64,000 nucleotides of DNA, taken from assembly GCF_000193375.1 (NCBI RefSeq), contig NC_015315.1, positions 938,622 to 1,002,621 of the forward strand, in the 5' to 3' direction. Each line of letters begins with the position of its first letter. Positions within the stretch are counted from its first letter, which is position 1. The notes beneath the pieces are model-generated. The model did not search any database and was not told where the DNA came from. It saw only the letters and a program-made list of their open reading frames with translations. The position numbers were made by a program, and so were the translations under genes. Source of the DNA: Thermoproteus uzoniensis 768-20 (GTDB lineage Archaea; Thermoproteota; Thermoprotei; Thermoproteales; Thermoproteaceae). This document shows positions 1-64,000 of this stretch, one piece after another.

Positions 1-17
1 CGCGCGTCCGCGAAATA

Positions 18-425
18 ATGACGCTCTACAAGATCTTGACCGAGATAGAGGTGGTGCCGGTGCCGGCCCGTATCTTCGACAAGCTTATAGTCAACTCCTA
101 CAACGTAGATAGGGAGAGCACCGTCAAGGCGTGGTGCGAGGCCGGCAAGACCTTAGCCGCCTACATAAAGGCCATGTTCGGCTCGCTGAACAACATATCG
201 TCTCTCCTCCCCTACCTCTCCGACATATTCCCCTCCAAGAAGTTCGAGGTCAAGCTTACGGAGGACGAGTTCGACCTAAACATAGTGGGGCTGGGCTACA
301 GCGCGGAGACCGTCGAGGCCAACGCCGCCGCCCTGCGCTGTCTGCTGGAGGATCTCGGCTACAAGATAGAGGAGCTGATAACGGCCCCCGGCCTGCTCAA
401 GGCAAAGGCAAAAAAGGTGGGCTAA
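18..425 (+). CDS. Hypothetical protein, possibly 5'-incomplete
   Basis: A 135-residue soluble protein with no signal peptide or membrane segment and no family I recognise. The reading frame stays open upstream to the first base of the window, so the ATG at 18 may be internal and the gene may begin outside. The sequence has an alpha/beta look with a Lys-rich tail. It is followed tail to tail by the regulator gene on the other strand, 18 nt away. No function is assigned. Confidence 0.6.
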   Translation: MTLYKILTEIEVVPVPARIFDKLIVNSYNVDRESTVKAWCEAGKTLAAYIKAMFGSLNNISSLLPYLSDIFPSKKFEVKLTEDEFDLNIVGLGYSAETVEANAAALRCLLEDLGYKIEELITAPGLLKAKAKKVG

Positions 426-443
426 AGTATATATTTTTATATA

Positions 444-773
444 TTAGTACTTAGATGCTATCTCGGCTATCTCGTCCCAGCGGGACACCACGTCCTCCGG
501 CACGAAATAGGGCGCCCCGTAGTGCTTCGCGACCCTCCTCACGAGGCCGAAGCTCTCGAGGGCGTCTAGATGGCGGCGGATGACCTTGTAGTTGACGTTC
601 AGGGCTCTGGACAGCTGGTTGGCGTTCATGGGCCTCTCCCGCAACTTCTCCAGAAGGGCGAACCTCAGCTTGCCCGACCGAGATCCGAATAGCCATATTA
701 GCGAAGCCCTGTACGCGTCGGAATTCTGTGCAACCATGTTAACAAGTTTTAACAGATTTATAAGCTTTTCCAT
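444..773 (-). CDS. Winged-helix (ArsR-like) transcriptional regulator
   Basis: A 109-residue predicted DNA-binding protein. Residues about 35-95 form a winged-helix pattern: a helix ending FALLEKLRERP, then NANQLSRALNVNYKVIRRHLDALE as helix-turn-helix, then a GLVRRV wing. A TATA-like box (793-802, read leftward) starts about 28 nt before the ATG at 773, supporting this start and a leaderless mRNA. It lies downstream of the ccmC-ccmE operon on the same strand but has its own promoter, so a role in cytochrome c maturation is only a positional guess. The region between its start and ccmE (774-899) is AT-rich and holds only this promoter. Confidence 0.75.
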   Translation of the reverse strand: MEKLINLLKLVNMVAQNSDAYRASLIWLFGSRSGKLRFALLEKLRERPMNANQLSRALNVNYKVIRRHLDALESFGLVRRVAKHYGAPYFVPEDVVSRWDEIAEIASKY

Positions 774-792
774 TATTGCCCGATATTCCGTA

Positions 793-802
793 GTTTATAT
801 CA
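793..802 (-). promoter_or_regulatory. TATA-like promoter of the ArsR-like regulator
   Basis: The leftward-read sequence GATATAAACT lies about 25-28 nt before the ATG at 773, the spacing seen throughout this window. The surrounding 774-899 stretch is strikingly AT-rich compared with the neighbouring genes. No operator-like repeat stands out. Confidence 0.5.
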
Positions 803-899
803 AAATTGGTACCTAAATAGTTTTAATTATTCTATTAATATTATAATATAATTATTTTTAAAAACTAACAATATTTAAGCCTTATATCAATGTGATCTA

Positions 900-1292
900 T
901 TATGTATTTGCCGCCGGCTGGGCATATGCGGAGTGGCAACCTCTGAGGACCGCCGAGACTACGATCGTGTCGTTTCCGGGCAGATATAGCCCCCTCACGA
1001 CGACCACAGACTCGAAGCTGGACGGCGTGACGGGGCCGTAGAGGGCGTACAGCGTGGTCTTGTTTATCAACGCCGTCACGGCAAATCCGTTATCTCCGAC
1101 AAGCCGCAATACGACGTATTTAGAGCCTATGTCCACGGCCGCCACCTTGCCGGACACGGTGACGTAGGCCGGCTCCTTGATCTGCGCCAGCCGCGAGACG
1201 TCCAATATACCCGCGTTGGATATGAGCGCCAGCAACGCGCCAGCGAGCGCCAACGCAGCAATGGCCGCCGCCGAGACGGCCTTAAAGTTCAT
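900..1292 (-). CDS. ccmE: CcmE-type haem chaperone (archaeal CXXXY variant)
   Basis: A 130-residue membrane-anchored OB-fold protein that in System I cytochrome c maturation carries haem covalently outside the membrane. An N-terminal signal anchor spans about residues 5-27. The OB-fold follows, with the segment PAYVTVSGKVAAVD and the VVVRGLYLP strand. The C-terminal haem-attachment motif is C119-H-S-A-Y123, that is CXXXY rather than the bacterial HXXXY. The CXXXY form is known from archaea and a few bacteria that also lack CcmH. It overlaps the end of ccmC by 11 nt, so the two are translated from one message. No ccmH, ccmG, ccmD or ccmI is visible here, in line with the variant system. Confidence 0.85.
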   Translation of the reverse strand: MNFKAVSAAAIAALALAGALLALISNAGILDVSRLAQIKEPAYVTVSGKVAAVDIGSKYVVLRLVGDNGFAVTALINKTTLYALYGPVTPSSFESVVVVRGLYLPGNDTIVVSAVLRGCHSAYAQPAANT

Positions 1293-2235
1293 GCCGCCCC
1301 GACACGGACAGCGCCAGTATCGCGGCGCCGGCTATCAACACGTTGACGGCCACGGACCAATGGACGACGATGGCGCCGTTGGGAGCAACCAGATGGCCTA
1401 CTAAGGTCGACGTCCCGTTGACGAAAAGAGGCCTTAGATCCACCCTAGACAGCGGCACCGAGAGGACGCCCCCGGAGGTGTTCATGACCACGACGTTCCC
1501 CGCCAAACTGGCTCCGTACACGACGTAGACGGGCTGTAGGTACTGGGCGCCTATCACCGCGGCTACAGACGCGGCGATTGCGAGCGATAGGTAGGCGATC
1601 GGCTTGGGCACTCTGGCGCCCGCTATATACAGAGCGAGTAGGGATAGGGCCAGCGCCATGGAGACGTCTAACAGCCTGGCGATCGGCTCACCTAGGGCCT
1701 CGACTGCCGTGCCTGTCGCCGGGTGGAGGGCCGGGAATATCGACGGGGCTATCAGGACAACGGGCACCGACGCAAAGGCGACGGTCGCGTAGAACGCAGA
1801 TATGGACATTGACCTGTCAGGGTCCTCGACGGAGCGTTTGACGACGAGGTATATCGAGTACAGGACAGCCATGGCCAGAACAGACAGCTGGCGGGGATCG
1901 CCCGAGAATGCAGAGCCCCACGACGTCGCGGCCCAGGCCGTGCCGCCGACGAAGCTGGCCCACGAGAGGGCCGCCGCGGCCTTGGCGGATCTGTCCAACA
2001 ACGCGAAGTACCGGGCCTTCTTCTTCCCCAGATATATCAGGCCGAAGAGGAACGCGAGGAGGCCGGACAAGAGCGCGGCGGTGGACAGAGGGACGTGGAC
2101 GTAGATGCTCCTATACGCCGTGGAATCTCCTAGAGGCACCAGGGCGGGGAAGGGGCCGGCGAGCGCGGCCCAGCCCGACAACGAGACGAAGGCCAGCGCT
2201 AGGGCCGACGCTGTGTAGTCCTTGAGCGAGGCCAT
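1282..2235 (-). CDS. ccmC: CcmC-like haem delivery membrane protein
   Basis: A 317-residue protein with about eight hydrophobic segments, of the haem-handling CcmC/CcmF/CcsA superfamily; CcmC loads haem onto CcmE. The conserved first His is in YVHVP (H47) and a second in LHPATG after the signature loop. The tryptophan-rich WWD loop is degenerate: residues 106-115 read WGSAFSGDPR where bacterial CcmC has several Trp. I chose the ATG at 2235 because a TATA-like box (2255-2264, read leftward) fits its spacing; an upstream start at 2256 would add seven residues and sit in the promoter. It overlaps ccmE and is transcribed divergently from ccmF. Confidence 0.8.
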   Translation of the reverse strand: MASLKDYTASALALAFVSLSGWAALAGPFPALVPLGDSTAYRSIYVHVPLSTAALLSGLLAFLFGLIYLGKKKARYFALLDRSAKAAAALSWASFVGGTAWAATSWGSAFSGDPRQLSVLAMAVLYSIYLVVKRSVEDPDRSMSISAFYATVAFASVPVVLIAPSIFPALHPATGTAVEALGEPIARLLDVSMALALSLLALYIAGARVPKPIAYLSLAIAASVAAVIGAQYLQPVYVVYGASLAGNVVVMNTSGGVLSVPLSRVDLRPLFVNGTSTLVGHLVAPNGAIVVHWSVAVNVLIAGAAILALSVSGRHEL

Positions 2236-2242
2236 GCCATAG

Positions 2243-2264
2243 TTTTTAACTTCCAATAAAAATT
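2243..2264. promoter_or_regulatory. Divergent promoter pair of the ccm locus
   Basis: Only 36 bp separate the ccmC start (2235) and the ccmF start (2272). The rightward TATA-like box TTTTTAAC (2243-2250) serves ccmF and the leftward box (2255-2264, read AATTTTTATT) serves ccmC. Each box lies about 25-28 nt before its start codon, so the two core promoters overlap. The two half-operons are probably controlled together. Confidence 0.6.
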
Positions 2265-2271
2265 TACTTCT

Positions 2272-4395
2272 ATGAAGCCTATATTGGCAACAATTAGTAA
2301 CAGATACTTCCCGGCCGCCGCAGGCGCGTCCGCAGCAGCGGTTTGGGCTTACTACCTGGCCCAGTTCGCGGCGCTGAATTTCGGGCTACTGGACGTCTAC
2401 GCAAATACGTCCCTCGGGATGCCGCTGTACTACCGGCTCGCGGCCTCGCTGGCCAACGTGGGCGGCGTCCTGCTCTACATCGGCGCCGTGCTCGGCATCC
2501 TCGGCGCCGCGTCCCGCAACGCCCGTCTATCCGCGGCGGCCTTAGGCTACGCCGCGTTGGCTGTGGCCGTCGGCGCCTTCGCCCGCACCGACTTGGCGCC
2601 GCCGGGGATAGGCCTCAACCCCCTGCTCAGGAGCCCGTGGGCCCTCCCCCACCCCCTCGCCGTCCTGACGGGCTATGCTCTGCTAATAGCGGCGGTGGCC
2701 GACCCTAGGCTGCGCGATCTCTACGTCAAGGCCGCTTGGACCTCGTTGAGTCTGGGCCTCCTCCTCGGGGCCTACTGGTCCTACACCACATTCGGCTGGG
2801 GCGGATACTGGGAGTGGGACCCCGTCGAGACGGGCATATTCCTGACTTGGCTGTTGGCGCTGGCCAGAATCCACTGGAGGTCCGACGGCCCGCTGTACGC
2901 CGCGGCGGGCGCCGAGCTGTTGACCATGGCCATAACCTACGGAGGCGTCTCGCCTCTCCACTCCTTCGTGGGGATCTCCGACGTGAGCCTGGGCCTGGCG
3001 GCGGCATCCGCCGCGTTCCTGGCACTATCCGTGCAGTCGGCCTTGAGGCGGGCACCGGACGGCTTGGTCCAGGCAGGGGGAGCGCTGATGTACGGGGCCG
3101 GGCTCTACGTCTACGCTACCCTGCTGGCCCCCATGGCCGCGCGCCTATTCGGCTTACAGGCGTCCGTGCCCTCCGGCAACTCGGCTATCGGCATATACCA
3201 CGCCGTGCTCGTGCCTGCCACAGCCGCTGTGCTGGTCGGCATCACGTGGCGGTGGCTGGGGAGGCAGGCCGCCCTATTGTGGACCGCCGTATCTATCGCG
3301 GCGGGCGCGGCGCTCAGCCTGGCCCATCCGTGGTCGCCAGCAAGCTCCGCCGCGTCTAACATAGCCATATACGCCTTGGTCTTCCTGTCGGCCGGAGCCC
3401 TAGTAGCCTCGGCGGCCGCCGCAAGGGAAAGAGGGCCGCTCCTAGCCGCCGTGCACGCCTCCTTCGCTGTGCTGGTCGCCGCGATAGCCCTAAGCGCCCC
3501 TTACGCCTACCATATGTCCTATTCCGAGTTCTTCGAGGCGAAGCCCGGACAGATGTACCTCGTGAAGATCGGCAACGAAATAGCGCCGTTTTCTCTATCG
3601 GTGGCGGGCGCGTCGGGCCCTAGAGAGCTGGTGTCTATCCCGCCCTACTTGGCCCGGTACATCTCCGGCGACATCGCGACGGCGGCTGGGGCGGCTACCG
3701 CTCTGAGGAGCCGGCTCCGCTTCGAGCTCGTCTACCTCAACGGGACACCCTACGTCGTCGCGTTCGGCGACTTGGCCGACGGGCCGCACTACGTGGGCGG
3801 GGTGCCTCTATACGTCTACAACGTGACCCGTACCCCGTACGGCGATCTCGTCGTGGGGCTGGTCGACCTCGGCGGCGCCGCGGTGGAGTTGCCGGGCCCG
3901 CTGGGCGTGTTGAGCGGGCTGCTGGCGTGTCGGCCCAACGCGACCACTTACAACTCCTACGACATATACCTCCGGGTATACGTCGGCGGGCGCGAGGCGA
4001 CCGCCGTCGTGAAGTACGACGCGTCCGGCGAGCTGAAGCTCATTAGAGGGCTGGTCCCGGGCGTCGCGCTCGTGGGGGACTGGCTCGACGACTACTACGT
4101 CGCAGTGAGCCCCGGCGGCCTGGCCTACGACAACGCGGTGTTCCCCTACCCGTTGCTTCAGCTGGCCAAGTACGATCTGCGCAGTTGCCTCCCCCTAGGC
4201 GCCGCCGCGTTGTTGTCCGCCTACTTCGGCGCGCCTCTGAACTCCACCCAGATCGATTCGCTACTGGCGGCCAACGCCGTTGCGGACAGCTACGTTGTTA
4301 TGGTGAAGAAGGTGCCCCTCGTCAACCTGGTCTGGGCTTCCGGCTCCGCGCTGGTGGCCCTCTCGGCCCTGTCGCTATGGCGCCGCCGGGCGTAG
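2272..4395 (+). CDS. ccmF: CcmF-like cytochrome c haem lyase subunit
   Basis: A 707-residue multi-pass membrane protein. The WWD motif WGGYWEWDPVETG (residues 176-188) is intact. The preceding conserved His segment is LPHPLAVLTGY (H127). About a dozen membrane spans are followed by a large loop domain at about 415-680 facing outside, then a last span. In System I, CcmF joins haem from CcmE to the CXXCH cysteines of apocytochrome c. CcmH is not seen, so this protein may act alone or with an unknown partner. The 3' end overlaps the start of ccmA by 19 nt. A TATA box 25-29 nt upstream indicates a leaderless mRNA. Confidence 0.87.
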   Translation: MKPILATISNRYFPAAAGASAAAVWAYYLAQFAALNFGLLDVYANTSLGMPLYYRLAASLANVGGVLLYIGAVLGILGAASRNARLSAAALGYAALAVAVGAFARTDLAPPGIGLNPLLRSPWALPHPLAVLTGYALLIAAVADPRLRDLYVKAAWTSLSLGLLLGAYWSYTTFGWGGYWEWDPVETGIFLTWLLALARIHWRSDGPLYAAAGAELLTMAITYGGVSPLHSFVGISDVSLGLAAASAAFLALSVQSALRRAPDGLVQAGGALMYGAGLYVYATLLAPMAARLFGLQASVPSGNSAIGIYHAVLVPATAAVLVGITWRWLGRQAALLWTAVSIAAGAALSLAHPWSPASSAASNIAIYALVFLSAGALVASAAAARERGPLLAAVHASFAVLVAAIALSAPYAYHMSYSEFFEAKPGQMYLVKIGNEIAPFSLSVAGASGPRELVSIPPYLARYISGDIATAAGAATALRSRLRFELVYLNGTPYVVAFGDLADGPHYVGGVPLYVYNVTRTPYGDLVVGLVDLGGAAVELPGPLGVLSGLLACRPNATTYNSYDIYLRVYVGGREATAVVKYDASGELKLIRGLVPGVALVGDWLDDYYVAVSPGGLAYDNAVFPYPLLQLAKYDLRSCLPLGAAALLSAYFGAPLNSTQIDSLLAANAVADSYVVMVKKVPLVNLVWASGSALVALSALSLWRRRA

Positions 4396-4970
4396 AGCTA
4401 CGCGACGTCTGGAAGAGGTACAGGTCCTGGGTGTTGAGGGGCGTGACGCTGGAGGTGTCGGGGAGAGTCTTGGTCTGGGGCCCCAACGGCTCGGGCAAAT
4501 CGACCTTGATAAGGATCGCCGCCGGGCTCACGCCGCCCAGCCGAGGGGAGGTCCTCGCGAGGACTAGGCCGGGCGTCGCCCTGCAGTCCAGCTTCCTGCA
4601 CCCCGACCTAACCCTCGAGGAGAATCTGAAGTTCTTCGCGAAGGCCGTCGGCTGCGGGCTGATCGAGCCCGCGTTTAGGCTGGGCCTAGGGCCCTACATG
4701 GGGCGCCGCGTCTCCGAGCTGAGCTTCGGCTGGCGCCGGAGGGCCGACCTAGCCGCCGCTCTGCTGTGCGAGCCGGACGTCCTACTGCTGGACGAGCCTT
4801 TGTTGGGGCTCGACGCCTCCGGGGCGGCCGCCGTCGTCGAGGCCGTCCTCGGCCACGGCGGCGACGCGTTGATCACGGCGTCTGATCCCTGCAGATACTC
4901 CTCGATGAGGTTCGACGCAGTCTACACGCTGAGGGACGGGAAGCTGGTCGAGGAGGAGGCCCCATGTTGA
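4377..4970 (+). CDS. ccmA: CcmA-type ABC transporter ATPase
   Basis: A 197-residue ATP-binding subunit of the CcmAB(C) complex that releases holo-CcmE. Walker A is GPNGSGKST (residues 35-43), a Q-loop lies in VALQSSFLHPDLT, and Walker B is VLLLDEPLLGLDA. The signature motif is degenerate (ELSFGWRRR in place of LSGGQ). I start at the ATG at 4377, inside the 3' end of ccmF, because residues upstream in this frame are only an out-of-frame copy of ccmF. It overlaps ccmB by 7 nt. At about 200 residues it has the short length typical of CcmA. Confidence 0.83.
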   Translation: MAPPGVELRDVWKRYRSWVLRGVTLEVSGRVLVWGPNGSGKSTLIRIAAGLTPPSRGEVLARTRPGVALQSSFLHPDLTLEENLKFFAKAVGCGLIEPAFRLGLGPYMGRRVSELSFGWRRRADLAAALLCEPDVLLLDEPLLGLDASGAAAVVEAVLGHGGDALITASDPCRYSSMRFDAVYTLRDGKLVEEEAPC

Positions 4971-5524
4971 TATACATAGAGAGGGAGCTGAAGCTCCTCT
5001 TGAGGGACGCGGGGTCCATAGCCGCCGTCGTGTTGTTGGCCTTCGCAGTGGCGGCCGCGTTCTCCGGGTCGAGCTACTGGAGGGGGCTAGTGGCCAACAC
5101 CTTGATCGCCTCGCCGGTGATCGGGTACATTTCGGTCATACGCGAGGAGGAGGCGGGCACTCTGGACGGGCTCAGGCTTCTGGCCAGCAGGCGCAAGGTC
5201 TTGGCGGCTAAGCTGACGGCGTCGCTGGTTGTCGTGGCCTTATCCAACGCGGCCTACACGGCGGCGCATATGCTGATAGGCGGAGGCCCCGCGGACCCGC
5301 TTGCGTTGGCCGTGGCGACCTATTACGGGGCCGTCGTATCGACCATATCGGCCGCCGTCGCGCTCGGCGCCCGGGCGAGGCCCATGCTAACGGCGGTGGT
5401 GAGCTCCGGGCTGTATCTGGGTTTCGCGCTCGCGTACGCCGACGGCCCCGACGCGCCCGCCTCGGCCGCCGCATCGGCTGTCCTGACCGCCATACTCCTC
5501 TCGTTCGGCGACGAGGTGCTCTAG
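4964..5524 (+). CDS. ccmB: CcmB-like ABC transporter permease
   Basis: A 186-residue membrane protein with about six hydrophobic segments, beginning with the ERELKLLLRD cytoplasmic stretch common to CcmB and related ABC-2 permeases. The REEEAGTLDGL segment after the second span matches the coupling region of CcmB. It overlaps ccmA and closes the ccmF-ccmA-ccmB operon. Identification rests on position as well as sequence; alone it would only be called an ABC-2-type permease. Confidence 0.75.
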   Translation: MLIYIERELKLLLRDAGSIAAVVLLAFAVAAAFSGSSYWRGLVANTLIASPVIGYISVIREEEAGTLDGLRLLASRRKVLAAKLTASLVVVALSNAAYTAAHMLIGGGPADPLALAVATYYGAVVSTISAAVALGARARPMLTAVVSSGLYLGFALAYADGPDAPASAAASAVLTAILLSFGDEVL

Positions 5525-5561
5525 TTCTAGAACGAATATATACCGGAAACGGGTTCTTTAC

Positions 5562-6008
5562 ATGGAGCTGAAGATAGCGATCGCGGCGGCGCCTGAAGGC
5601 GTCGTCTTCCCCGGCCACTTCGCGCACGCCCCTATCTACAAGATCTACAAATACAAGGACGGCGCGTTGAGCCCCATCGAGGAGCGGAGGAACCCGCTGG
5701 GCAGTGTGCCCGACGCAGACGCCGGGCACGGGATATCCGCCATGAACTCCCACTTCCAGGGCGAGAGCCCGTCGGGCAATATCCCCATGCACGGGCTGGC
5801 CAAATATAAATGGCTTAGAGAGCGCGTGCTCCCCGACGTGGACGTGGTCATAGCCGGCGGCGCGTGCCAGACCAGCTACCGCTACTTCACGTCTGAGGGC
5901 GTGAAGATCCTCTTCACGGACCCCGTCGAGATAGAGGCCTTGGTGAACTACGTCTCGGCCAACCCCAAGGACTTCGAGGAGGCGCTTGAGCAGGCCGGCA
6001 ACGCCTAA
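5562..6008 (+). CDS. NifX/NifB-domain (dinitrogenase FeMo-cofactor family) protein
   Basis: A 148-residue cytoplasmic protein of the NifX/NafY/NifB C-terminal fold. Family features include the opening KIAIAAAPEG strand, a central VDVVIAGGACQTSYRYF loop and the end FTDPVEIEALVNYV. In nitrogen fixers this fold binds Fe-S or FeMo-cofactor precursors. Crenarchaea without nitrogenase carry stand-alone homologues of unproven function, perhaps metal-cluster carriage. A TATA-like box GAATATATA (5534-5542) starts 28 nt before the ATG. An internal His/Asn-rich loop (residues about 55-85, GHGISAMNSHFQGES) could bind metal. Confidence 0.7.
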   Translation: MELKIAIAAAPEGVVFPGHFAHAPIYKIYKYKDGALSPIEERRNPLGSVPDADAGHGISAMNSHFQGESPSGNIPMHGLAKYKWLRERVLPDVDVVIAGGACQTSYRYFTSEGVKILFTDPVEIEALVNYVSANPKDFEEALEQAGNA

Positions 6009-6062
6009 ACTCCTCTTTTCCCTCCCTCTGTAAGACTTATATCGATATGTCGACAGCAGAGG

Positions 6063-6434
6063 GTGGACCTATACTTCGAGGGCTATTTAGACGGGCCCCC
6101 GACAAGATCGCTGGAGGAGATAATGAGGTGCGCCGGCTGGAGGCCCGTGAAGGCGGAGGGCGGCTGGACGGTATTCGAGGTGGACTCCGATATACCTCTG
6201 TTGAGGCGCGCCTATCTGAAGGTGAGGGAGAGAGGGCCCTGGAGCTTCGAGGGTGAGGGATACGCGCTGGGGAGCAGGCTGGAGTTCTCCCTAGACCTCT
6301 CCCGCTCCGGCGAAAGGGTGAGGTGGGTCTTCAGGGGGAGGCAGAGCGGCCTCGTGGATCTGTTAGGCCGGGGCTTCGTCGAGGCCGTCGCCCGGAGCCT
6401 CGCCGACAGGCTGGCCAAGTGTTGCAGGGGCTGA
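6063..6434 (+). CDS. Hypothetical protein, possible SRPBCC-like fold
   Basis: A 123-residue soluble protein. The GTG start at 6063 is chosen because the TATA-like box ACTTATATC (6035-6043) begins 28 nt upstream. A nearby ATG at 6047 is in another frame. Alternating strands and an amphipathic C-terminal helix (SGLVDLLGRGFVEAVARSLADRL) resemble START/SRPBCC ligand-binding proteins, but no motif proves it. Two adjacent Cys lie near the end. No function is assigned. Confidence 0.55.
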   Translation: MDLYFEGYLDGPPTRSLEEIMRCAGWRPVKAEGGWTVFEVDSDIPLLRRAYLKVRERGPWSFEGEGYALGSRLEFSLDLSRSGERVRWVFRGRQSGLVDLLGRGFVEAVARSLADRLAKCCRG

Positions 6435-6487
6435 CCTTCTCCCGTCCGGCGTTAATAATCCTTAAATCGCCTCGGCTCCGGCCGGCT

Positions 6488-6715
6488 GTGGAGGTCAAGA
6501 CGGTCAAGATAAGCGGGGCCCACTGCCTGGGGCCCGTGGAGCTGAGGAAGGCCATATCAGACGTGCCGGTGGGCGGCTACCTCGAGGTAATAACCGACGA
6601 CGCGTGCGCCAGGGAGGACATACCGGCCTGGTGTAGGTTCACCAAGAACGAGCTAGTGGAGTTCCAAGAACTGGGCGGGGGCTGGATGAGGTTCTTGATA
6701 AGGCGTACTCGGTGA
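6488..6715 (+). CDS. TusA-like sulfur carrier with variant CLGP motif
   Basis: A 75-residue protein with the TusA/SirA fold: strand, GAHCLGPVELRKAI helix, GGYLEVITDD strand, then a second helix and a final FLIRR strand. The usual CPxP motif is replaced by CLGP, keeping the presumed sulfur-carrying Cys. The GTG at 6488 is chosen because the box CCTTAAATC (6460-6468) begins 28 nt upstream. It overlaps the next gene by 4 nt (GTGA) and heads a three-gene operon of small proteins. Extra Cys in DDACA and AWCRF are unusual for the family. Confidence 0.65.
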   Translation: MEVKTVKISGAHCLGPVELRKAISDVPVGGYLEVITDDACAREDIPAWCRFTKNELVEFQELGGGWMRFLIRRTR

Positions 6716-6948
6716 TCTGCGCGCTGGTCCTGACGCCGGATCCGGCCGCGCTGGGAGTGCTGGAGTTGCTCAAGCCCGACTACGTCTTCTTGGCATATAG
6801 AGGGCGCGCACTGGCCGAGGCCGCGCGCCGTCTCGGCGACGTGCGCATATGCACGTATCTGCCGGGGGAGGTGCCTCCGGGCTTCAAGGCCGCAGGCCCG
6901 CTCTCGTTCCTGGAGGCATGCAGGGGGAAGCCGGCAATAGTCTTGTGA
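6712..6948 (+). CDS. Small hypothetical protein in TusA-like operon
   Basis: A 78-residue protein beginning at a GTG that overlaps the stop of the TusA-like gene. The pattern is beta-alpha-beta-alpha (ALVLTP, LGVLELLKPDYVFLAY, EAARRLGDVRICTYL), suggestive of a small Rossmann-like or DsrE-like domain. It has three Cys and no clear family. It overlaps the following gene by 4 nt, so the three products are probably made together. Confidence 0.55.
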   Translation: MICALVLTPDPAALGVLELLKPDYVFLAYRGRALAEAARRLGDVRICTYLPGEVPPGFKAAGPLSFLEACRGKPAIVL

Positions 6949-7247
6949 TAAGGGTGCGCGTGGCCGACGCGGCCAAGTGCGTGGAGGATCGCGTGCTCGA
7001 TATTGTCTGCACCTGCAATCTGAGCGCCCTCGCCATATCCGAGTCGGGGACCGTCGTGTTGCCGCGTAGGTTCTCCGGCAGATCGCTGAAAGAGGTGGAG
7101 GGGGAGCTCTGCGGCAGATGTCTGGAGGTGGCCGACGGCGTGAGGTCGTACCTGCTGGCCTTCCTGACGCTGAGGATGGGCCTCGAGGAGCTGGCCAAGC
7201 TGGTGGCGGCCATGTGCGGCGGCTCTGTGGAGACGCCGAATGGCTAG
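6945..7247 (+). CDS. Small Cys-containing hypothetical protein
   Basis: A 100-residue protein read from a GTG at 6945 that overlaps the previous stop (GTGA). It carries the Cys pattern C-x-C (VCTCN) and C-x-x-C (LCGRC) plus two further Cys, which could bind a metal or carry persulfide. Together with the TusA-like gene at the operon head this suggests sulfur or metal handling, but I recognise no family. Its last 4 nt overlap the end of bluB on the other strand. Confidence 0.55.
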
Positions 7248-7909
7248 AGCTTAACAGCTCTGAGCTCCTCCAGCAGATCCGCCGGCGGCCTTCTGCCGAA
7301 CTCGTCGACGTAGACCAAGGCGTCTAGGGGGAGTCTGGACAGCCACCCCTTCTCCTCAAGCTCCGGGCGCTCCGGGAAGCGCGTGACGTAGCCCAGAGTC
7401 AGATACGCCACGAGGTCGACGTGTTGGGGTATGCCCAGTATCCTCTTCACGTCGTCCTTGTGGAAGAAGCTGACCCAACCGACGCCTATGCCCTCGGCGA
7501 CGGCCGCCAGCCACAGATTGCCCACCGCCAGGACTGCGCTGTACTGGCAGAGCTCCGGCATTGTGGTTCTGCCCAGCACGTGGGGCCCGAAGCGGGTAGG
7601 GTCGCACGTGACGGCTAGGTTGACGGGGGTGTCCAGTATGGCCTCCACCTTTATGTTGTCGAAGATCTGCCTACGTCTCTCGTCGAGCAGGGAGCGGAAG
7701 CGTTCCCTCTCCCTCTCCACGAGCTCCTTGATCATCCGCCTCTTCTCCAAGTCGTAGACCAATATAAAGTTCCAAGGTTGCGAGAAGCCGACGGAGGGGG
7801 CTAGATGGGCCGCCATCAACAACTTGGCCAGGACCCGCGGCGGGATCGGATCGCTCCTGTAGTAGCTCCTGACATCCCTCCGTTTCTTTATGGCGTCGTA
7901 GAGATCCAT
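7244..7909 (-). CDS. bluB: BluB-type nitroreductase (5,6-dimethylbenzimidazole synthase-like)
   Basis: A 221-residue flavoprotein of the nitroreductase fold. BluB hallmarks are RRDVRSYY near the N terminus, [16 protein letters not shown] (residues about 34-49), and [26 protein letters not shown] for the second half of the FMN site. BluB cleaves reduced FMN to make the lower ligand of cobalamin. Archaeal homologues may make the base or act as general nitroreductases, so substrate is uncertain. No other cobalamin gene lies nearby. The downstream end meets the small Cys-protein gene tail to tail. Confidence 0.75.
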
Positions 7910-7948
7910 GGATATGGGAACGGATTATAAGTTATCGGGCCTGGACAA

Positions 7949-9127
7949 TTAGGGGGCCATATCGCCGCAAGCCAATACCGGCGGGTATAAGTCGGTGTAG
8001 TTGTACTCTATATTGGGTTTGACAAACCGCTCGATTGCCTTAGCCGTCGCGGAGTCCACGAAGATGACCGTGTGCGGGTACGCCATATGGGTCTTGTACT
8101 CCGCCACAACCTTGAGGGTGTCGACGTCTAGAACGTAGACGGAGCGTCCCAATATGTCCGTAACGTACACCTCGCTACAGTCCGGGTTGGCGAACACGCC
8201 CCAGGGGGCCTTGCCGAGCTTCAATACGGCTATGGGCTTGAGCCCAGGCGCCTGGAGGACGTACACGGAGCCCTCCATCGGCGAGGTGGCGAACAGCTTC
8301 CCGCGGCAGACGGCGAGGCCCGGCAAGCCGGGCGGAGGGGCTGACGTGGGGAAGTACGCGAGGACTTGGCCGCGCGAGTTCATCTCCACCAGCAAAGACA
8401 TGGCGTCTATGTCGACCGGCGAAAGCCTATAGCCGGGCTCTATCGGGTGGCCCTCGCCGTATATGTATACGCCGTCGGTGGTCAACATGTGGAACGAGAG
8501 AAAGACGTACCGCAGAGCCTCGTGGGAGTTGACGTAGGGAGGCCAGAAGGCCAGCACGGGCACTCTCAGTGACCTGCCCCCGACCATCACCACTAGGTAC
8601 GGCTCGCGCATCAGCGGCGCCACGACGTCGCCGTTGAGGTATATCGGCGCGTGTGGGTAGAGGCCGACGGGGACGCACTTCCCCAGAACCTCGTTGTAGA
8701 GATCCAGCGGGCATAGATAGCCCTTCCTGTCCCCGAAGTCGGAGACCGCGAGCCACAACACGCCGCCCTCCACAGGCGCTACGTCGGGGGAGTAGTACAG
8801 GAAGTGGCTCACGTTGCCCGGCGCCTCTATTATCGCCGAGGGGCGGCTCAAGTCGCCCAATTCGTATATGTATATCCACCGCCCCACCTCCGGCGTCGTC
8901 ACCACCAGCCGTCCGCCCCAGAGGAAGCCGTCGTACATGGTGAAGTTGGGCAACGCGCCGTTGAGCGCAACGCCGCCGACGTACTTCCCGTCCACGTATA
9001 GCTCTAGGCTGGGCGGGCCGCCGCCCAGGATCACGAACGTGTCGGGCTTGTCGGGCCGACCCAAGAGCGACGAGGCCAGGGCTACTAGGGACAGCGCGAG
9101 GGCGATTGGCAAAAGCCAACGGGACAT
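7949..9127 (-). CDS. Secreted or membrane-anchored beta-propeller protein
   Basis: A 392-residue exported protein: signal peptide or anchor at residues about 4-22, then repeated four-strand blades. The C-terminal part has YncE-like blades (VYVLQAPGLKPIAVLKLGKAPWGVFA, then EVYVTDILGRSVYVLDVDTLKVVAEY). The Cys in CPLDLYNEVLGKC could form a disulfide. It is the last gene of the TusA-DsrE-YeeE operon, with its ATG overlapping the YeeE stop by 1 nt. Position suggests an extracytoplasmic role in sulfur uptake or oxidation; substrate unknown. Confidence 0.65.
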   Translation of the reverse strand: MSRWLLPIALALSLVALASSLLGRPDKPDTFVILGGGPPSLELYVDGKYVGGVALNGALPNFTMYDGFLWGGRLVVTTPEVGRWIYIYELGDLSRPSAIIEAPGNVSHFLYYSPDVAPVEGGVLWLAVSDFGDRKGYLCPLDLYNEVLGKCVPVGLYPHAPIYLNGDVVAPLMREPYLVVMVGGRSLRVPVLAFWPPYVNSHEALRYVFLSFHMLTTDGVYIYGEGHPIEPGYRLSPVDIDAMSLLVEMNSRGQVLAYFPTSAPPPGLPGLAVCRGKLFATSPMEGSVYVLQAPGLKPIAVLKLGKAPWGVFANPDCSEVYVTDILGRSVYVLDVDTLKVVAEYKTHMAYPHTVIFVDSATAKAIERFVKPNIEYNYTDLYPPVLACGDMAP

Positions 9128-10380
9128 TACCTGAGCTTGACGGCGCGCAGGAGGCCTAGCCTTATTGTGGGGGCCGCCGCCAGGCGGCGCAGAGTCCCGT
9201 CGCGCCAGCTGCCCACCAAGCCTATGAACAACGCCACGGAGTAGGCGGCGGCCGCGCCGGCCGCCAGATTGCCGCCGAAGAGATCTTGAAAGCGCAGGAC
9301 CGGGCTCAGGTATATGGACGTCGTGAAGAAGAAGGGCCAGACGTACGACAGGACCACCATGCCGGAGACCATGCCGAACCAGGCTATCAAGTGGGGTATG
9401 CTGCCCTCCCCGCTCCTGTAGGCGCTACTGAAGCTACAGCCTGCCACCAACACCATGCCGATCCCGAACAAGGCCCCTCCGACAAACGTGTGCGCGCCTA
9501 CCGGGAACAGAAACTCCCTGTACTGCCACCCCAGGCCGTATTTCAGTATCAGGTTTCCAGTTATCATTATAGACAGCGCTATGGCCACCGCCCTGGCGTT
9601 GCCGCCGTACGGCGCCAGCCGCGACCAGAAGCCGTCCCTCAACATCGAGGTGAAGCATATCTCGCCCTTAGAGCCGGCGAAGCCGTAGCCTATCCCAAGC
9701 AATAGAAACGCTATGGCGGTCACGACTCCCAGCAGCCACCAGTATAGAGCAGTTACGAGCGTCATGGCCAAGGCGAATACCAGGACCTTGCGGTTGTCCA
9801 CGCGGTTGCCCAGCTCTATCCTTATCGGCTTGGATCTGCCCATTAGGCCCATCAGATATTCCTCTATCAGCTTGGTCCCTATAAAGCTGCCGACCACCAT
9901 CCCCAAGAAGAACACAAAGCCGGAGAACACGAGGCTCTGGATAGTCGCCACGAAGTTGCCTATGTTGCAACCCAACGCCAGCCTGGCGCCGAAGCCCAAC
10001 ATGAGGCCTCCGACGACCGACAAGACCACCGTGGCGCGGTTCGCCGGCCATCTGAGCCGCCACTGGCCCTCCAGCGCCTTGGCTATCATCGCGCCTAGCA
10101 TGAAGCCCCACACTATCATGAACTCCTTATTCCTCGGGTCCCAAGGAGGCGCCGCCGGCGCGACGAACATGGGCGAGTTGGGGTTGAAGTAGGCCCACTG
10201 GCCCGTCTTGAGGAGCCCTCCGCTCAAGACGTTGTACAGCCAGCCTCCGAACTGGTTTTCGGGCCCCGTGATGTACCAAGGACTCCTCACCACGATTATC
10301 TGCAACACGGCTATGACGCCTATCACGGCGCCGGCGATCTCGGGCTTCCAGGGCTTTTTCAAGAAGTCGGGGACCCCCAT
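9127..10380 (-). CDS. YeeE/YedE-family sulfur transporter
   Basis: A 417-residue membrane protein with two homologous halves and about 10-12 spans. Characteristic Cys-containing loops are ALGCNIG (C138), GEICFTS (C242) and VAGCSFSSAYRSGEGS (C315). The family imports thiosulfate or other sulfur species, or in other species is linked to selenium. It follows the DsrE gene by only 2 nt and precedes the propeller gene. The order TusA-DsrE-YeeE indicates that imported sulfur passes to the cytoplasmic carriers. Confidence 0.85.
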   Translation of the reverse strand: MGVPDFLKKPWKPEIAGAVIGVIAVLQIIVVRSPWYITGPENQFGGWLYNVLSGGLLKTGQWAYFNPNSPMFVAPAAPPWDPRNKEFMIVWGFMLGAMIAKALEGQWRLRWPANRATVVLSVVGGLMLGFGARLALGCNIGNFVATIQSLVFSGFVFFLGMVVGSFIGTKLIEEYLMGLMGRSKPIRIELGNRVDNRKVLVFALAMTLVTALYWWLLGVVTAIAFLLLGIGYGFAGSKGEICFTSMLRDGFWSRLAPYGGNARAVAIALSIMITGNLILKYGLGWQYREFLFPVGAHTFVGGALFGIGMVLVAGCSFSSAYRSGEGSIPHLIAWFGMVSGMVVLSYVWPFFFTTSIYLSPVLRFQDLFGGNLAAGAAAAYSVALFIGLVGSWRDGTLRRLAAAPTIRLGLLRAVKLR

Positions 10381-10382
10381 AC

Positions 10383-10757
10383 TCAGAACGTGACGATCCT
10401 CCCGTCCCCCACCTCCTCGAGGAAGGTGTACATGGAGGACACCGCGTCGACCAGCCCCAGCGCCTTGTAGTCGTCCTCAGATACGCCGAAGATCCTCCCC
10501 GCCGTCTCGCACGCTATGATCTTCAGCCCCATGGGCTTCGCCGCGGCGAACAGCTCCTGCCACGTCACGTGTAGCTCCCTCATCGTCTTGAGCTCCGGCG
10601 ACTCGGGCCAGTTGCTCCGCCCGGCCAAGGCCAGCACCGCTCTGCCCGTGGCGAAGACAAGGACCTCGTTGCCTCTCGCCAGCTCTGTAGCTATGTACGT
10701 GCCGGCTTCGTAGAGCTTTACGGGATCCTCAGACGTTATTATCACGCCTACCTTCAT
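10383..10757 (-). CDS. DsrE-family sulfur relay protein
   Basis: A 124-residue protein of the DsrE/DsrF/TusD fold. Family features are the N-terminal KVGVIITSEDP strand, VLVFATGRAVLAL, and the conserved Cys in IIACETAGRIFGV (C83), expected to carry a persulfide. It ends with a short hydrophobic IVTF strand. It lies 1 nt downstream of tusA and 2 nt upstream of the YeeE gene. It closely resembles the DsrE-like gene at 61408, suggesting paralogues. Confidence 0.8.
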   Translation of the reverse strand: MKVGVIITSEDPVKLYEAGTYIATELARGNEVLVFATGRAVLALAGRSNWPESPELKTMRELHVTWQELFAAAKPMGLKIIACETAGRIFGVSEDDYKALGLVDAVSSMYTFLEEVGDGRIVTF

Positions 10758-10758
10758 A

Positions 10759-11004
10759 CTATAGAACTATGGTTATCTCCCACACGCCTCCCTTGGCGTC
10801 CACCGACACCGACTTGGCGCCCGCCTTCTGGGCCACGGACTTTATGTTCTCTATAGACGGCGGGTTGTCTATTATGACCCTCAACGTGCTGCCCTTCGGC
10901 AACTTCGACAAGGCCTGCGACGTGTACATCTGTGGATACGGGCAGACGTAGCCCTTGAGATCCAGCTCGTAGGAGTTGTCCCCGGTCCTCCTAATCGAAG
11001 GCAT
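10759..11004 (-). CDS. tusA: TusA-family sulfur carrier protein
   Basis: An 81-residue sulfur carrier with the intact motif GYVCPYP (C21). The second half is LRVIIDNPPSIENIKSVAQKAGAKSV, typical of TusA/SirA proteins. It passes persulfide sulfur between thiol proteins. It heads the operon TusA-DsrE-YeeE-propeller, with a TATA-like box (11021-11031, read leftward) about 27 nt before the ATG. Confidence 0.85.
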   Translation of the reverse strand: MPSIRRTGDNSYELDLKGYVCPYPQMYTSQALSKLPKGSTLRVIIDNPPSIENIKSVAQKAGAKSVSVDAKGGVWEITIVL

Positions 11005-11020
11005 GGGGGACGTCCGCCGA

Positions 11021-11078
11021 GTTAATAAAAGTCTTATTAATCATGTAAATGTTAACAGTATTAATAATGTTTTAAAAA
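11021..11078. promoter_or_regulatory. Divergent promoters of the two sulfur operons
   Basis: This 92-bp intergenic region (11005-11096) is A/T-rich. The leftward box CTTTTATTAAC (11021-11031) serves tusA and the rightward box GTTTTAAAAAAC (11069-11080) serves the propeller operon; both are 27-28 nt from their start codons. Between them lies an AT-rich stretch with the near-palindrome TTATTAATCATG, a possible regulator site. The arrangement suggests co-regulation of sulfur import and the exported operon. Confidence 0.5.
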
Positions 11079-11096
11079 ACGTGTAGCCCCGGGGCC

Positions 11097-12119
11097 ATGT
11101 CGGAGGAAATTCCCCTGGGCGCTCCCGAGGGAGGCGGCAGGCGCGTCTTGTTCCTTGCTTTGGGCATCGCCATAGGCCTCGCGGCCGGCGTCGGGCTGGG
11201 CTACTGGGCCAAATACCAGACTCTCCAGTACGCATACAGCCTCTTGTCGCAGTCGCAACCTCCGCCCATGGATATCTACCTCGTCGCGTATTCGCCCGGC
11301 CAGATGGCCATTCTGACGGCCGCAGGCACTCCCATACTCCAGCAACGTCTCGGCTTGACGGGGCATTTCAGCTACGCGGGTAGCTACGGGCCCTACTCGA
11401 TCTTCCTCTCAAACGGCACAATCTACGTGTTCAACGGGACCGAGGAGTACACTGAGCTCTACCTAAAGGGGGTCGAGAAGGGTGTGGTCGTGGGCAACAG
11501 CCTATACGTGGTGGCCGCCGGCGGCGTCTACAAGCTCTCGTTGCCCGACCTATCGAATGAGGGCTTCCTCGCCGTCAAGGACGCCGACGATATCTACGCG
11601 ATACCCGGCGAGGGCGTCCTCTACGTCCTCACGCCGAACAGCCTCGTGGAGCTGGACGGTGCTCTGCGGCCGTTGGCCATATACGACGTGGGCGGCGATA
11701 GGGTGTTCGTGGGCGCCTACTACCTCTTCATCGCCAACGGCGCGTCCGTGACCTCCTACAGCCGGACGACCTTGGATAGGCTGGCCTCGACGAGCTTGGC
11801 GGGGACTGTCAGGGACATGAGGGCCTGCCGCGGGGTGTTGCTCGTGGCGACCAGCAGAGGGCTCTACGCCTTGAGCGTGCCCGGGCTCTCCGAGCTCAAG
11901 TTCCTCAACGTGACCGGCAACGAGCTGGAGGCCGACCCCTCGTGCACTGTCGTTTACCTAGCGGGGGACCACAGGCTCTACGCGATAACTGTGCCGTCGC
12001 TGTCGATTAGCTCGGCCGACCTCCCCGCGCCGCTCGACGGCTTGGAGATCCGCGCCGGCGCCTTGACCGCACAGCCGGCCTCGGCGCCGCGCCAGATAGC
12101 GCTGGCGTGCGGAGGGTAG
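11097..12119 (+). CDS. Membrane-anchored beta-propeller protein 1
   Basis: A 340-residue protein: short cytoplasmic tail rich in Gly and acidic residues, one membrane span (about residues 19-38, VLFLALGIAIGLAAGVGLGY), then an extracellular domain of short repeated strands (GTIYVFNGTEEYTELYL, NSLYVVAAGGVYKLSLPDLS, GEGVLYVLTPNSLVELD) as in beta-propellers. Three Cys near the C terminus could make a disulfide. It starts a four-gene operon in which all downstream starts overlap or abut. No enzyme motif is visible; a scaffold or ligand-binding role is inferred only. Confidence 0.65.
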   Translation: MSEEIPLGAPEGGGRRVLFLALGIAIGLAAGVGLGYWAKYQTLQYAYSLLSQSQPPPMDIYLVAYSPGQMAILTAAGTPILQQRLGLTGHFSYAGSYGPYSIFLSNGTIYVFNGTEEYTELYLKGVEKGVVVGNSLYVVAAGGVYKLSLPDLSNEGFLAVKDADDIYAIPGEGVLYVLTPNSLVELDGALRPLAIYDVGGDRVFVGAYYLFIANGASVTSYSRTTLDRLASTSLAGTVRDMRACRGVLLVATSRGLYALSVPGLSELKFLNVTGNELEADPSCTVVYLAGDHRLYAITVPSLSISSADLPAPLDGLEIRAGALTAQPASAPRQIALACGG

Positions 12120-12121
12120 CC

Positions 12122-13396
12122 ATGGACGCCAAGATCGCGGTAATAGTGGTCCTCCTCGCCGCGTTGGCGGCCCTGGCTGCGTTGTACCTGCAGGCGAGCT
12201 CCGCCGCCTCGTCTCTGTCGTCGCAACTGGCCGAGTCCAGACAGACAATAGCCCAGCTGAGGGCCAAGATATACCAGCTACAGTCCGAGATCGAGCAACT
12301 GAACCAGACTCTGGCCCTACGCAAATCGACCGCGCCGCCCTCCATAGCGCCGCGTGGGTACGTATACTCGTTGATTAAAAACAATGGCAACTATTATATA
12401 TATGTAATAGATCCTCTAAATAACAATATAGTTGCTGTCGTGGATCTGAGGCGGGCATTAGATCTAGAGACCTATTCGCTACTATCGTCGGCTAAGGTGG
12501 TGGAGTCTTGGATTCCGCGCTATTATGTGCCTGACACTCCATATCTATTCTTATTGTTCGAAGGCCTTAACGGCTCCTACGTCCTGATACTGAACAGGTC
12601 CGACCTCAGCGAGGTGAAGCTGATCAAGACCTCTAACAGCTTCACTAGGCAATACGCCGGGATTACGCCCGACGGCAGATATCTGCTGATAGCCCAGCGC
12701 GCGCCCAGAGATCTTGTAGTGATAGATCTCTCCGCCCTCGAGATAGCCGACACTATCCCTCTGGCCGCAGACCCCTGCGACGTCGCGCCGTCGCCCGACG
12801 GGAGGTACGTGCTCATGCCGCTGAGAGCCGACAAGAACGCCAGCCTGCCGGAGCTGGCCTTGGTCATGTCAGTACCCTCGGGAAGGGCTGTGGCCACCTA
12901 CTATCTAAAACAGCCGGGCCAGGCCGAGTCCCTCGAACCTTCGATGACCTACTGGCCCTTCCGGAGCCCCGGCTACGGCCTGCTACAGTTTGAGGGGGGC
13001 CCGAGGGAGGTTGTGCTCAGCATAAACGCGACCGGGGGCGCGCTGGCCCCGGTGAAGGAGGTCACTTATCCCTCAGTCGCATTCATGGCTGTGGAGGATC
13101 CGGCGGAGCCCTTGGTCGTCGTGGTTGTGTCGGGCTTCGGCTTATATGTGCGGTCGGAGCCTCCGTCGTACGGCGTTTTAGACAGGGTGGAGCTGGTGCC
13201 CAGATACCTGAAGTCGGCCGTCATGGGAGTCTTTAGCCAGGACGGGCGCTTCTTCTACGTGGCGGGCCCCGGCGGGCTGGTGGTGGTAAACGCCTCTTCG
13301 TGGTCGGTGGCGAAGTACATAAGGGCGGACTCGGCCGTGTGGGTTCTCGCCGTGCCGGGCGGCGACTGGCTCGCGTCGGCGCAATACAGAAGATGA
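12122..13396 (+). CDS. Membrane-anchored coiled-coil and beta-propeller protein 2
   Basis: A 424-residue protein: one N-terminal span (about residues 4-22), a coiled coil (about 25-62, with QTIAQLRAKIYQLQSEIEQLNQTL), then YncE-type propeller blades such as AGITPDGRYLLIAQRAP and DVAPSPDGRYVLMPL. The ATG at 12122 is preferred over the GTG at 12107 because GGAGG lies 7 nt upstream and the first gene ends just before. The stop overlaps the next ATG. Bases 12360-12560 are noticeably more AT-rich than the rest, a local composition shift inside the gene. Confidence 0.65.
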   Translation: MDAKIAVIVVLLAALAALAALYLQASSAASSLSSQLAESRQTIAQLRAKIYQLQSEIEQLNQTLALRKSTAPPSIAPRGYVYSLIKNNGNYYIYVIDPLNNNIVAVVDLRRALDLETYSLLSSAKVVESWIPRYYVPDTPYLFLLFEGLNGSYVLILNRSDLSEVKLIKTSNSFTRQYAGITPDGRYLLIAQRAPRDLVVIDLSALEIADTIPLAADPCDVAPSPDGRYVLMPLRADKNASLPELALVMSVPSGRAVATYYLKQPGQAESLEPSMTYWPFRSPGYGLLQFEGGPREVVLSINATGGALAPVKEVTYPSVAFMAVEDPAEPLVVVVVSGFGLYVRSEPPSYGVLDRVELVPRYLKSAVMGVFSQDGRFFYVAGPGGLVVVNASSWSVAKYIRADSAVWVLAVPGGDWLASAQYRR

Positions 13397-14142
13397 TAGA
13401 AATCCCCCTCGTTTTCGCGTCGGCCTATCTCCTGTCTCTGTCCCTCCTCTCGCGCGCCAGGCTCGGCCCCCGCTCGGCCGCAGTCGCGGGAGGGATCTCC
13501 GCGCACATGGCGCTCTTGGCGGGCCACTACGCCGCCGAGGTGCCCAAGTCGCTCGCCGAGGTCAAGCCGGTCTTCCTCGTGCCCATGTTCGCCTACGCCA
13601 CCTTGGTGACCTCCGCGGCCTTTATAGCCTCGATTAAGGCGGCGGTCGATAAGAGAAGCGCGACTGCCGACGCGCTGGTCGCGGGCCTGGCCGTGTTCAA
13701 CGTTCCGTTGGGCCTATCTGTAGCGAACGGCGCGGCGTCGCTGACGCCGTACGCAGACCCGGCGCTCTTGTCCATAGGGGCCGCCGCCCTAGGCCTCGTC
13801 GAGGCGTTCGCCCTAAGCGCAGTCGCCTCAGCGTCGAGACGGATCACGCCGCTGTGGCCGACGCCGCCAGCGGCCTTCTTCGCCGGGTGCTACCTATACG
13901 GCGTGCTTCCCCCCATGTTGACCGACATATACCCTAAGCTCGTGGCGGCCACCGCGTACGCCGCGGCGGCGCCGTTGATACTATACAGCATGTTCAAGAA
14001 CAACATAGCCGCATCTGCGGCCCTCGGAGGCCTTACGTCCTTCAGATTTTGGGCCGCCGTATTCGCAGGCGTCATGGCCTTCGCCGCGGCGGAAATACCG
14101 TTGTTGCTCTACAACCCCCAGATGCACGCGTTGCTCGGATGA
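13393..14142 (+). CDS. Multi-pass membrane protein of sulfur operon
   Basis: A 249-residue hydrophobic protein with seven or eight predicted membrane spans and no soluble domain. The ATG at 13393 overlaps the previous stop (ATGA) and its own stop overlaps the next ATG, so all are translationally coupled. Two His in SAHMALLAGHYAAE (residues about 38-50) could be haem or quinone-site ligands, by inference only. It is reminiscent of NrfD-like membrane subunits in size and context, but I cannot confirm that family. Confidence 0.6.
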   Translation: MIEIPLVFASAYLLSLSLLSRARLGPRSAAVAGGISAHMALLAGHYAAEVPKSLAEVKPVFLVPMFAYATLVTSAAFIASIKAAVDKRSATADALVAGLAVFNVPLGLSVANGAASLTPYADPALLSIGAAALGLVEAFALSAVASASRRITPLWPTPPAAFFAGCYLYGVLPPMLTDIYPKLVAATAYAAAAPLILYSMFKNNIAASAALGGLTSFRFWAAVFAGVMAFAAAEIPLLLYNPQMHALLG

Positions 14143-15347
14143 GGCGGCGGGACTTCCTCAAGTTCCTGTCTGCGCTGGCCGCGGCCGCCGCGGGCGGGTT
14201 CATAGCCGGCTGGAGCCTCCTCAAGCCCCGCGTGGAGAAGGCGGACGTGGTGGTGGTCGGCGGCGGCGTGGCCGGCTCAGTCGTGGCGTACCTCCTACGC
14301 AGAAACGGCGTGAGGGCCGTCGTGCTCGACAAGGGCGGCGTCTATATCGTTGGGCCGGCCAAAGAGGACGTAGTGCTCGGCATGGCGCAGCCCGGCCAAT
14401 ACGCAGTAGGGCCGTCGGGCTTAGCTGGCGGAGAGGTCTTCGCCGTGGATCCCGCGAACAGGCTCGTCTACTCGACGGCGGGAGTGTACGAGTACCGCTA
14501 CCTCGTGCTGGCCCCCGGGGTGCACCTAGCCTATAACCTGGTCAAGATATCGGGGAGGCCCAACTTCATCAACATATACGATACGCCCAACGTTCTGTCC
14601 AACGCCGGCCGTCTCGCCTCGGCGAAGGGCCGCGTCGTGATCTCGCATCCCGGCCTCCCCTATAGGTGCACTTCCGCCCCCTACGAGCTTGCGTTTCTGC
14701 TCAAATGGCTTAGGCCCGAGGCGCAGATCACCGTCGTGTCCGGCGTCAAGTACGTGCCCGCCGACTTCTCGGACCAGCTATCGGCGCTGGGCGGCGCGAT
14801 CTACAAGTTGCTCGACGAGCGGGGCATAGGCTTTGTCGGAGGCCGAGAGGTCGTCGAGGTCGCGGAGGGCCACGTGGTGTTGGACGACGGCGAGGCGTTG
14901 GCCTACGACTGGCTCGTGTGGACGCCGCCGCACGTAGGTCCGCCGTGGCTTATAGACGCCGGCCTGGCCGACGAGTCGCACAAGGGCTATGTCGAGGTCG
15001 ATTCGAGGTTCCGAGCCTTGGGCTGGGACGACGTGTACGCTGTCGGCGACGCGACGTGGCACGTGGTGAAGACCGGCTGGGCGGCCTACTACGAGGCCGT
15101 GCACGCCGCCTATTACCTCCTAGAGGACATGGGCCTACCGCCGTCCTCTCCGCCCCCACCCTACTTCTACAGCGAGGACGAGGTGCGGCTCTCGCGGGAC
15201 GTGGCCGTGAGGGGCGCCAAGATGTGGCGGCCCTTCTACGGCCCCGTCGTCTGGCGCGCCGACTACGGGGCATCCCCCGAATGGGCTGTGGTCAAGTACG
15301 ACTGGATGTCCCGCATGAAATATCTCTTGTCGCTGATAAGGAAATAG
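14139..15347 (+). CDS. Tat-exported FAD oxidoreductase (flavocytochrome c / SQR-like)
   Basis: A 402-residue flavoprotein. Residues 1-24 hold a twin-arginine signal (MRRRDFLKFL then a hydrophobic Ala/Gly stretch). The FAD-binding GGGVAG motif follows at about 41-46, and DDVYAVGDATW near residue 310 is the second FAD motif. The segment GLPYRCTSAPYEL aligns with the Cys region of sulfide:quinone oxidoreductases and flavocytochrome c sulfide dehydrogenase. That is the only Cys in the protein, whereas active SQR/FCSD use at least two. It is thus an exported relative with uncertain substrate. It ends the four-gene propeller operon. Confidence 0.75.
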   Translation: MRRRDFLKFLSALAAAAAGGFIAGWSLLKPRVEKADVVVVGGGVAGSVVAYLLRRNGVRAVVLDKGGVYIVGPAKEDVVLGMAQPGQYAVGPSGLAGGEVFAVDPANRLVYSTAGVYEYRYLVLAPGVHLAYNLVKISGRPNFINIYDTPNVLSNAGRLASAKGRVVISHPGLPYRCTSAPYELAFLLKWLRPEAQITVVSGVKYVPADFSDQLSALGGAIYKLLDERGIGFVGGREVVEVAEGHVVLDDGEALAYDWLVWTPPHVGPPWLIDAGLADESHKGYVEVDSRFRALGWDDVYAVGDATWHVVKTGWAAYYEAVHAAYYLLEDMGLPPSSPPPPYFYSEDEVRLSRDVAVRGAKMWRPFYGPVVWRADYGASPEWAVVKYDWMSRMKYLLSLIRK

Positions 15348-15385
15348 CTTTCTTTACATTTTTCATATACGAGACCCGTTAATAT

Positions 15386-15394
15386 AGTTTATTT
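15386..15394 (+). promoter_or_regulatory. TATA-like promoter of the first SQR gene
   Basis: AGTTTATTT lies 28 nt before the ATG at 15415 and supports that ATG over the in-frame TTG at 15403. The preceding gap after the FAD-protein gene (15348-15414) is AT-rich with T-runs that could also end the upstream transcript. Confidence 0.45.
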
Positions 15395-15414
15395 GGCCTC
15401 ACTTGGGCGGATCC

Positions 15415-16557
15415 ATGAAGTCCATAGTGGTCGTCGGAGGCGGCGTCGGCGGCCTTTTCACAGCCAACAAACTGGCTTCCAAGCTCTCTGCCGAGTTAAG
15501 GAGGGGGGAGGTCTCGCTGACTGTGGTGGAGCCGCAGGAACAGCAGGTCTACCAGCCGGGCTTCCTCTACGTGCCGTTTAAGGAGCTCGGGCCCGACGTC
15601 ATGTTCAGGAGGGTGGACAGACTGGTCTCCCCCTTGATCCGCTTGGAGAGGGAGCCGGCCGCGAGGATAGATATGGCGAACAAGAAGGTCGTCCTGCAGT
15701 CCGGCCGGGAGCTCAAGTACGACTACTTAGTGGCAGCCACGGGCTCCGTCGTCAAGACAGAGGCGTTCCCGGGCTTCGGCGAGGTCTGGCACACTCTCTG
15801 GACGTACGAGGGCGCCAAGAGGCTGAGGGAGGCCCTCAGGAAGTTCAACGGAGGCACCATAGCCGTGTCCGTCACGTCGACGCCCTATAAATGCCCGGTG
15901 GCCCCCTACGAGTTCCTCGGCCTCCTAAACGACTACCTCATGGCGACCGGTCTCAGGGCGAAGACGAAGGTCGTCTTCACGACAGTCGCGCCGCACCTGC
16001 ACGCGCAACCGCAGGTCAACAAGTTCTTGGAGGAGGCGCTGAGTATGTGGGGGTTCGAGTACAGGGTCAACTTCAAGATAAACGCGGTGGAGCCGGGCAA
16101 GCTGTCGGGCCCGGAGGAGATAAAGGCCGACTTGATAATCGCCGTGCCGCCCCACGGCGGCGCCAAGGTGGTGGTTGAGTCGGGCATAGTCGACCAGGCG
16201 GGCTGGATACCCGTCGACAAGAACACCCTGCAGATACAGGCGCAGGTCGCCACCGGGGCCGAATACGCCTTGGGCGACGCCACCAACTTGCCGGTCCCCA
16301 AGGCGGGCGCTGTGGCCCACTTCCAGAGCGAGGTGGTCGCCTCCCGCATAGCGGAGGAGATCCAGCTGGGCCACTCAGACACGACCTACGACGGCCGCGT
16401 CATCTGCTTCATACTGACCGGGTTCGAGGAGGCGACCCAGGTCTCCTGGAACTACGAGAACCCGGCCAAACGCCCGCCGCCGCCCAGCCGCTTCTTCGTG
16501 CGGCTTAAGGACATGACGAACTACTCTATATGGTCGGTCATGAGGTGCGGGCTATGA
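15415..16557 (+). CDS. sqr: Sulfide:quinone oxidoreductase family protein 1
   Basis: A 380-residue flavoprotein of the SQR/FCSD family that oxidises sulfide and passes electrons to quinone at the membrane. The FAD motif GGGVGGLF is at about residues 8-15, VEPQEQQVYQPGFLYVPF follows, and EYALGDATN is the second FAD-binding motif. Redox-active Cys candidates are in YKCPVAPYEF and GRVICFILTG. The C terminus (RRFFVRLKDMTNYSIW-like) is amphipathic, as expected for membrane docking. The stop overlaps the next ATG (ATGA), coupling it to a DUF1641 gene. Confidence 0.85.
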   Translation: MKSIVVVGGGVGGLFTANKLASKLSAELRRGEVSLTVVEPQEQQVYQPGFLYVPFKELGPDVMFRRVDRLVSPLIRLEREPAARIDMANKKVVLQSGRELKYDYLVAATGSVVKTEAFPGFGEVWHTLWTYEGAKRLREALRKFNGGTIAVSVTSTPYKCPVAPYEFLGLLNDYLMATGLRAKTKVVFTTVAPHLHAQPQVNKFLEEALSMWGFEYRVNFKINAVEPGKLSGPEEIKADLIIAVPPHGGAKVVVESGIVDQAGWIPVDKNTLQIQAQVATGAEYALGDATNLPVPKAGAVAHFQSEVVASRIAEEIQLGHSDTTYDGRVICFILTGFEEATQVSWNYENPAKRPPPPSRFFVRLKDMTNYSIWSVMRCGL

Positions 16558-17009
16558 GCGAGGAGAAGTTCGAGAAGCTCGTGGCCCTCCTGCAACAGGA
16601 CAAGGCCTTGGACGCGTTGATATCGATCGTGGAGCGCCTAGACGTGGTGAAGGAGCTCGTAGACGTCTTGTTCGAGTTCAAGAGAAGCGGCGTCTTGGAC
16701 GATCTGCTGAACGCGGCCGCCTCCCTCCGCTTCTTCACCGAGGGCCTCCTCACGAGAGACTTCGTCGAGAAGCTCGCGAAGCTCCAGGAAGTGGCTCTCG
16801 TGGCCGGGACCAACCTCGCTACTGACAGCTCCAAGGTAGACTGCCTCACCTACGCCATAGCAAACGCGGACAATATAAAGCCGATGGGCCTCTGGGGCTT
16901 GCTCTCGGCCCTCCAAGACCCCGAGGTGAGGCGCGGCCTCGGCTATCTCGTGGCCGTCTTGAAGAAGCTAGGATCCTGCAGACATCTGGCCGAAGGGACC
17001 GGCAGATGA
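16554..17009 (+). CDS. DUF1641 protein paired with SQR 1
   Basis: A 151-residue, mostly helical protein of the DUF1641 type. Repeated amphipathic helices end in the family segment KPMGLWGLLSALQDPEVRRGLGYLVAVLKKLG. DUF1641 genes are commonly found next to sulfide:quinone oxidoreductase genes, and here the start overlaps the SQR stop. The biochemical role is unknown; a membrane-docking or assembly partner is an inference. It overlaps the next gene by 4 nt. Confidence 0.75.
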   Translation: MSEEKFEKLVALLQQDKALDALISIVERLDVVKELVDVLFEFKRSGVLDDLLNAAASLRFFTEGLLTRDFVEKLAKLQEVALVAGTNLATDSSKVDCLTYAIANADNIKPMGLWGLLSALQDPEVRRGLGYLVAVLKKLGSCRHLAEGTGR

Positions 17010-17515
17010 GCGTGTTCGACAAGGTCGGCGATCTACTGCTCGCCCTCAGGTTCAAATACGGCGTTGAGGAGTTCCCCGACTCGTCGGAGCTGGCCGCCTA
17101 TATCAAGGACTCTGGGGAGGCCGACGTGGTCGCCATCCTTTCCCCGGCCGGGAGGCCCAGGCCCGTGCTCGTCTCGGCCCACAAGGAGGGCGGCGACGTG
17201 GCGTTGGCGCTCGTCGATCTCGACGACATAAGGTCGGCCGCCATCGGCGGCGTGCCGCTGGAGGAGCTGGAGGACGCCACCAGCAGGCTCGGGGCCGAGC
17301 TTTTCGGCGAGCGCGGCCTCGCCCCCTTCTTCTTCCCCGTAATGGAGCGCGACGGCGCGTACTACTTCGCCATGGGCCTAAAGACGTTGGTAGACGCGGC
17401 GGTGTTGACGGGCGGGTTAATAGACGATCTGCTCGATCTGTTGGAGCAAGAGGGGGACTCGTTCTACGCAACCCTCGTGGGGAGGATTGGGGAAAAAGGG
17501 GTTACTTCTCGCTGA
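17006..17515 (+). CDS. Hypothetical protein in SQR operon
   Basis: A 169-residue soluble protein with alternating strands and helices (DVVAILSPAGRPRPVLVSAH, GGDVALALVDLDDIRSAAIG), resembling a Roadblock/profilin-like or GAF-like layout but with no decisive motif. It follows the DUF1641 gene with a 4-nt overlap and ends inside the 3' end of the convergent DUF1641 gene (14-nt overlap). No Cys are present, so it is not itself a thiol carrier. Confidence 0.55.
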   Translation: MSVFDKVGDLLLALRFKYGVEEFPDSSELAAYIKDSGEADVVAILSPAGRPRPVLVSAHKEGGDVALALVDLDDIRSAAIGGVPLEELEDATSRLGAELFGERGLAPFFFPVMERDGAYYFAMGLKTLVDAAVLTGGLIDDLLDLLEQEGDSFYATLVGRIGEKGVTSR

Positions 17516-17930
17516 CCTGTTTTAGGTTCTCCTCCATGCAGCTGCCCATGGCCTTCAGCACGGTCAACATCACGCCCATGGCCTTCTGCACCTCGGGGTC
17601 GCTCATGGCCTTCACGAGGCCCCAGAAGCCGACCTTAGGCGCCCCGTTCTCGGCTATCTCCCTAAGCGCCTTGCTCGTGCAGACGACTCCGCCTTGCATG
17701 GCGGCGCCCATGGCGTTCAAGTCGGCCGCGTCCATTATGGACAGCATGGATATCAACGGGGCGGCGACCTTGAACACCTGTATATCGGCCATCAAGTTGG
17801 GCAACTTCTCCAGCACGATCTTTATCGGCAACAGGAGCGAGCTGAGCTCCTCCACCTCTTTCCTAAGCGCGTCCACCTCGGCCAGAAGCCGCTCGTAGTC
17901 GGCCTTGGGTATGGTCACGGTCTCGGTCAT
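17502..17930 (-). CDS. DUF1641 protein paired with SQR 2
   Basis: A 142-residue helical protein of the DUF1641 type. The N terminus is a coiled coil (YERLLAEVDALRKEVEELSSLL) and the C-terminal signature reads KVGFWGLVKAMSDPEVQKAMGVMLTVLKAMG, parallel to that of the other DUF1641 protein. Two Cys are present (VVCTS and GSCME). The ATG at 17930 overlaps the stop of the second SQR gene by 4 nt. A longer upstream frame only shadows SQR and is ignored. Confidence 0.78.
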   Translation of the reverse strand: MTETVTIPKADYERLLAEVDALRKEVEELSSLLLPIKIVLEKLPNLMADIQVFKVAAPLISMLSIMDAADLNAMGAAMQGGVVCTSKALREIAENGAPKVGFWGLVKAMSDPEVQKAMGVMLTVLKAMGSCMEENLKQVSEK

Positions 17931-19087
17931 GGCACCACCCCGAGGAGCCAGTTGAAGTACACCTTCTCGAACATCTCCTTGAATATCCTCGACACGGGCG
18001 ACGGCGGGAGGAACATGCAGTCTGGGTACGGCTTCTGCTTCTTGACGAACTGGGTGAAGTCGCAGGCGGCGGCCATGCCGTATGCCCCAACGTCGAGAGC
18101 GCACGTGCCCACTATCCTGAACGGCGGCTTGCCCATGGAGATTCCGGCCAAGTCGGCCACTATGTTGCTGACGACCCACGGGGCGTAGCTGTGCAGTATC
18201 GTGCCGGCCATGCCCACCGGCACATTGGGGGCTACCACGTCGCCTACCACGTAGACGTCGTCGTACTTCTCGCTCCTGAAATCGCCGTTGGCCGGTGAGC
18301 GCGGCGCCGCCCAGCCGTTCTTGGCGAGGTCGCTGTTGAGCACGGGGTCGGGGGCCTTGTGCGGAGGCACCACTAGCGCTACGTCGAACTTTATCTTCTC
18401 CCCCGTAGCGGTCTCCAGCTCGTTCTTGCCCAAGCTCTTGATGGCTTGGCTCTGCCCGACGCCCACGTACTCGATCCCCAGCTGTTGCAGGAAGTTGGTC
18501 ATCCATTTGGCCGCCACGGGGCCGAAGTTCTCGAAGGGGCGCTTCAGCGGGTGGACCACCGTTATCTTCACCTTGTCCCTAAGCCCCCTCGTGAGGTAGT
18601 AGAAATGCGTCAACATGGCGAGCTCTATGGGCGCAGGCGGGCACCTGTACGGCAACGAGTAGACGCCGATGACTACGTGGCCCTGCCTCACTTGGCTCAA
18701 GGCCTCCGCGACCTTCAGCGAAGGCTCCAGCTCCCAAGTATGGGGGAAGCCGGTGTCCACCGTCTCGGCGCCGAGCGCCACCACGAGGTCGTCGTAGGTG
18801 AAGTCGCCCGCGGTAGTGGAGACCTTTCTGTTGGCCGGATCTATCTTGGTGACCCTAGCCTTGACGAAGTTCACATTGCGGCGTTTTAGATACTCCAGAG
18901 GCACACTGATCTGTTCGGGCCTCCTGTAGCCGAAGGCCACGTAGAGATACGACGGGCGGAACTCGGTCCTGTCCTTCATATCGACGACGGTTATCTCCAC
19001 GTCGCCGGGCCCCAACACCTCGCGCACCTCCTTCGATATTATCAACCCGCCGGTGCCGCCGCCTAGGATCAGCAGTTTTTTGGCCAT
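17927..19087 (-). CDS. sqr: Sulfide:quinone oxidoreductase family protein 2
   Basis: A 386-residue SQR-type flavoprotein. FAD motif GGGTGGLI at residues 9-16, SYLYVAFGYR, and DDVYVVGDVVAPNVP as second FAD motif. Cys in YRCPPAPIEL, GTCALD, AACDF and PDCMF give more candidate redox Cys than SQR 1. The C-terminal stretch SRIFKEMFEKVYFNWLLG is an amphipathic helix for membrane binding. A TATA-like box (19106-19114, read leftward) lies about 27 nt before the ATG. It forms an operon with the DUF1641 gene and faces the first SQR operon tail to tail. Confidence 0.87.
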   Translation of the reverse strand: MAKKLLILGGGTGGLIISKEVREVLGPGDVEITVVDMKDRTEFRPSYLYVAFGYRRPEQISVPLEYLKRRNVNFVKARVTKIDPANRKVSTTAGDFTYDDLVVALGAETVDTGFPHTWELEPSLKVAEALSQVRQGHVVIGVYSLPYRCPPAPIELAMLTHFYYLTRGLRDKVKITVVHPLKRPFENFGPVAAKWMTNFLQQLGIEYVGVGQSQAIKSLGKNELETATGEKIKFDVALVVPPHKAPDPVLNSDLAKNGWAAPRSPANGDFRSEKYDDVYVVGDVVAPNVPVGMAGTILHSYAPWVVSNIVADLAGISMGKPPFRIVGTCALDVGAYGMAAACDFTQFVKKQKPYPDCMFLPPSPVSRIFKEMFEKVYFNWLLGVVP

Positions 19088-19170
19088 AGCGTATAAATTC
19101 TGGGCATATTTAAATTTTTCTTTTTGAATAAACCTATATTAGAATATAAATATGTATAGCAACAAGTCGC

Positions 19171-19743
19171 CTAGATGCCGCGCGCGGCATGCGGCCGGTT
19201 GCACTCTCTATACATGTACACTACGTCGAACGCGCGGCCCCTCACCTTGGCGCCTCCCGGCAGATAGCCGTACCTCGCGAAGCCGAGCCGCTCGTAGAGC
19301 TTGACAGCCCTCTCGTTCACGGCCATGACCTCCAAGACGACTAAGTCGAAGAGGCGTCTGCCGCACGCGTCGGCCAGGGCGGCCTCCAGGAGGGCCCGCC
19401 CCACGCCTCTCCCCCTCCACTCCCTCGCGACGGCGATCCCGAGCACTCCCAGATGGCCGAAGCCCCTCCTCCTGTTCCTCCTGATCTCGCAAGTCCCCAC
19501 CAGCCTCCCGCCAGCCTCCGCGACCTTGAAGACCGCGTCGCCGCGCTCCAGAGCCTTGAGGGTCTCCGAGAACCAGGCGAACTCGTCGGCCAGCGACGGC
19601 GGCCTCTCCTCGAGCGTCAGCCCGACCTCGCGCCCCAGCCTCTCGGGATCCTCCTCGACCTCCTTGTAGTAGCCGTAGTAGAGGTCGATCGCTTGCCAGA
19701 AGTCCTCCGGCTTGAGATCCCTCACGACGACGCCAGGATGCAT
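19171..19743 (-). CDS. GNAT-family N-acetyltransferase
   Basis: A 190-residue acetyltransferase with the acetyl-CoA-binding motif REWRGRGVGRALLEAAL and the C-terminal NERAVKLYERLGFARYGY segment, as in RimI-like enzymes. The ATG at 19743 is selected because the A/T box at 19762-19770 lies 27 nt upstream; a longer frame would cross that promoter. The acceptor substrate is not predictable. It is divergent from the membrane-protein gene at 19790. Confidence 0.78.
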   Translation of the reverse strand: MHPGVVVRDLKPEDFWQAIDLYYGYYKEVEEDPERLGREVGLTLEERPPSLADEFAWFSETLKALERGDAVFKVAEAGGRLVGTCEIRRNRRRGFGHLGVLGIAVAREWRGRGVGRALLEAALADACGRRLFDLVVLEVMAVNERAVKLYERLGFARYGYLPGGAKVRGRAFDVVYMYRECNRPHAARGI

Positions 19744-19761
19744 CCCGATAGGCGCTTCAAA

Positions 19762-19770
19762 GCTTTTAAG
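19762..19770. promoter_or_regulatory. Single A/T box serving two divergent genes
   Basis: Only 46 bp separate the starts at 19743 (leftward) and 19790 (rightward). One core, GCTTTTAAGC, lies centrally and about 25-28 nt from both starts, so it can serve as the TATA box in each direction. No second A/T box is present. Confidence 0.5.
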
Positions 19771-19789
19771 CGTTTGCCTATATCGACGT

Positions 19790-20254
19790 ATGAAGCTGGG
19801 ACAGGGCGCCAAGTGGGGCGCCGTGACCGGGCTGATCGGCGGCGCCGTCTCTGCGCTGGAGATATACGTGCTCAGGGAGGAGATCTATAGAGCTGTATAC
19901 GAGGCCGTGGCCTCCGCGGCCCAGTCGAGCGGCGCAGCGCTTACGCAACAACAGATACAGCAGATAGCTGAGCTCTCCATAACCGGCGCCTACATCGGCG
20001 CAGTTGTCGGAAGCGTCATATGGTTCGTCATAATAGGCCTCATAATGGCCGCCGTCTGGGATAGGCTGAGGCTTCCCTGGTACTCCAAGGGCGCCATATT
20101 CGGCGTTATTATCGTCGGGCTGAACTTGGCCCTCGGCCGCCCGCCCGCCGCCGCGCTTGTGGCCAGCGGCGTGGTTGTGAACTTCCTCCTCGCGCTCCTC
20201 CTCGCGTATTTCTTGAGCAGAGTCGAGAGGGCGGCCGCCGCGGCGGGCCAATAG
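19790..20254 (+). CDS. Hypothetical membrane protein
   Basis: A 154-residue protein with four hydrophobic segments (about residues 8-28, 66-90, 100-120, 122-143) and one soluble stretch rich in Gln and Ala between the first two (SSGAALTQQQIQQIAEL). The Gly-rich first span (GLIGGAVSALE) resembles glycine-zipper segments. The ATG at 19790 is supported by the shared A/T box. I recognise no family. Confidence 0.6.
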   Translation: MKLGQGAKWGAVTGLIGGAVSALEIYVLREEIYRAVYEAVASAAQSSGAALTQQQIQQIAELSITGAYIGAVVGSVIWFVIIGLIMAAVWDRLRLPWYSKGAIFGVIIVGLNLALGRPPAAALVASGVVVNFLLALLLAYFLSRVERAAAAAGQ

Positions 20255-20263
20255 TAAAACAAA

Positions 20264-20272
20264 GTTTTTATG
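20264..20272 (+). promoter_or_regulatory. TATA-like promoter upstream of a leader ORF
   Basis: GTTTTTATG begins 28 nt before the ATG at 20292, not before the main start at 20366. By the spacing rule of this genome the transcript should start at or near 20292, leaving about 74 nt ahead of the next gene, which is unusual here. Confidence 0.45.
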
Positions 20273-20291
20273 TAGAATACGGCGAGGAGCC

Positions 20292-20369
20292 ATGGGTTCC
20301 GTTACTGCCTCGGCCGGCGGACGCCTCGCCTACGTTAGCTCGGCGCGCGGCCGGCCTTGCGGGCTATGA
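20292..20369 (+). CDS. Possible 25-residue leader peptide
   Basis: A short frame whose ATG coincides with the predicted transcription start and whose stop TGA overlaps the ATG of the downstream gene (ATGA at 20366-20369). The peptide is Gly/Ala/Arg-rich with one Cys near its end (GRPCGL). Overlapping stop and start plus leaderless initiation suggest translational coupling. It could equally be a plain 5' leader; no homologue is known to me. Confidence 0.3.
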   Translation: MGSVTASAGGRLAYVSSARGRPCGL

Positions 20370-20797
20370 AGACCATCTCGGTCAGGCTGGCGTCTAGGTC
20401 CTACGCCGACGAGGGCATGGTGCAGATGTTGATGGCTATCCCCGGCATATATAACGCCTATATCGAGGGCGACCGTGTGGTGTTGGAGATAGACGAAGCC
20501 GCCATACAGCCCGCCGAGGCTGTCAGGAGGGTGATGGACCTCGGCTACGAGCTGGTGCTGCCCCACTACGTCTTCTCGATTGGCAGAGGCGATCCGTGGA
20601 GGGTCAAGGAGCTCGTCGAGGGCGGCCTCCCGCCCCACGTGGTCGCGGCCGCCTTCGACGTGGACACCCGGCTCGCCTACGTGGCGGTGTTGCCCGGCGT
20701 GGGGCCCGAGGAGGCCGGCCGGTATCTCGCCGATAGGGGGCTACGCGCGGAGCTCGTGGACTCGTACCAGAAGCCCATAAGGCTCAGCTTCGGGTAG
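20366..20797 (+). CDS. Hypothetical protein with HMA-like N-terminal domain
   Basis: A 143-residue soluble protein. The first 70 residues follow the ferredoxin-like order of heavy-metal-associated domains (TISVRLASRSYADEGMVQMLMAIPGIYNAYIEGDRVVLEIDE, then a helix and DLGYEL), but without the CxxC metal motif and with no Cys at all. The second half repeats a similar beta-alpha-beta pattern. Upstream in-frame TTG at 20357 is possible. The next gene encodes a winged-helix regulator. Confidence 0.55.
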   Translation: MKTISVRLASRSYADEGMVQMLMAIPGIYNAYIEGDRVVLEIDEAAIQPAEAVRRVMDLGYELVLPHYVFSIGRGDPWRVKELVEGGLPPHVVAAAFDVDTRLAYVAVLPGVGPEEAGRYLADRGLRAELVDSYQKPIRLSFG

Positions 20798-20833
20798 CGC
20801 GCGAAGCCTTTAAATTCACTATTTATTCTTTGC

Positions 20834-21223
20834 GTGGATGAGGTCAAGGCCAGTATACTAGAGCTCCTCCGCAGAGAGGGGCCCCAGCCCGTCTACAAGA
20901 TCGCCAAGGCGCTTGGCTTGAGCTACGGCGCCGCCCAGTGGCACATATTCTACCTGGAGCGGGAGGGCCTTGTGAGGACTTTCAAGAGCGGCAACAAGCG
21001 CTACGCGGCGATAAGCCCCGCCGCGGATGTGCTGAAGGTGGTCAAGGTCGAGGACGTGTTGAAGGACGTGGAGCTCGCCCTGAGGGCGTACGGCGTGAGG
21101 CCCGACATGACAGTCCACGAGGCTGTCCAAGTGCTCTCGGAGGAGGCGCCGCACTTGGCCGAGCTCATCCAGCAGATGGCCGAGGAGAGGCACCGGAAGG
21201 CCGAGGAGGAGAGAAAAACTTAA
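20834..21223 (+). CDS. Winged-helix transcriptional regulator
   Basis: A 129-residue regulator. Residues about 3-70 form a winged helix (ASILELLRREGPQPVYKIAKALGLSYGAAQWHIFYLEREGLV, then the FKSGNKRYAAIS wing). A charged helical C-terminal part (to EERHRKAEEERKT) probably dimerises. The GTG at 20834 fits the A/T box CTTTAAATT (20808-20816). It lies 36 nt downstream of the HMA-like gene and 19 nt upstream of the thioredoxin-like gene. Confidence 0.75.
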   Translation: MDEVKASILELLRREGPQPVYKIAKALGLSYGAAQWHIFYLEREGLVRTFKSGNKRYAAISPAADVLKVVKVEDVLKDVELALRAYGVRPDMTVHEAVQVLSEEAPHLAELIQQMAEERHRKAEEERKT

Positions 21224-21242
21224 TTGGGGCCTATATCACGCC

Positions 21243-21974
21243 ATGGCGCTCGAGGTCGTGGTCCACCACACCTGCTCGTCGAGCTGGAAGCTCTATAGGG
21301 ACGCCAAGGCGAGAGGGCTGCCGGTAAGGTTCGTGCCGGCCTCTCTGCCCGACCTCAGGCGGGCCGTCCTCGGCATCCCCGCGGTCTTCGCGGACGGGCG
21401 GCTGGTCCTCTACGACCCCGTCACGGCGGACGATCTGGAGGCCTTTCTGAAGGGCGCCGCGAGGCGGGATCTGCCGGTGGACGAGGCCGTCCAGAACTTC
21501 GTGACCGGGGTCGTATACAACCAGGCGCTCCTCTCGCTCGCCGTGTTGCACAAGTCCTTCAAGCCGATACTGGACGACAGAGAGGCGGTGGAGGTCCTCA
21601 CTAGGGCGCGTTTCTACGGCTCTCCGGAGGTCGCCAAGTCGGCCTACGAGGAGATATCGAGGCGCGACGCCCAGCTTTTCGCCGAGAATAGGGATAAGAT
21701 GCTGAAGGCCCTCGCCTACGGCCTAGTCAGAGAGCTCTACTGGCTCGGCATAAGCCCCTCCAAGATCGGCGTAGAGCACGTCTCGATGTGGATAATGGCC
21801 AAGGCCACTGTCGGCAGGCTGGGGCTCCAGTACCCGAAGCCCCATGTGGACAGAGACGTGGCCGAGGCGGTGGCGGCAATACTCAGGGAAAGGGGCGACC
21901 ACTACCTCGCCAAGATAGCCGAGGAGCAGTCCGCCATATCGTCGGACCGGGACTTCCTCTCCCTCTTCGGCTAA
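21243..21974 (+). CDS. Thioredoxin/glutaredoxin-like protein with helical domain
   Basis: A 243-residue cytoplasmic protein. Residues 1-75 have a thioredoxin-like layout: VVVHHTCSSSWKLYRDAKARG (Cys followed by Ser, so C-S-S-S rather than CxxC) and GIPAVFADGRLVLYDP, where IPAV supplies the cis-Pro loop. The rest is a helical domain. A single-Cys active site fits monothiol glutaredoxin or persulfide chemistry. Crenarchaeal genomes carry similar proteins of unassigned role. The promoter box AAAACTTAA (21215-21223) sits in the end of the preceding gene. Confidence 0.6.
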   Translation: MALEVVVHHTCSSSWKLYRDAKARGLPVRFVPASLPDLRRAVLGIPAVFADGRLVLYDPVTADDLEAFLKGAARRDLPVDEAVQNFVTGVVYNQALLSLAVLHKSFKPILDDREAVEVLTRARFYGSPEVAKSAYEEISRRDAQLFAENRDKMLKALAYGLVRELYWLGISPSKIGVEHVSMWIMAKATVGRLGLQYPKPHVDRDVAEAVAAILRERGDHYLAKIAEEQSAISSDRDFLSLFG

Positions 21975-22050
21975 GGCCGCCCACGACGCGCGGGTCTGCG
22001 GGGCCCTACGCCGCGCCGGCCGCCGCGGTACCTATTTATACCATCGACGA

Positions 22051-22086
22051 CACACATGGGTGTGAGCAACACACATGGATGTGTGT
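22051..22086 (+). repeat. Two phased inverted repeats at an ATPase start
   Basis: Element 1 (22051-22064) is CACAC-ATGG-GTGTG. Element 2 (22069-22086) is a perfect 8-bp inverted repeat, ACACACAT-GG-ATGTGTGT. Their centres are 20 bp apart, about two helical turns. The ATG of the ATPase gene (22056) lies in element 1, and the TATA-like box CCTATTTATA (22031-22040) is just upstream, so a protein bound here would block initiation. Confidence 0.55.
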
Positions 22087-23168
22087 CGGGGCTTTTCAGC
22101 CCGGTCCCCAAGGAGAGGAGGAGCGAGCTCTTCGATAGGGAGGAGGAGCTGGCGGCGTTGACGCGCCACGTCTCGGGCGGCGCGCCTCTGGTCTTGTGCC
22201 TCGGCGTCAGGAGGGTCGGCAAGACGTCTGTCGTAAAGACCTTCCTCAACGAGAGCGGGCTCCCCAACATATATCTAGACGCGAGGTCCTTGGCCGCCCT
22301 CGGCTACACGAGACAAGGCCTCTACCGGGCGCTCTCCGACGCGTTGACGAGGCTTAGGGGGAGATTTGCCGACGTTTCTGAGTATCTGGGGAGGGTTAGG
22401 GGAATACGCGTGGGGCCCTTCGGCGTGGAGCTGGACTGGCGCAAGAGGGGCACCTCTTTTCTGTCCCTTCTGGAGAGGATGGAGGAATACGCGGAGAGCC
22501 GCGGAACGGTGTTCGTGGTGGCGATAGACGAGGCGCAGGACCTCCGGCTCTTGAAAGGCCTCGACCTCGTGAAGCTTCTAGCCTACAGCTACGACAACTT
22601 GAGGAGAGTCAAGTTCCTGCTGACTGGGTCGGAGGCCGGACTGCTGTACGGCTTCCTCAAGCTCGACGAGCGCGACGCTCCCCTATACGGCAGGGCCAGA
22701 GACGAGGTGCGCGTGGAGAGGTTCTCCCGGGAGAAGTCCCTGGAATATCTGGCGGCCGGCTTCGCCGAGGCGGGGATCAGCCCGCCTGAGGAGGAGCTGG
22801 AGAGGGCCGTGGAGATCTTCGACGGGATTCCGGGGTGGCTGGCCCTCTACGGATACGCCGCGTGTAGGGGACGGCGAGACGCGCTCGACGCGTCGCTGGA
22901 GGAGGCAGTCCGGACGGCCCTGGGCGAGCTCAGACACATAGCGTCGGCCTCCGAGCTCTATGCCCACGTCCTCAGAGCGGTCTCTATGGGCCACGCCAGG
23001 TGGAGCGCGGTGAAGAGGGCCGTGGAGATCTGGACGGGCAGACATATATACGACGAGACGCTAAGGAGGGTCTTGAACAAGCTGACGTCCATGGGCATTT
23101 TGGCCAAGGAGGGGGAGGAGTACCGCTTCCTCGACCCGATCTACAGAAGAGCGGCCGAGAGGCTCTAA
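22056..23168 (+). CDS. Archaeal AAA/STAND-type ATPase
   Basis: A 370-residue ATPase of the archaeal ATPase_2/MNG-type family. Walker A is [10 protein letters not shown] (residues about 50-59), Walker B is [11 protein letters not shown] (about 151-161), sensor segment [16 protein letters not shown], and the family block [28 protein letters not shown]-terminal winged-helix region ([28 protein letters not shown]) is typical. The cellular role of these ATPases is unknown. The first 14 residues are encoded by two inverted repeats, suggesting self-regulation. The end overlaps tpiA by 4 nt on the other strand. Confidence 0.82.
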
Positions 23169-23842
23169 CGGCCGGCCAGAGGCCTCGCCAGCTCGAGTAT
23201 CTTGGCGTAGTGATCCTTGGCCTTGACGGCGGCGCTGGCCAGGAGAACTCCTCTAGTGCCGAGCCGCAACGCCGCCTCGACGTCCTCCCCCGACTCTATC
23301 CCCGCCCCCGTGATCACCGCGACGTCGGGGAAATGCCTCTTGACCAGCTCGACGGTCTCGACGACGGTCTCCGGCTTGTATTTGGAGACGGCCCTCCCCG
23401 TCCCTATGAGCTCGGGCGGCTCGACGGCCACCGCGTGAGGCCCCAGGGCGGCCGCGGCGAGGCTCGTCTTGGGATCGGGCGCGCAGACGACCACGTCGAG
23501 TCCCGCCGCCCTGGCCCTAGCCACGAGCCTCGCCAAGTCGTTGAGCCTCAAGGGAGCCTCGCTGTGGTTCAATATTATGCCCGAAGCGCCCGCCTCCTTC
23601 ACGTTGTCCACAGCCACGTGGGCCGTGTAGGCCCCCGGGGACTCCACGTCGGCGCCCTGGGCGTAGACAGGTATGCCCACCGACTGGGCCACGAGGGCGA
23701 GCTCCAGATGGCTCGGGGCCACCGCCACGTTGACGCCGAGCTCCCTAGACACCCTCTCCGCGGCCTTGGCTATATCGACCGCCCTACGCCCTGCCGCCTC
23801 GCCGTACGCCTTGAAGTTTATTATCAAGATCGGCAACTTCAT
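23165..23842 (-). CDS. tpiA: Triosephosphate isomerase (archaeal short type)
   Basis: A 225-residue glycolytic enzyme that interconverts dihydroxyacetone phosphate and glyceraldehyde 3-phosphate. Active-site residues are visible: N9 and K11 (INFKAYGE), H93 (LNHSE) and E141 ([10 protein letters not shown]). The phosphate-binding ends [12 protein letters not shown] and GVLLASA are present. About 225 residues is usual for archaeal tetrameric TIM, shorter than the roughly 250 of bacteria. A TATA-like box (23863-23873, read leftward) starts about 28 nt before the ATG. Confidence 0.93.
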
Positions 23843-23925
23843 GCGCTAGTGGAACTCCACCCGATTTAAACTTACCCCCGCAGTGTGTGAACCAGATAAC
23901 ACTTGTGGCTTGTGAAGCGGAGAGG

Positions 23926-24065
23926 AGCCGCGGCTCCGGCCGCCGGCGCCGGTTTGGCCGACGACCCCGGGCGGGTTGCCCCGTCCGAGGCCGCCGGTTT
24001 ATCCCCGCGTCGCCTCCGCGGTTGGGCCGCGGAGACTTAGGCCGGGGGCGGTCGAAACCGCGGCT
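23926..24065 (-). ncRNA. Predicted structured non-coding RNA, unknown class
   Basis: No gene is visible between tpiA and the membrane-protein gene, but this stretch is very GC-rich and strongly foldable. The ends pair over 19 positions (24047-24065 with 23926-23944; two mismatches and one G-U). Inside are a perfect 8-bp hairpin (24014-24034) and a hairpin at 23968-23987. A leftward TATA-like box CTTATAAAT (24085-24093) starts 28 nt before 24065, exactly where the terminal stem begins. I find no box C/D or H/ACA motifs, no tRNA T-loop, no RNase P core sequence and no SRP helix 8 motif. Strand is inferred from the promoter. Confidence 0.5.
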
Positions 24066-24108
24066 GTATTTCTAATGTCCCAGTATTTATAAGAAATAAA
24101 CATAATAC

Positions 24109-24759
24109 TTAAGTATTACTTCTTTGTCTTCTAAATTCCTCATTGACATATTTTATATAGAGATCGCGCATAGACTGCTCCGCGGCCGACGACGCGCGCA
24201 GGAGCGTTACCAGACCGACGAAGCTGGCCAGAGCCGCCAGCCCGGAGCTGAACGGCGCCGATACGGCGTTGACGGCGTAGGCTACGCTCACCACGAGGAA
24301 AGACCTGACGCCCGAGTCGCCGGCCAGCTTGTAGTACACGGCCGCCCAGAAGGCCGACGTCAAGGCGCCAATAACGCCGCCGAGGGGCGCCCACCGGCCG
24401 GAGACGGGCGATGTAGGCTGGGCGACTATGCGCGCCGCCAGGAGGGATGTCTGGACCACGCCGAGCGCCGCCGAGGCGAGGGCGAAGTACGCCGCGGCTT
24501 TGTAGAGGGCGCCTCCGAGCCCCCTATATATGTTAATGAAGGCCTTCCATAGGTAGTACGAGGAGGCGGCTAGAGCCGCCCCGAGCGCGACCAGCCAAGC
24601 CGCCAGAGGGACGACACTCTTGACGAAAGACGCAGTGCCCAGCGCGTAGAAGAAGCTCACGACGGATATAACCAGCACGATTATGGCGATGACCACATAT
24701 ATTTGCAGGTACTCAAAGCCGTCGGCCGCCGCGTCGTAGTAAGCGGCTAACCCTGGCAT
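24109..24759 (-). CDS. Hypothetical membrane protein
   Basis: A 216-residue protein with about six membrane spans, a short N-terminal soluble part and a charged C-terminal tail (RDLYIKYVNEEFRRQRS). No Cys and no catalytic motif. It lies 60 nt downstream of a winged-helix regulator gene on the same strand and is probably co-transcribed with it. No family recognised. Confidence 0.6.
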   Translation of the reverse strand: MPGLAAYYDAAADGFEYLQIYVVIAIIVLVISVVSFFYALGTASFVKSVVPLAAWLVALGAALAASSYYLWKAFINIYRGLGGALYKAAAYFALASAALGVVQTSLLAARIVAQPTSPVSGRWAPLGGVIGALTSAFWAAVYYKLAGDSGVRSFLVVSVAYAVNAVSAPFSSGLAALASFVGLVTLLRASSAAEQSMRDLYIKYVNEEFRRQRSNT

Positions 24760-24819
24760 GGCTCTTCCAACGAATAGCTCAGATAGTAGCCGGCACCGTT
24801 GGGGAACCTCATGCGGCTC

Positions 24820-25062
24820 TCAGAAGTCCAGATATTCGTCCAATATTCTGTCGAGCTCGGCGGCCGCCTTGAGGCCCTTCTCGGTCAGCGTGACGAGGCC
24901 GTCCCGCTCGGCGACTAGGCCCCTCTCCTCGAGGAGCGAGAGGTACTGGACGAAGCGTGGGTAGGAGAGCCTGCTCCTGTAGTACAGCGAGGTCCTCCTC
25001 GTGGGGCCGTCCAGCAGAGCCAGCAATATCCTCGCAATTACGTCAAGGTCGTACTTAGCCAT
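24820..25062 (-). CDS. Small winged-helix regulator
   Basis: An 80-residue DNA-binding protein that is nearly all winged helix: IARILLALLDGP, then a recognition region YYRSRLSYPRFVQYLSLLEERGLV, then the wing AERDGLVTLTEKGLKAAAEL. It matches the small archaeal PF14947-type wHTH pattern (GL-x-LT-x-KG end). Its start lies 25 nt inside the end of the upstream secreted-protein gene, so it is read from the same message. Confidence 0.72.
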   Translation of the reverse strand: MAKYDLDVIARILLALLDGPTRRTSLYYRSRLSYPRFVQYLSLLEERGLVAERDGLVTLTEKGLKAAAELDRILDEYLDF

Positions 25063-25688
25063 GCCGCGATCCGCCGCCTCGCTTTGATATATCTATAGAG
25101 CCCTATAGCTCCCGGCGCCGCTAGGGCGAGCATCGACGGGCCGGCGACGAGCGCGGACGCGGTTGCGGCCGCTAGGGACGACGCGGAGGCGTAGGCCAGC
25201 CCGCGGAGCCTCCTGGCCTTACAGGCTCTGCCGCTACAGGCGGCCGTATATATCGCGAGGGCCAGGAGGGCGCCCGACGCCGCGCCCAGAGCGCCGGCGG
25301 CTTCCGGCCACGGAGTAGCCCACGCAGAAGGCTCCGTGGGGGCCGCCGCGCCGGCTGGCTTAGCCGGTATCTCCAAAAACACGCGCGTAGCGTTGAGGGC
25401 GCCCGCCGGCGCGTACAAATACGCCGTGTAGTTCCCTATCTTCAGCAGATAGAGGCGCAGAGTCCCGTTCGGGGCCGGACAAATCTGGGCCCAAGAGCCG
25501 TTGAGGACGGCCGCCACGACCGCGTACGAGCCGCCGACCTCTCTGGGGACCTCCGCCTGCACCTTCGGCGCCGCGACAGCTGTGAAGGCGACCCCCGCCG
25601 CGGGGCGTTGGGAGCCGCCGGCTAAGTGGAGGGCCAGTACGGCCAAGGCGAGCGCGGCGAAGGCCGAGACGAGGTAAAAAAGCTTCAC
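25038..25688 (-). CDS. Exported membrane-anchored hypothetical protein
   Basis: A 216-residue protein with an N-terminal signal or anchor (residues about 4-23), an outward domain with sequons such as NGS and NYT and a Cys, an Ala/Pro-rich linker, then two or three C-terminal spans with a CSGRACKARR cytoplasmic loop. It lies 14 nt downstream of the large propeller gene and overlaps the small regulator gene. Function unknown; a companion of the propeller protein is inferred from the operon. Confidence 0.6.
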   Translation of the reverse strand: MKLFYLVSAFAALALAVLALHLAGGSQRPAAGVAFTAVAAPKVQAEVPREVGGSYAVVAAVLNGSWAQICPAPNGTLRLYLLKIGNYTAYLYAPAGALNATRVFLEIPAKPAGAAAPTEPSAWATPWPEAAGALGAASGALLALAIYTAACSGRACKARRLRGLAYASASSLAAATASALVAGPSMLALAAPGAIGLYRYIKARRRIAAWLSTTLT

Positions 25689-25702
25689 GTCCCCGACCCC
25701 GC

Positions 25703-27538
25703 TCAGCTATTTAGGCTTAACTCCCCCGTCTTTACGAAGCTGGAGTTGTAGGCGGCGATCTTCCCGAACTCCACAAGGTAGTAGACGTCTCCTATGTACA
25801 AGACTCTGAGAATCGGCGCATCTGCGACCACCACAGCCCTTACGTCCAGCCGCCCTCCCGTAACGGATAGGACCAACAAGAACGGCTTTGCCCCATCCAC
25901 GGGCAGGAAGGCCAAGCCGTCTCTGTAGAGGAATGCGTGATAGTCGCCGAGGGCTGGGCTGTACGCGTTAGTCACCGTCACGTTCGAGGCTATATACGGC
26001 GAGGCGGGATCCGACACGTTGTAGAGCAGTATCTGGAGGCCGCCCCTGCCGTTGGAGCCGACGCCGAGAAGGAGGCCGGGGGCCACTGGGTGGAGGTAGC
26101 CGGTGAAGCCGGGCGCCTTCAGGTAGCCGAGCACGCGGGGCCTCGTCGGGTCCGAGAGATCCACTGCGAAGAGGGGATCCACGGCGCGGTACGTCACCAC
26201 GTAGTAGACCCGGCCCACGAGCCTCCCGGCGCGCACAGCCTCGCCGGGAGCCAGCCCCGAGACGTTGGCGACGGGCTCCAGCGAGGGGCCCAAGACGTAG
26301 AGCGACGCGCCTCCCGTCGGCACGACCTCCACCGTCAAGATCGGCGGCGGGCACGTCGGCCGCCCGCCCTCGACGACGCCCCACTCGCGGCCGTTGACGT
26401 ATATGGCCGAGTTGGGCATAACTATCATGGGGCAGAACACCGGCACCATCAAGACCTTCGCGACTGCCTCGGTCGCGGCTGCCACGAGGTATCCGCCCAG
26501 CCGCGCCACGGCGAATTGGTCCGTCAAGACGCCGGGTATTTGGCCGACGCCGGCGAGGCGTATCGAGAGGCCGTCGACCTCTAGGGCGTATACCGTCGTG
26601 TTGGCCTGCGCCGAGAAGCCGGAAAGGGCCTCTAAGGCCGAGGCGTCGAGGGACCTCAAGGCCTTGTAGAGGCCTACGTAGTCGCCCTCCGCGATATACC
26701 TCTCCAGCTCGTCCCGGACGTCCGGCGGCAGGAGGCCCTTCCTGGCCTCCACGGCCGAGGCCAAGACGCCCAACTTGTCGGGGCCTTGGAAGAGGTAGAG
26801 CTTATGTCCGTACATGTATATGCGGTAGATCTCGCCCGCGGCGAACGCCGAGTAGTTGATGCTGCCGCTCGACATGTCGACGGCCACGACGGCGACCTCG
26901 CCGGCCGGCTCAGACGCGGCGAACATGGGCAAGACGTCGAGGAGGGAGCCGTTGACGTAGTAGTGCGGCGTGAGGGGGGCGGAGACCACCACGTAGGCGT
27001 AGCCTCCCTCCAGCCTGGCGCCTAGAGGCGTCCCCTCTACGCTGAAGCTCGAGATCTGCCTAAGCCCCGCAGAGAGCAGGGAGATGTGGGTATATCCCCC
27101 TTCCTGCCATATGGCGAGCACGTTGCCGCCGTAGACCAAGAGCTGGCACGGGCCCCCGACGGCGTAGCTCCCCGCGATCTTGAGATCGGGCGAGACGAGG
27201 TAGAGGGCGCCACCCGTGCATATGTATATCCAGCGCCCGTCGGTCTTGACGAAGTCGCCCTCGTCTATGCCCTCCACCTGGACGTTGGTTTGCGAATACA
27301 CGCCAGCCGCCGACGTGGCTTGGGCCTGGGTAACCGACACGAAGGGGGTCGCCAAGGGCGTCTGGCCGAACACATATGCGGAGCTGAATACAGATGCGAC
27401 CTCGGTCAAGTTGACGTAGACTACGTGGGGGGTCGGCGCGATGGACGGCACGGTGGCCGTCTGAGTCGGCGGGGAGAAGACGGCGACGAGCGCGACGGCC
27501 GCCGCAAGGGCAATTCCCAGAAGTATGTACGGCTTCAT
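25703..27538 (-). CDS. Secreted beta-propeller protein (Beta_propel family)
   Basis: A 611-residue exported protein. Signal peptide at about residues 4-21, then a Thr/Pro-rich linker. The family hallmark TNVQVEGIDEGDFVKTDGRWIYI appears at about residues 86-108, matching the conserved opening of the C-terminal secreted beta-propeller proteins of archaea and some bacteria. Many blade-like repeats follow to the end. Sequons (NVT, NYS, NTT) suggest glycosylation. The TATA-like box (27556-27566, read leftward) fits the ATG at 27538. Role at the cell surface is unknown. Confidence 0.75.
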   Translation of the reverse strand: MKPYILLGIALAAAVALVAVFSPPTQTATVPSIAPTPHVVYVNLTEVASVFSSAYVFGQTPLATPFVSVTQAQATSAAGVYSQTNVQVEGIDEGDFVKTDGRWIYICTGGALYLVSPDLKIAGSYAVGGPCQLLVYGGNVLAIWQEGGYTHISLLSAGLRQISSFSVEGTPLGARLEGGYAYVVVSAPLTPHYYVNGSLLDVLPMFAASEPAGEVAVVAVDMSSGSINYSAFAAGEIYRIYMYGHKLYLFQGPDKLGVLASAVEARKGLLPPDVRDELERYIAEGDYVGLYKALRSLDASALEALSGFSAQANTTVYALEVDGLSIRLAGVGQIPGVLTDQFAVARLGGYLVAAATEAVAKVLMVPVFCPMIVMPNSAIYVNGREWGVVEGGRPTCPPPILTVEVVPTGGASLYVLGPSLEPVANVSGLAPGEAVRAGRLVGRVYYVVTYRAVDPLFAVDLSDPTRPRVLGYLKAPGFTGYLHPVAPGLLLGVGSNGRGGLQILLYNVSDPASPYIASNVTVTNAYSPALGDYHAFLYRDGLAFLPVDGAKPFLLVLSVTGGRLDVRAVVVADAPILRVLYIGDVYYLVEFGKIAAYNSSFVKTGELSLNS

Positions 27539-27566
27539 GGCCGGGCCTCCTCCGGCGTTTTTAAAC

Positions 27567-27823
27567 CAGATGTACTCCCAGTAGATCTCTATAGATAGAC
27601 TCGACTATATGTTTGTAGTAGCGACGCTGAGGCGTACTTACATCGCCGCCAGCCCCCGCGTGGGGCTGGACCAGATAGTCGCAGGTCTGGGGAGACTTGC
27701 CGCGGGCTGGAGGGAGAGTTCGGCGAGGGGTTTCTCGAGCCTCTGCTCTTCGGCGACCTCGCCGGGGCGAGGAGCGGCGTGCGGCCGCACGTTCCGCACC
27801 TAGGGACCTCGAGGTGAGGTCCA
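27567..27823. other. Gene-free stretch with foldable GC-rich sequence
   Basis: No convincing gene lies here. Short frames on both strands lack a start with promoter spacing or family similarity. Several short hairpins are visible: AGCCCC/GGGGCT (27650-27666), CCTCGCC/CGAGG region (27766-27782) and GGACCTC/GAGGTCC near 27804-27822. It may be a decayed gene: a frame on the minus strand is coding-like but carries stop codons. No tRNA T-loop or known RNA motif seen. Confidence 0.3.
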
Positions 27824-27853
27824 CCGTAAAAAGCCGCGCGGAGCGTAGCCCTT

Positions 27854-28339
27854 ATGGATCTGGAGAGCGAGGTGATGAGGGCGCTTAAGGTTATATACCT
27901 GAAGCGGGGGATTTGCGTGCAGTCGGGAGCCGCGGTCAAGGAACTAATTGAAGACGCCGAGGCGTTCGCCCGAGCCGCAGAGGGGGAGTTCAGCGAGGCG
28001 GTGGGTAAAGGGGACAGGATCTTGATAAGAGACGCCGCCGAGAAGGCGTGGAACGCGGTTGTGCAGGCCACAAATGCGTTGATATTGGCGCTCGCGGGGA
28101 AGATGCCGATGAGCCACTACGAGAGGAGGGTGTTGTTGAGAGAGTTAGAGAAGAGATACCCCGTGGTTAAGGACCTAGGCTTAAGAGACAGATACATGGC
28201 TAGATATAAAATCTTGCACGGAGAGACTTTTTACGAAGGCATAGTAGATATCGAGGAGCTCAAAGTAGAGCTAGAAAAAGTCCGCCAATATGTAGAAGAT
28301 GTGAAGAGGGTGGTGGGCGCCCACACGGCCGGCAACTAG
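27854..28339 (+). CDS. PaREP1-family (HEPN-like) protein
   Basis: A 161-residue helical protein of the PaREP1/PaREP8 family, multicopy in Pyrobaculum and relatives and related to HEPN domains. The family block is AEKAWNAVVQATNALILALAG. Near the C terminus, R117-x4-H122 (MARYKILHG) matches the Rx4-6H signature of HEPN ribonucleases, so it may be catalytic. No MNT nucleotidyltransferase partner lies beside it. A TATA-like box CCGTAAAAAG (27824-27833) fits the ATG. Its codon use becomes more AT-rich toward the 3' end than that of neighbours. Confidence 0.75.
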   Translation: MDLESEVMRALKVIYLKRGICVQSGAAVKELIEDAEAFARAAEGEFSEAVGKGDRILIRDAAEKAWNAVVQATNALILALAGKMPMSHYERRVLLRELEKRYPVVKDLGLRDRYMARYKILHGETFYEGIVDIEELKVELEKVRQYVEDVKRVVGAHTAGN

Positions 28340-28599
28340 CCTATATAGGCGGCGTTGAACCCACCTAATTTCTGCCCTCTAGCGTCTCGGGGACACGGGC
28401 CCGGGCCGGCCTTTCTGCGTTGAGAGAACCGACGATACTGCGGCGGTGAGCGCCACGACAAAGCCCCAACTGCGGGGCCGGGAGCTTCGACGTAATGGCC
28501 AAGGAGGCGCCGCGGAACTCTACCGCAGAGCCGGCGCGGGGCGGCCATCTAGATGGCGAGGGTCGCGGAGCCGTGAAGGCGTTTGTGTCGGCGTAAAGA
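28340..28599. other. Intergenic stretch, possible decayed gene
   Basis: No intact gene. On the minus strand a frame running leftward from about 28540 to 28374 is coding-like (for example VEFRGASLAITSKLP and SLNAERPARARVPETLEGRN) but lacks a start and ends in two close stops, suggesting the 3' remnant of a lost gene. I could not assign the family with confidence. Confidence 0.25.
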
Positions 28600-28809
28600 T
28601 CACGTAGGACACCTCTCCACCAGCTCCAACCTGCCGCCTGTCTGCCAAATCGCGCACTTGACGGAACACGGCATCTCCTTCCCCTTAGGCCAGACTAGGA
28701 CGAGGGCTCCTCCCTCGCACCTCGCCGAGCAGGCGCCTGCCTTCAAGGCCGATCCGACGAGCGCCTCGTCGCAGGGTATCAGCATCGCTATACAGGCACA
28801 GTCGCCCAC
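28600..28809 (-). CDS. Small Cys-rich hypothetical protein
   Basis: A 69-residue protein with eight Cys in pairs and singles (GDCACI, IPCDE, GACSARCEG, PCSVKCAI, ERCPT). The Cys spacing could bind a metal cluster or form disulfides. Start is a GTG at 28809; a leftward TATA-like box GCTTATTAC (28827-28836) fits the usual spacing. Codon use matches the surrounding genes, supporting reality. It could be a metal- or sulfur-binding protein, but no family is recognised. Confidence 0.5.
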   Translation of the reverse strand: MGDCACIAMLIPCDEALVGSALKAGACSARCEGGALVLVWPKGKEMPCSVKCAIWQTGGRLELVERCPT

Positions 28810-28850
28810 ATCGACGCCGCGCTGCGGGGTAATAAGCGTATCGGACTTGC

Positions 28851-30281
28851 CTAACGGCGTCCGCGGCTAGGCCGCCTCCTCCCCCTACGCATTACGGCGA
28901 ACGCGACGGCGGCAGAGGCGGCCGCGATCGCTACGGTCGCGTAGAGGAGGCCGTGGCCGGTTCCGGCCGACGCGTGGCGGGCCGTCGTGGTGAATGTCGG
29001 CGTGGGGACTGGTGAGGTCGTGGACTGCGTTGACGTCGCCGTCGTCGTGGGCGCGCTGGTCGCCGTTTGCGCGGCCGTCGCGTTGTATAGCAGATACGCC
29101 GCAGCTGTGGCGTTGCCGAGGGGGCCGGCCGCAGTTACGGCGAAGGTGTAGTTGCCGGGTCTCCGGAGGGTGTAGTTGAGCGCGCCGCTGGGCGCCACCT
29201 CCATAACCTCCAGCGGCTTGCCGTCGAGGTAGACGGCCAGATATACGGCCGTTATGTTGTACTCCTGGGGGTACGGCACGTCCCAAAACACGGAGGCCGT
29301 CCCGTTGAGGGCCTTGACGCCGACGGCGGGCTTCACGGGCGATATCGGCACGACGAACGCCCATATGGACTTGGCGTGGCCCTCCACCGACTCGGCCTCG
29401 ACGTAGAGGTAGCCCCCGGCGCAGACCCCGCGGGCGACGGCCAGGCCGGGCACCTCCAAGTTCCTCAGCTGGACGGCCTCGCCCCTTATCAGATAGACGG
29501 CGAGACGGCCCGAGGAGCTCCAGGCCAAGGCGGCCGCGCCTCCGCACCCAGACGCCGGGGCGGCGGCGGAGGCCCAAGGCGCTGGGAGCGATCTGCCGCC
29601 GTACCTCAACACGCCGTTGGAGAAGACGTAGAGGCCTACGTCGGAGGCGCCAGCATACGCCGCCTCGAGCCTCTCGACTGTGCCGTTGGCCGCCAAGACG
29701 GCGTATGTGCCGTTGGAGAAGACGCCGACCGCCTCGCCCCGCCACGCCCCGTTGAGCGCCACGAGGCCGGGAAGGGCGGCCGACCTCAGCAAGGTGCCGT
29801 TGGGAGCAATGACGAGGAGCCTCGCCGTGGAGTATGTGGGGTCGTAGTAGGGCTCCCACACCGCGTATATCAGCTCGCCGTCGCTGGCGTAGGACAAGAC
29901 GGCGCCGCTCTTCGTCAACGCGGTCGGCCTGCCCCACCCCGCGGGGCCCAGCGTGGACATGTAGAGGAGGGCGGCGCCGGGCGACGGCGAGTAGGTCCAG
30001 AGCATCGCCAGACCGCCGCGGGCGGCGAAGAGGTAGGGCGACGACGAGGGGCTCTGCGGAGGGCCTAGGATCTGGCCGTAGGAGGGCCCCAGGAGCGCGA
30101 TCCCCGCAATCGCCGTGCCGTTGCTCCCCAACGCGGTGTAGAAGACGTAGGCCTGCCCTCCGTATGCGGCTATGGAGGAGCTGTAGAACGGGGGGAGGCC
30201 CGAGGCTATCTGCCCGCCCCAGAAGGCGGCCTCGGCGACTGCCGCCAGGAGGAGCAGAAACGCGATGGGGAGAGGCCTCAT
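28851..30281 (-). CDS. Cell-surface protein with Thr-rich stalk and C-terminal anchor
   Basis: A 476-residue exported protein. Signal peptide residues 1-19 (ending AEAAF), then a large beta-rich domain with repeated strands (possible propeller), a fibronectin-III-like segment (about 315-400, PAVGVKALNGTASVFWDVP), a Thr/Ser-rich stalk (about 405-440) and one membrane span before an Arg-rich tail (MRRGRRR). This is the architecture of archaeal surface proteins held by a C-terminal anchor. Many sequons (NGT, NYT, NAT). It overlaps the upstream gene by 4 nt. Confidence 0.7.
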   Translation of the reverse strand: MRPLPIAFLLLLAAVAEAAFWGGQIASGLPPFYSSSIAAYGGQAYVFYTALGSNGTAIAGIALLGPSYGQILGPPQSPSSSPYLFAARGGLAMLWTYSPSPGAALLYMSTLGPAGWGRPTALTKSGAVLSYASDGELIYAVWEPYYDPTYSTARLLVIAPNGTLLRSAALPGLVALNGAWRGEAVGVFSNGTYAVLAANGTVERLEAAYAGASDVGLYVFSNGVLRYGGRSLPAPWASAAAPASGCGGAAALAWSSSGRLAVYLIRGEAVQLRNLEVPGLAVARGVCAGGYLYVEAESVEGHAKSIWAFVVPISPVKPAVGVKALNGTASVFWDVPYPQEYNITAVYLAVYLDGKPLEVMEVAPSGALNYTLRRPGNYTFAVTAAGPLGNATAAAYLLYNATAAQTATSAPTTTATSTQSTTSPVPTPTFTTTARHASAGTGHGLLYATVAIAAASAAVAFAVMRRGRRRPSRGRR

Positions 30282-30598
30282 GTCGCCTCGCGGCCGGTCG
30301 CGGCGAAGTACATCTCGGCGAACTCCCGGCGATCCGGCGGCCTCCCGTTAGAGGCGAAGAAGTTCAGCAGAAGCCCCCTCAAGAGGTCCCACTCCTCCGG
30401 CACTATCGGGTAGGCGCCGAAGGGCGTCCTCAGCTCGCCGCCCCGCGCCTCTACCTCGAATCCGCCTATCCTGAGCCTGTCGTCGTCGACCACGAGCTCG
30501 AGCCCGAGAGAGGCCGCCTTGCGCCTCGCGTTGTCCAGCACTATCTGGGTCGAGTCCTCCCCAAACCGGTGTTTATCCCTCTGATCTATGACGGACAC
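30278..30598 (-). CDS. Hypothetical protein upstream of surface-protein gene
   Basis: A 106-residue soluble protein beginning with a charged N terminus and ending in a helix (LRGLLLNFFASNGRPPDRREFAEMYFAATG). No Cys, no motif. A leftward TATA-like box (30620-30630) lies about 28 nt before the ATG at 30598. The stop overlaps the ATG of the surface-protein gene by 4 nt, making a two-gene operon. No family recognised. Confidence 0.55.
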   Translation of the reverse strand: MSVIDQRDKHRFGEDSTQIVLDNARRKAASLGLELVVDDDRLRIGGFEVEARGGELRTPFGAYPIVPEEWDLLRGLLLNFFASNGRPPDRREFAEMYFAATGREAT

Positions 30599-30712
30599 TC
30601 GCCGCTCCCTGCCCGGCCTAAAAAAGTTTACTCGTAGGGCCGTAGGGGTTTAAATAGGGACCGTTGGATAGCGCCGCGGGCAATAGTTAAAAGGGAGGTC
30701 GGCCCGTGGGGT

Positions 30713-32089
30713 ATGGAGGAGCTGATGTCGAGGGCCGTCGACTACGGCCTATCTCTCGGCGCCAAGTACGTCGAGGTGAGGTGGCAGTTGGATCAGGGGA
30801 GGTGGGCCGGCTACCGCAACGGCCAGTTCGAGTTCTCGGGCTCCGCAAAGGCCTCCGGGTTCGCCGTGAGGGCAGTCGCCGGCGGCGGGCTCGGCTTCGC
30901 CGCCACGCCTAAGGCCGCCGCCGAGGATTTGCTGACGGCCGTCGAGAGGGCCGTCAAATTGGCCAAGGCGGCCGGCGCCATGAGGAGGAGGCCGGTCGAG
31001 CTCTCGGAGGAGAGGCTCGCCGTAGTTAGGTACGAGCTCCCGCCGATAGAGATCGACCTGGAGGGCTATCTGGCGGAGCTGGACGCCAAGGCCGACAAGA
31101 GGGTCTCCGTCAGGCGTTTCGTGGGCGGGGTCTGGACCACCGAGAAGTGGGTCGTCACGAGCGACGGCGCCAACGCCTACAGCAAGGTGCCCAGAGTCTT
31201 CGTCTTCGGGCTGTTGATAGGCCACGAGCCGTCCAAGGGGAGCCTCCAGAGAGACGTCTCCGCAGGGGGGACGTCGGCCAAGTCGCTGGAGGGGTTCGAC
31301 GAGTTCGTGGCGGAGGAGTCCAGGAAGGTGGTTGAGCTGTTGGACAAGGCGAGGGCCGCGCCGCCGGGCAGATACGACTTGGTGTTCTCCCCCGAGATGG
31401 CCGGCATATTCGTCCACGAGTCGGTGGGTCACCCCTTCGAGCTCGACAGAATATTCGGCAGGGAGGGCGCAGAGGCCGGCGAGTCCTACGTCAAGCCCCA
31501 GAACCTCGCCGTCGAGGTCGGGAGCGGCTTTGTGAACGTTGTGGACGACCCAACGATACCCGGCACCTACGGGTTCTACCTCGTCGACGAGGAGGGAGTG
31601 CCCGCGAGGCCTAAGTGGCTCGTGCGAGGCGGCAAGGCCGCCGAGTTCATCACCAACAGACAGTACGCGGCCATCGTGGGGGTCCACAGCAACGCGGGGG
31701 CCAGGGCGTCTGCCTTCGACCGGGAGCCCATACCTAGGATGAGCAACACGTATCTGGTCCCCGGGGATTGGAAGCCCGAGGAGATAATAAGGGACACCAA
31801 GAGGGGGATATACGTGGCGTCCTACACCGAGTGGAACATCGACGACGTGAGGCAGGCGGGGAGGTACGGCTTCTTCGAGGCCTACATGATCGAGAACGGC
31901 GAGTTGAAGGAGCCCGTGAGGGGCTTCCTGGAGGTAGACACGAAGGAGCTCTGGAGCAACGTGGACGCCGTCGGGAAGGACTTCAAGCTCTACGTCGGCA
32001 CGTGCGGCAAGGGCAACCCGCCCCAGGGAGTGCCCGTCACCATGGGCGGCCCGACTTTCAGAAGCAGAAACCTCCTGGTGTTGCCATGA
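30713..32089 (+). CDS. tldD: TldD metalloprotease subunit
   Basis: A 458-residue subunit of the TldD/TldE (PmbA) zinc metalloprotease, which degrades or matures peptides. The HExxxH zinc motif is H235-E-S-V-G-H240, followed by PFELDRIFGREGAEAGESYV; the downstream GTYGFYLVDEEGVPA segment and the Gly-rich end (VGTCGKGNPPQGVPVTMGGPT) contain family Cys and Gly. The TATA-like box AGTTAAAAGG (30685-30694) starts 28 nt before the ATG. The stop overlaps the tldE start. Confidence 0.92.
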   Translation: MEELMSRAVDYGLSLGAKYVEVRWQLDQGRWAGYRNGQFEFSGSAKASGFAVRAVAGGGLGFAATPKAAAEDLLTAVERAVKLAKAAGAMRRRPVELSEERLAVVRYELPPIEIDLEGYLAELDAKADKRVSVRRFVGGVWTTEKWVVTSDGANAYSKVPRVFVFGLLIGHEPSKGSLQRDVSAGGTSAKSLEGFDEFVAEESRKVVELLDKARAAPPGRYDLVFSPEMAGIFVHESVGHPFELDRIFGREGAEAGESYVKPQNLAVEVGSGFVNVVDDPTIPGTYGFYLVDEEGVPARPKWLVRGGKAAEFITNRQYAAIVGVHSNAGARASAFDREPIPRMSNTYLVPGDWKPEEIIRDTKRGIYVASYTEWNIDDVRQAGRYGFFEAYMIENGELKEPVRGFLEVDTKELWSNVDAVGKDFKLYVGTCGKGNPPQGVPVTMGGPTFRSRNLLVLP

Positions 32090-33369
32090 TGCTCAGGCTG
32101 GTCGAGAGGCTGGTCGACGAGGCGGCCCTCGTCAAGGTTGGGGCCGAACACTATATGGTGAGGTTCGCCAACGACGAGATCACGGCCTTCAAGACATGGA
32201 CCGCCGAGGAGGTCAGCCTCTATCTAGCCAAGGACGGGCGGACCACCTCGGTATCCTTCACGGGGGAGCCGGACCTCAAGGCGCTGGACGAGGCCCTCAA
32301 GAAGCTCCCCAAGTTGCCCCAGGACCCGCTGTACGTGAGGCTGAGGGCCAACCCGCCGGCGCCTAGAGAGGAGAGGGAGGAGGACTTCGAGAAGCTCGCC
32401 GACGCCGTCGCTGAGGCGATAGCCGGGGCTACAGGCGCCGAGAGGAATGCCGGGGCCGCCTTGCTGACCTACGTGAGATTCGAGTACGAGGATACCTACG
32501 GCAAGTCGGGCAGATACGCGGCGAACAGAGCCTATCTGACCATAAGGAGCTTCAGGGGAGATCTCTCCGCCACGGCCGCCACGGCGGCTAGGAGGATACA
32601 GGAGCTGAGGCCGAGGGAGGCCGGCGCCGCAAACGCCGAGTTGCTCGAGCTCGCCAAGGGGTTGCCGGTACGGGACGTTGAGCCCGGCCGGTACAGGCTG
32701 TTGCTCTCACCCCTAGTGTTCGGCCACTTGATGGGGGAGGTGGCCTCCATGTGGCTGACGGGGCTAAACGTGATATCCGGCTCCTCGCGCTACGGCCCGA
32801 ACGACGTGGGCTCGGCGGCGGCCTCCGAGAGGCTGACCCTCGCAGACGTGACGGCGGACGAGGGCGTGTACGGGTTCGCGCCCCTCGACTACGAAGGCAA
32901 CGCGGCCAAACGCGTCGAGCTGATAAGGCGCGGCGTCTTGGCCGGCTTCCTCCACAACAACAAGACCGCGGCCAAGCTGGGCGTCGAGACCACCGGACAC
33001 GCGTTGAGGGGCTGGTTCGCGCCGGCGCCCGGCCACATATCGGTTGCGCCGGGCGATGGGGCGAGGGATCTGCAGGGCCTTCTGGCGGAGCTCGGCGACG
33101 GCTACTACCTCCACAACAACTGGTACACGCGCTACCAGAACATCAAGACGGGCCAGTTCTCGACCGTCGGGAGGGACGTAGCGCTGGCGGTGAAGGGAGG
33201 GAGGCCAGTCGCCGTCGTGAGGCGCATGAGGATCGCCGACACGTTGGAGGCTGTCATGAAGGGCATCGAGGCGCTGTCCTCGAGCGCGGCCCAAGTCTAT
33301 TGGTGGGATATGCCGGTCCCCGCGACGGTCCCGTACGCGCTGGTCGCCGACGTCGGCGTGGTCAAGTAG
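32086..33369 (+). CDS. tldE: TldE/PmbA subunit of TldD-TldE protease
   Basis: A 427-residue partner of TldD without the HExxxH motif, as usual for TldE. Family segments include SPLVFGHLMGEVASMWLTGLNVISGSSRYGP, EGVYGFAPLDYEGNAAKRVELI and RRGVLAGFLHNNKTAAKLG. The ATG at 32086 overlaps the tldD stop (ATGATG, a second ATG three bases on). The pair is expected to form a heterodimer in the cytoplasm. Confidence 0.9.
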   Translation: MMLRLVERLVDEAALVKVGAEHYMVRFANDEITAFKTWTAEEVSLYLAKDGRTTSVSFTGEPDLKALDEALKKLPKLPQDPLYVRLRANPPAPREEREEDFEKLADAVAEAIAGATGAERNAGAALLTYVRFEYEDTYGKSGRYAANRAYLTIRSFRGDLSATAATAARRIQELRPREAGAANAELLELAKGLPVRDVEPGRYRLLLSPLVFGHLMGEVASMWLTGLNVISGSSRYGPNDVGSAAASERLTLADVTADEGVYGFAPLDYEGNAAKRVELIRRGVLAGFLHNNKTAAKLGVETTGHALRGWFAPAPGHISVAPGDGARDLQGLLAELGDGYYLHNNWYTRYQNIKTGQFSTVGRDVALAVKGGRPVAVVRRMRIADTLEAVMKGIEALSSSAAQVYWWDMPVPATVPYALVADVGVVK

Positions 33370-33392
33370 GCCGCGGGGCAAGCTATAAATAG

Positions 33393-34712
<1,320 letters not shown>

Positions 34713-34754
34713 GGGGGGCCGGCGCGTCCGCGCGCCTTGGCCGATGGAGTTGGG

Positions 34755-35198
34755 CTAGGGCCTCAGCAAGCCCAATATCTCGCCCAACGCCTTCTTGACC
34801 CTCTCCAGCTTAGACCTAAGCTCCTCCACCTGTCCCGCGCAGTCGGGAACTCCGCCGAGCTCGGGCGGGAGCTCCGGCTTGAATCCCTCCCTAGCCAGCC
34901 TCTCGTAGACTTTGGCCACCAGCTGGCCGGCCTTGGTCTCGCCTCTCAAATGCCGTCTGACCGTCGCCTCAGTGACGCCGAGCTCCTCGGCGATTCTGGA
35001 GACGGGCACGCCCGCCCTCTCCCTGGCGAGGGCCGCCGCCGCGGTGTACAACGAGTCCACCCAGGTGACGCGCTCCGCCGGGTTCTTCATGGCCTCCAGA
35101 GCCTCTCTGTCGAGTAGAGCCATGACGAGGAGCGCCGACTCCAGCCTGCGTATCTCCTCTCTCCCTACGGGCTTGAGGGGCACGTCGAGCGACGTCAT
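34755..35198 (-). CDS. Helix-turn-helix protein paired with KaiC-like ATPase
   Basis: A 147-residue protein. Residues about 55-90 form a helix-turn-helix ([37 protein letters not shown]), followed by a Pro-rich link and a C-terminal coiled coil ([19 protein letters not shown]). It starts inside the stop of the KaiC-like gene (4-nt overlap), so the two are coupled and may interact. Archaeal HTH proteins of this shape often accompany KaiC-like ATPases. Confidence 0.7.
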
Positions 35199-36037
35199 TC
35201 TTCCTCCTCCACCTCTATCCTCTTGGCCGGCCCCTCGGCCTCCTCGACGGCCTTCCTCATGGCGTCTACCTCCTCCTTGGGGAGGCTCTCTATCTTGACC
35301 GCGGCGCCCGCCAGCCTTATGTATTTATCCCAATAGATCTCGATCCCGCTGTCCTTTATGTCCATGGGGTGGCGCACCATGGAGTGCTTGGTGTCGCGCA
35401 TCTTCCAGACTATGACGGAGCGGTACAGCTTCCCGTCAACCTCGTCGAGGTCCAGCCTTATAATTCCATCGACGGCGTGCTCCACGCCGGGCCCTCCGAA
35501 GCCCCTCTCGCCCACCGACACTTGCGACACGAAAAACGCCGTGGAGCCGAGACCTGCGATGACTCTCTTCAGCGCCATTATGGTGCCTCTCGCCGTTGCG
35601 GGCTTGGTCAGATACAGCGTCGAGACCGAGTCGACCACGACGCGCCTAGCGCCGAGGTCCTTTATGGCCTGCCTCAAGACGTCGCCCAGCTCGTGCACGT
35701 CGTCCACCTGCTTGACCACGTACCTCTCGCGCTGGGCCGCCGCGCCCACGCCGCCGGTGAAGGCGTCCACCACGGCGAACTTCCCCTCCCGCTCGTACTG
35801 CGAGACGTCCCAGCCGAAGTGCTTAAAGCTACGGCGCACGGCGACCGGGTGCTCCTCCAACGCCACGAACACGCCGGGCTCGCCCCTCTTGAGGCCGTTG
35901 AAGAGGAACTGCTTCCCCAATATCGACTTCCCGGTGCCGGGCCCTCCGCTGAGCAGGACGATGCTCCTCTCGGGCACCCCGCCGTAGAGGATCTCGTCGA
36001 GGCCCGGCACGTAGGTCCTAACCCTAGGCACCGCCAC
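35195..36037 (-). CDS. KaiC-like RecA-superfamily ATPase
   Basis: A 280-residue single-domain KaiC/GvpD-type ATPase. Opening [16 protein letters not shown], Walker [15 protein letters not shown], the Kai[22 protein letters not shown] segment, Walker [14 protein letters not shown], and [12 protein letters not shown] near the end. The GTG at 36037 fits the leftward TATA-like box (36056-36066) at the usual 28 nt; a TTG at 36049 is an alternative giving four more residues. Role in signalling or regulation of the coupled HTH protein is inferred. Confidence 0.82.
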
Positions 36038-36112
36038 GGCCCTACCCAATGAAGCGATAAAAAACCTTACCGCCGACGAAGGCCGGCGATCGTGCCCCTC
36101 AGCCAGACGGCG

Positions 36113-36140
36113 CCTCGATCCGCAGATGCGGAGACCGAGG
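36113..36140. other. Two-stage hairpin between genes
   Basis: CCTCG pairs with CGAGG, then an asymmetric A versus GAC internal loop, then TCCGC pairs with GCGGA around an AGAT loop. It sits just 3' of the PaREP1 gene (leftward) and upstream of the KaiC-like gene promoter. It could stabilise or end the PaREP1 transcript; it does not match H/ACA or box C/D elements. Confidence 0.3.
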
Positions 36141-36145
36141 TAGCC

Positions 36146-36634
36146 CTATCCCTCTAGCTTCGACACTAGCTCAAGCACGGCGTTTGCCAGCCTCTTGACG
36201 TCGGCCTCGACGAGCTCGAGGGAGGGGTATCTGCTGAAGGTGCCGGACTTGTCCAGCCCGTTGTATTGGAACTCGTGGAGGTTCAGCGCGACGTTGGTGA
36301 GGTCGGCCAGCTTCAGCCCAGACGCCTCCTCCAAGACGGCGGCGGCCGCGAGCATGTAGCCCGTCGGCATGAAAGCCGCTATGAAGTCGGCGAGCCGCAC
36401 CCTTCTGCCCTCTCTAGTCGTCCTCGTGCCCCTGAACCGCTCCGCGAGAAGGCCGACGTGATCCACAGCGACGGCCGCCAGAAACGCCTTCCAAGCCTGA
36501 AAGGCCTTGCCCGCCGCGTTTCTGTATAGGCCTTGCTCCAAGAACCTCAAGGCGAGCTCGGCCTCGTATTTGGCCTCCAGAAGTCTCCCCCTCCTATACC
36601 CGCCGGGATCCCTCCAAGGCTTCGAGAGCTCCAA
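36146..36634 (-). CDS. PaREP1-family protein
   Basis: A 162-residue helical protein of the PaREP1 family: RRGRLLEAKYEAELALRFLEQGLYRNAAGKAFQAWKAFLAA near the start and LNLHEFQYNGLDKSG near the C terminus. The HEPN-type Arg is not in place five residues before the His, so unlike the copy at 27854 it may be non-catalytic. The TTG at 36634 is chosen because a leftward TATA-like TTTAATAT (36652-36659) lies upstream and no ATG or GTG fits. It lies near tRNA-Leu, whose 3' end it follows on the same strand. Confidence 0.7.
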   Translation of the reverse strand: MELSKPWRDPGGYRRGRLLEAKYEAELALRFLEQGLYRNAAGKAFQAWKAFLAAVAVDHVGLLAERFRGTRTTREGRRVRLADFIAAFMPTGYMLAAAAVLEEASGLKLADLTNVALNLHEFQYNGLDKSGTFSRYPSLELVEADVKRLANAVLELVSKLEG

Positions 36635-36697
36635 TGAAATTACTAGGGACCATATTAAAAGAGATCGCGGGCGCCGTCCGTATGGTAAGAGCTGTGG

Positions 36698-36802
36698 TGC
36701 GGGGGGTGGGATTCGAACCCACGCAGGCCTACGCCACAGGGTCTTAAGCCTGGCACGGGGCCTGCCCGTCCTGCCCCTTTGACCTGGCTCGGGCACCCCC
36801 GC
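36698..36802 (-). tRNA. tRNA-Leu (UAA) with intron in anticodon stem
   Basis: Acceptor GCGGGGG pairs with CCCCCGC (discriminator A at 36698), T-arm GTGGG-TTCGAAT-CCCAC, long variable arm, anticodon loop CTTAAGA (anticodon TAA). A contiguous anticodon stem is interrupted: removing 20 nt (36750-36769) restores CAGGG/CCCTG. The intron therefore falls at positions 29/30 or 30/31, not the canonical 37/38. Its ACGGG/CCCGT hairpin fits a bulge-helix-bulge splice structure. Mature length is 85 nt. A leftward TATA-like box (36822-36832) lies upstream. Confidence 0.88.
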
Positions 36803-36878
36803 CGTATCTACCAACGCGGAGGCTTAAAAAGCTTTACCGGCGGCGGAAAGGTTAAATATTTCGGCCTAGGGGGATCCG

Positions 36879-36974
36879 GCCGGGGTGGCCGAGCGGCCCA
36901 AGGCGCGGGACTTGAGGCCTTGCAGGAAATCCCGTCCCCGCGAGGGGGCGTGGGTTCAAATCCCACCCCCGGCG
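36879..36974 (+). tRNA. tRNA-Ser (UGA) with canonical intron
   Basis: Acceptor GCCGGGG pairs with CCCCGGC (discriminator G at 36974), T-arm GTGGG-TTCAAAT-CCCAC, long variable arm. Anticodon stem CGGGA/TCCCG encloses loop CTTGAGA (anticodon TGA at 36913-36915) once a 12-nt insert (36917-36928) after position 37 is removed, the canonical archaeal intron site. Mature length 84 nt. The TATA-like box GGTTAAATATT (36850-36860) lies 28 nt upstream. It is divergent from tRNA-Leu. Confidence 0.87.
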
Positions 36975-37089
36975 TTTCTCAATGTCGGCCGCCTATGCCG
37001 TCGCCGCGAATCCGCTCCCAATTCTGTGACAGACGTAGGGGCCTTAGGGGGCTGGCAGACATATATTAATAAAGGATCACTCTAGTTAC

Positions 37090-37965
37090 GTGGCTCTCTC
37101 CGCTGAGGAGAAGCGTAGGTTTCTTAGGGCTTTGGAGGAGGATGAGGAGTTTCGCCTAGCTGTGGCCGGCCTTCTGGGCCTTGACGAGATTTTGAAAGAG
37201 CTCAGACGCCTCCGGGAAGACTTCACGACCTTTGTAAAGGCAGAAGAAGAACGCTGGAAGGAAAACGAGAAGAGGTGGGAAGAGAATTGGAAGAGGTGGG
37301 AAGAAAACAACAAGAGATGGGAGGAGAATTGGAAGAGGTGGGAGGAAAACGAGCGTAGGTGGGAGGAGAACAACAGAAGGTGGGAAGAGAATTGGAAGAG
37401 GTGGGAGGAAAACGAGAGACGTTGGCGCGAGTGGTTCGAGACGTGGAAGAAGTTCCTTGAGGAGAACGAACGCCGTTGGCAAGAAAACGAGAAGAGGTGG
37501 CAGGAAAACTGGCGCAGGTGGGAAGAGAACGAGAAGAGGTGGGAAGAGCAGTTCAAGTTCAACAACTGGCTTAGGTCTGCGTTGTTGGAGATCCGGGACG
37601 CCCTTGGGGGAGGCTTCGAGTACTTCGCCGCTAGGGTCGTCGAGAGGCTTTTGAGGGAGAGAGGCGTGGAGTGTAGCGTGAGGGTCAACGTGACGCTTCC
37701 TGTCGACGGCTTTAAGGAGGTGGACCTCTTCTGCCCCCAGCCGCTTGTCGTGGGTGAGGTGTCGGTCGCCGTGAGGAGCGTCGAGGAGGCGGAGGGCCTT
37801 CTGGAGCAGTTGAGGCGCTCTGTGGAGGCCGCAGAGAGGTTCGTCGGGTCTAGGACGTACCTCAAGGTAATCGCCGTGGAGTTCGCCCCGAAGGACGCCG
37901 CCGAGCATCTGAGAAAGAGGGCCGAGGAGGAAGGGATATACCTAATATCGGGAAGGGAATATTAG
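37090..37965 (+). CDS. Long coiled-coil protein with DUF3782-like nuclease-fold C terminus
   Basis: A 291-residue protein. Residues about 55-160 are a continuous coiled coil of heptads RWEEN(W/E/N)K with Trp at a fixed place. The C-terminal domain (about 165-291) resembles the PD-(D/E)XK-like part of archaeal DUF3782 proteins: GGGFEYFAARVVERLL, GFKEVDLFCPQPLVVGEVSVAV. The expected ExK reads EVS, so the nuclease site looks incomplete. GTG start at 37090 fits the TATA-like ATATTAAT (37063-37070). Function unknown. Confidence 0.7.
   Translation: MALSAEEKRRFLRALEEDEEFRLAVAGLLGLDEILKELRRLREDFTTFVKAEEERWKENEKRWEENWKRWEENNKRWEENWKRWEENERRWEENNRRWEENWKRWEENERRWREWFETWKKFLEENERRWQENEKRWQENWRRWEENEKRWEEQFKFNNWLRSALLEIRDALGGGFEYFAARVVERLLRERGVECSVRVNVTLPVDGFKEVDLFCPQPLVVGEVSVAVRSVEEAEGLLEQLRRSVEAAERFVGSRTYLKVIAVEFAPKDAAEHLRKRAEEEGIYLISGREY
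37252..37548 (+). repeat. Tandem 21-nt (heptad) repeat inside coding sequence
   Basis: The coding sequence repeats a unit of the form AGGTGGGAGGAGAA(C/T)nnnnag about every 21 nt, encoding RWEEN-type heptads, with some copies almost identical. Such near-identical copies point to recent expansion by slippage or recombination. Spacing and sense-frame encoding exclude a CRISPR array. Confidence 0.7.
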
Positions 37966-38402
37966 ATACTTCTCCGGGCGGGCCGCGGATCGTCCGGGAC
38001 TTCTCCGCGGAGGAGCTACCGGAGGGCTGGCGCCGTCCCTTTATTGGGTGTGCTTGAGAGGGAGATATCGCCCTACTGCCCTCGGGAGCGGGCCGCCGCA
38101 GGGCCCAGAGGCGCGCCCCTGCCTATGAATTACGGCAGCAAGCGCCTTCGCCGGCCCGAAATTTTAGTTTTGGAGTCGGCATCGCCTTCAGCCGCGGCGG
38201 CACGCAGACAGCGCTATACATCTGGCGACGCGGTCTATTCCCTCGATCAATATAAAGCGAGAAGTTCGGCGTATTTTTCGGCGTATTTCTTCAGCGTCTC
38301 TTTACTATAATCTAATATATTCTTAATATTTATAAATTTCTCTCTCTAGATATTCCGAAATGTATACAGAAAACTTTATAAGGTGGAGATTCCGATAGGC
38401 CT
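37966..38402. other. Intergenic region with a gene remnant
   Basis: The only plus-strand frame here (38044-38310) is low-complexity and unsupported. On the minus strand, 38340 to 38247 reads KFINIKNILDYSKETLKK then YAEKYAELLALY and a stop: an open, coding-like tail with no start codon, probably the 3' end of a lost gene. The right edge carries the TATA-like box CTTTATAAG (38374-38382) for the next gene. Confidence 0.35.
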
Positions 38403-39753
38403 ATGTCGGGCAAGGTGACCTACGTTTCGGTCCTGGCCGACGAGTCTATCCACCCGGCGTACGAGAAGGCCCTCTCGGAGGTCGAGGAGCTTCTGGGGAG
38501 GGAGTGGCCTATCTATATCGGCGGGAGGGAGGTCTACACAACCGGCAAGTTCGAGAAGAGGAGCCCGATCGACGTCTCGATAAGGCTGGGCGTATTCCAG
38601 AGGGGCGCCGAGCTGATACGCAAGATGGACGGCTACAGACTGCCTATGTCGTCCCCGAACCCCAACGAGAGGCCTCTCAGCGTCTTGAGGCCCTACGGGG
38701 CCTGGTTCGTAATATCTCCCTTCAATTTCCCCATTGCGTTGGCCAAGGGCATGCTCACGGGCGTCCTCCTCATGGGGAACACCGCGGTCTGGAAGCCGAC
38801 CAGCGAGGCGCCCTTCACGGCGACGCTTGTCTACCAGCTCGCCGTGGAGGCCGGCGTGCCGCCCGGCGTGTTGAACTTGGTCACGGGCCCCGGCGACGCC
38901 GTAGAGGACGTGGCCACCGGCGACCCCAGAGTGGCCGGCATAGCCTTTACGGGGTCGAGAGACGTCGGCATGAGGCTGTACCGCCTCTTCACCCAGAGGC
39001 AGCCGTGGCCCAAGCCCATAGTGCTGGAGATGGGCTCGAAGAACCCCACAATAGTCACCGCGAAGGCGGATCTGGACAAGGCGGCGGAGGGCGTGGTGAG
39101 GGCGGCCTTCGGCTTCGGCGGCCAGAAATGTTCGGCCACCAGCAGACTCTACGTGCAGAGGGAGGTATACGACAAATTCGTGGAGAGGCTCGTCGAGAAG
39201 ACGAAGGAGATTGTCAAGATAGGCGATCCCAGGAGGCGCGAGGTGTTCCTGGGCCCCGTCATAAACAGATCGGCCAGGGAAAACTACAAGCGGTATGTGG
39301 CCGACGCGCTGTCGGCGGGCGGCAGGCTGAGGTACGGCGGGAGGGCGCTCGAGGACGGCGAGTTCTCCAAGGGCTTCTACGTGGAGCCTGCCATAATAGA
39401 GGGCGTCGCCCCCGACAGCTATCTCTGGAAGACTGAGCTGTTCCTGCCCATACTCCTCGTGGATAGGTTCGACACGCTCGACGAGGCTCTGAGGAAGGCC
39501 AACGACACAGAGTACGGCCTTACGGCCGGCATATTCTCGGAGGACTCCAACGAGGTGGAGTACTTCTTCGAACATATAGAGTTCGGCGTGGTCTACGCCA
39601 ACAGGGGGGGGGGGGGGCGCCACGACAGGCGCGTGGCCGGGCGCCCAGCCCTTCACCGGCTGGAAGGCGTCGGGGGCTACCGGCAGAGGCGTCAACGGAG
39701 TATACTACCTCCTCAACTTTGCAAGGGAGCAGGCGAGGACGGTCGTCTACTGA
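38403..39753 (+). pseudogene. Aldehyde / 1-pyrroline-5-carboxylate dehydrogenase, frameshifted in a G14 tract
   Basis: An aldehyde dehydrogenase of the P5C-dehydrogenase type, oxidising glutamate semialdehyde to glutamate with NAD(P). Catalytic E209 (LEMGSKNP) and C243 (GFGGQKCSATS) are present, with FVISPFNFPIA and TGSRDVG cofactor motifs. After VYANR the frame is lost in a run of 14 G (39604-39617). Removing one G restores GATTGAWPGAQPFTGWKASGATGRGVNGVYY and a natural stop at 39753. This may be a sequencing error, a true mutation or a variable tract. The unshifted frame runs on to 39860 and is meaningless after the tract. Confidence 0.8.
39604..39617 (+). repeat. Homopolymer of 14 G
   Basis: Fourteen consecutive G inside the dehydrogenase gene. 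With 13 G the conserved C-terminal dehydrogenase sequence is in frame; with 14 it is not. Long G tracts of variable length are known in Pyrobaculum genomes. Confidence 0.9.
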
Positions 39754-39798
39754 AGCGCCGGCCGAAAAAGGTTAAATATCATATTTTTGATATCACTC

Positions 39799-41301
39799 AT
39801 GGTCGAGCTCAAGTTAAAGCACTTCGGCGAGGCCGGGCCGGGAGGCCTCCCGAGATTTAAGGCGCCTGTGGCCGGCAGATGGGTCGAGGGCGTCTGGGTC
39901 CCCGTCAAGTCGCCGATAGACCTCTCCCCCTACGTCGAGGTGGCGAGGCCCTCCGGCGAGGCCGTCGAGGAGGCCCTGCGCGCGGCCTACGAGAGGGGGC
40001 GTTGGGCCGTCAGAGATATGCCGGGCGAGAGGAGGCTCGCCGTCTTCAACAAAATGGCCGACCTCCTGGAGCGGTATCGGGACGACTTTGTCGAGGCGCT
40101 GGTGGTGGGGAACGGGAAGACGCGGCCGGCGGCCAACGGAGAGGTCTCGGCCTCTATAGAGAGGCTCAGGAGGGCGGATCTCGACGTGCGGAAGCTCTAC
40201 GGCGAGTACGTCCCGGGCGATTGGTCCTCCGAGAGCCTCGAGGCAGAGGCGATCGTCAAGCGGGAGCCTCTTGGGGTAGTCCTCGCGATCACTCCGTTCA
40301 ACTACCCGCTCTTCGACGTGGTGAACAAGTTCGTGTACTCGGCCGTAGCCGGCAACGCCGTTCTGGTGAAGCCCGCCTCCTCCACGCCTCTCCCGGCGCT
40401 CATGTTCGCCAAGGTGGCCGAGGAGGCCGGGTTCCCCATGGAGGCGTTCTCGGTCCTGCCCATACCCGGTAAGGCCGCGGAGGAGCTGGCCAAGGACAGG
40501 AGGATAGCCGTCATCTCGCTGACCGGGAGCACGGAGACGGGCGAGAGGCTGATGAGGGCGGCCGGGATCAAGTCCTACATAATGGAGCTCGGCGGCGGCG
40601 ACCCGGCGATAGTCCTCGACGACGCCGACCCCGCCTTCGCCGCAGACAGGATCGCGACGGGCATAATAAGCTACGCGGGCCAGAGGTGCGACTCCATAAA
40701 GCTGATCCTCGCCGAGCCGAAGATCTATGGGGAGTTGAAGGACCGGCTGGCCGAGAGGCTCAACGCAGTCAAGGTGGGGGACCCGAGGGATCCCGACGTC
40801 CAGATGGGCCCGCTAATCGACGTGGAGACGGCCGAGGAGTTCGAGAGGGCCGTGAAGGACGCCGTAGAGAAAGGCGGCGTCGTGCTCGCCGGCGGCAGGC
40901 GCAGGGACAACTACATCTGGCCTACGTTGATCGAGGCGCCGGCCGAGAGGCTGAGGGACATGTACCTCTACAACCACGAGGTCTTCGCAGCAGTCGCCTT
41001 GATAGCCGAAGTGAGGGACGTGGACCACGCCATAGCTCTCGCCAACGGGCGTAGGTACGGCCTCGACGCGGCGATATTCGGGAACGACATCGTCAAGATA
41101 AGGAAGGCCATAAGGCTCCTCGAGGTGGGCAATATCTACGTCAACGACTACCCGAGACACGGCATCGGCTACTTCCCGTTCGGCGGCAGGAAGGACTCCG
41201 GAATTGGGAGGGAGGGGATAGGGTACCCCATAGAGTACGTCACGGCCTACAAGACTGTGGTGTACAACTATAGGGGGAGGGGCGTCTGGGAATACCTGTA
41301 G
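39799..41301 (+). CDS. gapN: Non-phosphorylating glyceraldehyde-3-phosphate dehydrogenase (GAPN)
   Basis: A 500-residue aldehyde-dehydrogenase-family enzyme that oxidises glyceraldehyde 3-phosphate directly to 3-phosphoglycerate in the modified Embden-Meyerhof pathway. It strongly resembles Thermoproteus tenax GAPN as I remember it: VKSPIDL start, [26 protein letters not shown], catalytic E263 ([12 protein letters not shown]) and C297 ([11 protein letters not shown]), and the end [23 protein letters not shown] at 39799 is supported by the TATA-like box GGTTAAATAT (39770-39779). It sits directly behind the broken dehydrogenase gene but has its own promoter. Confidence 0.92.
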
Positions 41302-41307
41302 TTTTTC

Positions 41308-43005
41308 CTACCTTATCTCGAAGTCCTTATAGGCGCCTTCTGCGGGCTCCCAGGCCAGCTCGGCCACTCTGCAGTTGAAGCGGGCGCAGAGCTCCTGCAG
41401 CAGCTTCTCTACTCTGTCCCTATCCCCTTCCACCACCAGCTCGACTCTGCCGTCGGGCAGATTGGCGGCGTAGCCCGTCAGGCCCAGCGCCCTCGCCTTA
41501 GCCCTAGCCGTCGGCCTGAACCCAATCCCCTGCACGTCGCCCTCGAGGTAGGCCCTCGCCCTGACGGCCTTCCCGGCGAGGCCTCCCAGCACTTGCGCCG
41601 CGCCGACTAGCTTCTCCCTGAGCTTCTCGCTGGAGATATACGCCAGCGCCTCCCTGGGCACCGCCAGCCTGCCCTCGCCTTTGCCCAAGACCCTCCCCAC
41701 GACGGCGGGCCTCAGCCTGGGTATCTTGGACAGCTCGTCGAGCACCTCGTCGGCGAGCTTCTTGTGGAGGAATACAGCAATGGCGCCGTTGGTCCCAGCC
41801 GTGGCGTCCGGCATTATGAAGTTCTCCGCGGCGAATCTGGACACGGACGGGCCGAGGAGCGGCACGTCCCACAGCTCCACGTCGACGCCGGCCCGCTCGG
41901 CGACCTCCTTAAACACGAAGACGCCGGGCCCCGATATGTCTATGGTGGCCGCTATGTGGGCCTCGGGGTCGAACCTCTCGCCTAGGTCGGGCAGGTGGTC
42001 GTATATGACCCTCGCCACGTCCGCGTTGGGGGCCGCCATGAGCTCGAGAACCCTCCTCTTCTCCTTCTCGAACTGGTCCAGCGGCATGACGGACTTCTCG
42101 AAGGCCTTGAGGAGCTCCTCGTCGGTGTTCACGGCCACGTAGGTGGTGAAGTAGGCGAGCTCGCCGAAGGGTCTGGTCACCAGCACCACAAAGCCCTCGC
42201 CCAGCTGGCTGTAGTAGGTGGGGGGCTCTCTGTCGAGGCGGCCGTAGGCCGTGGCCCCCAAGAGCAGATAGCCTCTGCCCGGCTGCGGGGCCTCGACGAG
42301 CCTGCCCAAGGAGGCGGCGTGGGACTCCACCGCGGCCTTGACCCTGGCGCGGTAGGGCTCGGGGGCGTCGTAGACGGGCGCTATCTCCACGTCCTTGTAG
42401 ACGCCCTTGACGTATAGGTCGTTGAGGGCGTTGTTGACGGCGACGGCCGCCTGTAGGGGCGAGTCGAAGTCCTCGGAGGGGTCTATGACCTGTATGGTGT
42501 CGTTGTTCGCCAATACGTAGCCCTCGCCCGGCTCCGCCTTGAGGAAGTCCACCATGAAGAACTCGGCGCCTTTCTTGGTGCTGACTATGGAGTGGCCCTT
42601 GCCCAGCCAGACCCTATGCCGCGAGGAGCCGAGGGCCTTGTACAGCCTCGCGGCGTATTCGGCGAATTTGGAGGGGGTGGCGGCCTTGGCCATGTATAGC
42701 TGGACCAAAACCACTGCGAGGTCTGGCGCGTAGGACTCGAGAAAGGCGGGGTCTATATGGGGATCCTCGGGGTCTAGGTACAGCCTCCTCAGCTCCGCGC
42801 CGGCCCCCCTCATTATCGCGGCGTCCTCCCTAGGCGCTATGACCAAGTTGAGCCTCCTCACGTCGTCTCTCAGAAGCTCCAGCGCGGGGTACAACACGTC
42901 GTAGAGATCCACCTTGACGGAGCACCCGAGCGATAGGGACTCCAGCGCTATCCCCGCCTCCCGGTAGAGCCGCACCCGCTCCCTGAACTTCTCGACGGGG
43001 TTCAT
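41308..43005 (-). CDS. SelD-like AIRS-family ATPase fused to acylphosphatase domain
   Basis: A 565-residue fusion. Residues about 20-470 resemble selenophosphate synthetase: LGCSVKVDLY keeps the catalytic C28 and K31 (CxxK), TIQVIDPSEDFDSPLQAAVAVNNALNDLY matches the ATP/Mg loop, and ATIDISGPGV the later Gly motif; a large insertion separates the first two. Residues 482-565 are an acylphosphatase-like domain (GDVQGIGFR at 489-497 and GYAANLPDGRVELVVEG). Its ATG overlaps the stop of a tusA gene. No selenocysteine machinery is visible here, so a thiophosphate or selenophosphate donor role is inference. Confidence 0.72.
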   Translation of the reverse strand: MNPVEKFRERVRLYREAGIALESLSLGCSVKVDLYDVLYPALELLRDDVRRLNLVIAPREDAAIMRGAGAELRRLYLDPEDPHIDPAFLESYAPDLAVVLVQLYMAKAATPSKFAEYAARLYKALGSSRHRVWLGKGHSIVSTKKGAEFFMVDFLKAEPGEGYVLANNDTIQVIDPSEDFDSPLQAAVAVNNALNDLYVKGVYKDVEIAPVYDAPEPYRARVKAAVESHAASLGRLVEAPQPGRGYLLLGATAYGRLDREPPTYYSQLGEGFVVLVTRPFGELAYFTTYVAVNTDEELLKAFEKSVMPLDQFEKEKRRVLELMAAPNADVARVIYDHLPDLGERFDPEAHIAATIDISGPGVFVFKEVAERAGVDVELWDVPLLGPSVSRFAAENFIMPDATAGTNGAIAVFLHKKLADEVLDELSKIPRLRPAVVGRVLGKGEGRLAVPREALAYISSEKLREKLVGAAQVLGGLAGKAVRARAYLEGDVQGIGFRPTARAKARALGLTGYAANLPDGRVELVVEGDRDRVEKLLQELCARFNCRVAELAWEPAEGAYKDFEIR

Positions 43006-43238
43006 CTCCTCCTTATGACTATCCTCCAGAGGCCCTCGCCGACCTGCTCCACGCCGACGACCTCGTGCCCCTCCCTCCTCGCTATGGCCGGGACGTTCTG
43101 GACAGACGGCGGGTTGTCGGTCAGCACCTCCAGCACCTCGCCGGGCTCCATGGACCGCAGAGCCTTGAGCGTGGCCAGCTGGGGGTAGGGGCAGACGTAG
43201 CCTCTGAGGTCCAACACCCTCCTCTTGACGAGCTCCAT
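43002..43238 (-). CDS. tusA: TusA-family sulfur carrier paired with SelD-like protein
   Basis: A 78-residue TusA-type protein with the motif GYVCPYP (C16) and EVLTDNPPSVQNVPAIARREGHEV. The ATG at 43238 is chosen because a leftward TATA-like box (GTTTAAGG, 43260-43267) precedes it and longer frames have no good start. The stop overlaps the ATG of the SelD-like gene (ATGA). The carrier is well placed to give sulfur or selenium to the ATPase. Confidence 0.82.
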   Translation of the reverse strand: MELVKRRVLDLRGYVCPYPQLATLKALRSMEPGEVLEVLTDNPPSVQNVPAIARREGHEVVGVEQVGEGLWRIVIRRR

Positions 43239-43288
43239 GTCCCGGATCTCGACCGGGGCCCTTAAACCCCGCGAAGAGTGCAACTATT

Positions 43289-44293
43289 TCACTCCTCGGC
43301 GACGGCGAGCCCCGACCTGTAGAGGAGATCTACGAGGTGTTCGTGGACCGGCCTCTGCCTCTCGGGGTAGAACACCTTGGCCCCCTCCTCGTACAGAAAG
43401 ACGAACATGTCCCGCCGCCTCCTCAAGCCGGAGGATGGGGGACTGCCCCAGATAACGAAGACCTTGTTGACTCTGCCCCCTCTCGAGACGGATATGGGGA
43501 CCGCTATCCAGGGACAGACGTAGACCTCGGCGCTACCCTCGGCGGTCCCGTCCATGGAGAGATACGCCAGCCCGCAACGGGACCTCTCGTCGAACTCGTA
43601 CTCGCCGTGTAGGCCGAGCGCCGACGCCACGCGCCTCGCCCTCCTCTCCTTGAGCGAGAGCAGGGCCTCCAGGACTTGGTCCGGATAAGTCGCCGGGTTC
43701 ACCACGAGGCCGTGCTCGGGGTCGTACGCGGCCAGCCTCCCCATCACGAGCCTAGACCGCGGCTTGGGTCCGTAGACCTCCTCGTAGAGCTCCCAGTCGG
43801 CGTCGCCGGCGACCTCGCCCTCTATTAAGGCCAGCGAGCTCTCGCCCAGCGCCGACAGCTCCCCCACGACGTCCACCTCCACGGCCGGACCTGACGCCAT
43901 GTAGCGGCTCAGGAGGCCGGCCAGGTAGGGAGGCGCGGCGACGACGTCGTCGGAGAAGTGCATGGCGAGCCCCCAGCGTATCAGCCTCTCCAAGGCTTCC
44001 GGCAGCCCCAACAGGTCGAGCCCTATCCTCAACTGCCCCTCGACGGCCAAGCTCCTGGCGTATTTGGCGTAGAGCGCGGCGGTCCTCTCGTCGTCTACCC
44101 TCGACGAGACGAGCGCGGCGAGTTCCCCCGCCCTGGCCTCGGCCGCCTTCACGTCGTCCTCCCCGGCCCCCTCCGCGGCCTCCAGGAGGGCCCTCCAGCG
44201 GGGGCCGTACCGAGCCTCGAAATCCGCCTCGAGGACCTCCTCGGAGCCCTGGAAAACCGCCCTCTGGAACCTCGCCTCAAGGATCTCCGCCAC
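43289..44293 (-). CDS. Hypothetical protein
   Basis: A 334-residue soluble protein. The N-terminal half is helical and acidic, the C-terminal half has strands and three Cys (ERSRCGLAYL, EVYVCPWIAVPI). GTG start at 44293 with a leftward TATA-like box (44312-44321, GGTAAAATAC). No family recognised. It ends 50 nt before the tusA-SelD-like pair, on the same strand but with a separate promoter between. Confidence 0.6.
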   Translation of the reverse strand: MAEILEARFQRAVFQGSEEVLEADFEARYGPRWRALLEAAEGAGEDDVKAAEARAGELAALVSSRVDDERTAALYAKYARSLAVEGQLRIGLDLLGLPEALERLIRWGLAMHFSDDVVAAPPYLAGLLSRYMASGPAVEVDVVGELSALGESSLALIEGEVAGDADWELYEEVYGPKPRSRLVMGRLAAYDPEHGLVVNPATYPDQVLEALLSLKERRARRVASALGLHGEYEFDERSRCGLAYLSMDGTAEGSAEVYVCPWIAVPISVSRGGRVNKVFVIWGSPPSSGLRRRRDMFVFLYEEGAKVFYPERQRPVHEHLVDLLYRSGLAVAEE

Positions 44294-44329
44294 TATACGG
44301 CCTTATCCGCGGTATTTTACCTTTGCCCC

Positions 44330-44959
44330 CTAGAACAACGAGTCGTAGGCCTTGAGGGCTATGAGCATGTGCCCCTTCCTAGTCGGGTGTACGGCGTCGG
44401 GGGCGAGCTCCTCCGCCGGCACGTGCTCCAGCAACCTCTGGAACTCGGCGTGTAGGTCCACGTAGAGAGTCGAGTACTCAGCGCTGAGCCTCTCCACGGC
44501 CTCGACGTAGTGGGGTATGACCTCGAGCACCTTTCTGCGGAAGGTGTCCATCGACTGCGGCCGCGCGACGTAGAAGGGGGACATCAACAGGAGGACGGCG
44601 TCGAGGCGCCTCGTCGTGGCCTCCAGGATCTCCCTATACGTCTCGTAGAAGCCGTCGGGCGAGAGCCCTTGGTCGCCGCCCAGATATCTGTGGAGGTCGT
44701 TTATGCCTATGAGCACCGACACGGCTTGAGGCTTAAGCGCCAGCACGTCGTCCTCCCACCTCTCCTTCAGATCGCGGACCGTGTTGCCGCTAACGCCCTT
44801 GTTGACCACGTTGAGCCTCAGCTCGGGCCTCCTCACGTCGACGAGGTCCTTGAAGAGCGCCACGTAGCCGTTGCCCAAAGGCGGCGCCGCGTCTCTCCTG
44901 CCGGAATCGGTTATGCTGTCCCCTATAAACACCACCGTGCTGTTCTTGTTCAGCCCCAT
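44330..44959 (-). CDS. SGNH/GDSL hydrolase
   Basis: A 209-residue esterase or lipase-like hydrolase without signal peptide. The four SGNH blocks are visible: FIGDSITDSG (nucleophile Ser, residues about 12-21), NKGVSGNTVRDL (Gly), IGINDLHR (Asn) and APDAVHPTRKGH (Asp and His). ATG at 44959 fits a leftward TATA-like box (44978-44987). The start is 109 nt from the divergent nurA gene. Substrate unknown. Confidence 0.88.
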   Translation of the reverse strand: MGLNKNSTVVFIGDSITDSGRRDAAPPLGNGYVALFKDLVDVRRPELRLNVVNKGVSGNTVRDLKERWEDDVLALKPQAVSVLIGINDLHRYLGGDQGLSPDGFYETYREILEATTRRLDAVLLLMSPFYVARPQSMDTFRRKVLEVIPHYVEAVERLSAEYSTLYVDLHAEFQRLLEHVPAEELAPDAVHPTRKGHMLIALKAYDSLF

Positions 44960-45068
44960 GGCCGCGGCGCCGCCTCTACTTAAAACGGTTGCAGTACATC
45001 GAAAGTTTCTGCCAGCTCCCCTCCGGCCGCATAAGGAAGCCCTATATATCTGCTGTAGCCAATATGGC

Positions 45069-46358
45069 GTGGACCACTTCTTCGACTTGTTCGTCCAGGA
45101 GACTAGGGGGAGGATCGCCAAGTACGTGGAGTACCGGAGGTCCGAGCCCTCCCTGGACTTCCTCCTGTCCCGCATACCCGTCGAGAGGGCGCCGGAGGCC
45201 GAGGCCGATCTCCCCGCTGTTGCGGTGGACGGCGGGATAGGCGTGGTGGAGCTCGACAACGGCCACAAGATACTCCTGGCGAGGGCCGCCGCCGTAGGGA
45301 GGGGCATGCTGAAGCGCGAGTTTCTGGCCGACGTCCTCGCGGTAGACTCGTCGGCGGTCTCCTGGGCCTACTTAATAATGGCCGAGGCCCTCGCCGCCGC
45401 GGCGGCTGTGGAGGAGGGCGGCTTCGACTACCTCCTCATGGACGGCTCGCTCTACGCCAAGGCGATAATGCTCGCCCACAACTTGATACTGACTAGGGAG
45501 TTCCAGTCCATCTTCTACGTGCCGGAGATGATCGCGGCCCTCTACGCCCTCGCGCACCTCCTCGAGAGGGCGGAGGAGGCGGGCATCAAGGCGGTCTTCG
45601 TCTCGAAGGACAGCCGGTTCAAGGTGCTTAAGGAATACGCCGCGTTCGAGGCGCTGCGGGGGAGGCTGGACGACTACATAGTGGAGAGGGGGCTGAGGTG
45701 GTACTCGGTCATGTGGCTCAGGAGGTTCAGGAAGGCCATCTTCTCCGCCTACCAGAAGCTCAGAGGGGACCGAGAGGCCCAAGCCGCCCTCGACGCCCTC
45801 TTCAGGCAGTCGGTGGCGGACCCCGTCGTGCTGTGGCGCATGGAGGCCCGCAGCTACACGACCCCCATGCTCCTCGGCGCGTGCGACGCCTATATGAACT
45901 ACAAGGGGCTGACGTCGGTGTCGAGGCTACTCGACGCAGTAGCGGACAGAGTGGAGGACGCCTTGGCCTTTAGAGGCGAGAGGACCGGCTCGGCCTCGGA
46001 GTATCTCGAAAAGGCCCGGAAAGCCCTGTCGACCCTGCCCAAAATACTCATGTTCTACCTAAAGCCGGCCCAAGGCTCCGAGCCTCTCCTGGTCGAGACC
46101 CCCCTGCCCAACAGCAGGATGTTCGACGGGGCGCCGGTGAAGGCGTTCTACCCACAAGCCTCAGTCGACGACGTGGTGTCGCTGCTCCTGGCCCAGTACA
46201 GAGACGAGGCGCACTACAACTACTGGCTCTGGTACGCCCACGAGGTCGCCTCCTTCAAGTCGGGGCAGCTGGCCGAATACGCCGTGTATATAAAACAGAT
46301 GCTGAGAGGCGCCGGCGTGTCCACGGCCAGGAGAGTCAAGATGGCCATGGGCCTGTGA
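45069..46358 (+). CDS. nurA: NurA-domain nuclease
   Basis: A 429-residue protein with the NurA 5'-3' nuclease fold used in archaeal DNA end resection with HerA. Motifs: LPAVAVDGGIGVVEL (metal-binding Asp), FDYLLMDGSLYAKAI, and near the end QLAEYAVYIKQML. The GTG at 45069 fits the TATA-like box CCTATATATC (45041-45050) 28 nt upstream; in-frame sequence before it is non-coding. herA, rad50 and mre11 are not in the window. The end abuts the ParA-like gene tail to tail. NurA is often 300-450 residues, so length is normal. Confidence 0.82.
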   Translation: MDHFFDLFVQETRGRIAKYVEYRRSEPSLDFLLSRIPVERAPEAEADLPAVAVDGGIGVVELDNGHKILLARAAAVGRGMLKREFLADVLAVDSSAVSWAYLIMAEALAAAAAVEEGGFDYLLMDGSLYAKAIMLAHNLILTREFQSIFYVPEMIAALYALAHLLERAEEAGIKAVFVSKDSRFKVLKEYAAFEALRGRLDDYIVERGLRWYSVMWLRRFRKAIFSAYQKLRGDREAQAALDALFRQSVADPVVLWRMEARSYTTPMLLGACDAYMNYKGLTSVSRLLDAVADRVEDALAFRGERTGSASEYLEKARKALSTLPKILMFYLKPAQGSEPLLVETPLPNSRMFDGAPVKAFYPQASVDDVVSLLLAQYRDEAHYNYWLWYAHEVASFKSGQLAEYAVYIKQMLRGAGVSTARRVKMAMGL

Positions 46359-47168
46359 TCAGTAGACGCTGAGCTCCACGCTCAGCCACTCCTTGACCTC
46401 CCTATAGAGGGAGTCCAGCTCCTTCCTGGCGTCCTTGTCCTTGACGTACTCCATGGCGGGCACTCTGGTGTAGGCGACTCTGTTGGCGACCGCGGTCTGG
46501 AACCTGGGGAGGTTGAGGGTGCGCTCCACTATCTTGTACGCCTCCCTCCCCTCCCTCGTCCTCACGTCCACCTTGTTTATGAGAACCCTCGCCTTGATGT
46601 CCACGGCGGCCTCGGCGACTTCGGCCAGCTTGCCGTACATCCTCCTGACCCGGGCCGGCTCCGAGCCGTAGGGGTGGGTCACCACCACAATCTTGTCGGC
46701 GGTGTAGGCCGCCGTGAGGGTATAACGCCTCTCGTAGAAGGGGAGCGTGTCCAGCAGAACCACGCCCCACCTGCCGGCGCCGGACCTCTCCAGGAACTCC
46801 CTGACAACCCTCTCGGGGCTCGGCCTGCTGCCGGAGAACCACGCTATGCCCATGGCGTCGCTGAGGGAGTCCCCGCCGGGCACGAGACTCGCCCTATACC
46901 TCCCCACGTTCACGGCCACGACGTAGTCCGCGAGGTCGACCTCCTGCCCCTTCATGAACTTAAGCAAGGCGTCCCCCACGGTCCTCCCCTCGGCCTCCAG
47001 CTCGCCGACCCCGCCGTCGCCCAGCAAAGTCGCGCTCAGGCCGGCGCTGGGGTCCAGATCGACCAAGAGCACGTCGATCCCCTCCTCGAGGAACTTGTGG
47101 GCCAGATGCAGGGCCATCGTCGTCTTGCCTACTCCCCCGCTGGCGGAGAGAAAGGCTATCGTTGTCAC
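46359..47168 (-). CDS. ParA/MinD-family ATPase
   Basis: A 269-residue deviant-Walker ATPase. Walker A' is SASGGVGKTTMALHLA (residues about 9-24), switch DLDPSAGLSATLLG, Walker B VVLLDTLPFYE, and the nucleotide-base segment ARVLINKVDVRTREG. The GTG at 47168 is chosen because a leftward TATA-like box TTAAATATTTA (47187-47197) lies upstream. Members act in chromosome partition or protein positioning; no ParB-like gene is adjacent. Confidence 0.82.
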   Translation of the reverse strand: MTTIAFLSASGGVGKTTMALHLAHKFLEEGIDVLLVDLDPSAGLSATLLGDGGVGELEAEGRTVGDALLKFMKGQEVDLADYVVAVNVGRYRASLVPGGDSLSDAMGIAWFSGSRPSPERVVREFLERSGAGRWGVVLLDTLPFYERRYTLTAAYTADKIVVVTHPYGSEPARVRRMYGKLAEVAEAAVDIKARVLINKVDVRTREGREAYKIVERTLNLPRFQTAVANRVAYTRVPAMEYVKDKDARKELDSLYREVKEWLSVELSVY

Positions 47169-47348
47169 TACAGACGACTGCTGTAAATATTTAACGGTAT
47201 TCCACTGTCCGCGGCGCCTCACCCAGCGCAGACGCGCCCCAGGCCCGCGCGCCGCCGGTTGCAAGCGATAGGCCCACGGCGCGTTCAGCCGCGATGGGGC
47301 CATCACCGCACAAGCCAAAAGTTTTTAACGCGGCCGGCGTCTATTTTC

Positions 47349-48005
47349 GTGGGTCTTGATTGGGGTAGGCTTGAGGAGGTTGTGGAGAGGGCTGTGAGGA
47401 GGGCTAGGTCTGAGGAGCTGAGGGAAATGGCCGACGCGGTGAGGGCCCTCGCCGAGTATATGAAGACAGGCTTCCAAGAGGTTACCAGACAACTCGCCGA
47501 ACAAGGCAAGAGGCTAGAAGCCCACGAAAAGTTGCTAGAGGAGCACGGCAGGAGGCTTGAGGAGCTAGGCAAGAGAGTAGAAGAGCTGACCAAGGCTGTG
47601 GCTGAGCTTAAGGTGGCTATGGGCTCTCTGGGCCGTAGGTGGGGGCGGGATCTGGAGCGTACCGTCTTGGAGATTTACCGGGATGCTCTTGAGAAGAGGG
47701 GGGTTGAGCCCGGGAGGGTGGAGAAGTTCGTCTATACAGACGTAGACGGCCGGTATCTGAAGCCGGGGGCGAGGATTGAGGTCGACGTCTATATTCGCGA
47801 CGGGAGGACGTATCTCTTGGGGGTTAAGTCGCATGCGGAGCTTGAGGATGTGGAGTGGTTTGCCGAGAAGGCCCAGGCGGCGGAGAAGATACTGGGGAGG
47901 AAGGCAGACCGCCTCATAATAGTCGCCGTCAATATAGACAAAGAAGCGCTAGAGAGAGCAAGCCAGCTAGGAATAGACGCGGTGTACGGCGCCGTAATTG
48001 AGTAG
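47349..48005 (+). CDS. DUF3782-family protein
   Basis: A 218-residue protein. GTG start at 47349 fits the box AGTTTTTAACG (47322-47332). An N-terminal coiled coil (about residues 5-95: RLEAHEKLLEEHGRRLEELGKRVEEL) leads into a PD-(D/E)XK-like domain with GRRWGRDLERTVLEIY, ARIEVDVYIRDGRTYLLGVKSH. The usual E of ExK is G here (LLGVKS), so catalysis is doubtful. Related in plan to the gene at 37090. DUF3782 genes are multicopy in Thermoproteales; their role is unknown. Confidence 0.75.
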   Translation: MGLDWGRLEEVVERAVRRARSEELREMADAVRALAEYMKTGFQEVTRQLAEQGKRLEAHEKLLEEHGRRLEELGKRVEELTKAVAELKVAMGSLGRRWGRDLERTVLEIYRDALEKRGVEPGRVEKFVYTDVDGRYLKPGARIEVDVYIRDGRTYLLGVKSHAELEDVEWFAEKAQAAEKILGRKADRLIIVAVNIDKEALERASQLGIDAVYGAVIE

Positions 48006-48099
48006 CTTTACCTACCCAAAAAGTGGCCTCCCGACACGGCACAAGGGAGGCGGCTGTATCTAGAAACGCCATTCCTTCCCCATATCCCCTAGAGCGTCT

Positions 48100-48652
48100 G
48101 AAAGCCCTCCAAGCACGTCGAGTTTATACTCCTCTACGAGCTCCGCCGCGCCGCAGATCAGCCTCACCTCCGCCTCCAGATCCGTCCCGAGACAACGCCT
48201 CCCGATCTCCGCCGCGTGTCCCCACCTGCCGCGCTCCGCCGCGGAGCTCGCCGCCCAGCCCCCAGAGGAGTCTCCCAGGGGCTCAGGATATACTGCGGAG
48301 GCGGGCCCTGCGATCTGTCCCCCCTCTACATGCTGGCCCTCCCCCGCGGAGCCGCCGCGGTCGTCCGCGGGTACATAGACGCACAGCCCACAGCCAGGTG
48401 GGCCCCCGCCCCGCCCCCAGAAGGAGACCCAAAAGCCGGCCTAGACATACTGGCCGACCCCCGCAGAGCCCAGCTCCTAATAGCCCTCGCGTACGACAAG
48501 TCCAGAGCCACAAGGCAGAAGGCCTGCGCCCACGAGCTCTGGACCCCATGCCCGGGCCAAGCGCCGGGGCGCTACACCACAGCCGCCCTCCACGCCCTCA
48601 GACTAATAGCGCACTTCCTCCCAAGCGGGGAAAGAGAGGAGGAAACCGGTGG
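48100..48652 (+). pseudogene. Degenerate multicopy-type gene (frameshifted)
   Basis: The stretch up to the tRNA-Gly gene has coding-like sequence in more than one frame with no intact start. One frame reads KHVEFILLYELRRAADQPH, another AAELAAQPPEESPRGS, and a third RIYCGGGPCDLSPLYMLALP continuing to HALRLIAHFLPSGERE. Together they look like one protein of about 180 residues broken by at least two shifts. It recalls multicopy repeat proteins of Pyrobaculum (PaREP type), but I cannot name the family firmly. An ATG at 48216 begins the last part only. Confidence 0.45.
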
Positions 48653-48763
48653 TGCGGCGGCCGGGATTTGAACCCGGGATCAACGGCTTGGCAGGCCGCC
48701 ATCCCTAGTCGGGGCCCTTCATCCTCCGTCCGGGCCCCTTAAACCAGGCTAGACTACCGCCGC
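48653..48763 (-). tRNA. tRNA-Gly (GCC) with intron in the D-arm
   Basis: Acceptor GCGGCGG pairs with CCGCCGC (discriminator A at 48653), T-arm CCGGG-TTCAAAT-CCCGG, anticodon loop CTGCCAA in stem GCGGC/GCCGT, anticodon GCC. The D-arm GTCT finds its partner GGAT only after removing 35 nt (48705-48739), giving a 76-nt mature tRNA. The insert contains a GGGGCCC/GGGCCCC stem, as in bulge-helix-bulge introns. Its site, near position 21/22, is far from the canonical 37/38. A TATA-like CTTATAAAC (48809-48817, read leftward) lies further upstream. Confidence 0.85.
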
Positions 48764-48935
48764 TCCCCTGCGGGACGGCGGCCCGCCATGGGCACACCAC
48801 TCCTCCTTGTTTATAAGTTTTATGCCGGCGGCTAGTTGCATAGGGTGGCCTATTTTTCCTGTCTTGCGGCTATGTTGTATTAGGGTTTTGCGAGGCGTGT
48901 TTTGTAGTTTGGCTATGTATTTAAAGGGCTGATTC

Positions 48936-50492
48936 GTGGCTGATATGTGTAGGGGTTTTGAGGATTGTGCGGCTTTTTACGTAGAAGCTGCTGGCGAGGT
49001 GGATCATGTTGGTAAGTTTCTCTGGAGCCCTGCTGATGCGCGTTGGAGTGCGATGAAGAATATTAGGCCTGGGGATTGTGTTATTCACTATTTGACTGAG
49101 GAGGCTGGGTTGAAGGCTTTTGTAGGCGTGTCGAGGGTTAGTGAAGCGGCGAGGAGAGTTAGTAAGCAGGAGGGTTTGCGGCTTCTGAGCGGTGTAAATC
49201 TTGAATACTATAAGAGGTGGCTTGATAACTTTGACGAGTTTTATTTTGTCCCTCTACGTGGTTTTACCGAGTTTAGAAAGCCTCTGAAACTTGAAGAGGT
49301 GTTGAGGATATTGGGGGTGGCGCACCCGGTGTTGATTCCGCAGAACTATCTTAAGGAGGTGCCTGAACAATATGGGCGCAGAATTATTGAGATGGGGTGT
49401 GGTGGGGATGGCGAGGTCAGCGAAGGGCGTGTGGAGCTGGAGAGGTTTGTCGCCTTGCTTATGTTGGCTGGGAAAAACGTGTTGCTGGTTGGGGCGCCTG
49501 GGGTGGGGAAGACCGAGCTGGCGTTGAGGGCGGCTGGGTTTTTCACTTCATGCGAGCCGGAGGTCGAGGTCGGCCGCGAGGATTTGTCCTATGACGACTT
49601 GGTGGTTAAGTATGTTGTTTTGGAGGGGGGCCGGCTGGAGCGTAGGCTTGGTAGCCTCGCAAGGGCTGTCGCGCGTAGTTGGGATTCTATACGCCGAGGC
49701 ACGGGGCCTTGCCACTTTGTTTTCGACGAGATTAACAGGGCTAACGTGGACGTGGCTCTTGGGCGCATATTCACTGCGTTGGACGTGGAGCATAGGACCC
49801 GTGTCAAGGTTTTCGACGGCTTAGTAGATCCTCCGTACATTCCGCTTTCGTTTAGGGTGATTGCTACAATGAACGTGGTCGATAGGGGACAGTTATTTAG
49901 GCTGAGTTTCGCGTTGTTGAGGCGGTTTGCCTATGTATATATGACTCCGCCCCATATTCGTCTAGAGCCGCAGCTGAATAGCCTTCCTAACGCAAAGCGG
50001 GATTTGTTTAGGCCCTATGCGGAGCGGGCTCTCCGCTACCTTGCTATGAGGGGTGTGTTAGAGGAGGACTTGGCCACCCTTGTCGTGCTGGGTTTGCCGG
50101 GGGTGGAGGAATTGTTGAGTGAGGCAGAGAGGCTGGGGTTGTTGGGGATTCTCGAGTGGGCGCTGGGGGCGGCTGACAGGCTGGGGCTTGAGGTTGGGCC
50201 CTCGATGGTGCTGGACGTATTGAGAGCGGTTGCGGTGCGTACGGCGGCTCCCACCTCTCTGAAGCTGAGCGACGAGGTGTTTGTGGACTACGTCGTCTCG
50301 TCGCTTGTTTTGCCCCACTTCGCCGCGGTGGCGCCGAGGGTTCGGCAGAAGGCCGTGCTGTCGGCGAGACAGCCTAGGGAGGTCAACGAGGTGCGGGATA
50401 TGCAGGCGAAGATAAGTGGGTGGTTAGGGGAGCGTTCGCTTTCTAGTCGTGTAATGGAGGGCCTTCTCCATGAGCTCCCCGTTGAGGTGTGA
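48936..50492 (+). CDS. mcrB: EVE-domain McrB-like AAA+ restriction GTPase/ATPase
   Basis: A 518-residue protein. Residues about 10-135 are an EVE-like modified-base-binding domain (FYVEAAGEVDHVGKFLWSP, RPGDCVIHYLTEEAGLKAFVGVSRV). Residues about 165-480 are the McrB AAA+ motor: Walker A GAPGVGKTEL (about 186-195), FDEINRANVDVALG and the McrB signature TMNVVDRGQLFRLSFALLRRF. The partner mcrC overlaps downstream. GTG at 48936 is used; ATG 48945 fits the TATA-like TATTTAAA (48917-48924) even better. Codons are unusually rich in T-ending and TTG forms, suggesting transfer. Confidence 0.87.
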   Translation: MADMCRGFEDCAAFYVEAAGEVDHVGKFLWSPADARWSAMKNIRPGDCVIHYLTEEAGLKAFVGVSRVSEAARRVSKQEGLRLLSGVNLEYYKRWLDNFDEFYFVPLRGFTEFRKPLKLEEVLRILGVAHPVLIPQNYLKEVPEQYGRRIIEMGCGGDGEVSEGRVELERFVALLMLAGKNVLLVGAPGVGKTELALRAAGFFTSCEPEVEVGREDLSYDDLVVKYVVLEGGRLERRLGSLARAVARSWDSIRRGTGPCHFVFDEINRANVDVALGRIFTALDVEHRTRVKVFDGLVDPPYIPLSFRVIATMNVVDRGQLFRLSFALLRRFAYVYMTPPHIRLEPQLNSLPNAKRDLFRPYAERALRYLAMRGVLEEDLATLVVLGLPGVEELLSEAERLGLLGILEWALGAADRLGLEVGPSMVLDVLRAVAVRTAAPTSLKLSDEVFVDYVVSSLVLPHFAAVAPRVRQKAVLSARQPREVNEVRDMQAKISGWLGERSLSSRVMEGLLHELPVEV

Positions 50493-51843
50493 GTGGAGGG
50501 AGGGGGAGGTCTTCTCGCTTAGTAAAAAGGCTAGGGAGTGCGGCCTGTCGGAGGGTGTTTTGAGACGTGTTGTGTTGGATCTCAGGGCGGCTTTGGGGGA
50601 GTATGGGAGGTTGCCTGGAGGAATTAGGGTGGACACTCCCCGTCCCGATGTCCGGGGATCCGAGGTCTTTGGGGGGTTCTGGGTGGGGGTTTTCGACGTT
50701 GCGGTGGACGGTGGGGGCTTGGTGAGGGTTGTGGTCCGTCCTAGGGTGAAGAGATACGGCGCTATGATTGAAAAGGTGGGTAGTGTTCTCGGCGGCTTGG
50801 CTTGGCTGTTCCCGGCGGCGGCTGGGCTCTACGCCTCCGTGCCCAGGCTGGCTGTGTACGTCGACGCGGTGCGACGTCTATACGAGGCCTACCTCTTGGC
50901 CTCTAGGGAGCCTAAGTTTTTGACTAGGCGGGTAGTTGGTGCTGGGGGGTCTGTGGGGATTGACGAGGGCGGGTTCTACGCGTTTAGGAAGCAGAGAGTG
51001 AGAAACGCCGCGTTGGCTAATTCCGTGGTGTTGGCATTGAGGAGGGTCGTGGAGGCTGTAGAGGGGGCGAGAGGTTTGGCGGAGGATCTCCCGGGGGATG
51101 TTAAGGGGATTGTTGAGGCGTATCTGTCGGCGTTGGAGCGAGGGGCGGCTGCTGTGCTCGAGGAGCTCGGCGACTTGACCGGCTGGGTTGATGGGGAAGA
51201 GCTGGGTCCTTACTGGCACCTCGCGGCTAGGGCGGTGGCGAGCTCTCTGTGGGGCCGCGAGGCTGAGGGCGTGGGGAGGTACGTCATGATCCCCAGCACT
51301 AAGCTCTACGAGCTTTATGTCTACTCGCTGTTTGTGGAGAGGCTCAGGGGGTTTAGGGCTTGTGGAGAGGGTAAGGGGATCGCAGGCGGCATGTGTATCG
51401 AGGGGGCGGCGTCGTCGGTGGACGGCGCGTCTTGTAAAGCATTTGCACGGCTTTACTTCAACGTTGCGCCTAGCTCGCGGCTGGTTAGAAGGCTGTCTCG
51501 TAGAAGGCCTCGGCCCGATACGGCAGTCGAGGCGGCTGGGTCAATTGCCGTGGTTGAGGCTAAGTACAGGTTTTTGAAGAGTGGGCGTCTTCCTCTACCC
51601 GACTCGCTTAGGTTGGTGGCGTATCTAGCGGACGTGGCGAGAAACCGCCGTCTTAAGGCCGTGCTGGTGTCTCTGTCCAGGCCTGAGGACTTAACGGGGC
51701 CTCTGACCGCCAAGATCGGCGACGGCGTCGAGGCCAGCGTGTACTACGCGGGGGTTAACCCTGACGACTATGAGAAGATGGGGGCTGGCTACGTTGAGGA
51801 GGAGGTGAGGAGGGCGATTGCCTTTGCTATATGCGAGCCGTAA
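50470..51843 (+). CDS. mcrC: McrC-like nuclease subunit
   Basis: A 457-residue partner of McrB. The middle has the McrC layout and the C-terminal PD-(D/E)XK nuclease core is intact: RPDTAVEAAGSIAVVEAKYRF (Asp and E-x-K, about residues 352-372). The McrB family motor with McrC cuts DNA carrying modified bases recognised by the N-terminal domain. The ATG overlaps the mcrB end by 23 nt. Its 3' end overlaps a convergent gene by 55 nt. Codon use matches mcrB, not the flanks. Confidence 0.82.
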   Translation: MSSPLRCEWREGEVFSLSKKARECGLSEGVLRRVVLDLRAALGEYGRLPGGIRVDTPRPDVRGSEVFGGFWVGVFDVAVDGGGLVRVVVRPRVKRYGAMIEKVGSVLGGLAWLFPAAAGLYASVPRLAVYVDAVRRLYEAYLLASREPKFLTRRVVGAGGSVGIDEGGFYAFRKQRVRNAALANSVVLALRRVVEAVEGARGLAEDLPGDVKGIVEAYLSALERGAAAVLEELGDLTGWVDGEELGPYWHLAARAVASSLWGREAEGVGRYVMIPSTKLYELYVYSLFVERLRGFRACGEGKGIAGGMCIEGAASSVDGASCKAFARLYFNVAPSSRLVRRLSRRRPRPDTAVEAAGSIAVVEAKYRFLKSGRLPLPDSLRLVAYLADVARNRRLKAVLVSLSRPEDLTGPLTAKIGDGVEASVYYAGVNPDDYEKMGAGYVEEEVRRAIAFAICEP

Positions 51844-52364
51844 GTAATGCATGTTGGCGGCACCTCCTTGATGAAGATGTCTACGGCTCTCTTTACGAGC
51901 TCGGTATATTCTCCTAGTTCGCCTCTGGAGATAGTTGCGCAGAAACCTGCCTCGTCTTCCCTAATCTCCCACTTCTTTACGTAGCACAAGGCAATGGGGA
52001 GGGCGCCTAGTAGTTTTTCCTTCACACCGTCGAGGCACCTCTTGATGTACTCGCCGAGCGGAGTTGGGCTGGCCGCTACGTCTCTGTGCCAGTCACATCC
52101 CTTGCCTATTGTGATTACGCCTAGACGGCGTAGGTCGTTGTATATCAACGCGCGGAGATCTCCGTAGAAGTCTTTCCCCAGCCCCATGCTCTCTACCACC
52201 AAATCTACTGTGCTTACAACTTGAACCTTTTTCAGAGAGTCGAAACTGAGTACGTACTTTATAACTTTGCCGAATAACGAGAAGAGTCTATCGTCGCCGA
52301 GTTTGTTATATGTAAGCAGGCTCCTAGGGTCGTACCTTGCGCAGTCTGCAGAATCACGCCCCAT
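51789..52364 (-). CDS. Hypothetical protein of the McrBC island
   Basis: A 191-residue soluble protein read toward mcrC; the last 55 nt overlap the mcrC end in antisense. The middle resembles a winged-helix pattern (DFYGDLRALIYNDLRRLGVITIG). Four or five Cys are spread along it. ATG at 52364 fits a leftward TATA-like box (52384-52393). Its AT-richer codon use matches the island. It could be a regulator or accessory factor of the restriction system; the family is not recognised. Confidence 0.6.
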   Translation of the reverse strand: MGRDSADCARYDPRSLLTYNKLGDDRLFSLFGKVIKYVLSFDSLKKVQVVSTVDLVVESMGLGKDFYGDLRALIYNDLRRLGVITIGKGCDWHRDVAASPTPLGEYIKRCLDGVKEKLLGALPIALCYVKKWEIREDEAGFCATISRGELGEYTELVKRAVDIFIKEVPPTCITYGSHIAKAIALLTSSST

Positions 52365-52455
52365 ATGAAATCGGCCTTAGCAGCTTAAAAATAGTGAGGA
52401 CCTGCGGTTTTCTCGTTTGCGACCTATCATTGCGAAGACGGCGCGAGGTGGGGGG

Positions 52456-52476
52456 CTCGGCCGCGGGCCGGCCGAG
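52456..52476. other. GC-rich inverted repeat at island edge
   Basis: CTCGGCC and GGCCGAG form a 7-bp stem around GCGGGCC, in the gap between the island's last gene and the next gene. It marks the return to high-GC sequence. It could be a transcription-end hairpin or just GC-rich spacer. No copy of the tRNA-Gly 3' end was seen here. Confidence 0.3.
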
Positions 52477-52514
52477 CGGCGGTAAGTATTTTAACGCCGG
52501 CCTGCACGCCCCAC

Positions 52515-52925
52515 GTGATCGGGTCTATAAAGTTTAGGGTGGAGCGGCGCGTTGACGACGTGGAGGGCGTCTGGCGCCGGCTTTCTAGGCTGGAGGATAT
52601 GCCTAAGTACTGGGGCGGCCACAGGCGGGTGGAGGTGCTCGGCGTCAGTTCGGGCATTTATTCCCTGAGGATAACGTTCGCCTTCCCCGGCCCCCTCAAC
52701 ACGGGGTACGCCGAGGCGGCTGTCGACGAGGCCAGGCGGGAGGTCTTGCTGAACTACATCAGAGGCCCGTTCACCGGCGTTGTGAGGAACTCCGTCGCCG
52801 GCGGCGTCTTGGCGAGCGATTGGGACATCGTGCTGAGCCCGCTGTTTGTCCCCCTGAAGCCTTGGGTGTCGTCCCACTTCCGGAAGGGGGCGGAGCACGC
52901 GCTGGAGAGGCTCTCGCGCCCGTAG
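52515..52925 (+). CDS. SRPBCC (START-like) family protein
   Basis: A 136-residue protein with the SRPBCC plan: N-terminal strand SIKFRVERRVDDVEGVWRRLSRLEDMPKYWGG, a central antiparallel sheet and a long C-terminal helix (SSHFRKGAEHALERL). These domains bind hydrophobic ligands in a deep cavity. GTG at 52515 fits the TATA-like TATTTTAA (52487-52494). No Cys; no partner evident. The downstream gene is convergent, 7 nt away. Confidence 0.68.
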   Translation: MIGSIKFRVERRVDDVEGVWRRLSRLEDMPKYWGGHRRVEVLGVSSGIYSLRITFAFPGPLNTGYAEAAVDEARREVLLNYIRGPFTGVVRNSVAGGVLASDWDIVLSPLFVPLKPWVSSHFRKGAEHALERLSRP

Positions 52926-52932
52926 CGGCGGG

Positions 52933-53859
52933 CTAGGAGGACCAGACGGCGGCGTAGAACGGCATCTCTCTCAGCAACAGCTTCCTCCTTCTGAGGCCCG
53001 CCGCCTCTAGGAGGGCCTCCACCTCGCCGCGCGAGAAGACGTGGAGCGCGCCCGCGGCCGTGTTTATGGCTAGGAAGCCGGGCATAGTCTCGACGACGGG
53101 CTGGCCGACGTAGAAGAGGGCGCCGGGAGCCGCCTTCTTCAGACACGCGACTTCCTTGGCCGGGTCGGGCATCCAGTGGAGCGAGTTGAAGAGGAGGACT
53201 TCCCTGACCGAGAGCCGGCCCAGCGCCTCGGCGACCTCGCACGCCGATGAGGCCAGGAAGACGCATATGCCGGAGCCGGGGCACTGCCCGACGCTGACGC
53301 CGGGCGCCGCCTCCAAGAGCGCCTCAGCCGCCTCATCGCTCTCGGCGTAGCCCGCGTAGAGCTCGGGGGCGTATTTGGCGTATATATCGACGGCGTTGTG
53401 GCCGCGGAGCGGGGCCTCGAGGACTCTCCTCCCCTCGAAGCCGGCGGCCTCTAAGAAGTCGTCTCTCCACAGCTTGTACCACCCCTGCGCCTGCATGGAC
53501 TCGAGGATCAGCGCGGCCGCCTCGGCATCGCCTCTGAGGATTTTCGGGAAGGCTCTGTCGAAGGCCTCGTGCAGGGCGAGCCACTCCTGCGCGTAGGGCC
53601 CCCTCGGCCTCTTGGGCTGCTCGACCCTCTTCGCCGGCCTGCCCTCCTCGTCTACATAGCCGTGGTGGAGCAGGGATCTGTACAGAGCTCTGGCGACTGG
53701 CAAGTCCGTCGCGCCGGCCGCCTTCGCGTCGAGCCACCACTTCAAGGCGTACCAGACGCTCCAGCGGAGGGCGTTGACCATATCGCCTATCCCGCCCGCG
53801 CCGGCCAAATAGCCTCTGAACCTCCTCAATATGGAGAGGGCGTCGAGGAGCGACATCAT
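52933..53859 (-). CDS. SAM-dependent methyltransferase-like protein
   Basis: A 308-residue protein whose second half looks like a class I methyltransferase: GVSVGQCPGSGICVFLASSACEVAEALG (SAM-binding region), SVREVLLFNSLHWMPDPAKEVACLKKAAPGALFYVGQP (post-I motifs), and FSRGEVEALLEAAGLRRRKLLLRE near the end. The first half is helical. The Gly-rich loop is weak, so activity is uncertain. ATG at 53859 overlaps the stop of the upstream small gene (ATGA). Confidence 0.6.
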   Translation of the reverse strand: MMSLLDALSILRRFRGYLAGAGGIGDMVNALRWSVWYALKWWLDAKAAGATDLPVARALYRSLLHHGYVDEEGRPAKRVEQPKRPRGPYAQEWLALHEAFDRAFPKILRGDAEAAALILESMQAQGWYKLWRDDFLEAAGFEGRRVLEAPLRGHNAVDIYAKYAPELYAGYAESDEAAEALLEAAPGVSVGQCPGSGICVFLASSACEVAEALGRLSVREVLLFNSLHWMPDPAKEVACLKKAAPGALFYVGQPVVETMPGFLAINTAAGALHVFSRGEVEALLEAAGLRRRKLLLREMPFYAAVWSS

Positions 53860-54038
53860 AGGCACTTCAATATGCCCATCCTCTCCAGTCTGACGAGCAG
53901 GAGGCGGGTGGAGGCGTCGACGCAGGGACAGCCCAGCGCCTCGAGGACCCTCCTCTGAACGTCCTCCGGAAGCGCGGAGAACCTCTCCCAGTCGGCCACC
54001 TCGCAGTCCAGCCGCTCCCGCCTCCTCTGCGCCAACAT
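53856..54038 (-). CDS. Small hypothetical protein
   Basis: A 60-residue protein, charged and helical, with three Cys (LDCEV, GCPCVD) and a final Cys (ILKCL). It overlaps the methyltransferase-like gene and probably forms an operon with it. Its start lies 78 bp from the divergent aminotransferase start. A DVQRRVLEALGCPCVDASTRLLL stretch recalls a short winged-helix-like or SAP-like helix set, without certainty. Confidence 0.5.
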   Translation of the reverse strand: MLAQRRRERLDCEVADWERFSALPEDVQRRVLEALGCPCVDASTRLLLVRLERMGILKCL

Positions 54039-54116
54039 ATGTCGTTACTGGGGATCGGCCCTATATGGCTTATTACACGGGCGGATAGAATATATAGCGG
54101 TGCCCCGGGGGGCTAC

Positions 54117-55274
54117 ATGCGGCGGTACACCGACAGGTTTATACTGACGCCTGGCCCCACTGAGATACCCCACAGGGTGAGGGCGGCATTGATCAGGGAG
54201 ACCACGAACCCCGATCTGGACCCCGGCTTCCTGGACCTCTACAACTCGGTGAGGGCTAGGCTCAAGAGACTCGTCGGCGCCGAGAAGGGCGATCTGTACA
54301 TCTGGGTGGGCGAGGCCATGCTGGGGCTCGACGCGGCCGTGGCCAACACGGTGAGGGAGGGCACCAAGGTCTTGGTCATAGACAACGGGGTCTTCGGCGA
54401 GGGCTTCGCAGACTTGGTCAAGCTCTACGGCGGGCGGCCGGTGACCCTCGGCCTCGACTGGCGGAGGTCGGCCGACCTCCACGCGGTGGAGAGGGCGCTG
54501 GAGCTGCACAAGGACGTGGAGGTGGTCACGCTGGTCCACTGCGACACGCCGTCGGCTCTCCTGAACGACTTGAGGGAGCTGGGGAAGGTCGTGAGGTCCT
54601 TCGGCCCGCTCCTCGTCGTCGACTCGGTCTCCGCCGTGGGGGCTACCGAGATAAAGTTCGACGACTGGGGGATAGACGTCTTGATCGGAGGCAGCCAGAA
54701 GGCCTTGAACGTGCCCACGGGCTTGACCATATTCGCCGCCAGCGAGAGGGCTTGGGAGAGGTTCAAGGCGGTGGGCCGCGGCTCCTTCTACCTCAACCCC
54801 ATGTTGTGGAAGGAGATGCTGGACGGGCGGGGGGTATTCCCCTACACGTTCTCCGACGTGTTGCTCTACGCCCTCGACGAGGGCCTCAAGATGATATTCG
54901 AGGAGGGCCTCGACTCTGTCTACGCCAGGCACGAGGCCGCGAGGAGGGCCGCGAGGGCCGCCCTTGAGGCCATGGGGCTCCAGCCGTACACCGCCGACGT
55001 CTCCTGCACCTGCCCCACCGTCACGGCGTTCGCGCCGCCTCCGGGCATAAGGCCGGCCGACGTCAGGAAAATCGCCTGGGAGAAATACGGCGTGATGATA
55101 GCCGGGAGCTGGGGCAAACTGGAGGACTCTGTGCTCAGAATAGGCCACATGGGCGTCCAGGCCTCCTACGCCCACCTCGCGCTGGCCTTCTCGGCTCTGG
55201 GCAGAGCGCTTGCCGATCTGGGCTACAAAGCCGACGTAGGCGCCGCCCTGGAGGCCATAGCGGAGCGTTTCTAG
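54117..55274 (+). CDS. Class V aminotransferase (alanine-glyoxylate / serine-pyruvate type)
   Basis: A 385-residue PLP enzyme. Opening LTPGPTEIPHRVRAALI, cofactor segment LVVDSVSAVGATEIKFDDWGIDVLIGGSQKALN with the PLP lysine in SQKALN, and C-terminal RIGHMG. This profile fits alanine:glyoxylate or serine:pyruvate aminotransferases, with phosphoserine-type relatives possible. The ATG at 54117 fits the TATA-like GAATATATAG (54088-54097); a longer frame upstream would cross the promoter. Confidence 0.87.
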   Translation: MRRYTDRFILTPGPTEIPHRVRAALIRETTNPDLDPGFLDLYNSVRARLKRLVGAEKGDLYIWVGEAMLGLDAAVANTVREGTKVLVIDNGVFGEGFADLVKLYGGRPVTLGLDWRRSADLHAVERALELHKDVEVVTLVHCDTPSALLNDLRELGKVVRSFGPLLVVDSVSAVGATEIKFDDWGIDVLIGGSQKALNVPTGLTIFAASERAWERFKAVGRGSFYLNPMLWKEMLDGRGVFPYTFSDVLLYALDEGLKMIFEEGLDSVYARHEAARRAARAALEAMGLQPYTADVSCTCPTVTAFAPPPGIRPADVRKIAWEKYGVMIAGSWGKLEDSVLRIGHMGVQASYAHLALAFSALGRALADLGYKADVGAALEAIAERF

Positions 55275-55320
55275 TCGGCTTTCATCTACAAAGCTTTTTA
55301 ATGCCGGACCATCAAGGCCC

Positions 55321-56538
55321 ATGAGGAGGCTCTCGGCGACCTATCTCCCCGTCCTCGTGGCGCGCGTAGGCTCCGGCGCGGGCGCCGCCGTGACCTCCTT
55401 CCTATTCCCCGGCCAGGAGCTGGCGGTCGGCGCCATCCTCGCCGTATATCCCCTGCTGGAGGCCCTCGGCTCCTTTGCGGCGGGCCGGTACGCGGATAGG
55501 TTCGGCCGGCGGCCCGCCATGATTCTGGGCTACCTCGCCAGGCTCGCCGCCACGGCCCTCATGTACCCCGCCTTGGTCTGGGGAGCTGGCCCCCTCGCGG
55601 TGGGGGCGCTCAACGCCGCGTCGGGCTTCTTCACCGCCTTCATCCTGGTGTCGTCCCTCGCCATGGTCACGGACCTGACCGACGCGGGCAATAGAGGCCT
55701 CGGCATGGGGGCCTTCGAGCTGGCTAACCTCGGCGGCTACGCCGTGGGCTACGTGATAGGCGCGGCCCTCTTCCAGACGCTCGGCGGCGCCGGCTCTTTC
55801 GCCGTGCTGGCCGCCTTCACTGCAGTCCTGACGCCGTTCGTGTTGGCCATGGCCGAGACCGCCCCCGTCAAGGGACTCTCCATACCGCTCAACCCCTTCA
55901 AGGGCCTTCCGCCGACCACTTGGCCGGCCATACCTCTCTGGTTCGCGCTGACGACGTTCATAGGCATGGGCATATACTCCGGCCGGGCTATAGCTAACGC
56001 CCTCTCGGCCTCGTCCAGGCTCGCGCACGTCGAGTCGGGCCTCTTGCTCTCCGGCGCGCTTATCGTCGTGGGCCTGGGCGCTGTGCTCTTCGGGCGCCTC
56101 TCGGACAGATGGGGCAGGGAGAGGACGCTGAATCTGGGCATAGCCGGCGTCATGTCGGCGCTCGCGATGCTAGCGCTCCTCCTCGGCGTGGGGCTCCCGC
56201 CGCTGTTGGCGGTTGCTCTGGCCTCCCCTCTGGTCTTCCTGGCCTCCGCCATAGCGCCTTCCGTCCTGGCGATAGTCGGCGATAGGGCGCTCATAACCAT
56301 GAGGGGCACCGCCATGGGCCTCTACAGCGTCGTCCTGGGCGTGGGGATGGCGCTGGGGGCTATGGTGGGCGCGGCGTCCGCCGTGGCGCTCGGAGGGCTT
56401 CTGGGCATAGTCCTGGCCGCCCTCGCCATATTCTCGACAGCCACGGCGCTCTACTTCGCGCTCAAGGTCGCGACGGCGAGGATACGTAGATATAACGGCG
56501 ATAGACCGGCGAGCTCCCCGCGTACAGAACGGCCGTGA
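55321..56538 (+). CDS. MFS transporter
   Basis: A 405-residue membrane protein with 12 predicted spans in two halves. The MFS loop motif after span 2 is AGRYADRFGRRPAMI (residues about 58-72) and its second-half echo is FGRLSDRWGRERTL. Substrate unknown. TATA-like box CTTTTTAATG (55294-55303) 27 nt upstream. The end overlaps the thermopsin-like gene by 77 nt in antisense. Confidence 0.85.
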   Translation: MRRLSATYLPVLVARVGSGAGAAVTSFLFPGQELAVGAILAVYPLLEALGSFAAGRYADRFGRRPAMILGYLARLAATALMYPALVWGAGPLAVGALNAASGFFTAFILVSSLAMVTDLTDAGNRGLGMGAFELANLGGYAVGYVIGAALFQTLGGAGSFAVLAAFTAVLTPFVLAMAETAPVKGLSIPLNPFKGLPPTTWPAIPLWFALTTFIGMGIYSGRAIANALSASSRLAHVESGLLLSGALIVVGLGAVLFGRLSDRWGRERTLNLGIAGVMSALAMLALLLGVGLPPLLAVALASPLVFLASAIAPSVLAIVGDRALITMRGTAMGLYSVVLGVGMALGAMVGAASAVALGGLLGIVLAALAIFSTATALYFALKVATARIRRYNGDRPASSPRTERP

Positions 56539-57517
56539 TATTGTAGGAGCCGGGCCCCAGGACGGCCGGGGCGTATCCGAGGCGCGTCCCGTTGACGAAC
56601 AGGGCCCAGTCGCCGTCGGGCGGCGTCAGCAGCACGGCGGGGCCCTGCGCCGTCCAGACCACCGAGATCTCCGGGCGCCAGAGCAGATACACGGCCGATC
56701 TGCCCGCCGTCTGCACTACCGTGTCGCCGTAGGCGTACTCCGCGAGGCCCTCCGCCGCGCTTGTCCTCTCGGCGGTGACGGGGTTCGCGGAGCCGGAGTA
56801 GGCGCACGGAGGGGCGTACCAGCGGCCGCCGCGCTCGTAGAGGAGCCGCATCCAGCCGCTCCACTCGGTTATCCGGGCCGTATAGCCCTCCCGCGGACCT
56901 GCGACCACCCACTCGAGCTCCTCCCCGGGCCCCACGCGTATGCCGAGCCCTCCGCCCGGGAGCTCCACCGAGTCGTAGAGCCGCCAGCCCCCGCCCGTGG
57001 AGTAGTAGAAGTAGATCGAGGACCCGTTGACCGCTATCATGAGGCCGATGGACGCGGGGAGGCCTAGATCCCCCACCGTCAACGAGCTCTGGTAGAAGGA
57101 GACCGCGCGCCCGCCGGCCGTGTACCTCACTACGTTCCCGCCTCCTCTAGCCTCCATCGACCCGTAGTCGCTTACGTTGAAGACGTAGTCGGCCACCGTT
57201 ATCCGGTAGCCGCCGTCCGCCTTCGCTATCAACGCGACGTTCTGGACCCAGTAGACGGCCTCCGGCGACTCCACGAAGGCGTTGAGCTGGATCGAGACGG
57301 CGTTGACTATCGCCCCGCCGCCGACGGAGTAGAAGTCGGCCCGCTCTATGTAGGCGAGCCCCATTACGCCTTCGGCCGTGTAGCTGTAGGACGCGCCGCC
57401 GCAGGTCCCCGCGTCGACTATGCCGACGACGGAGGCCGCCGGGGCGTCCAGCCAACGGGCGGCCACCACGGCTATTAGGGCCAGCGACATCACGGCGAGC
57501 GCCGCCGATCGGCTCAC
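56462..57517 (-). CDS. Thermopsin-like secreted protein
   Basis: A 351-residue exported protein with N-terminal signal (residues about 5-22). The segment AVSIQLNAFVESPEAVYWVQNVALI matches the core of thermopsin (peptidase family A5), acid proteases of thermoacidophilic archaea, and later blocks such as RAVSFYQSSLTVGDLGLPASIGLMI follow the same pattern. Whether it is active is unknown, since A5 catalytic residues are poorly defined. Shares a promoter region with the divergent thioredoxin gene. Confidence 0.62.
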   Translation of the reverse strand: MSRSAALAVMSLALIAVVAARWLDAPAASVVGIVDAGTCGGASYSYTAEGVMGLAYIERADFYSVGGGAIVNAVSIQLNAFVESPEAVYWVQNVALIAKADGGYRITVADYVFNVSDYGSMEARGGGNVVRYTAGGRAVSFYQSSLTVGDLGLPASIGLMIAVNGSSIYFYYSTGGGWRLYDSVELPGGGLGIRVGPGEELEWVVAGPREGYTARITEWSGWMRLLYERGGRWYAPPCAYSGSANPVTAERTSAAEGLAEYAYGDTVVQTAGRSAVYLLWRPEISVVWTAQGPAVLLTPPDGDWALFVNGTRLGYAPAVLGPGSYNITAVLYAGSSPVYRRYIYVSSPSRP

Positions 57518-57537
57518 GGGGAGGCGTGGGGCCCCGC

Positions 57538-57551
57538 TTAAATATTATATA
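57538..57551. promoter_or_regulatory. Shared A/T box of divergent genes
   Basis: The 54-bp gap between starts 57517 (leftward) and 57572 (rightward) has one long A/T core, CTTAAATATTATATAG. Its left part is placed for the leftward gene and its right part for the rightward gene, each about 27 nt away. It parallels the arrangement at 19762-19770. Confidence 0.45.
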
Positions 57552-57571
57552 GCCGCGCGTTCTAGGGGCCG

Positions 57572-57904
57572 GTGGAGTTCATCCTCGTAGCAGACGACCA
57601 AGCGCTGGACGAGGCGTTGGCCAGATGTAGGCTGGCCGTGGTCTTCTTCAGCGGACGACAATGCGCCGTGTGTATAAACTTCGAGCGCATGTTGAGGTCC
57701 ATATGCAGAAGCTACAAGGGCATCTGTTGCATAAAGGCGTACTCCGAGTCGGTCCTCGCCCACGTGAAGCAGCTCGGCATCGCCGGGGTCCCAAGCCTTG
57801 TGGGCTACGTAGACGGGAGGCCGGTGGCAAGATCGATCGGGCTCCCCTACGCCCCCGCCGTCAATATGTTCATGACGTCTCTGCTGAGGGCGGCCTATGG
57901 ATAA
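57572..57904 (+). CDS. Thioredoxin-fold protein with CAVC active site
   Basis: A 110-residue cytoplasmic thioredoxin-like protein. AVVFFSGRQCAVCINFERML holds the active site C-A-V-C (about residues 30-33), and GIAGVPSLVGYVDGRPVARSIGLP the cis-Pro loop. A further CC pair (GICCIKAY) is unusual. GTG start at 57572. It overlaps the next gene by 8 nt; the two Cys-rich products may be redox partners. Confidence 0.78.
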   Translation: MEFILVADDQALDEALARCRLAVVFFSGRQCAVCINFERMLRSICRSYKGICCIKAYSESVLAHVKQLGIAGVPSLVGYVDGRPVARSIGLPYAPAVNMFMTSLLRAAYG

Positions 57905-58280
57905 GGTCGTCGCCGTGTTGAGGCTTCTGGCTAGGGCCTATCTGATAGGCAACTGTTGGTACTGCGCCGATCTTTTGGGCAAGCTCTCGTCGGGCGGAGG
58001 CGATGCCGTGTCGCTCCTCCTGGAGGCCTACAGGCTTGCGTCCACTATATCGGCCCAGAGGCAGAAGGTCAGCGGAGTCGAGTGTTGCCTCGCGGCGCCG
58101 TTGAGGCAGGGGCTGGAGCCGGAGGTCTGCCAGATATACGGCGGCGTCGTCGCGTCGGGGGTCTGTTGCCTCGTGTGCGGGGATCTGCCAGACGAGGAGG
58201 AGTATTTGGAGGCGGCGAGGGCGGTCGCGGAGTCGGGCCTCGTCGGGAGGGCCGCGGCGGCTGCCCAAGCCCCCTCCTAG
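57897..58280 (+). CDS. Cys-rich protein partnered with thioredoxin
   Basis: A 127-residue helical protein with nine Cys arranged as C-x-x-C (GNCWYCADLL), CC (VECCLA), a single Cys (EVCQI) and CCxxC (GVCCLVCGD). Such spacing fits a disulfide- or persulfide-exchanging protein or a metal-cluster protein. It overlaps the thioredoxin gene upstream and ends 4 nt inside the convergent MFS gene. I know no family for it. Confidence 0.6.
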   Translation: MDKVVAVLRLLARAYLIGNCWYCADLLGKLSSGGGDAVSLLLEAYRLASTISAQRQKVSGVECCLAAPLRQGLEPEVCQIYGGVVASGVCCLVCGDLPDEEEYLEAARAVAESGLVGRAAAAAQAPS

Positions 58281-59389
58281 AGGAGGAAGAGGAGGGAGGA
58301 GCCCAGCCTCGCGAAGGCGGTGCCCACCAACATCCTCCTTATCAGCTCCTCGTTGTAGTTGCCCATGTAGGCCAACACCGCGCTGGACAGCTCGGCCCCG
58401 GCGGCGGCCCCCAGCGCGTTGACCAAGTTGAAGTAGCCTATGGCCCTCCTCCTGTCCTCGGCGTTGTCCACCACGTAGGCGAAATAGGCTATGTTGGATA
58501 TGGAGCCCCCGAAGCCGTAGAACAGATAGGCCGCGTATATCTGGTAGACGTTTGTGGCGACTCCGTAGACGAGGGGCCATATCATGAAGGTGGCCCTGCC
58601 TAGGAATAGGGAAAGCCGCATGTGTCTGTCCACGAAACGGCCCATGGCTCTCTGGAAGGCCAAGTTGGAGGCCACAGTAATTATCTGGACTATGGCCACC
58701 TGGAGGCCGGTCATGTGGAATACGTATACCTGCGCCAGCGGGAAGAGAGGCCACGCGAAGGACCAAGTCACCATGAAGACGAAGTTCTCAGCGTAGAACT
58801 TCAACAGCCTTCTGCCGACGCCGCCTCGCGGGGCGCGGGGCCCCTCCGAGTAGTCTATGCCCAGCTTGTAGAGCTGGGCCGTGTTGGCCGCGGTCAAGGC
58901 CGCCGCCGCGTAGAGGGCCAGCCTAATCGCCAGGGGGTCGTCGCGTATCAAGAAGCCGGTTATCAACGTGGCCACGAGGCCGCCGAGGGTGGAGTAGAAG
59001 GAGAACTCGGCGAGAGATATCCCCCTCCTCTCCCTGCTGTACTGCTCCATGATGAGGGACCAGCCGTAGCCCGAGATCCCCAGAGATGCGGTAACCACAG
59101 CGTACATGGCCGTATAGGCCGCGTGCACCTCGGCGAACGCCGCCATGAGGACCAAGGCAACGGCCGACGCGGCGTTGGCGAATAATATGAGCTTGAGCGG
59201 CCGCCACCTCCTAAACGAGGCGAGAAACGCCGATATGTTGTTGAAGACCGTGCCCGCCGACGAGACGACGCCGAGCAACAGAGGCGGCACGCCGGTCGAG
59301 GCAGCCACGAAGCTCACGAAGGGGCTGTAGAGCGAGTTGGCGAAGTTCTGGAGGGCGGAGTATAGGTACAGCCTCCTCAGCACCGACAC
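58277..59389 (-). CDS. MFS-like membrane transporter
   Basis: A 370-residue protein with 10-12 predicted spans. The loop after span 2 is FRRWRPLKLILF and the second-half loop MGRFVDRHMRLSLFLGRATFM recalls MFS. Segment LVNALGAAAGAELSSAVLAYMGNYNEELIRRMLVGTAFARLG ends the protein. Substrate unknown. A leftward TATA-like box AAAATATATAAG (59409-59420) lies upstream of the ATG. Confidence 0.75.
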   Translation of the reverse strand: MSVLRRLYLYSALQNFANSLYSPFVSFVAASTGVPPLLLGVVSSAGTVFNNISAFLASFRRWRPLKLILFANAASAVALVLMAAFAEVHAAYTAMYAVVTASLGISGYGWSLIMEQYSRERRGISLAEFSFYSTLGGLVATLITGFLIRDDPLAIRLALYAAAALTAANTAQLYKLGIDYSEGPRAPRGGVGRRLLKFYAENFVFMVTWSFAWPLFPLAQVYVFHMTGLQVAIVQIITVASNLAFQRAMGRFVDRHMRLSLFLGRATFMIWPLVYGVATNVYQIYAAYLFYGFGGSISNIAYFAYVVDNAEDRRRAIGYFNLVNALGAAAGAELSSAVLAYMGNYNEELIRRMLVGTAFARLGSSLLFLL

Positions 59390-59436
59390 GGCCGCCTGCG
59401 GCTACGCGCTTATATATTTTTCAACCTATTGAAAAA

Positions 59437-60249
59437 TCAGCTACTGTATATGACGAAGAGCGGGGTGCCCAGCATGTCGCTGGGTATGCCTAAAGCCTTG
59501 GCCTCTGCCGCCACCGCGTTGTCGGCGCTCTGCACTATGTCGACCAGTTGCGAGCCCGACGCGTTCACGACGCACTGCGGATATTGGGAATTGATGTAGG
59601 AGAGCTCGGCCAGAGGGTATACGTTCAGCGCCGTGGCGTTGCCTGTCTGGAGGTAGTTGGCTATGTACATCGCCGCTATTCCGTATATCGTATGCAGAGC
59701 GTCTAGAAACGCTGTGCTTCCCGCCTTGTTGTATATGCAGGGGAGCGCCAGCCATGCCTCAACGCCGGCGGCGAACGCTTGGGGCGGCCCCTGTTGCAAA
59801 TAGCCGATCACGTGCGTCGGGAAGTAGCGCACGGCGTAGAGGACCGTGCCGTTCTGGATGTACTGATTGAGGAGAGCGCCGTACTGGGCGTCGAACAAGG
59901 CGCAGTATGGGCATGTCGGGTCGAGGTACTCTATGACTACCACCTTCGCGTCCTTAGACCCGACCAGTAGGGACGTCGACGTCAAGTTCTTGAGGTACTG
60001 CAGTTGCTGGCGTGACAGCTTGGCGCCGACGCACATGGGCTGGCCTTGGTAGGTCACGGTGCTCTGGAGCTGGCCCGACTCCGCCAGCTGTATCGCCTGG
60101 AAAGGCGCCGGCGAGAAGCCCGCGCAGAAGTAGGCTATGCCGGAGCTCTGCGGCTGGCCCGATCCGCCCCGCAACACGAGGAAGTACGCCAAGACGCCGC
60201 CGAGGACGACGACGGCGGCCGCTATTACGGCTACCGCGAGGACCTTCAT
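59437..60249 (-). CDS. DsbA-like thiol oxidoreductase, membrane-anchored, short C terminus
   Basis: A 270-residue exported protein: one N-terminal span (about 4-27) then a DsbA-type thioredoxin fold with insertion. The active site is C-P-Y-C in DPTCPYCALFDAQYG; two further Cys pairs may form structural disulfides. It ends right after the cis-Pro strand (GTPLFVIYSS), whereas DsbA homologues continue with two more strands and a helix, so it appears naturally truncated. It probably forms disulfides outside the membrane, perhaps for cytochrome c or secreted proteins. Confidence 0.78.
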   Translation of the reverse strand: MKVLAVAVIAAAVVVLGGVLAYFLVLRGGSGQPQSSGIAYFCAGFSPAPFQAIQLAESGQLQSTVTYQGQPMCVGAKLSRQQLQYLKNLTSTSLLVGSKDAKVVVIEYLDPTCPYCALFDAQYGALLNQYIQNGTVLYAVRYFPTHVIGYLQQGPPQAFAAGVEAWLALPCIYNKAGSTAFLDALHTIYGIAAMYIANYLQTGNATALNVYPLAELSYINSQYPQCVVNASGSQLVDIVQSADNAVAAEAKALGIPSDMLGTPLFVIYSS

Positions 60250-60343
60250 GGTCGCTGGGCGTCTCCATCTATAAAAATCTTCCCCGCAACGGGCTCGACC
60301 GGCTCATTTCAAAAGTTATATATGGAATCCGGATTTGTGGCTT

Positions 60344-61372
60344 ATGAAGCTGGGCAAGATAACGCGCGACGTCTTCGACTCGGTTATATACCCCAGGCTG
60401 GGCGCCAAGAGGCCCGACGTGTTGGTCCCGCCGCAACACGGAGTCGACGTGGGGGCGATAGATCTAGGCGACGGGCGGGTTTTAGTCGTCAAGACAGACC
60501 CCGTGTTCATAGTGCCCCAGTTCGGCTTCAAGAAGGCGGCGTGGTTCGCGGTGCATATCCTCGCCAGCGACGTGATGACGTCGGGGATCCCGCCGCAGTA
60601 CGCCGCCATAGACCTCAACTTGCCCGTGTCCATGACGGACGAGCAGTTCGCCGAGATGTGGGAGGGCCTCCACGAGGCCATGGCGGAGATCGGCGTGTCG
60701 GTTGTCGCTGGCCATACGGGCCGGTACGAGGGCACCGACTACCCCATGCTCGGCGGCTTCACGATGTTCGGCATAGGGCCCAAGGAGAGGCTGGTCACGA
60801 CGAGGGGGGCTAAGCCCGGCGACCAGATAGTGATGACCAAGGGGCCGGCTATAGAGGCCACCGCCCTGCTCGCCAACTTCTACCCCGACTACTTCAAGGC
60901 CAGGCTGGCCCCCGACGTGTTCCAGGAGGCGTACGACCTCTACTGGCAGATGTCCTGCTGGCGCGACGGCCTCATAGCGTCGAGGATCGGCGTCCACGCC
61001 ATGCACGACGCCACCGAGGGAGGCGTCTGGGGCGCCTTGGTGGAGATCGCCGAGGCGAGCGGCGTCAAGATAGAGGTGTACGAGGAGCGGCTGTTCGTCA
61101 AGAGGGCAGTCGCCGAGCTGACCAAGGCCGTGGGCATAGACCCCTGGAGCTCCATATCGGAGGGCACCTTGATAATAGCGACGGACAGAGGCGAGGAGGT
61201 GGTCGAGGCGCTCAGGAAGGAGGGGATAGAGGCCGGCGTGATCGGGGAGGTTAAGGCCGGCGGTCCCGGCGTGGTCTTGAGGAGGAGGGGCGGCGCCGCG
61301 GAGCCCATAGCCCACCCGCGCGAGGACCCGTTCTGGTACGCCTTCAGCAAGATAGGGCAAATGTTGCACTGA
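60344..61372 (+). CDS. AIR-synthase-related (HypE/ThiL-like) ATPase
   Basis: A 342-residue protein of the PurM/HypE/SelD/ThiL superfamily. ATP and metal motifs: [62 protein letters not shown], and [19 protein letters not shown] near the C-terminal domain start. It lacks the HypE C-terminal PRIC sequence and the SelD N-terminal CxxK. It heads an operon with DsrE-like, TusA-like and GNAT genes, suggesting it phosphorylates or activates a sulfur-carrying substrate. TATA-like AGTTATATAT (60314-60323). Confidence 0.78.
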
Positions 61373-61407
61373 CCGCGCTGTTTTTCTCCCCATATCTGGG
61401 AAGATCC

Positions 61408-61743
61408 GTGCAGGGGGTGATATTGGAGGCCGACGAGCCCGAGAGGCTCTACGCCTTCGCGACGTACGTGGCCACGCTGGTGGCGCGCGGCGAGCCTGTC
61501 GCGGTCTTCGTCACGGGGAGGGCCGTCAAGGCCTTCTCCAGACAAGGCTACGCCGGGCCGGACCTGCCCGAGTCGATGGACTGGCGGAGGATATTGGCCG
61601 ACGCCAAGGAGCTCGGCGAGGTTAAGATCTACATATGCGAGACGGTGGCCAAGGCCTACGGCGTCTCCGAGTTCTGGCTGGCCGACGGGGTGGGGTCCAT
61701 GTTCAGCTTCCTTGAAAACGTAAATAGCGTAGTCGTCTTCTAG
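61408..61743 (+). CDS. DsrE-family sulfur relay protein
   Basis: A 111-residue DsrE-type protein with the presumed persulfide Cys C77 in KIYICETVAKAYGVSEFWL, matching the copy at 10383 in order of motifs (VFVTGRAVKAF, then ICET). GTG start at 61408. It lies 35 nt after the AIRS gene and 3 nt before the tusA-like gene, so it is probably in the same operon. Confidence 0.78.
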   Translation: MQGVILEADEPERLYAFATYVATLVARGEPVAVFVTGRAVKAFSRQGYAGPDLPESMDWRRILADAKELGEVKIYICETVAKAYGVSEFWLADGVGSMFSFLENVNSVVVF

Positions 61744-61746
61744 CGC

Positions 61747-61959
61747 ATGGAGGAGATAGACGTGAGGGGCAAGGCGTGTCCCGACCCCCTTAAGGAGGTG
61801 GCGGCGAGGCTGGCGGCCGCCCCGCAGGGAAGCCAGTTCAGGGTGGTGACAGACGACTACACCTGTTATTTAATGCTCAGGAGGCTCGCCGCTCTCAACG
61901 ACGTGAAGATACTGGGCGCCGAGGAGGGCGACGTATTCGTCCTCCTGCTCGAGAGATGA
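61747..61959 (+). CDS. tusA: TusA-family sulfur carrier protein
   Basis: A 70-residue TusA-type carrier with the motif GKACPDP (C11) and VVTDDYTCYLMLRRLAA. The second Cys in YTCYL parallels the C in the variant TusA-like protein at 6488 (DDACA). It overlaps the following acetyltransferase gene by 4 nt and follows the DsrE-like gene by 3 nt. Confidence 0.82.
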   Translation: MEEIDVRGKACPDPLKEVAARLAAAPQGSQFRVVTDDYTCYLMLRRLAALNDVKILGAEEGDVFVLLLER

Positions 61960-62642
61960 TCGTGCGCAAGGCCCGGCCGGAGGACGTCCCGGCCGTAGCG
62001 GAGTTCACGAGGAACACGTGGGAGTGGGGCGACTACGTCCACAGGGAGTTCCCCGGATGGGTGGCCGACGGCACGGCGTACGTCGCCGAGCTCGACGGGG
62101 TCGTGGTCGCCGCCGCCCGCATGCTGGTCGTAGGCGACACGGCCTATTTCCAGGGGCTGAGAGTCCGCCCGGAGTACAGACGCAGAGGCGTCGGCAAGGC
62201 CGTCACAGAGCACCTAATAGACGAGGCGAGAGGCGCGGGCGCCTCGTTGGCCACCCTTATTGTGGCCGAGTGGAATAAGCCGAGCATATCGCTCGTCCAG
62301 AAAGTCGGCTTCGAGCCGGTCCTGGAGCTGTGGGGCGGCGTCCCCGAACGCGCGGAGCCGTCGAGGTGTCTAGAGGGCCGGGAGGCCGAGGAGGCCCTCG
62401 AAGAGGCCTTGGGCCGCACCGGCGGCTTCGCGTGCCTCCCCGACGATCCTTGGATCTGCGTGCGGGCCACCGCCGGGCTGTTGCTCGAGAGGGCCAGGCC
62501 CTGTGTGGGGGACGGCCTCTACGTCGGCCGTTTCTCCTTCGGCTCGGCCAAGGTCGGCTCGCAGGGGGACGTGACCGCTCTAAGGCCTGAGGGGTTCGCC
62601 AAGCTCTACGGCAAATACATCCTCTTCGCGTACCGGCTGTAG
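61956..62642 (+). CDS. GNAT-family acetyltransferase with C-terminal extension
   Basis: A 228-residue protein. The first 145 residues are a GNAT domain: VRKARPEDVPAVAEFTRN, acetyl-CoA motif VRPEYRRRGVGKAVTEHL, and ISLVQKVGFEPV. The remaining 80 residues form a second small domain of unknown type. The start overlaps the tusA-like stop (ATGA), making it the last gene of the AIRS-DsrE-TusA operon. Substrate unknown; a link to sulfur transfer is positional only. Confidence 0.75.
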   Translation: MIVRKARPEDVPAVAEFTRNTWEWGDYVHREFPGWVADGTAYVAELDGVVVAAARMLVVGDTAYFQGLRVRPEYRRRGVGKAVTEHLIDEARGAGASLATLIVAEWNKPSISLVQKVGFEPVLELWGGVPERAEPSRCLEGREAEEALEEALGRTGGFACLPDDPWICVRATAGLLLERARPCVGDGLYVGRFSFGSAKVGSQGDVTALRPEGFAKLYGKYILFAYRL

Positions 62643-62696
62643 AGGCTCAGCCGCCTTTGTGGTAGAAACGTTAAATTATGGCGTGGATCGCCCTAC

Positions 62697-62951
62697 GTGC
62701 AACTTGTCGAGGGAGAGTGCGTCGACGTCGCGGCGGTGACCTTAAGGCTGAAGACATACATCCAGCAGATGGTGGGATTCCTGCCGCCGAATTTCAGGGT
62801 CGTGAAGGCCGAGAAGGACGGCGGCGTCTGGAAGGTGGAGATATACTTCGTCTATATATCGGCAGTGTTGGGAGTGCCGCCTAGGGAGATCAAGGCCGTG
62901 GCGACCGTGGACGAGAAATGCCGCATCCTCGACTACAGAGAGGCGCAGTAG
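62697..62951 (+). CDS. Small hypothetical protein
   Basis: An 84-residue protein with strands and one central helix (TYIQQMVGFLPPNFRVVKAE), two Cys (GECVD and EKCRI). GTG start at 62697 fits the TATA-like TTAAATTATG (62671-62680). Its 3' end overlaps the next gene by 34 nt in another frame. No family recognised. Confidence 0.55.
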   Translation: MQLVEGECVDVAAVTLRLKTYIQQMVGFLPPNFRVVKAEKDGGVWKVEIYFVYISAVLGVPPREIKAVATVDEKCRILDYREAQ

Positions 62952-63391
62952 TAGACACCGGCTTGCTCGCCGCGCGCGTATTGTACCAGATAGGGGCGTT
63001 GCGCCAAGCGGTGGAGCTCGGCAGAGATGCGGGCGTCGGCGAGGATCTCTGGCTCTGCGCTCTGATAGCCGTAAGCTACGCAAAAGTCTACACGACGCCC
63101 TCGGCGTTGGCCGAGGCCCTTGAGGGGCTGGTGTCCAGGCGGTGGCCGTACGCCGCAGTCGCAGCCAGAGCCGCCGTCCTCCAGCTCAACTCGTCGGGAG
63201 ATCTGGAAGAGATCCACGTGCCTAAAGCCGGCTTGTTTCCCGGCAGGCTGGGCCTCGTGGACGAATCGCTCGTCGCCGCCTCCTCGACCTTAGGCGTGCC
63301 GCTGGTGACGTACGACATGGAGCTGTGGCAGTATGCCCGGACGAGGACAGAGGTCTTGACTATATACGAGCTGTGCACTGGCGGGCTTTAG
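62918..63391 (+). CDS. PIN-domain-like protein
   Basis: A 157-residue protein with the PIN RNase layout: first acidic residue in AVVDTGLLAARV (residues about 11-22), and the C-terminal block LVDESLVAASSTLGVPLVTYDMELWQYA, which matches the last PIN acidic cluster. VapC-type toxins are slightly shorter, and no antitoxin gene with the typical DNA-binding fold is adjacent, though the small gene overlapping it by 34 nt could be a partner. ATG at 62918 is the only good start in frame. Confidence 0.62.
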   Translation: MPHPRLQRGAVVDTGLLAARVLYQIGALRQAVELGRDAGVGEDLWLCALIAVSYAKVYTTPSALAEALEGLVSRRWPYAAVAARAAVLQLNSSGDLEEIHVPKAGLFPGRLGLVDESLVAASSTLGVPLVTYDMELWQYARTRTEVLTIYELCTGGL

Positions 63392-63402
63392 CGTAAATCC
63401 TT

Positions 63403-64000
63403 TTATTTATATTTCAATAGATCTAGGTATTTGTATATATCGTCTGGAAACACCATCAGGTAGACGCCCTCGGACCTACGCCGTAGGTATTCGAAGTAGA
63501 CGGCGCCGGAGCTCAGGCCTGCGAGGAGGCCGTATCTTCTGGCCAGCGTCTTGATCCCCTCCAGCGCTTGCTCGAAAGAGACGTCCACGACCTCTGCCGG
63601 GACGTACTTTATCCACTTCATGCCGCTCTCGGTCCTCCTCAAGCCGGGTATCCAGTCGCTGGGCTGGACCGCTACGAGCCTGGCGCCGTACTTGGCGCCG
63701 AAGTAGAAGCCCAGAGCCGCCGAGTGGCCCGACGTGCCGGCGCCCGCTATGACGTAGCTCGGCTTGATCCCCCTCGACGAGAGCTGCCAGTCTATCTCGA
63801 CGGCGGTCCGTATATGCATGAAGAAGTTGGCGTCGTTCTCGAACTGGTTGGTGTGGACTGCGCCCTTTGCGACGTCGCCTTTTATGTGCTCGAGGGCTTC
63901 TATGGTCATCGTGACGTCCAGCACCTCGTGTTCGACCCCCAAGACGTCCAGCACGGGCTCCACGTACTTCGCGGCAGAGGGGAGGTATATCTTGACCTTC
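63403..64000 (-). CDS. Cysteine synthase-type PLP enzyme, 5' end outside window
   Basis: The C-terminal 199 residues of a CysK/CysM-family fold II PLP enzyme. Visible: HTNQFENDANFFMHIRTAVEIDWQL, the phosphate-loop equivalent IAGAGTSGHSAALGFYFG, RLVAVQPSDWIPGLRR and GLLAGLSSGAVYFEYLRR. The frame is open through the last base of the window, so the N-terminal part with the PLP lysine lies beyond it. Likely a cysteine or related synthase, which fits the sulfur theme. Confidence 0.78.
   Translation of the reverse strand, partial: KVKIYLPSAAKYVEPVLDVLGVEHEVLDVTMTIEALEHIKGDVAKGAVHTNQFENDANFFMHIRTAVEIDWQLSSRGIKPSYVIAGAGTSGHSAALGFYFGAKYGARLVAVQPSDWIPGLRRTESGMKWIKYVPAEVVDVSFEQALEGIKTLARRYGLLAGLSSGAVYFEYLRRRSEGVYLMVFPDDIYKYLDLLKYK

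Follow-up and report, generated by a model that had tools for sequence, protein, structure and literature searches.

An eight-gene module of Thermoproteaceae that may link sulfur oxidation at the outer membrane face to sulfur import

Two divergent operons of Thermoproteus uzoniensis 768-20, which encode propeller-like proteins, a Tat-exported flavoprotein, a multi-pass membrane protein and a set of sulfur uptake proteins, constitute one unit of eight genes. Four more Thermoproteaceae genomes, among them that of Pyrobaculum oguniense TE7, also carry all eight in a cluster, with identities of 32-87% to those of T. uzoniensis. Roughly even odds (probability about 0.5) are given to the reading that this module oxidises a reduced sulfur compound outside the membrane and imports sulfane sulfur, with the relay and the electron route proposed below. 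The original prediction knew of no described system of such composition, and no description of the eight-gene combination was found in the open-licence PMC literature, where a search for Pyrobaculum, sulfur, beta-propeller and DsrE together also returned nothing.

The window, i.e., the whole stretch of 64,000 nucleotides that was analysed, carries on its forward strand four tightly coupled genes (11097-15347). These encode prop1, a membrane-anchored propeller-like protein of 340 aa (11097-12119); prop2, a membrane-anchored propeller with a coiled-coil stalk and 424 aa (12122-13396); MEM, a ZIP-derived multi-pass membrane protein of 249 aa (13393-14142); and TatFAD, a Tat-exported FAD oxidoreductase of 402 aa related to the FCSD flavoprotein (14139-15347). 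The gap between prop1 and prop2 is 2 bp, and prop2/MEM and MEM/TatFAD overlap by 4 bp each. The reverse strand (11004-7949) encodes TusA (10759-11004, 81 aa), a DsrE-like sulfurtransferase (10383-10757, 124 aa), a YeeE/YedE-type sulfur transporter (9127-10380, 417 aa), and prop3, an exported or anchored beta-propeller of 392 aa (7949-9127). Both operons face each other across a divergent control region of exactly 92 bp (11005-11096) between TusA and prop1, and every coordinate of this previously proposed arrangement was verified. The control region contains TATA-like AT-rich elements at both sides and a central palindrome, GTTAAC, which is present in four of the five orthologous divergent regions. 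Only this placement is suggestive; across the whole window, GTTAACA occurs four times against 2.0 expected, which is not significant.

The distribution and the order of the genes both argue for their unity. The grouping of all eight exceeds chance, since they are clustered likewise in the four other genomes. In a sample of 398 genomes of the phylum, the five that carry prop1 are also those that carry prop3, and YeeE and prop2 share an identical distribution (5/19) within the family. TatFAD orthologs (E below 1e-180) are found in those five genomes as well, the next matches being paralogs at 1e-48. Moreover, the five module genomes exhibit three gene orders in which partners are exchanged between operons while the clustering is constant and TusA and prop1 are always divergent (5/5). 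In P. oguniense, for instance, the operons are prop1-YeeE-prop3 and TusA-DsrE-prop2-MEM-FAD. Because genes swap partners and their distribution is identical, a chance adjacency of two independent operons is very unlikely; the single physiological unit originally suggested has strong support from this exchange and from joint inheritance in one and the same set of five genomes. A wide or viral origin was rejected as well: a single scan of genome contigs with two short patterns matched P. oguniense only, viral contigs gave no match, plasmids gave none to prop3, and a blastn search of plasmids with the MEM-FAD DNA returned one 94-base match, taken as chance.

The families assigned to the uptake genes were confirmed. 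YeeE scored 137.4 bits with Pfam Sulf_transp (cut-off 27), TusA, with its CPYP motif, scored 70.5 bits with its Pfam family, and DsrE, also above its Pfam cut-off, has a conserved Cys within the motif IIACETA; the assignments of DsrE and YeeE are further backed by alignment. YeeE shares three conserved Cys with the YeeE/YedE transporters as judged from the alignment of the five orthologs, in which they are invariant. As in the TsuA/TsuB (YeeE/YeeD) thiosulfate uptake system, a YeeE-type transporter lies beside a TusA-like protein. However, the NCBIfam equivalog scores (86.5 vs 400 and 55.5 vs 645 bits) are below the curated cut-offs for TsuA, and in the module YeeE is tied to a predicted exported redox complex.

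TatFAD matches Pfam Pyr_redox_2 (65.3 bits, cut-off 26.1), carries the two-dinucleotide-binding fold of FCSD and SQR as well as a Tat signal (19.6 bits vs an NCBIfam cut-off of 16.7), and has FCSD/SQR relatives, 5n1t and 1fcd, as its nearest solved structures. Like these enzymes, it keeps the first redox Cys, with C177 aligning to FCSD Cys161. Unlike them, it presents E346, inside an invariant YSED motif, at the position of FCSD Cys337 in all five orthologs. The SQR/FCSD type assigned in the original prediction is not supported as worded: a normal SQR or FCSD was rejected because the second redox Cys is missing from every ortholog. FCSD also has a cytochrome c subunit, while the module encodes none: neither the ORFs called in the window nor those called in L053-L056 contain a CXXCH. 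The closest paralog subfamily of TatFAD (8 of 15 aligned paralogs) is single-Cys too, with no Tat signal noted and, therefore, single-Cys chemistry need not involve the Cys tails described below.

Simple hydropathy reveals an N-terminal hydrophobic stretch in each of the three propeller proteins, and an exported topology is predicted from signal sequences and hydropathy. The anchored propellers and multi-pass membrane protein initially proposed agree with these profiles, the propeller folds being indicated by repeat matches in prop2 and prop3 and by two moderate AlphaFold2 models. Cys numbers are odd and constant among orthologs, i.e., three in prop1, one in prop2, and five in prop3. The prop1 sequence terminates in ALACGG, of which ACGG is invariant in all five orthologs. 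SoxY proteins end in GGCGG, and the Cys-GG terminus of prop1 matches this feature, with a putative reactive role. No Pfam family, the SoxY domain included, matched prop1 at E up to 1, and a PDB search by sequence gave no relative (best E 0.17, coatomer). Its moderate AlphaFold2 model (pLDDT 58.8, pTM 0.49) retrieved BamB and WD40 propellers in Foldseek with low TM scores. A Cys-pair blade is common to prop1 and prop3. The sole Cys of prop2, C219, is invariant; repeat matches to its propeller fold were all sub-threshold, and a profile comparison of prop3 with prop2 gave no match.

In prop3, six His residues (H108, H159, H202, H213, H227, and H352) and the five Cys are invariant, the tail contains a Cys in ACGDMAP (CGD), and one repeat exceeds the cut-off (TIGR02276). 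Its AlphaFold2 model is moderate (pLDDT 61.8, pTM 0.67), and the region of H202, H213, and H227 is precisely where its confidence is low. In a first Foldseek look, the top ranks went to methylamine dehydrogenase and a large number of other propellers. In a second look at this pLDDT 61.8 model, NosZ reached Z 22 and thiocyanate dehydrogenase (TcDH) Z 19.6; unrelated propellers were at 19-21, and the scores of BtuG and of a lactonase-type protein differed from that of NosZ by no more than 1-2 Z. Since the first look favoured other propellers, the NosZ/TcDH ranking comes from the second look only. The modelled fold may resemble the copper propellers NosZ and TcDH, and prop3 may contain a metal. 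The identity of prop3 as L-NosZ was rejected (NCBIfam L-NosZ, 24.2 bits vs 700), stronger though still sub-cut-off L-NosZ relatives being separate genes in genomes G028 and G029, and a PDB sequence search at E up to 1 gave no match to TcDH. The TcDH gene cluster of Thioalkalivibrio encodes an exported seven-bladed propeller, which the prop3 model may resemble. The passages on this cluster in PMC5328954 and PMC9456337 place fccAB and a c-type cytochrome near the propeller gene and, unlike in the module, mention no TusA-DsrE-YeeE set.

MEM has six hydrophobic stretches in the extended ORF (simple hydropathy), and hhalign matches it to nine ZIP-like paralogs (probability 98.9%, E 2.7e-17). However, all five MEM proteins have lost the HNxxEG metal motifs that all nine paralogs retain in TM4 and TM5, and a role as a functional ZIP transporter was rejected on account of this loss. 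The original prediction had noted neither the degenerate ZIP character of MEM nor the Cys tails and the His cluster of the propellers.

According to the favoured reading, a candidate substrate (sulfide, polysulfide, thiosulfate or a thiol) would be oxidised at the outer face of the membrane by TatFAD, by the His-rich prop3, which is probably an enzyme with copper or another metal, or by both. As TatFAD keeps one of the two FCSD redox Cys, the Cys tail of either prop1 (ACGG) or prop3 (CGD) is proposed to supply a second thiol in trans, and this tail might act as a swinging, SoxY-like sulfur carrier. MEM, with its ZIP fold devoid of a metal site, and prop2 would form the membrane scaffold. Electrons would pass via cytochrome c to a CoxAC-type oxidase, and sulfane sulfur would enter by way of YeeE and be received inside the cell by TusA and DsrE. 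We infer the substrate, the direction of electron flow and the cysteine relay from the parts involved. More tentatively, the module might represent an undescribed archaeal sulfur-oxidising complex in which a copper-type propeller works with a single-Cys Tat flavoprotein that forms a trans disulfide with the Cys tail of another propeller and passes sulfane sulfur to YeeE. According to passages of PMC11582611, SoxT sets a precedent for the import of carrier-bound sulfur via a YeeE-type protein, and the Sox/SoxYZ-SoxT1A system of Hyphomicrobium denitrificans shares with the proposed module extracytoplasmic oxidation, Cys-held sulfur, a YeeE-like importer, and internal TusA/DsrE-type carriers. Unlike in Sox, prop1 has no SoxY homology, and propellers, a ZIP-derived MEM, and a Tat flavoprotein replace the Sox proteins.

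The genomic surroundings bear on the direction of the reaction. Cytochrome c maturation genes (900-5524, no strand assigned) comprise CcmC- and CcmF-type genes and an ABC ATPase; further ORFs in this interval, which we take to be CcmE- and CcmB-like from sequence features, have no Pfam match. The Pfam CcmE search returned 0/19 genomes, the window's own included, and is hence uninformative on distribution. At a distance of 5.8-11.5 kb upstream of the window are genes for cytochrome b, Rieske, a mono-heme c protein, and CoxAC. COX3, in fused frames of CoxAC size, occurs in 7 of the 19 family genomes, i.e., in all five with the module vs 2 of the 14 others (Fisher p=0.0018, uncorrected for phylogeny), and a CcmF-type protein in all five vs four of the 14. 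The CoxAC set given in a passage of PMC3512248 is the same five, four Pyrobaculum and T. uzoniensis. Outside-face sulfur oxidation tied to uptake, as first predicted, is supported as to location and uptake by predicted topology and families, and the association with a CoxAC-type oxidase, bc1, and ccm genes makes oxidation the more likely direction. The genomes with COX3 or CcmF that do not harbour the module, and the lack of CXXCH in it, speak against the favoured reading.

The same parts list and co-occurrence with CoxAC would suit detoxification of sulfide or polysulfide at the cell surface, sparing the oxidase from inhibition with no energy gain from sulfur. A cytoplasmic SQR-like flavoprotein gene, which with a DUF1641 gene adjoins TatFAD (15403-17009, forward strand), also fits this explanation. 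Both genes are probably associated with the module and not core; their homologues in genome G027 (84% and 73% identity) lie ~2.5 kb from TatFAD. Detoxification is nevertheless unlikely: the presence of an importer of its own, together with TusA and DsrE, suggests use of the sulfur, and the module is missing from two genomes that have COX3 (G043 and G044).

Less probable again is an assembly factor, in which prop3, MEM, and the Cys-tail propellers supply or mature a copper (or copper-sulfide) site of cytochrome oxidase or of prop3, with YeeE moving sulfur for it. Co-occurrence with Cox, bc1, and ccm genes, their adjacency in the window's genome, the six invariant His of prop3, and its modelled NosZ-like fold match would agree with such a role, whereas the loss of ZIP metal motifs from MEM and the proximity of Cox to the module in just this one of five genomes argue against it. 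TusA and DsrE, moreover, are cytoplasmic sulfur carriers for which we know of no role in oxidase assembly.

Thermoproteus species respire sulfur by reducing it and, therefore, reduction of polysulfide or sulfur outside by the exported flavoprotein complex, with YeeE importing the products, is possible. This is the most doubtful alternative, despite the use of thiosulfate as electron acceptor by T. uzoniensis noted in a passage of PMC3512248, as the module is absent from all five other Thermoproteus genomes (two of them incomplete) and confined to genomes with a CoxAC-type oxidase.

This compact and well-delimited set of genes tracks the CoxAC-type oxidase in its distribution, and its Cys tails, single-Cys flavoprotein, His-rich propeller, and dead ZIP lead to predictions that can be tested by single mutants or purified proteins. 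If the more tentative reading of a trans disulfide is true, these archaea would possess a functional analogue of Sox, FCSD, and SoxT built from unrelated parts, with a derivative of a dead ZIP transporter as its scaffold.

The eight genes of the module probably serve to oxidise a reduced sulfur compound outside the cell and to import sulfur. They lie in the single-contig genome of T. uzoniensis (1,936,063 bases, the window being 938622-1002621) as two divergent operons separated by 92 bp. The plus-strand operon encodes the predicted exported propellers prop1 and prop2, the multi-pass membrane protein MEM, and the Tat-exported flavoprotein TatFAD, with one 2-bp gap and two 4-bp overlaps between genes, and the minus-strand operon encodes TusA, DsrE, YeeE, and a third propeller, prop3. 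A check of gene coordinates upheld the order and positions of the original prediction. A GTTAAC palindrome, scarce within the window (3 in 64 kb), occurs in four of the five divergent control regions (window 11005-11096 and its orthologous regions) and is a candidate operator.

Beyond this genome, strong matches to both TatFAD and MEM were found only in G027, G028, G029, and G032 (Pyrobaculum oguniense TE7) among the 45 genomes of the order searched; we take the first three to be P. aerophilum, P. calidifontis, and Pyrobaculum sp. 1860. Across 398 genomes sampled from the phylum, one and the same set of five contained prop1 at E up to 1e-5 and prop3 at E up to 1e-20; TatFAD (E up to 1e-45) occurred in six, the sixth match being a paralog (2.7e-48, orthologs being below 1e-180). 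YeeE and prop2 were present in the same five of 19 family genomes, and neither prop1 nor prop3 was detected elsewhere in the window's genus (five genomes, two being incomplete).

The order prop3-YeeE-DsrE-TusA facing prop1-prop2-MEM-TatFAD is common to the window, G027, and G029. It becomes prop3-YeeE-prop1 facing TusA-DsrE-prop2-MEM-TatFAD in G032, and prop3-MEM-TatFAD followed by DsrE-TusA facing prop1-prop2-YeeE in G028. All five genomes have TusA and prop1 in divergent orientation, the operon membership of other partners varies, and the eight genes always span about 8 kb or less. Because partners swap operons yet stay clustered, a pattern otherwise hard to explain, all eight genes are considered to work together. 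The window's proteins are between 32% (MEM with G028) and 87% (TusA with G027) identical to their counterparts; for every protein compared, G028 carries the most divergent copy, and therefore the window's copy may have been transferred between genera. In G027 (L053:9190-9516) and G029 (L054:11488-11814), TatFAD adjoins a gene for a conserved protein of 108 aa that contains YCTCP and belongs to no Pfam family; none was seen beside TatFAD in the window. A second DsrE-TusA pair lies apart from the module (window 61408-61959), its DsrE being 41-49% identical to the module DsrE of other genomes.

TatFAD scores above the NCBIfam cut-off for a Tat signal, and its closest solved structures are flavoproteins of flavocytochrome c sulfide dehydrogenase (FCSD; 5n1t, E 9e-23; 1fcd, E 1e-21). 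Its invariant C177, in LPYRCTSAPYE, aligns with FCSD Cys161, and in the 1fcd alignment the cysteine of LNTCYS stands opposite E346 in the invariant YSED. Since E346 occupies the position of the second redox cysteine, the alignment indicates that FCSD-style two-cysteine chemistry is not possible inside the single TatFAD chain. Seven of 15 aligned paralogs have the second cysteine and eight (the L002/L083 subfamily) are likewise single-Cys, so the loss may have preceded export. The closest paralogs, single-Cys SQR-like proteins, are found at L105:9038-10246 (window's genome) and L106:8221-9399 (G042), among what are presumably cobalamin synthesis genes. A further FCSD/SQR-like flavoprotein (window 17927-19087) lies on the strand opposite an SQR-DUF1641 pair (15403-17009). 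Set against sulfur oxidation for energy, a role of the module in sulfide detoxification is unlikely.

Turning to the propellers, cysteine numbers are fixed: each of the five prop1 orthologs has exactly three, the third lying within the C-terminal motif ACGG (ALACGG); prop3 has exactly five in every aligned row and ends in CGDxxP(S), and prop2 has exactly one per row. A blade with the cysteine pair CRG...CSxVY is common to prop1 and prop3 (hhalign E 7.4e-6, probability 84%); if these pairs are disulfides, the tail cysteines would be unpaired. Six of the seven histidines in the window's prop3 are invariant, versus 36% of all residues, and ortholog alignments of prop1 and prop2 contain no invariant histidine. 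In a prop3 model built from a two-sequence alignment (pLDDT 61.8, pTM 0.67; below 50 over residues 189-212 and 215-243), the strands fit a seven-bladed propeller closed by the N terminus, and H108, H159, H213, and H352 fall at inner strands by our reading of the model's strand list. VIA-align 2 applied to Foldseek candidates ranked NosZ first (Z 22.2, rmsd 3.6, 293 residues), BtuG second (Z 21.6, rmsd 3.0, 291 residues), and thiocyanate dehydrogenase (TcDH) lower (Z 19.6, rmsd 3.7, 300 residues), all of them propellers. A putative metal site in prop3 is a lead from this model, not proof. The prop1 model is propeller-like (pLDDT 58.8, pTM 0.49).

MEM has no family of its own in a Pfam search and is a ZIP-derived protein, matching a set of ZIP-like paralogs in hhalign (98.9%, E 2.7e-17). 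Of six scanned paralogs, all but the one from G002 match Pfam Zip, with sub-cut-off scores of 22-28 bits, and one matches NCBIfam ZupT, also below the cut-off (36.6 bits). HNxxEG-type motifs in TM4 and TM5 are kept in all nine aligned paralogs and absent from all five MEM proteins, in which H38 and H245 are invariant; MEM probably holds no metal at the usual ZIP site. In G042, which is of the same genus and lacks the module, a gene for a DsrE sharing 67% identity with that of the module lies near a ZIP-like paralog of MEM (L058:7277-9044), possibly what is left of the DsrE-MEM link or what preceded it. That the module instead assists metal-site assembly appears rather improbable.

Sulfur oxidation would also accord with a respiratory outlet. 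Of the 19 family genomes, nine encode a CcmF-type protein, the five module genomes among them, and seven have a Pfam COX3 match in a frame of 810-936 aa (the same five plus G043 and G044); Fisher p values for co-occurrence, which ignore relatedness, are 0.011 and 0.0018, respectively. In the window's genome, a mono-heme c protein, the fused oxidase gene CoxAC, and what sequence features suggest are cytochrome b and Rieske genes lie ~5.8 to 11.5 kb upstream of the window (L117), followed by cytochrome c maturation (ccm) genes at window 900-5524. Within ~13 kb of the module in G028 lie ccm-type genes together with genes for two CXXCH proteins, one with six copies of the motif and one with three, and in G032 a similar set is ~36 kb away; these sets are operon-like (L108:2937-13068, beside the module, and L109:1272-14465). 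PMC3512248 records fused CoxAC for P. calidifontis, P. oguniense, P. sp. 1860, P. aerophilum, and T. uzoniensis, i.e., the five module genomes if their identifications are right. PMC4429474 confines cytochromes c within Thermoproteales to T. uzoniensis and 4-5 of seven Pyrobaculum. Sulfur reduction by the module is improbable.

In the proposed sulfur-oxidising mechanism, prop3 and/or TatFAD would oxidise the reduced compound outside the cell, the cysteine tails would hold sulfane sulfur, YeeE (three Cys) would import it, and TusA and DsrE would receive it, electrons passing to cytochrome c and then oxygen. According to PMC11582611, YeeE-like proteins (SoxT) import sulfur for oxidation, with transfer from SoxY suggested, and PMC5328954, PMC6504805, and PMC9456337 describe Thioalkalivibrio TcDH clusters in which a copper propeller adjoins fccAB and a cytochrome; both are parallels in logic, not in homology. 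The individual parts belong to known families, and no description of the gene combination, the cysteine tails, a single-Cys Tat flavoprotein, or a dead ZIP was found in open-licence PMC literature. A categorically new mechanism would be a bolder and unproven claim; extracytoplasmic sulfur oxidation with sulfur import is already known, and the module would be a variant of that scheme.

Follow-up and report, generated by a model that had tools for sequence, protein, structure and literature searches.

A SelD-like protein fused to acylphosphatase and coupled to TusA in Thermoproteus uzoniensis: a member of a described archaeal family with a possible role in sulfur activation

Genes of the locus

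The DNA analysed here (the window) is a stretch of 64,000 nucleotides from the genome of Thermoproteus uzoniensis 768-20 (NC_015315.1, positions 938,622 to 1,002,621), in which a short tusA gene overlaps a long gene encoding a SelD-like ATP-enzyme domain fused to acylphosphatase (ACP) (Table 1). The genes, their order and the ATGA overlap had been proposed in a first-pass annotation made from the sequence alone, and they are borne out by the sequence and by the Pfam and NCBIfam matches, as is the C-terminal ACP domain (PF00708, residues 485–564 of the 565-aa protein, 68.8 bits, E 5e-19). The tusA product, for which an alternative TTG start is possible at 43283, belongs to the TusA family (PF01206) by its domain score and by the cysteine of its CPxP motif (CPYP). 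In NCBIfam it comes closest to NF008242, a YedF-type model of 78 aa whose cut-off of 79 it narrowly misses (74 bits), whereas the model of TusA proper gives 36 bits. There are 8 TusA-like matches in the 1.94 Mb of the genome, from which we estimate the chance of a tusA adjoining a given gene at about 1%.

Table 1. Features of the locus (positions are those of the window)
Feature	Position	Strand	Evidence
tusA, sulfur-carrier protein, 78 aa, CPYP motif	43002..43238	-	Pfam TusA 5.2e-27, 93.9 bits
ATGA stop/start overlap (tusA TGA, SelD-like ATG)	43002..43005	-	sequence
SelD-like::acylphosphatase (ACP) gene, 565 aa	41308..43005	-	NF038049 649 bits; Pfam Acylphosphatase 5e-19; AlphaFold2
SelD-like ATP-enzyme domain, residues 1-465	41611..43005	-	NF038049, PDB profile search, profile-profile, fold search
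C28-x-x-K31 (C28-S-V-K31), counterpart of E. coli SelD C17/K20	42913..42924	-	invariant, 45 intact homologues
C-terminal acylphosphatase domain, residues 480-565, catalytic Arg and Asn in place	41311..41568	-	
334-aa protein of unknown family, 50 bp upstream of tusA, same strand as tusA	43289..44293	-	

The 334-aa protein, for which Pfam and NCBIfam gave no match, is possibly encoded on the same transcript as TusA; it was rejected as a conserved partner, since among 60 loci examined only one other related locus (L037) has a homologue. Two aldehyde dehydrogenase genes, 38403–39860 (+) and 39787–41301 (+), overlap by 74 bases. The latter encodes an NADP-dependent glyceraldehyde-3-phosphate dehydrogenase of the archaeal type (825 bits). 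The former gives matches to about residue 408 only and ends in an odd, frameshift-like C-terminal tail.

Two further tusA genes lie elsewhere in the window. At 60335–61959 (+), a gene for a HypE-like ATP-enzyme of the same superfamily (90 bits, under the HypE cut-off) is followed by a DsrE-like gene and a tusA. This trio was found in only three genomes, all of the genus Thermoproteus, and was therefore rejected as a parallel general system; homologues elsewhere occur without both small genes nearby. At 7244–11004 (-), there are, in a row, a tusA (10759–11004), a gene for a 124-aa protein, a YedE/FdhT-like Sulf_transp transporter (9127–10380), a beta-propeller protein and BluB, the 5,6-dimethylbenzimidazole synthase.

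Relationship of the N-terminal domain to SelD

The N-terminal domain matches NF038049 (SelD_rel_HyperS, "SelD-related putative sulfur metabolism protein"), the NCBIfam model for the SelD-like family of Li et al. 2014, over the full length of the model and well above its cut-off of 250 bits (residues 5–466, 649.4 bits). Whole-genome searches with Pfam AIRS_C did not detect the gene, and TIGR00476 (SelD) did not list it even at E<=10, its best match in the genome being another gene (70 bits, cut-off 125). This failure of the plain models is a limit of their sensitivity and not evidence against homology, because the profile search of the PDB, the profile-profile comparison and the fold search all reach SelD. 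The family profile identified human SEPHS1 (3fd5) as the best match in the PDB (E 5e-6), and the profile-profile comparison with SelD gave a probability of 99% (E 6.5e-18, residues 179–451). With the AlphaFold2 model, built from 45 family members (pLDDT 90.7, pTM 0.79), the fold search of the PDB returned SelD first (3fd5, E 1e-14, TM-score 0.66 on target), followed by HypE and ThiL. As modelled, the N-terminal part has the SelD fold and not an unrelated one, so that the proposal of the first-pass annotation is not refuted on this point.

The CxxK pair reported in the same annotation holds, and C28, K31, N192, D196 and D356 are invariant across the 45 sequences. The last three align with Asn87, Asp91 and Asp227 of E. 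coli SelD, C28 and K31 correspond to C17 and K20 by motif, and D61 and D169 are the counterparts of D51 and D68 by motif only. Judged as a SelD, the protein thus has the catalytic Cys/Sec-x-x-Lys and the Asn87/Asp91/Asp227 positions but not the TIGR00476 score. The GGH(S/T) signature, which in SelD follows the second helix of the N-domain, is absent at the aligned position, where a non-conserved VEAPQ is found, and an invariant GKGHSI occurs in an extra N-terminal region of about 90 residues, earlier than the place of GGH(S/T) in SelD. Because of the missing signature and the extra N-terminal stretch, the chemistry of the SelD-like protein may differ from that of SelD. The possibility that the N-domain was duplicated internally and that GKGHSI took the place of GGHSI is not supported by hhalign, which gave only E 0.04 for an alignment of 15 columns and E 0.01 when one half was compared with the other.

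Prior description, distribution and gene context of the family

The SelD-like family was described by Li et al. 2014 in Sulfolobales and Thermoproteales, with the ACP fusion in all Thermoproteales, with SirA-like (TusA) and Prx-like neighbours, and with synthesis of thiophosphate proposed as its function and called a hypothesis there (PMC4210487); the proposal has been restated in later reviews (PMC13188914, PMC9312934). In the literature searched we found no experimental or biochemical test of the family. The locus carries both the Thermoproteales-type ACP fusion and the SirA/TusA neighbour. It is thus a known member of a described family with a predicted function, and the first-pass annotation erred in calling the route undescribed, as the family, the fusion, the neighbour and the thiophosphate model had been published in that paper and an NCBIfam model exists. 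Our analysis extends the known distribution considerably and makes the context of sulfur-delivery genes clearer.

In the phylum, 57 of 398 genomes pass the NF038049 cut-off, and a scan of public genomes yielded 52 named loci, whose names come mostly from metagenome-assembled genomes (MAGs), so that single placements carry a risk of wrong binning. Copies with intact CxxK were found in MAGs labelled Desulfurococcales, Pyrodictiaceae, Acidilobaceae, Ignisphaera, Aeropyrum, Thermofilaceae and Geothermarchaeota, and in marine and groundwater Thaumarchaeota (L136, L139–L141, L143–L146, L150); the Desulfurococcales-type and Thaumarchaeota groups are supported by repeated MAGs. Two MAGs labelled Euryarchaeota also carry the gene (L142, again with intact CxxK, and L132, whose frame start is ambiguous), as does one record labelled Marinimicrobia (L158), which may be misbinned. 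Soil Nitrososphaeraceae have a divergent branch (22–25% identity) that has lost the lysine of CxxK (L161, L162 and L080–L085, the last six assigned to Nitrososphaeraceae by similarity to the first two). The L080–L085 copies adjoin CysH and ATP sulfurylase, which suggests a changed role in sulfate assimilation. In Vulcanisaeta sp. JCM 14467 (L055/L159) and Thermocladium modestius (L122) the fused gene is split over at least two frames, owing either to draft-assembly errors or to decay. A true SelD-type protein with C-S-C-K, which matches the SelD-like model weakly, was found in another family of the phylum (L086, genome G148).

A tusA gene is linked to the SelD-like gene in 43 of the 52 loci, across several archaeal groups, and nearly all linked TusA proteins keep the CPxP motif. 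The exceptions are five of the six Sulfolobales loci, two soil Nitrososphaeraceae, L115 and L157, which lies at a contig end. The coupling claimed in the first-pass annotation therefore stands as general but not universal, as homologues exist without a TusA neighbour, namely in most Sulfolobales and in soil Nitrososphaeraceae. The ACP is fused to the SelD-like protein in Thermoproteales and is the next gene in many Desulfurococcales-type loci, in one Thaumarchaeota MAG, in L067 (Sulfolobaceae group) and in the Euryarchaeota MAGs; Thaumarchaeota loci are mostly without a linked ACP, and most Sulfolobales copies have neither an adjacent tusA nor an adjacent ACP. Parsimony on the family tree requires 3 changes for the TusA linkage and 6 for the ACP state. 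Chance adjacency of TusA or ACP is rejected by the recurrence in distant lineages.

The catalytic Arg and the Asn at Arg+18 are kept in all 48 ACP domains scored (23 fused, 25 separate). A proline directly after the catalytic Arg is found in 23 of 23 fused domains vs 1 of 25 separate ones; the ACP domain of HypF also has a proline at this place. The fused ACP is an extra copy in T. uzoniensis, since two further ACP domains are encoded by genes of their own and a third lies in a frame of HypF length; with four such domains, the idea that the fused one is the sole acylphosphatase of this genome was rejected. Four genomes belonging to one other family, however, have no ACP besides the linked one.

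The remaining neighbours belong largely to sulfur metabolism. In 12 Desulfurococcales-type loci a gene for a Sulf_transp transporter (YeeE/YedE-type) lies upstream of tusA, in two of them on the opposite strand; the YedE/FdhT selenium model gives these transporters higher scores than TsuA does, at values far below both cut-offs. A tandem rhodanese is linked to the SelD-like gene and tusA in Thaumarchaeota, and a single rhodanese, an SQR-like and a DsrE-like protein occur near the Sulfolobales copies. Genes for DsrE, rhodanese, a sulfite-reductase-type protein, CysH and ATP sulfurylase are found among the neighbours of the family, and no thiophosphate-using gene recurs beside the SelD-like gene.

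A candidate sulfur-activation route and its alternatives

We propose, with a probability of roughly 0.45, that TusA and the SelD-like::ACP protein make up the last stage of a sulfur-activation route, which would lead from TusA-persulfide and ATP to thiophosphate, with ACP acting on acyl species. In other lineages sulfane sulfur would probably be brought in by the YeeE/YedE-type transporter and mobilised by rhodanese. The cysteine of TusA would carry the sulfur as a persulfide and hand it over to the SelD-like enzyme, which, via Cys28/Lys31 and the SelD-type ATP/metal site, would phosphorylate it with ATP to thiophosphate, which corresponds to selenophosphate with sulfur in place of selenium. 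The ACP domain would then act, next to the active site, on an acyl-phosphate or acyl-thiophosphate formed with this thiophosphate. Because it would act beside the active site on acyl species, we regard ACP as a putative pathway enzyme rather than as general housekeeping, and the output of the route would be thiophosphate or acyl-thiophosphate. The route is supported by the SelD fold, by the conserved residues of all three parts, by their recurrent linkage, by the sulfur-related neighbours, by the fused ACP being an extra copy and by the lack of known selenium uses; the Sulfolobales loci, mostly without adjacent tusA and ACP, and the Thaumarchaeota loci, mostly without linked ACP, count against it, as do the missing GGH(S/T) signature, the extra N-terminal stretch and the lack of a recurrent neighbour that would use thiophosphate. 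The thiophosphate idea of the first-pass annotation thus remains plausible.

Could the protein instead be a diverged selenophosphate synthetase that serves an unrecognised selenium use? In bacteria YedE and YedF co-occur with SelD (PMC5322559), and the carrier and transporter found here match that grouping, the tusA product being nearer to the YedF-type model than to TusA proper and the linked transporters nearer to YedE/FdhT than to TsuA, if far below the cut-off. However, in the genome of T. uzoniensis the searches for SelD, SelB and SelU gave nothing above cut-off and that for SecS gave no match, which extends genome-wide the absence of selenium genes reported for the window in the first-pass annotation, and none of the known selenium uses expected beside a SelD (SelB/SecS, SelU, YqeB) was found there. 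The 29–30 carrier genomes searched were likewise negative for SelD (E<=1e-25), SelU (E<=1e-10) and YqeB (E<=0.001), the search for SelB and SecS having covered T. uzoniensis only. With the sulfur genes that make up the other neighbours, this leaves the selenium function decidedly improbable.

It is rather unlikely, if easier to envisage, that the SelD-like and ACP parts work in acyl transfer in the manner of HypE and the ACP domain of HypF, making acyl- or carbamoyl-derived sulfur species with TusA as the sulfur donor; for example, ACP would cleave an acyl-thiophosphate to give a thiocarboxylate. Li et al. 2014 put forward a variant of this proposal as their Model 1 (PMC4210487). The place of HypE close behind SelD in the fold search, the HypF-like proline of the fused ACP domains and the recurrence of ACP fusion or adjacency speak for it, but SelD is the nearest relative in sequence as well as in fold, the SelD-specific CxxK is present, and there is no HypF-type carbamoyltransferase among the recurrent neighbours. 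A non-catalytic or regulatory role, as has been proposed for human SEPHS1, would fit the position of that protein as the closest solved relative and best PDB match, and also the soil Nitrososphaeraceae copies without the CxxK lysine; yet the 45 intact homologues show no variation at the catalytic residues, and those of TusA and ACP are kept too, and we consider such a role highly improbable.

We know of no thiophosphate activated-sulfur donor that has yet been established. The sulfur-activation route, if true, would establish thiophosphate as a biological donor of this kind and would explain why a relative of SelD persists in genomes without known selenium uses. A broader version is possible but doubtful: several archaeal lineages, mesophilic marine Thaumarchaeota included, would use thiophosphate that the SelD-like protein makes from TusA-persulfide as a general donor of activated sulfur, with a dedicated chain of transporter, rhodanese and TusA feeding it and with a coupled ACP step. 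The context of transporter, rhodanese, TusA and separate ACP points to TusA-persulfide, beyond free sulfide, as the substrate to assay, and an assay with TusA-persulfide is therefore the obvious first experiment, for which the mesophilic homologues may be easier to express than proteins of hyperthermophiles.

Among known systems, the locus agrees with the family of Li et al. 2014, as presented in the main text of that paper, in family membership, ACP fusion, SirA/TusA neighbour and functional guess, with no difference; the wider family extends beyond the two orders named there and has separate ACP, transporter and tandem-rhodanese neighbours that are not in that main text. SelD itself shares with the SelD-like protein the fold, as modelled, the CxxK pair and the positions of E. 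coli Asn87/Asp91/Asp227, but the identity to E. coli SelD is only about 17% in the aligned part, the score is below the SelD cut-off, and the GGH(S/T) place and the GKGHSI-bearing N-terminal extension set the two apart. The HypE/HypF system similarly ties an ATP-enzyme of the same superfamily to an acylphosphatase domain, whereas the SelD-like::ACP protein is without carbamoyltransferase parts and has the CxxK pair. Finally, the Desulfurococcales-type loci resemble the bacterial YedE-YedF-SelD grouping and the TsuA-TsuB system of thiosulfate uptake in placing a Sulf_transp transporter and a TusA-like carrier beside a SelD-type enzyme, and differ from them in that SelD is replaced by the SelD-like protein, ACP is added and the transporter falls far below the YedE and TsuA cut-offs.
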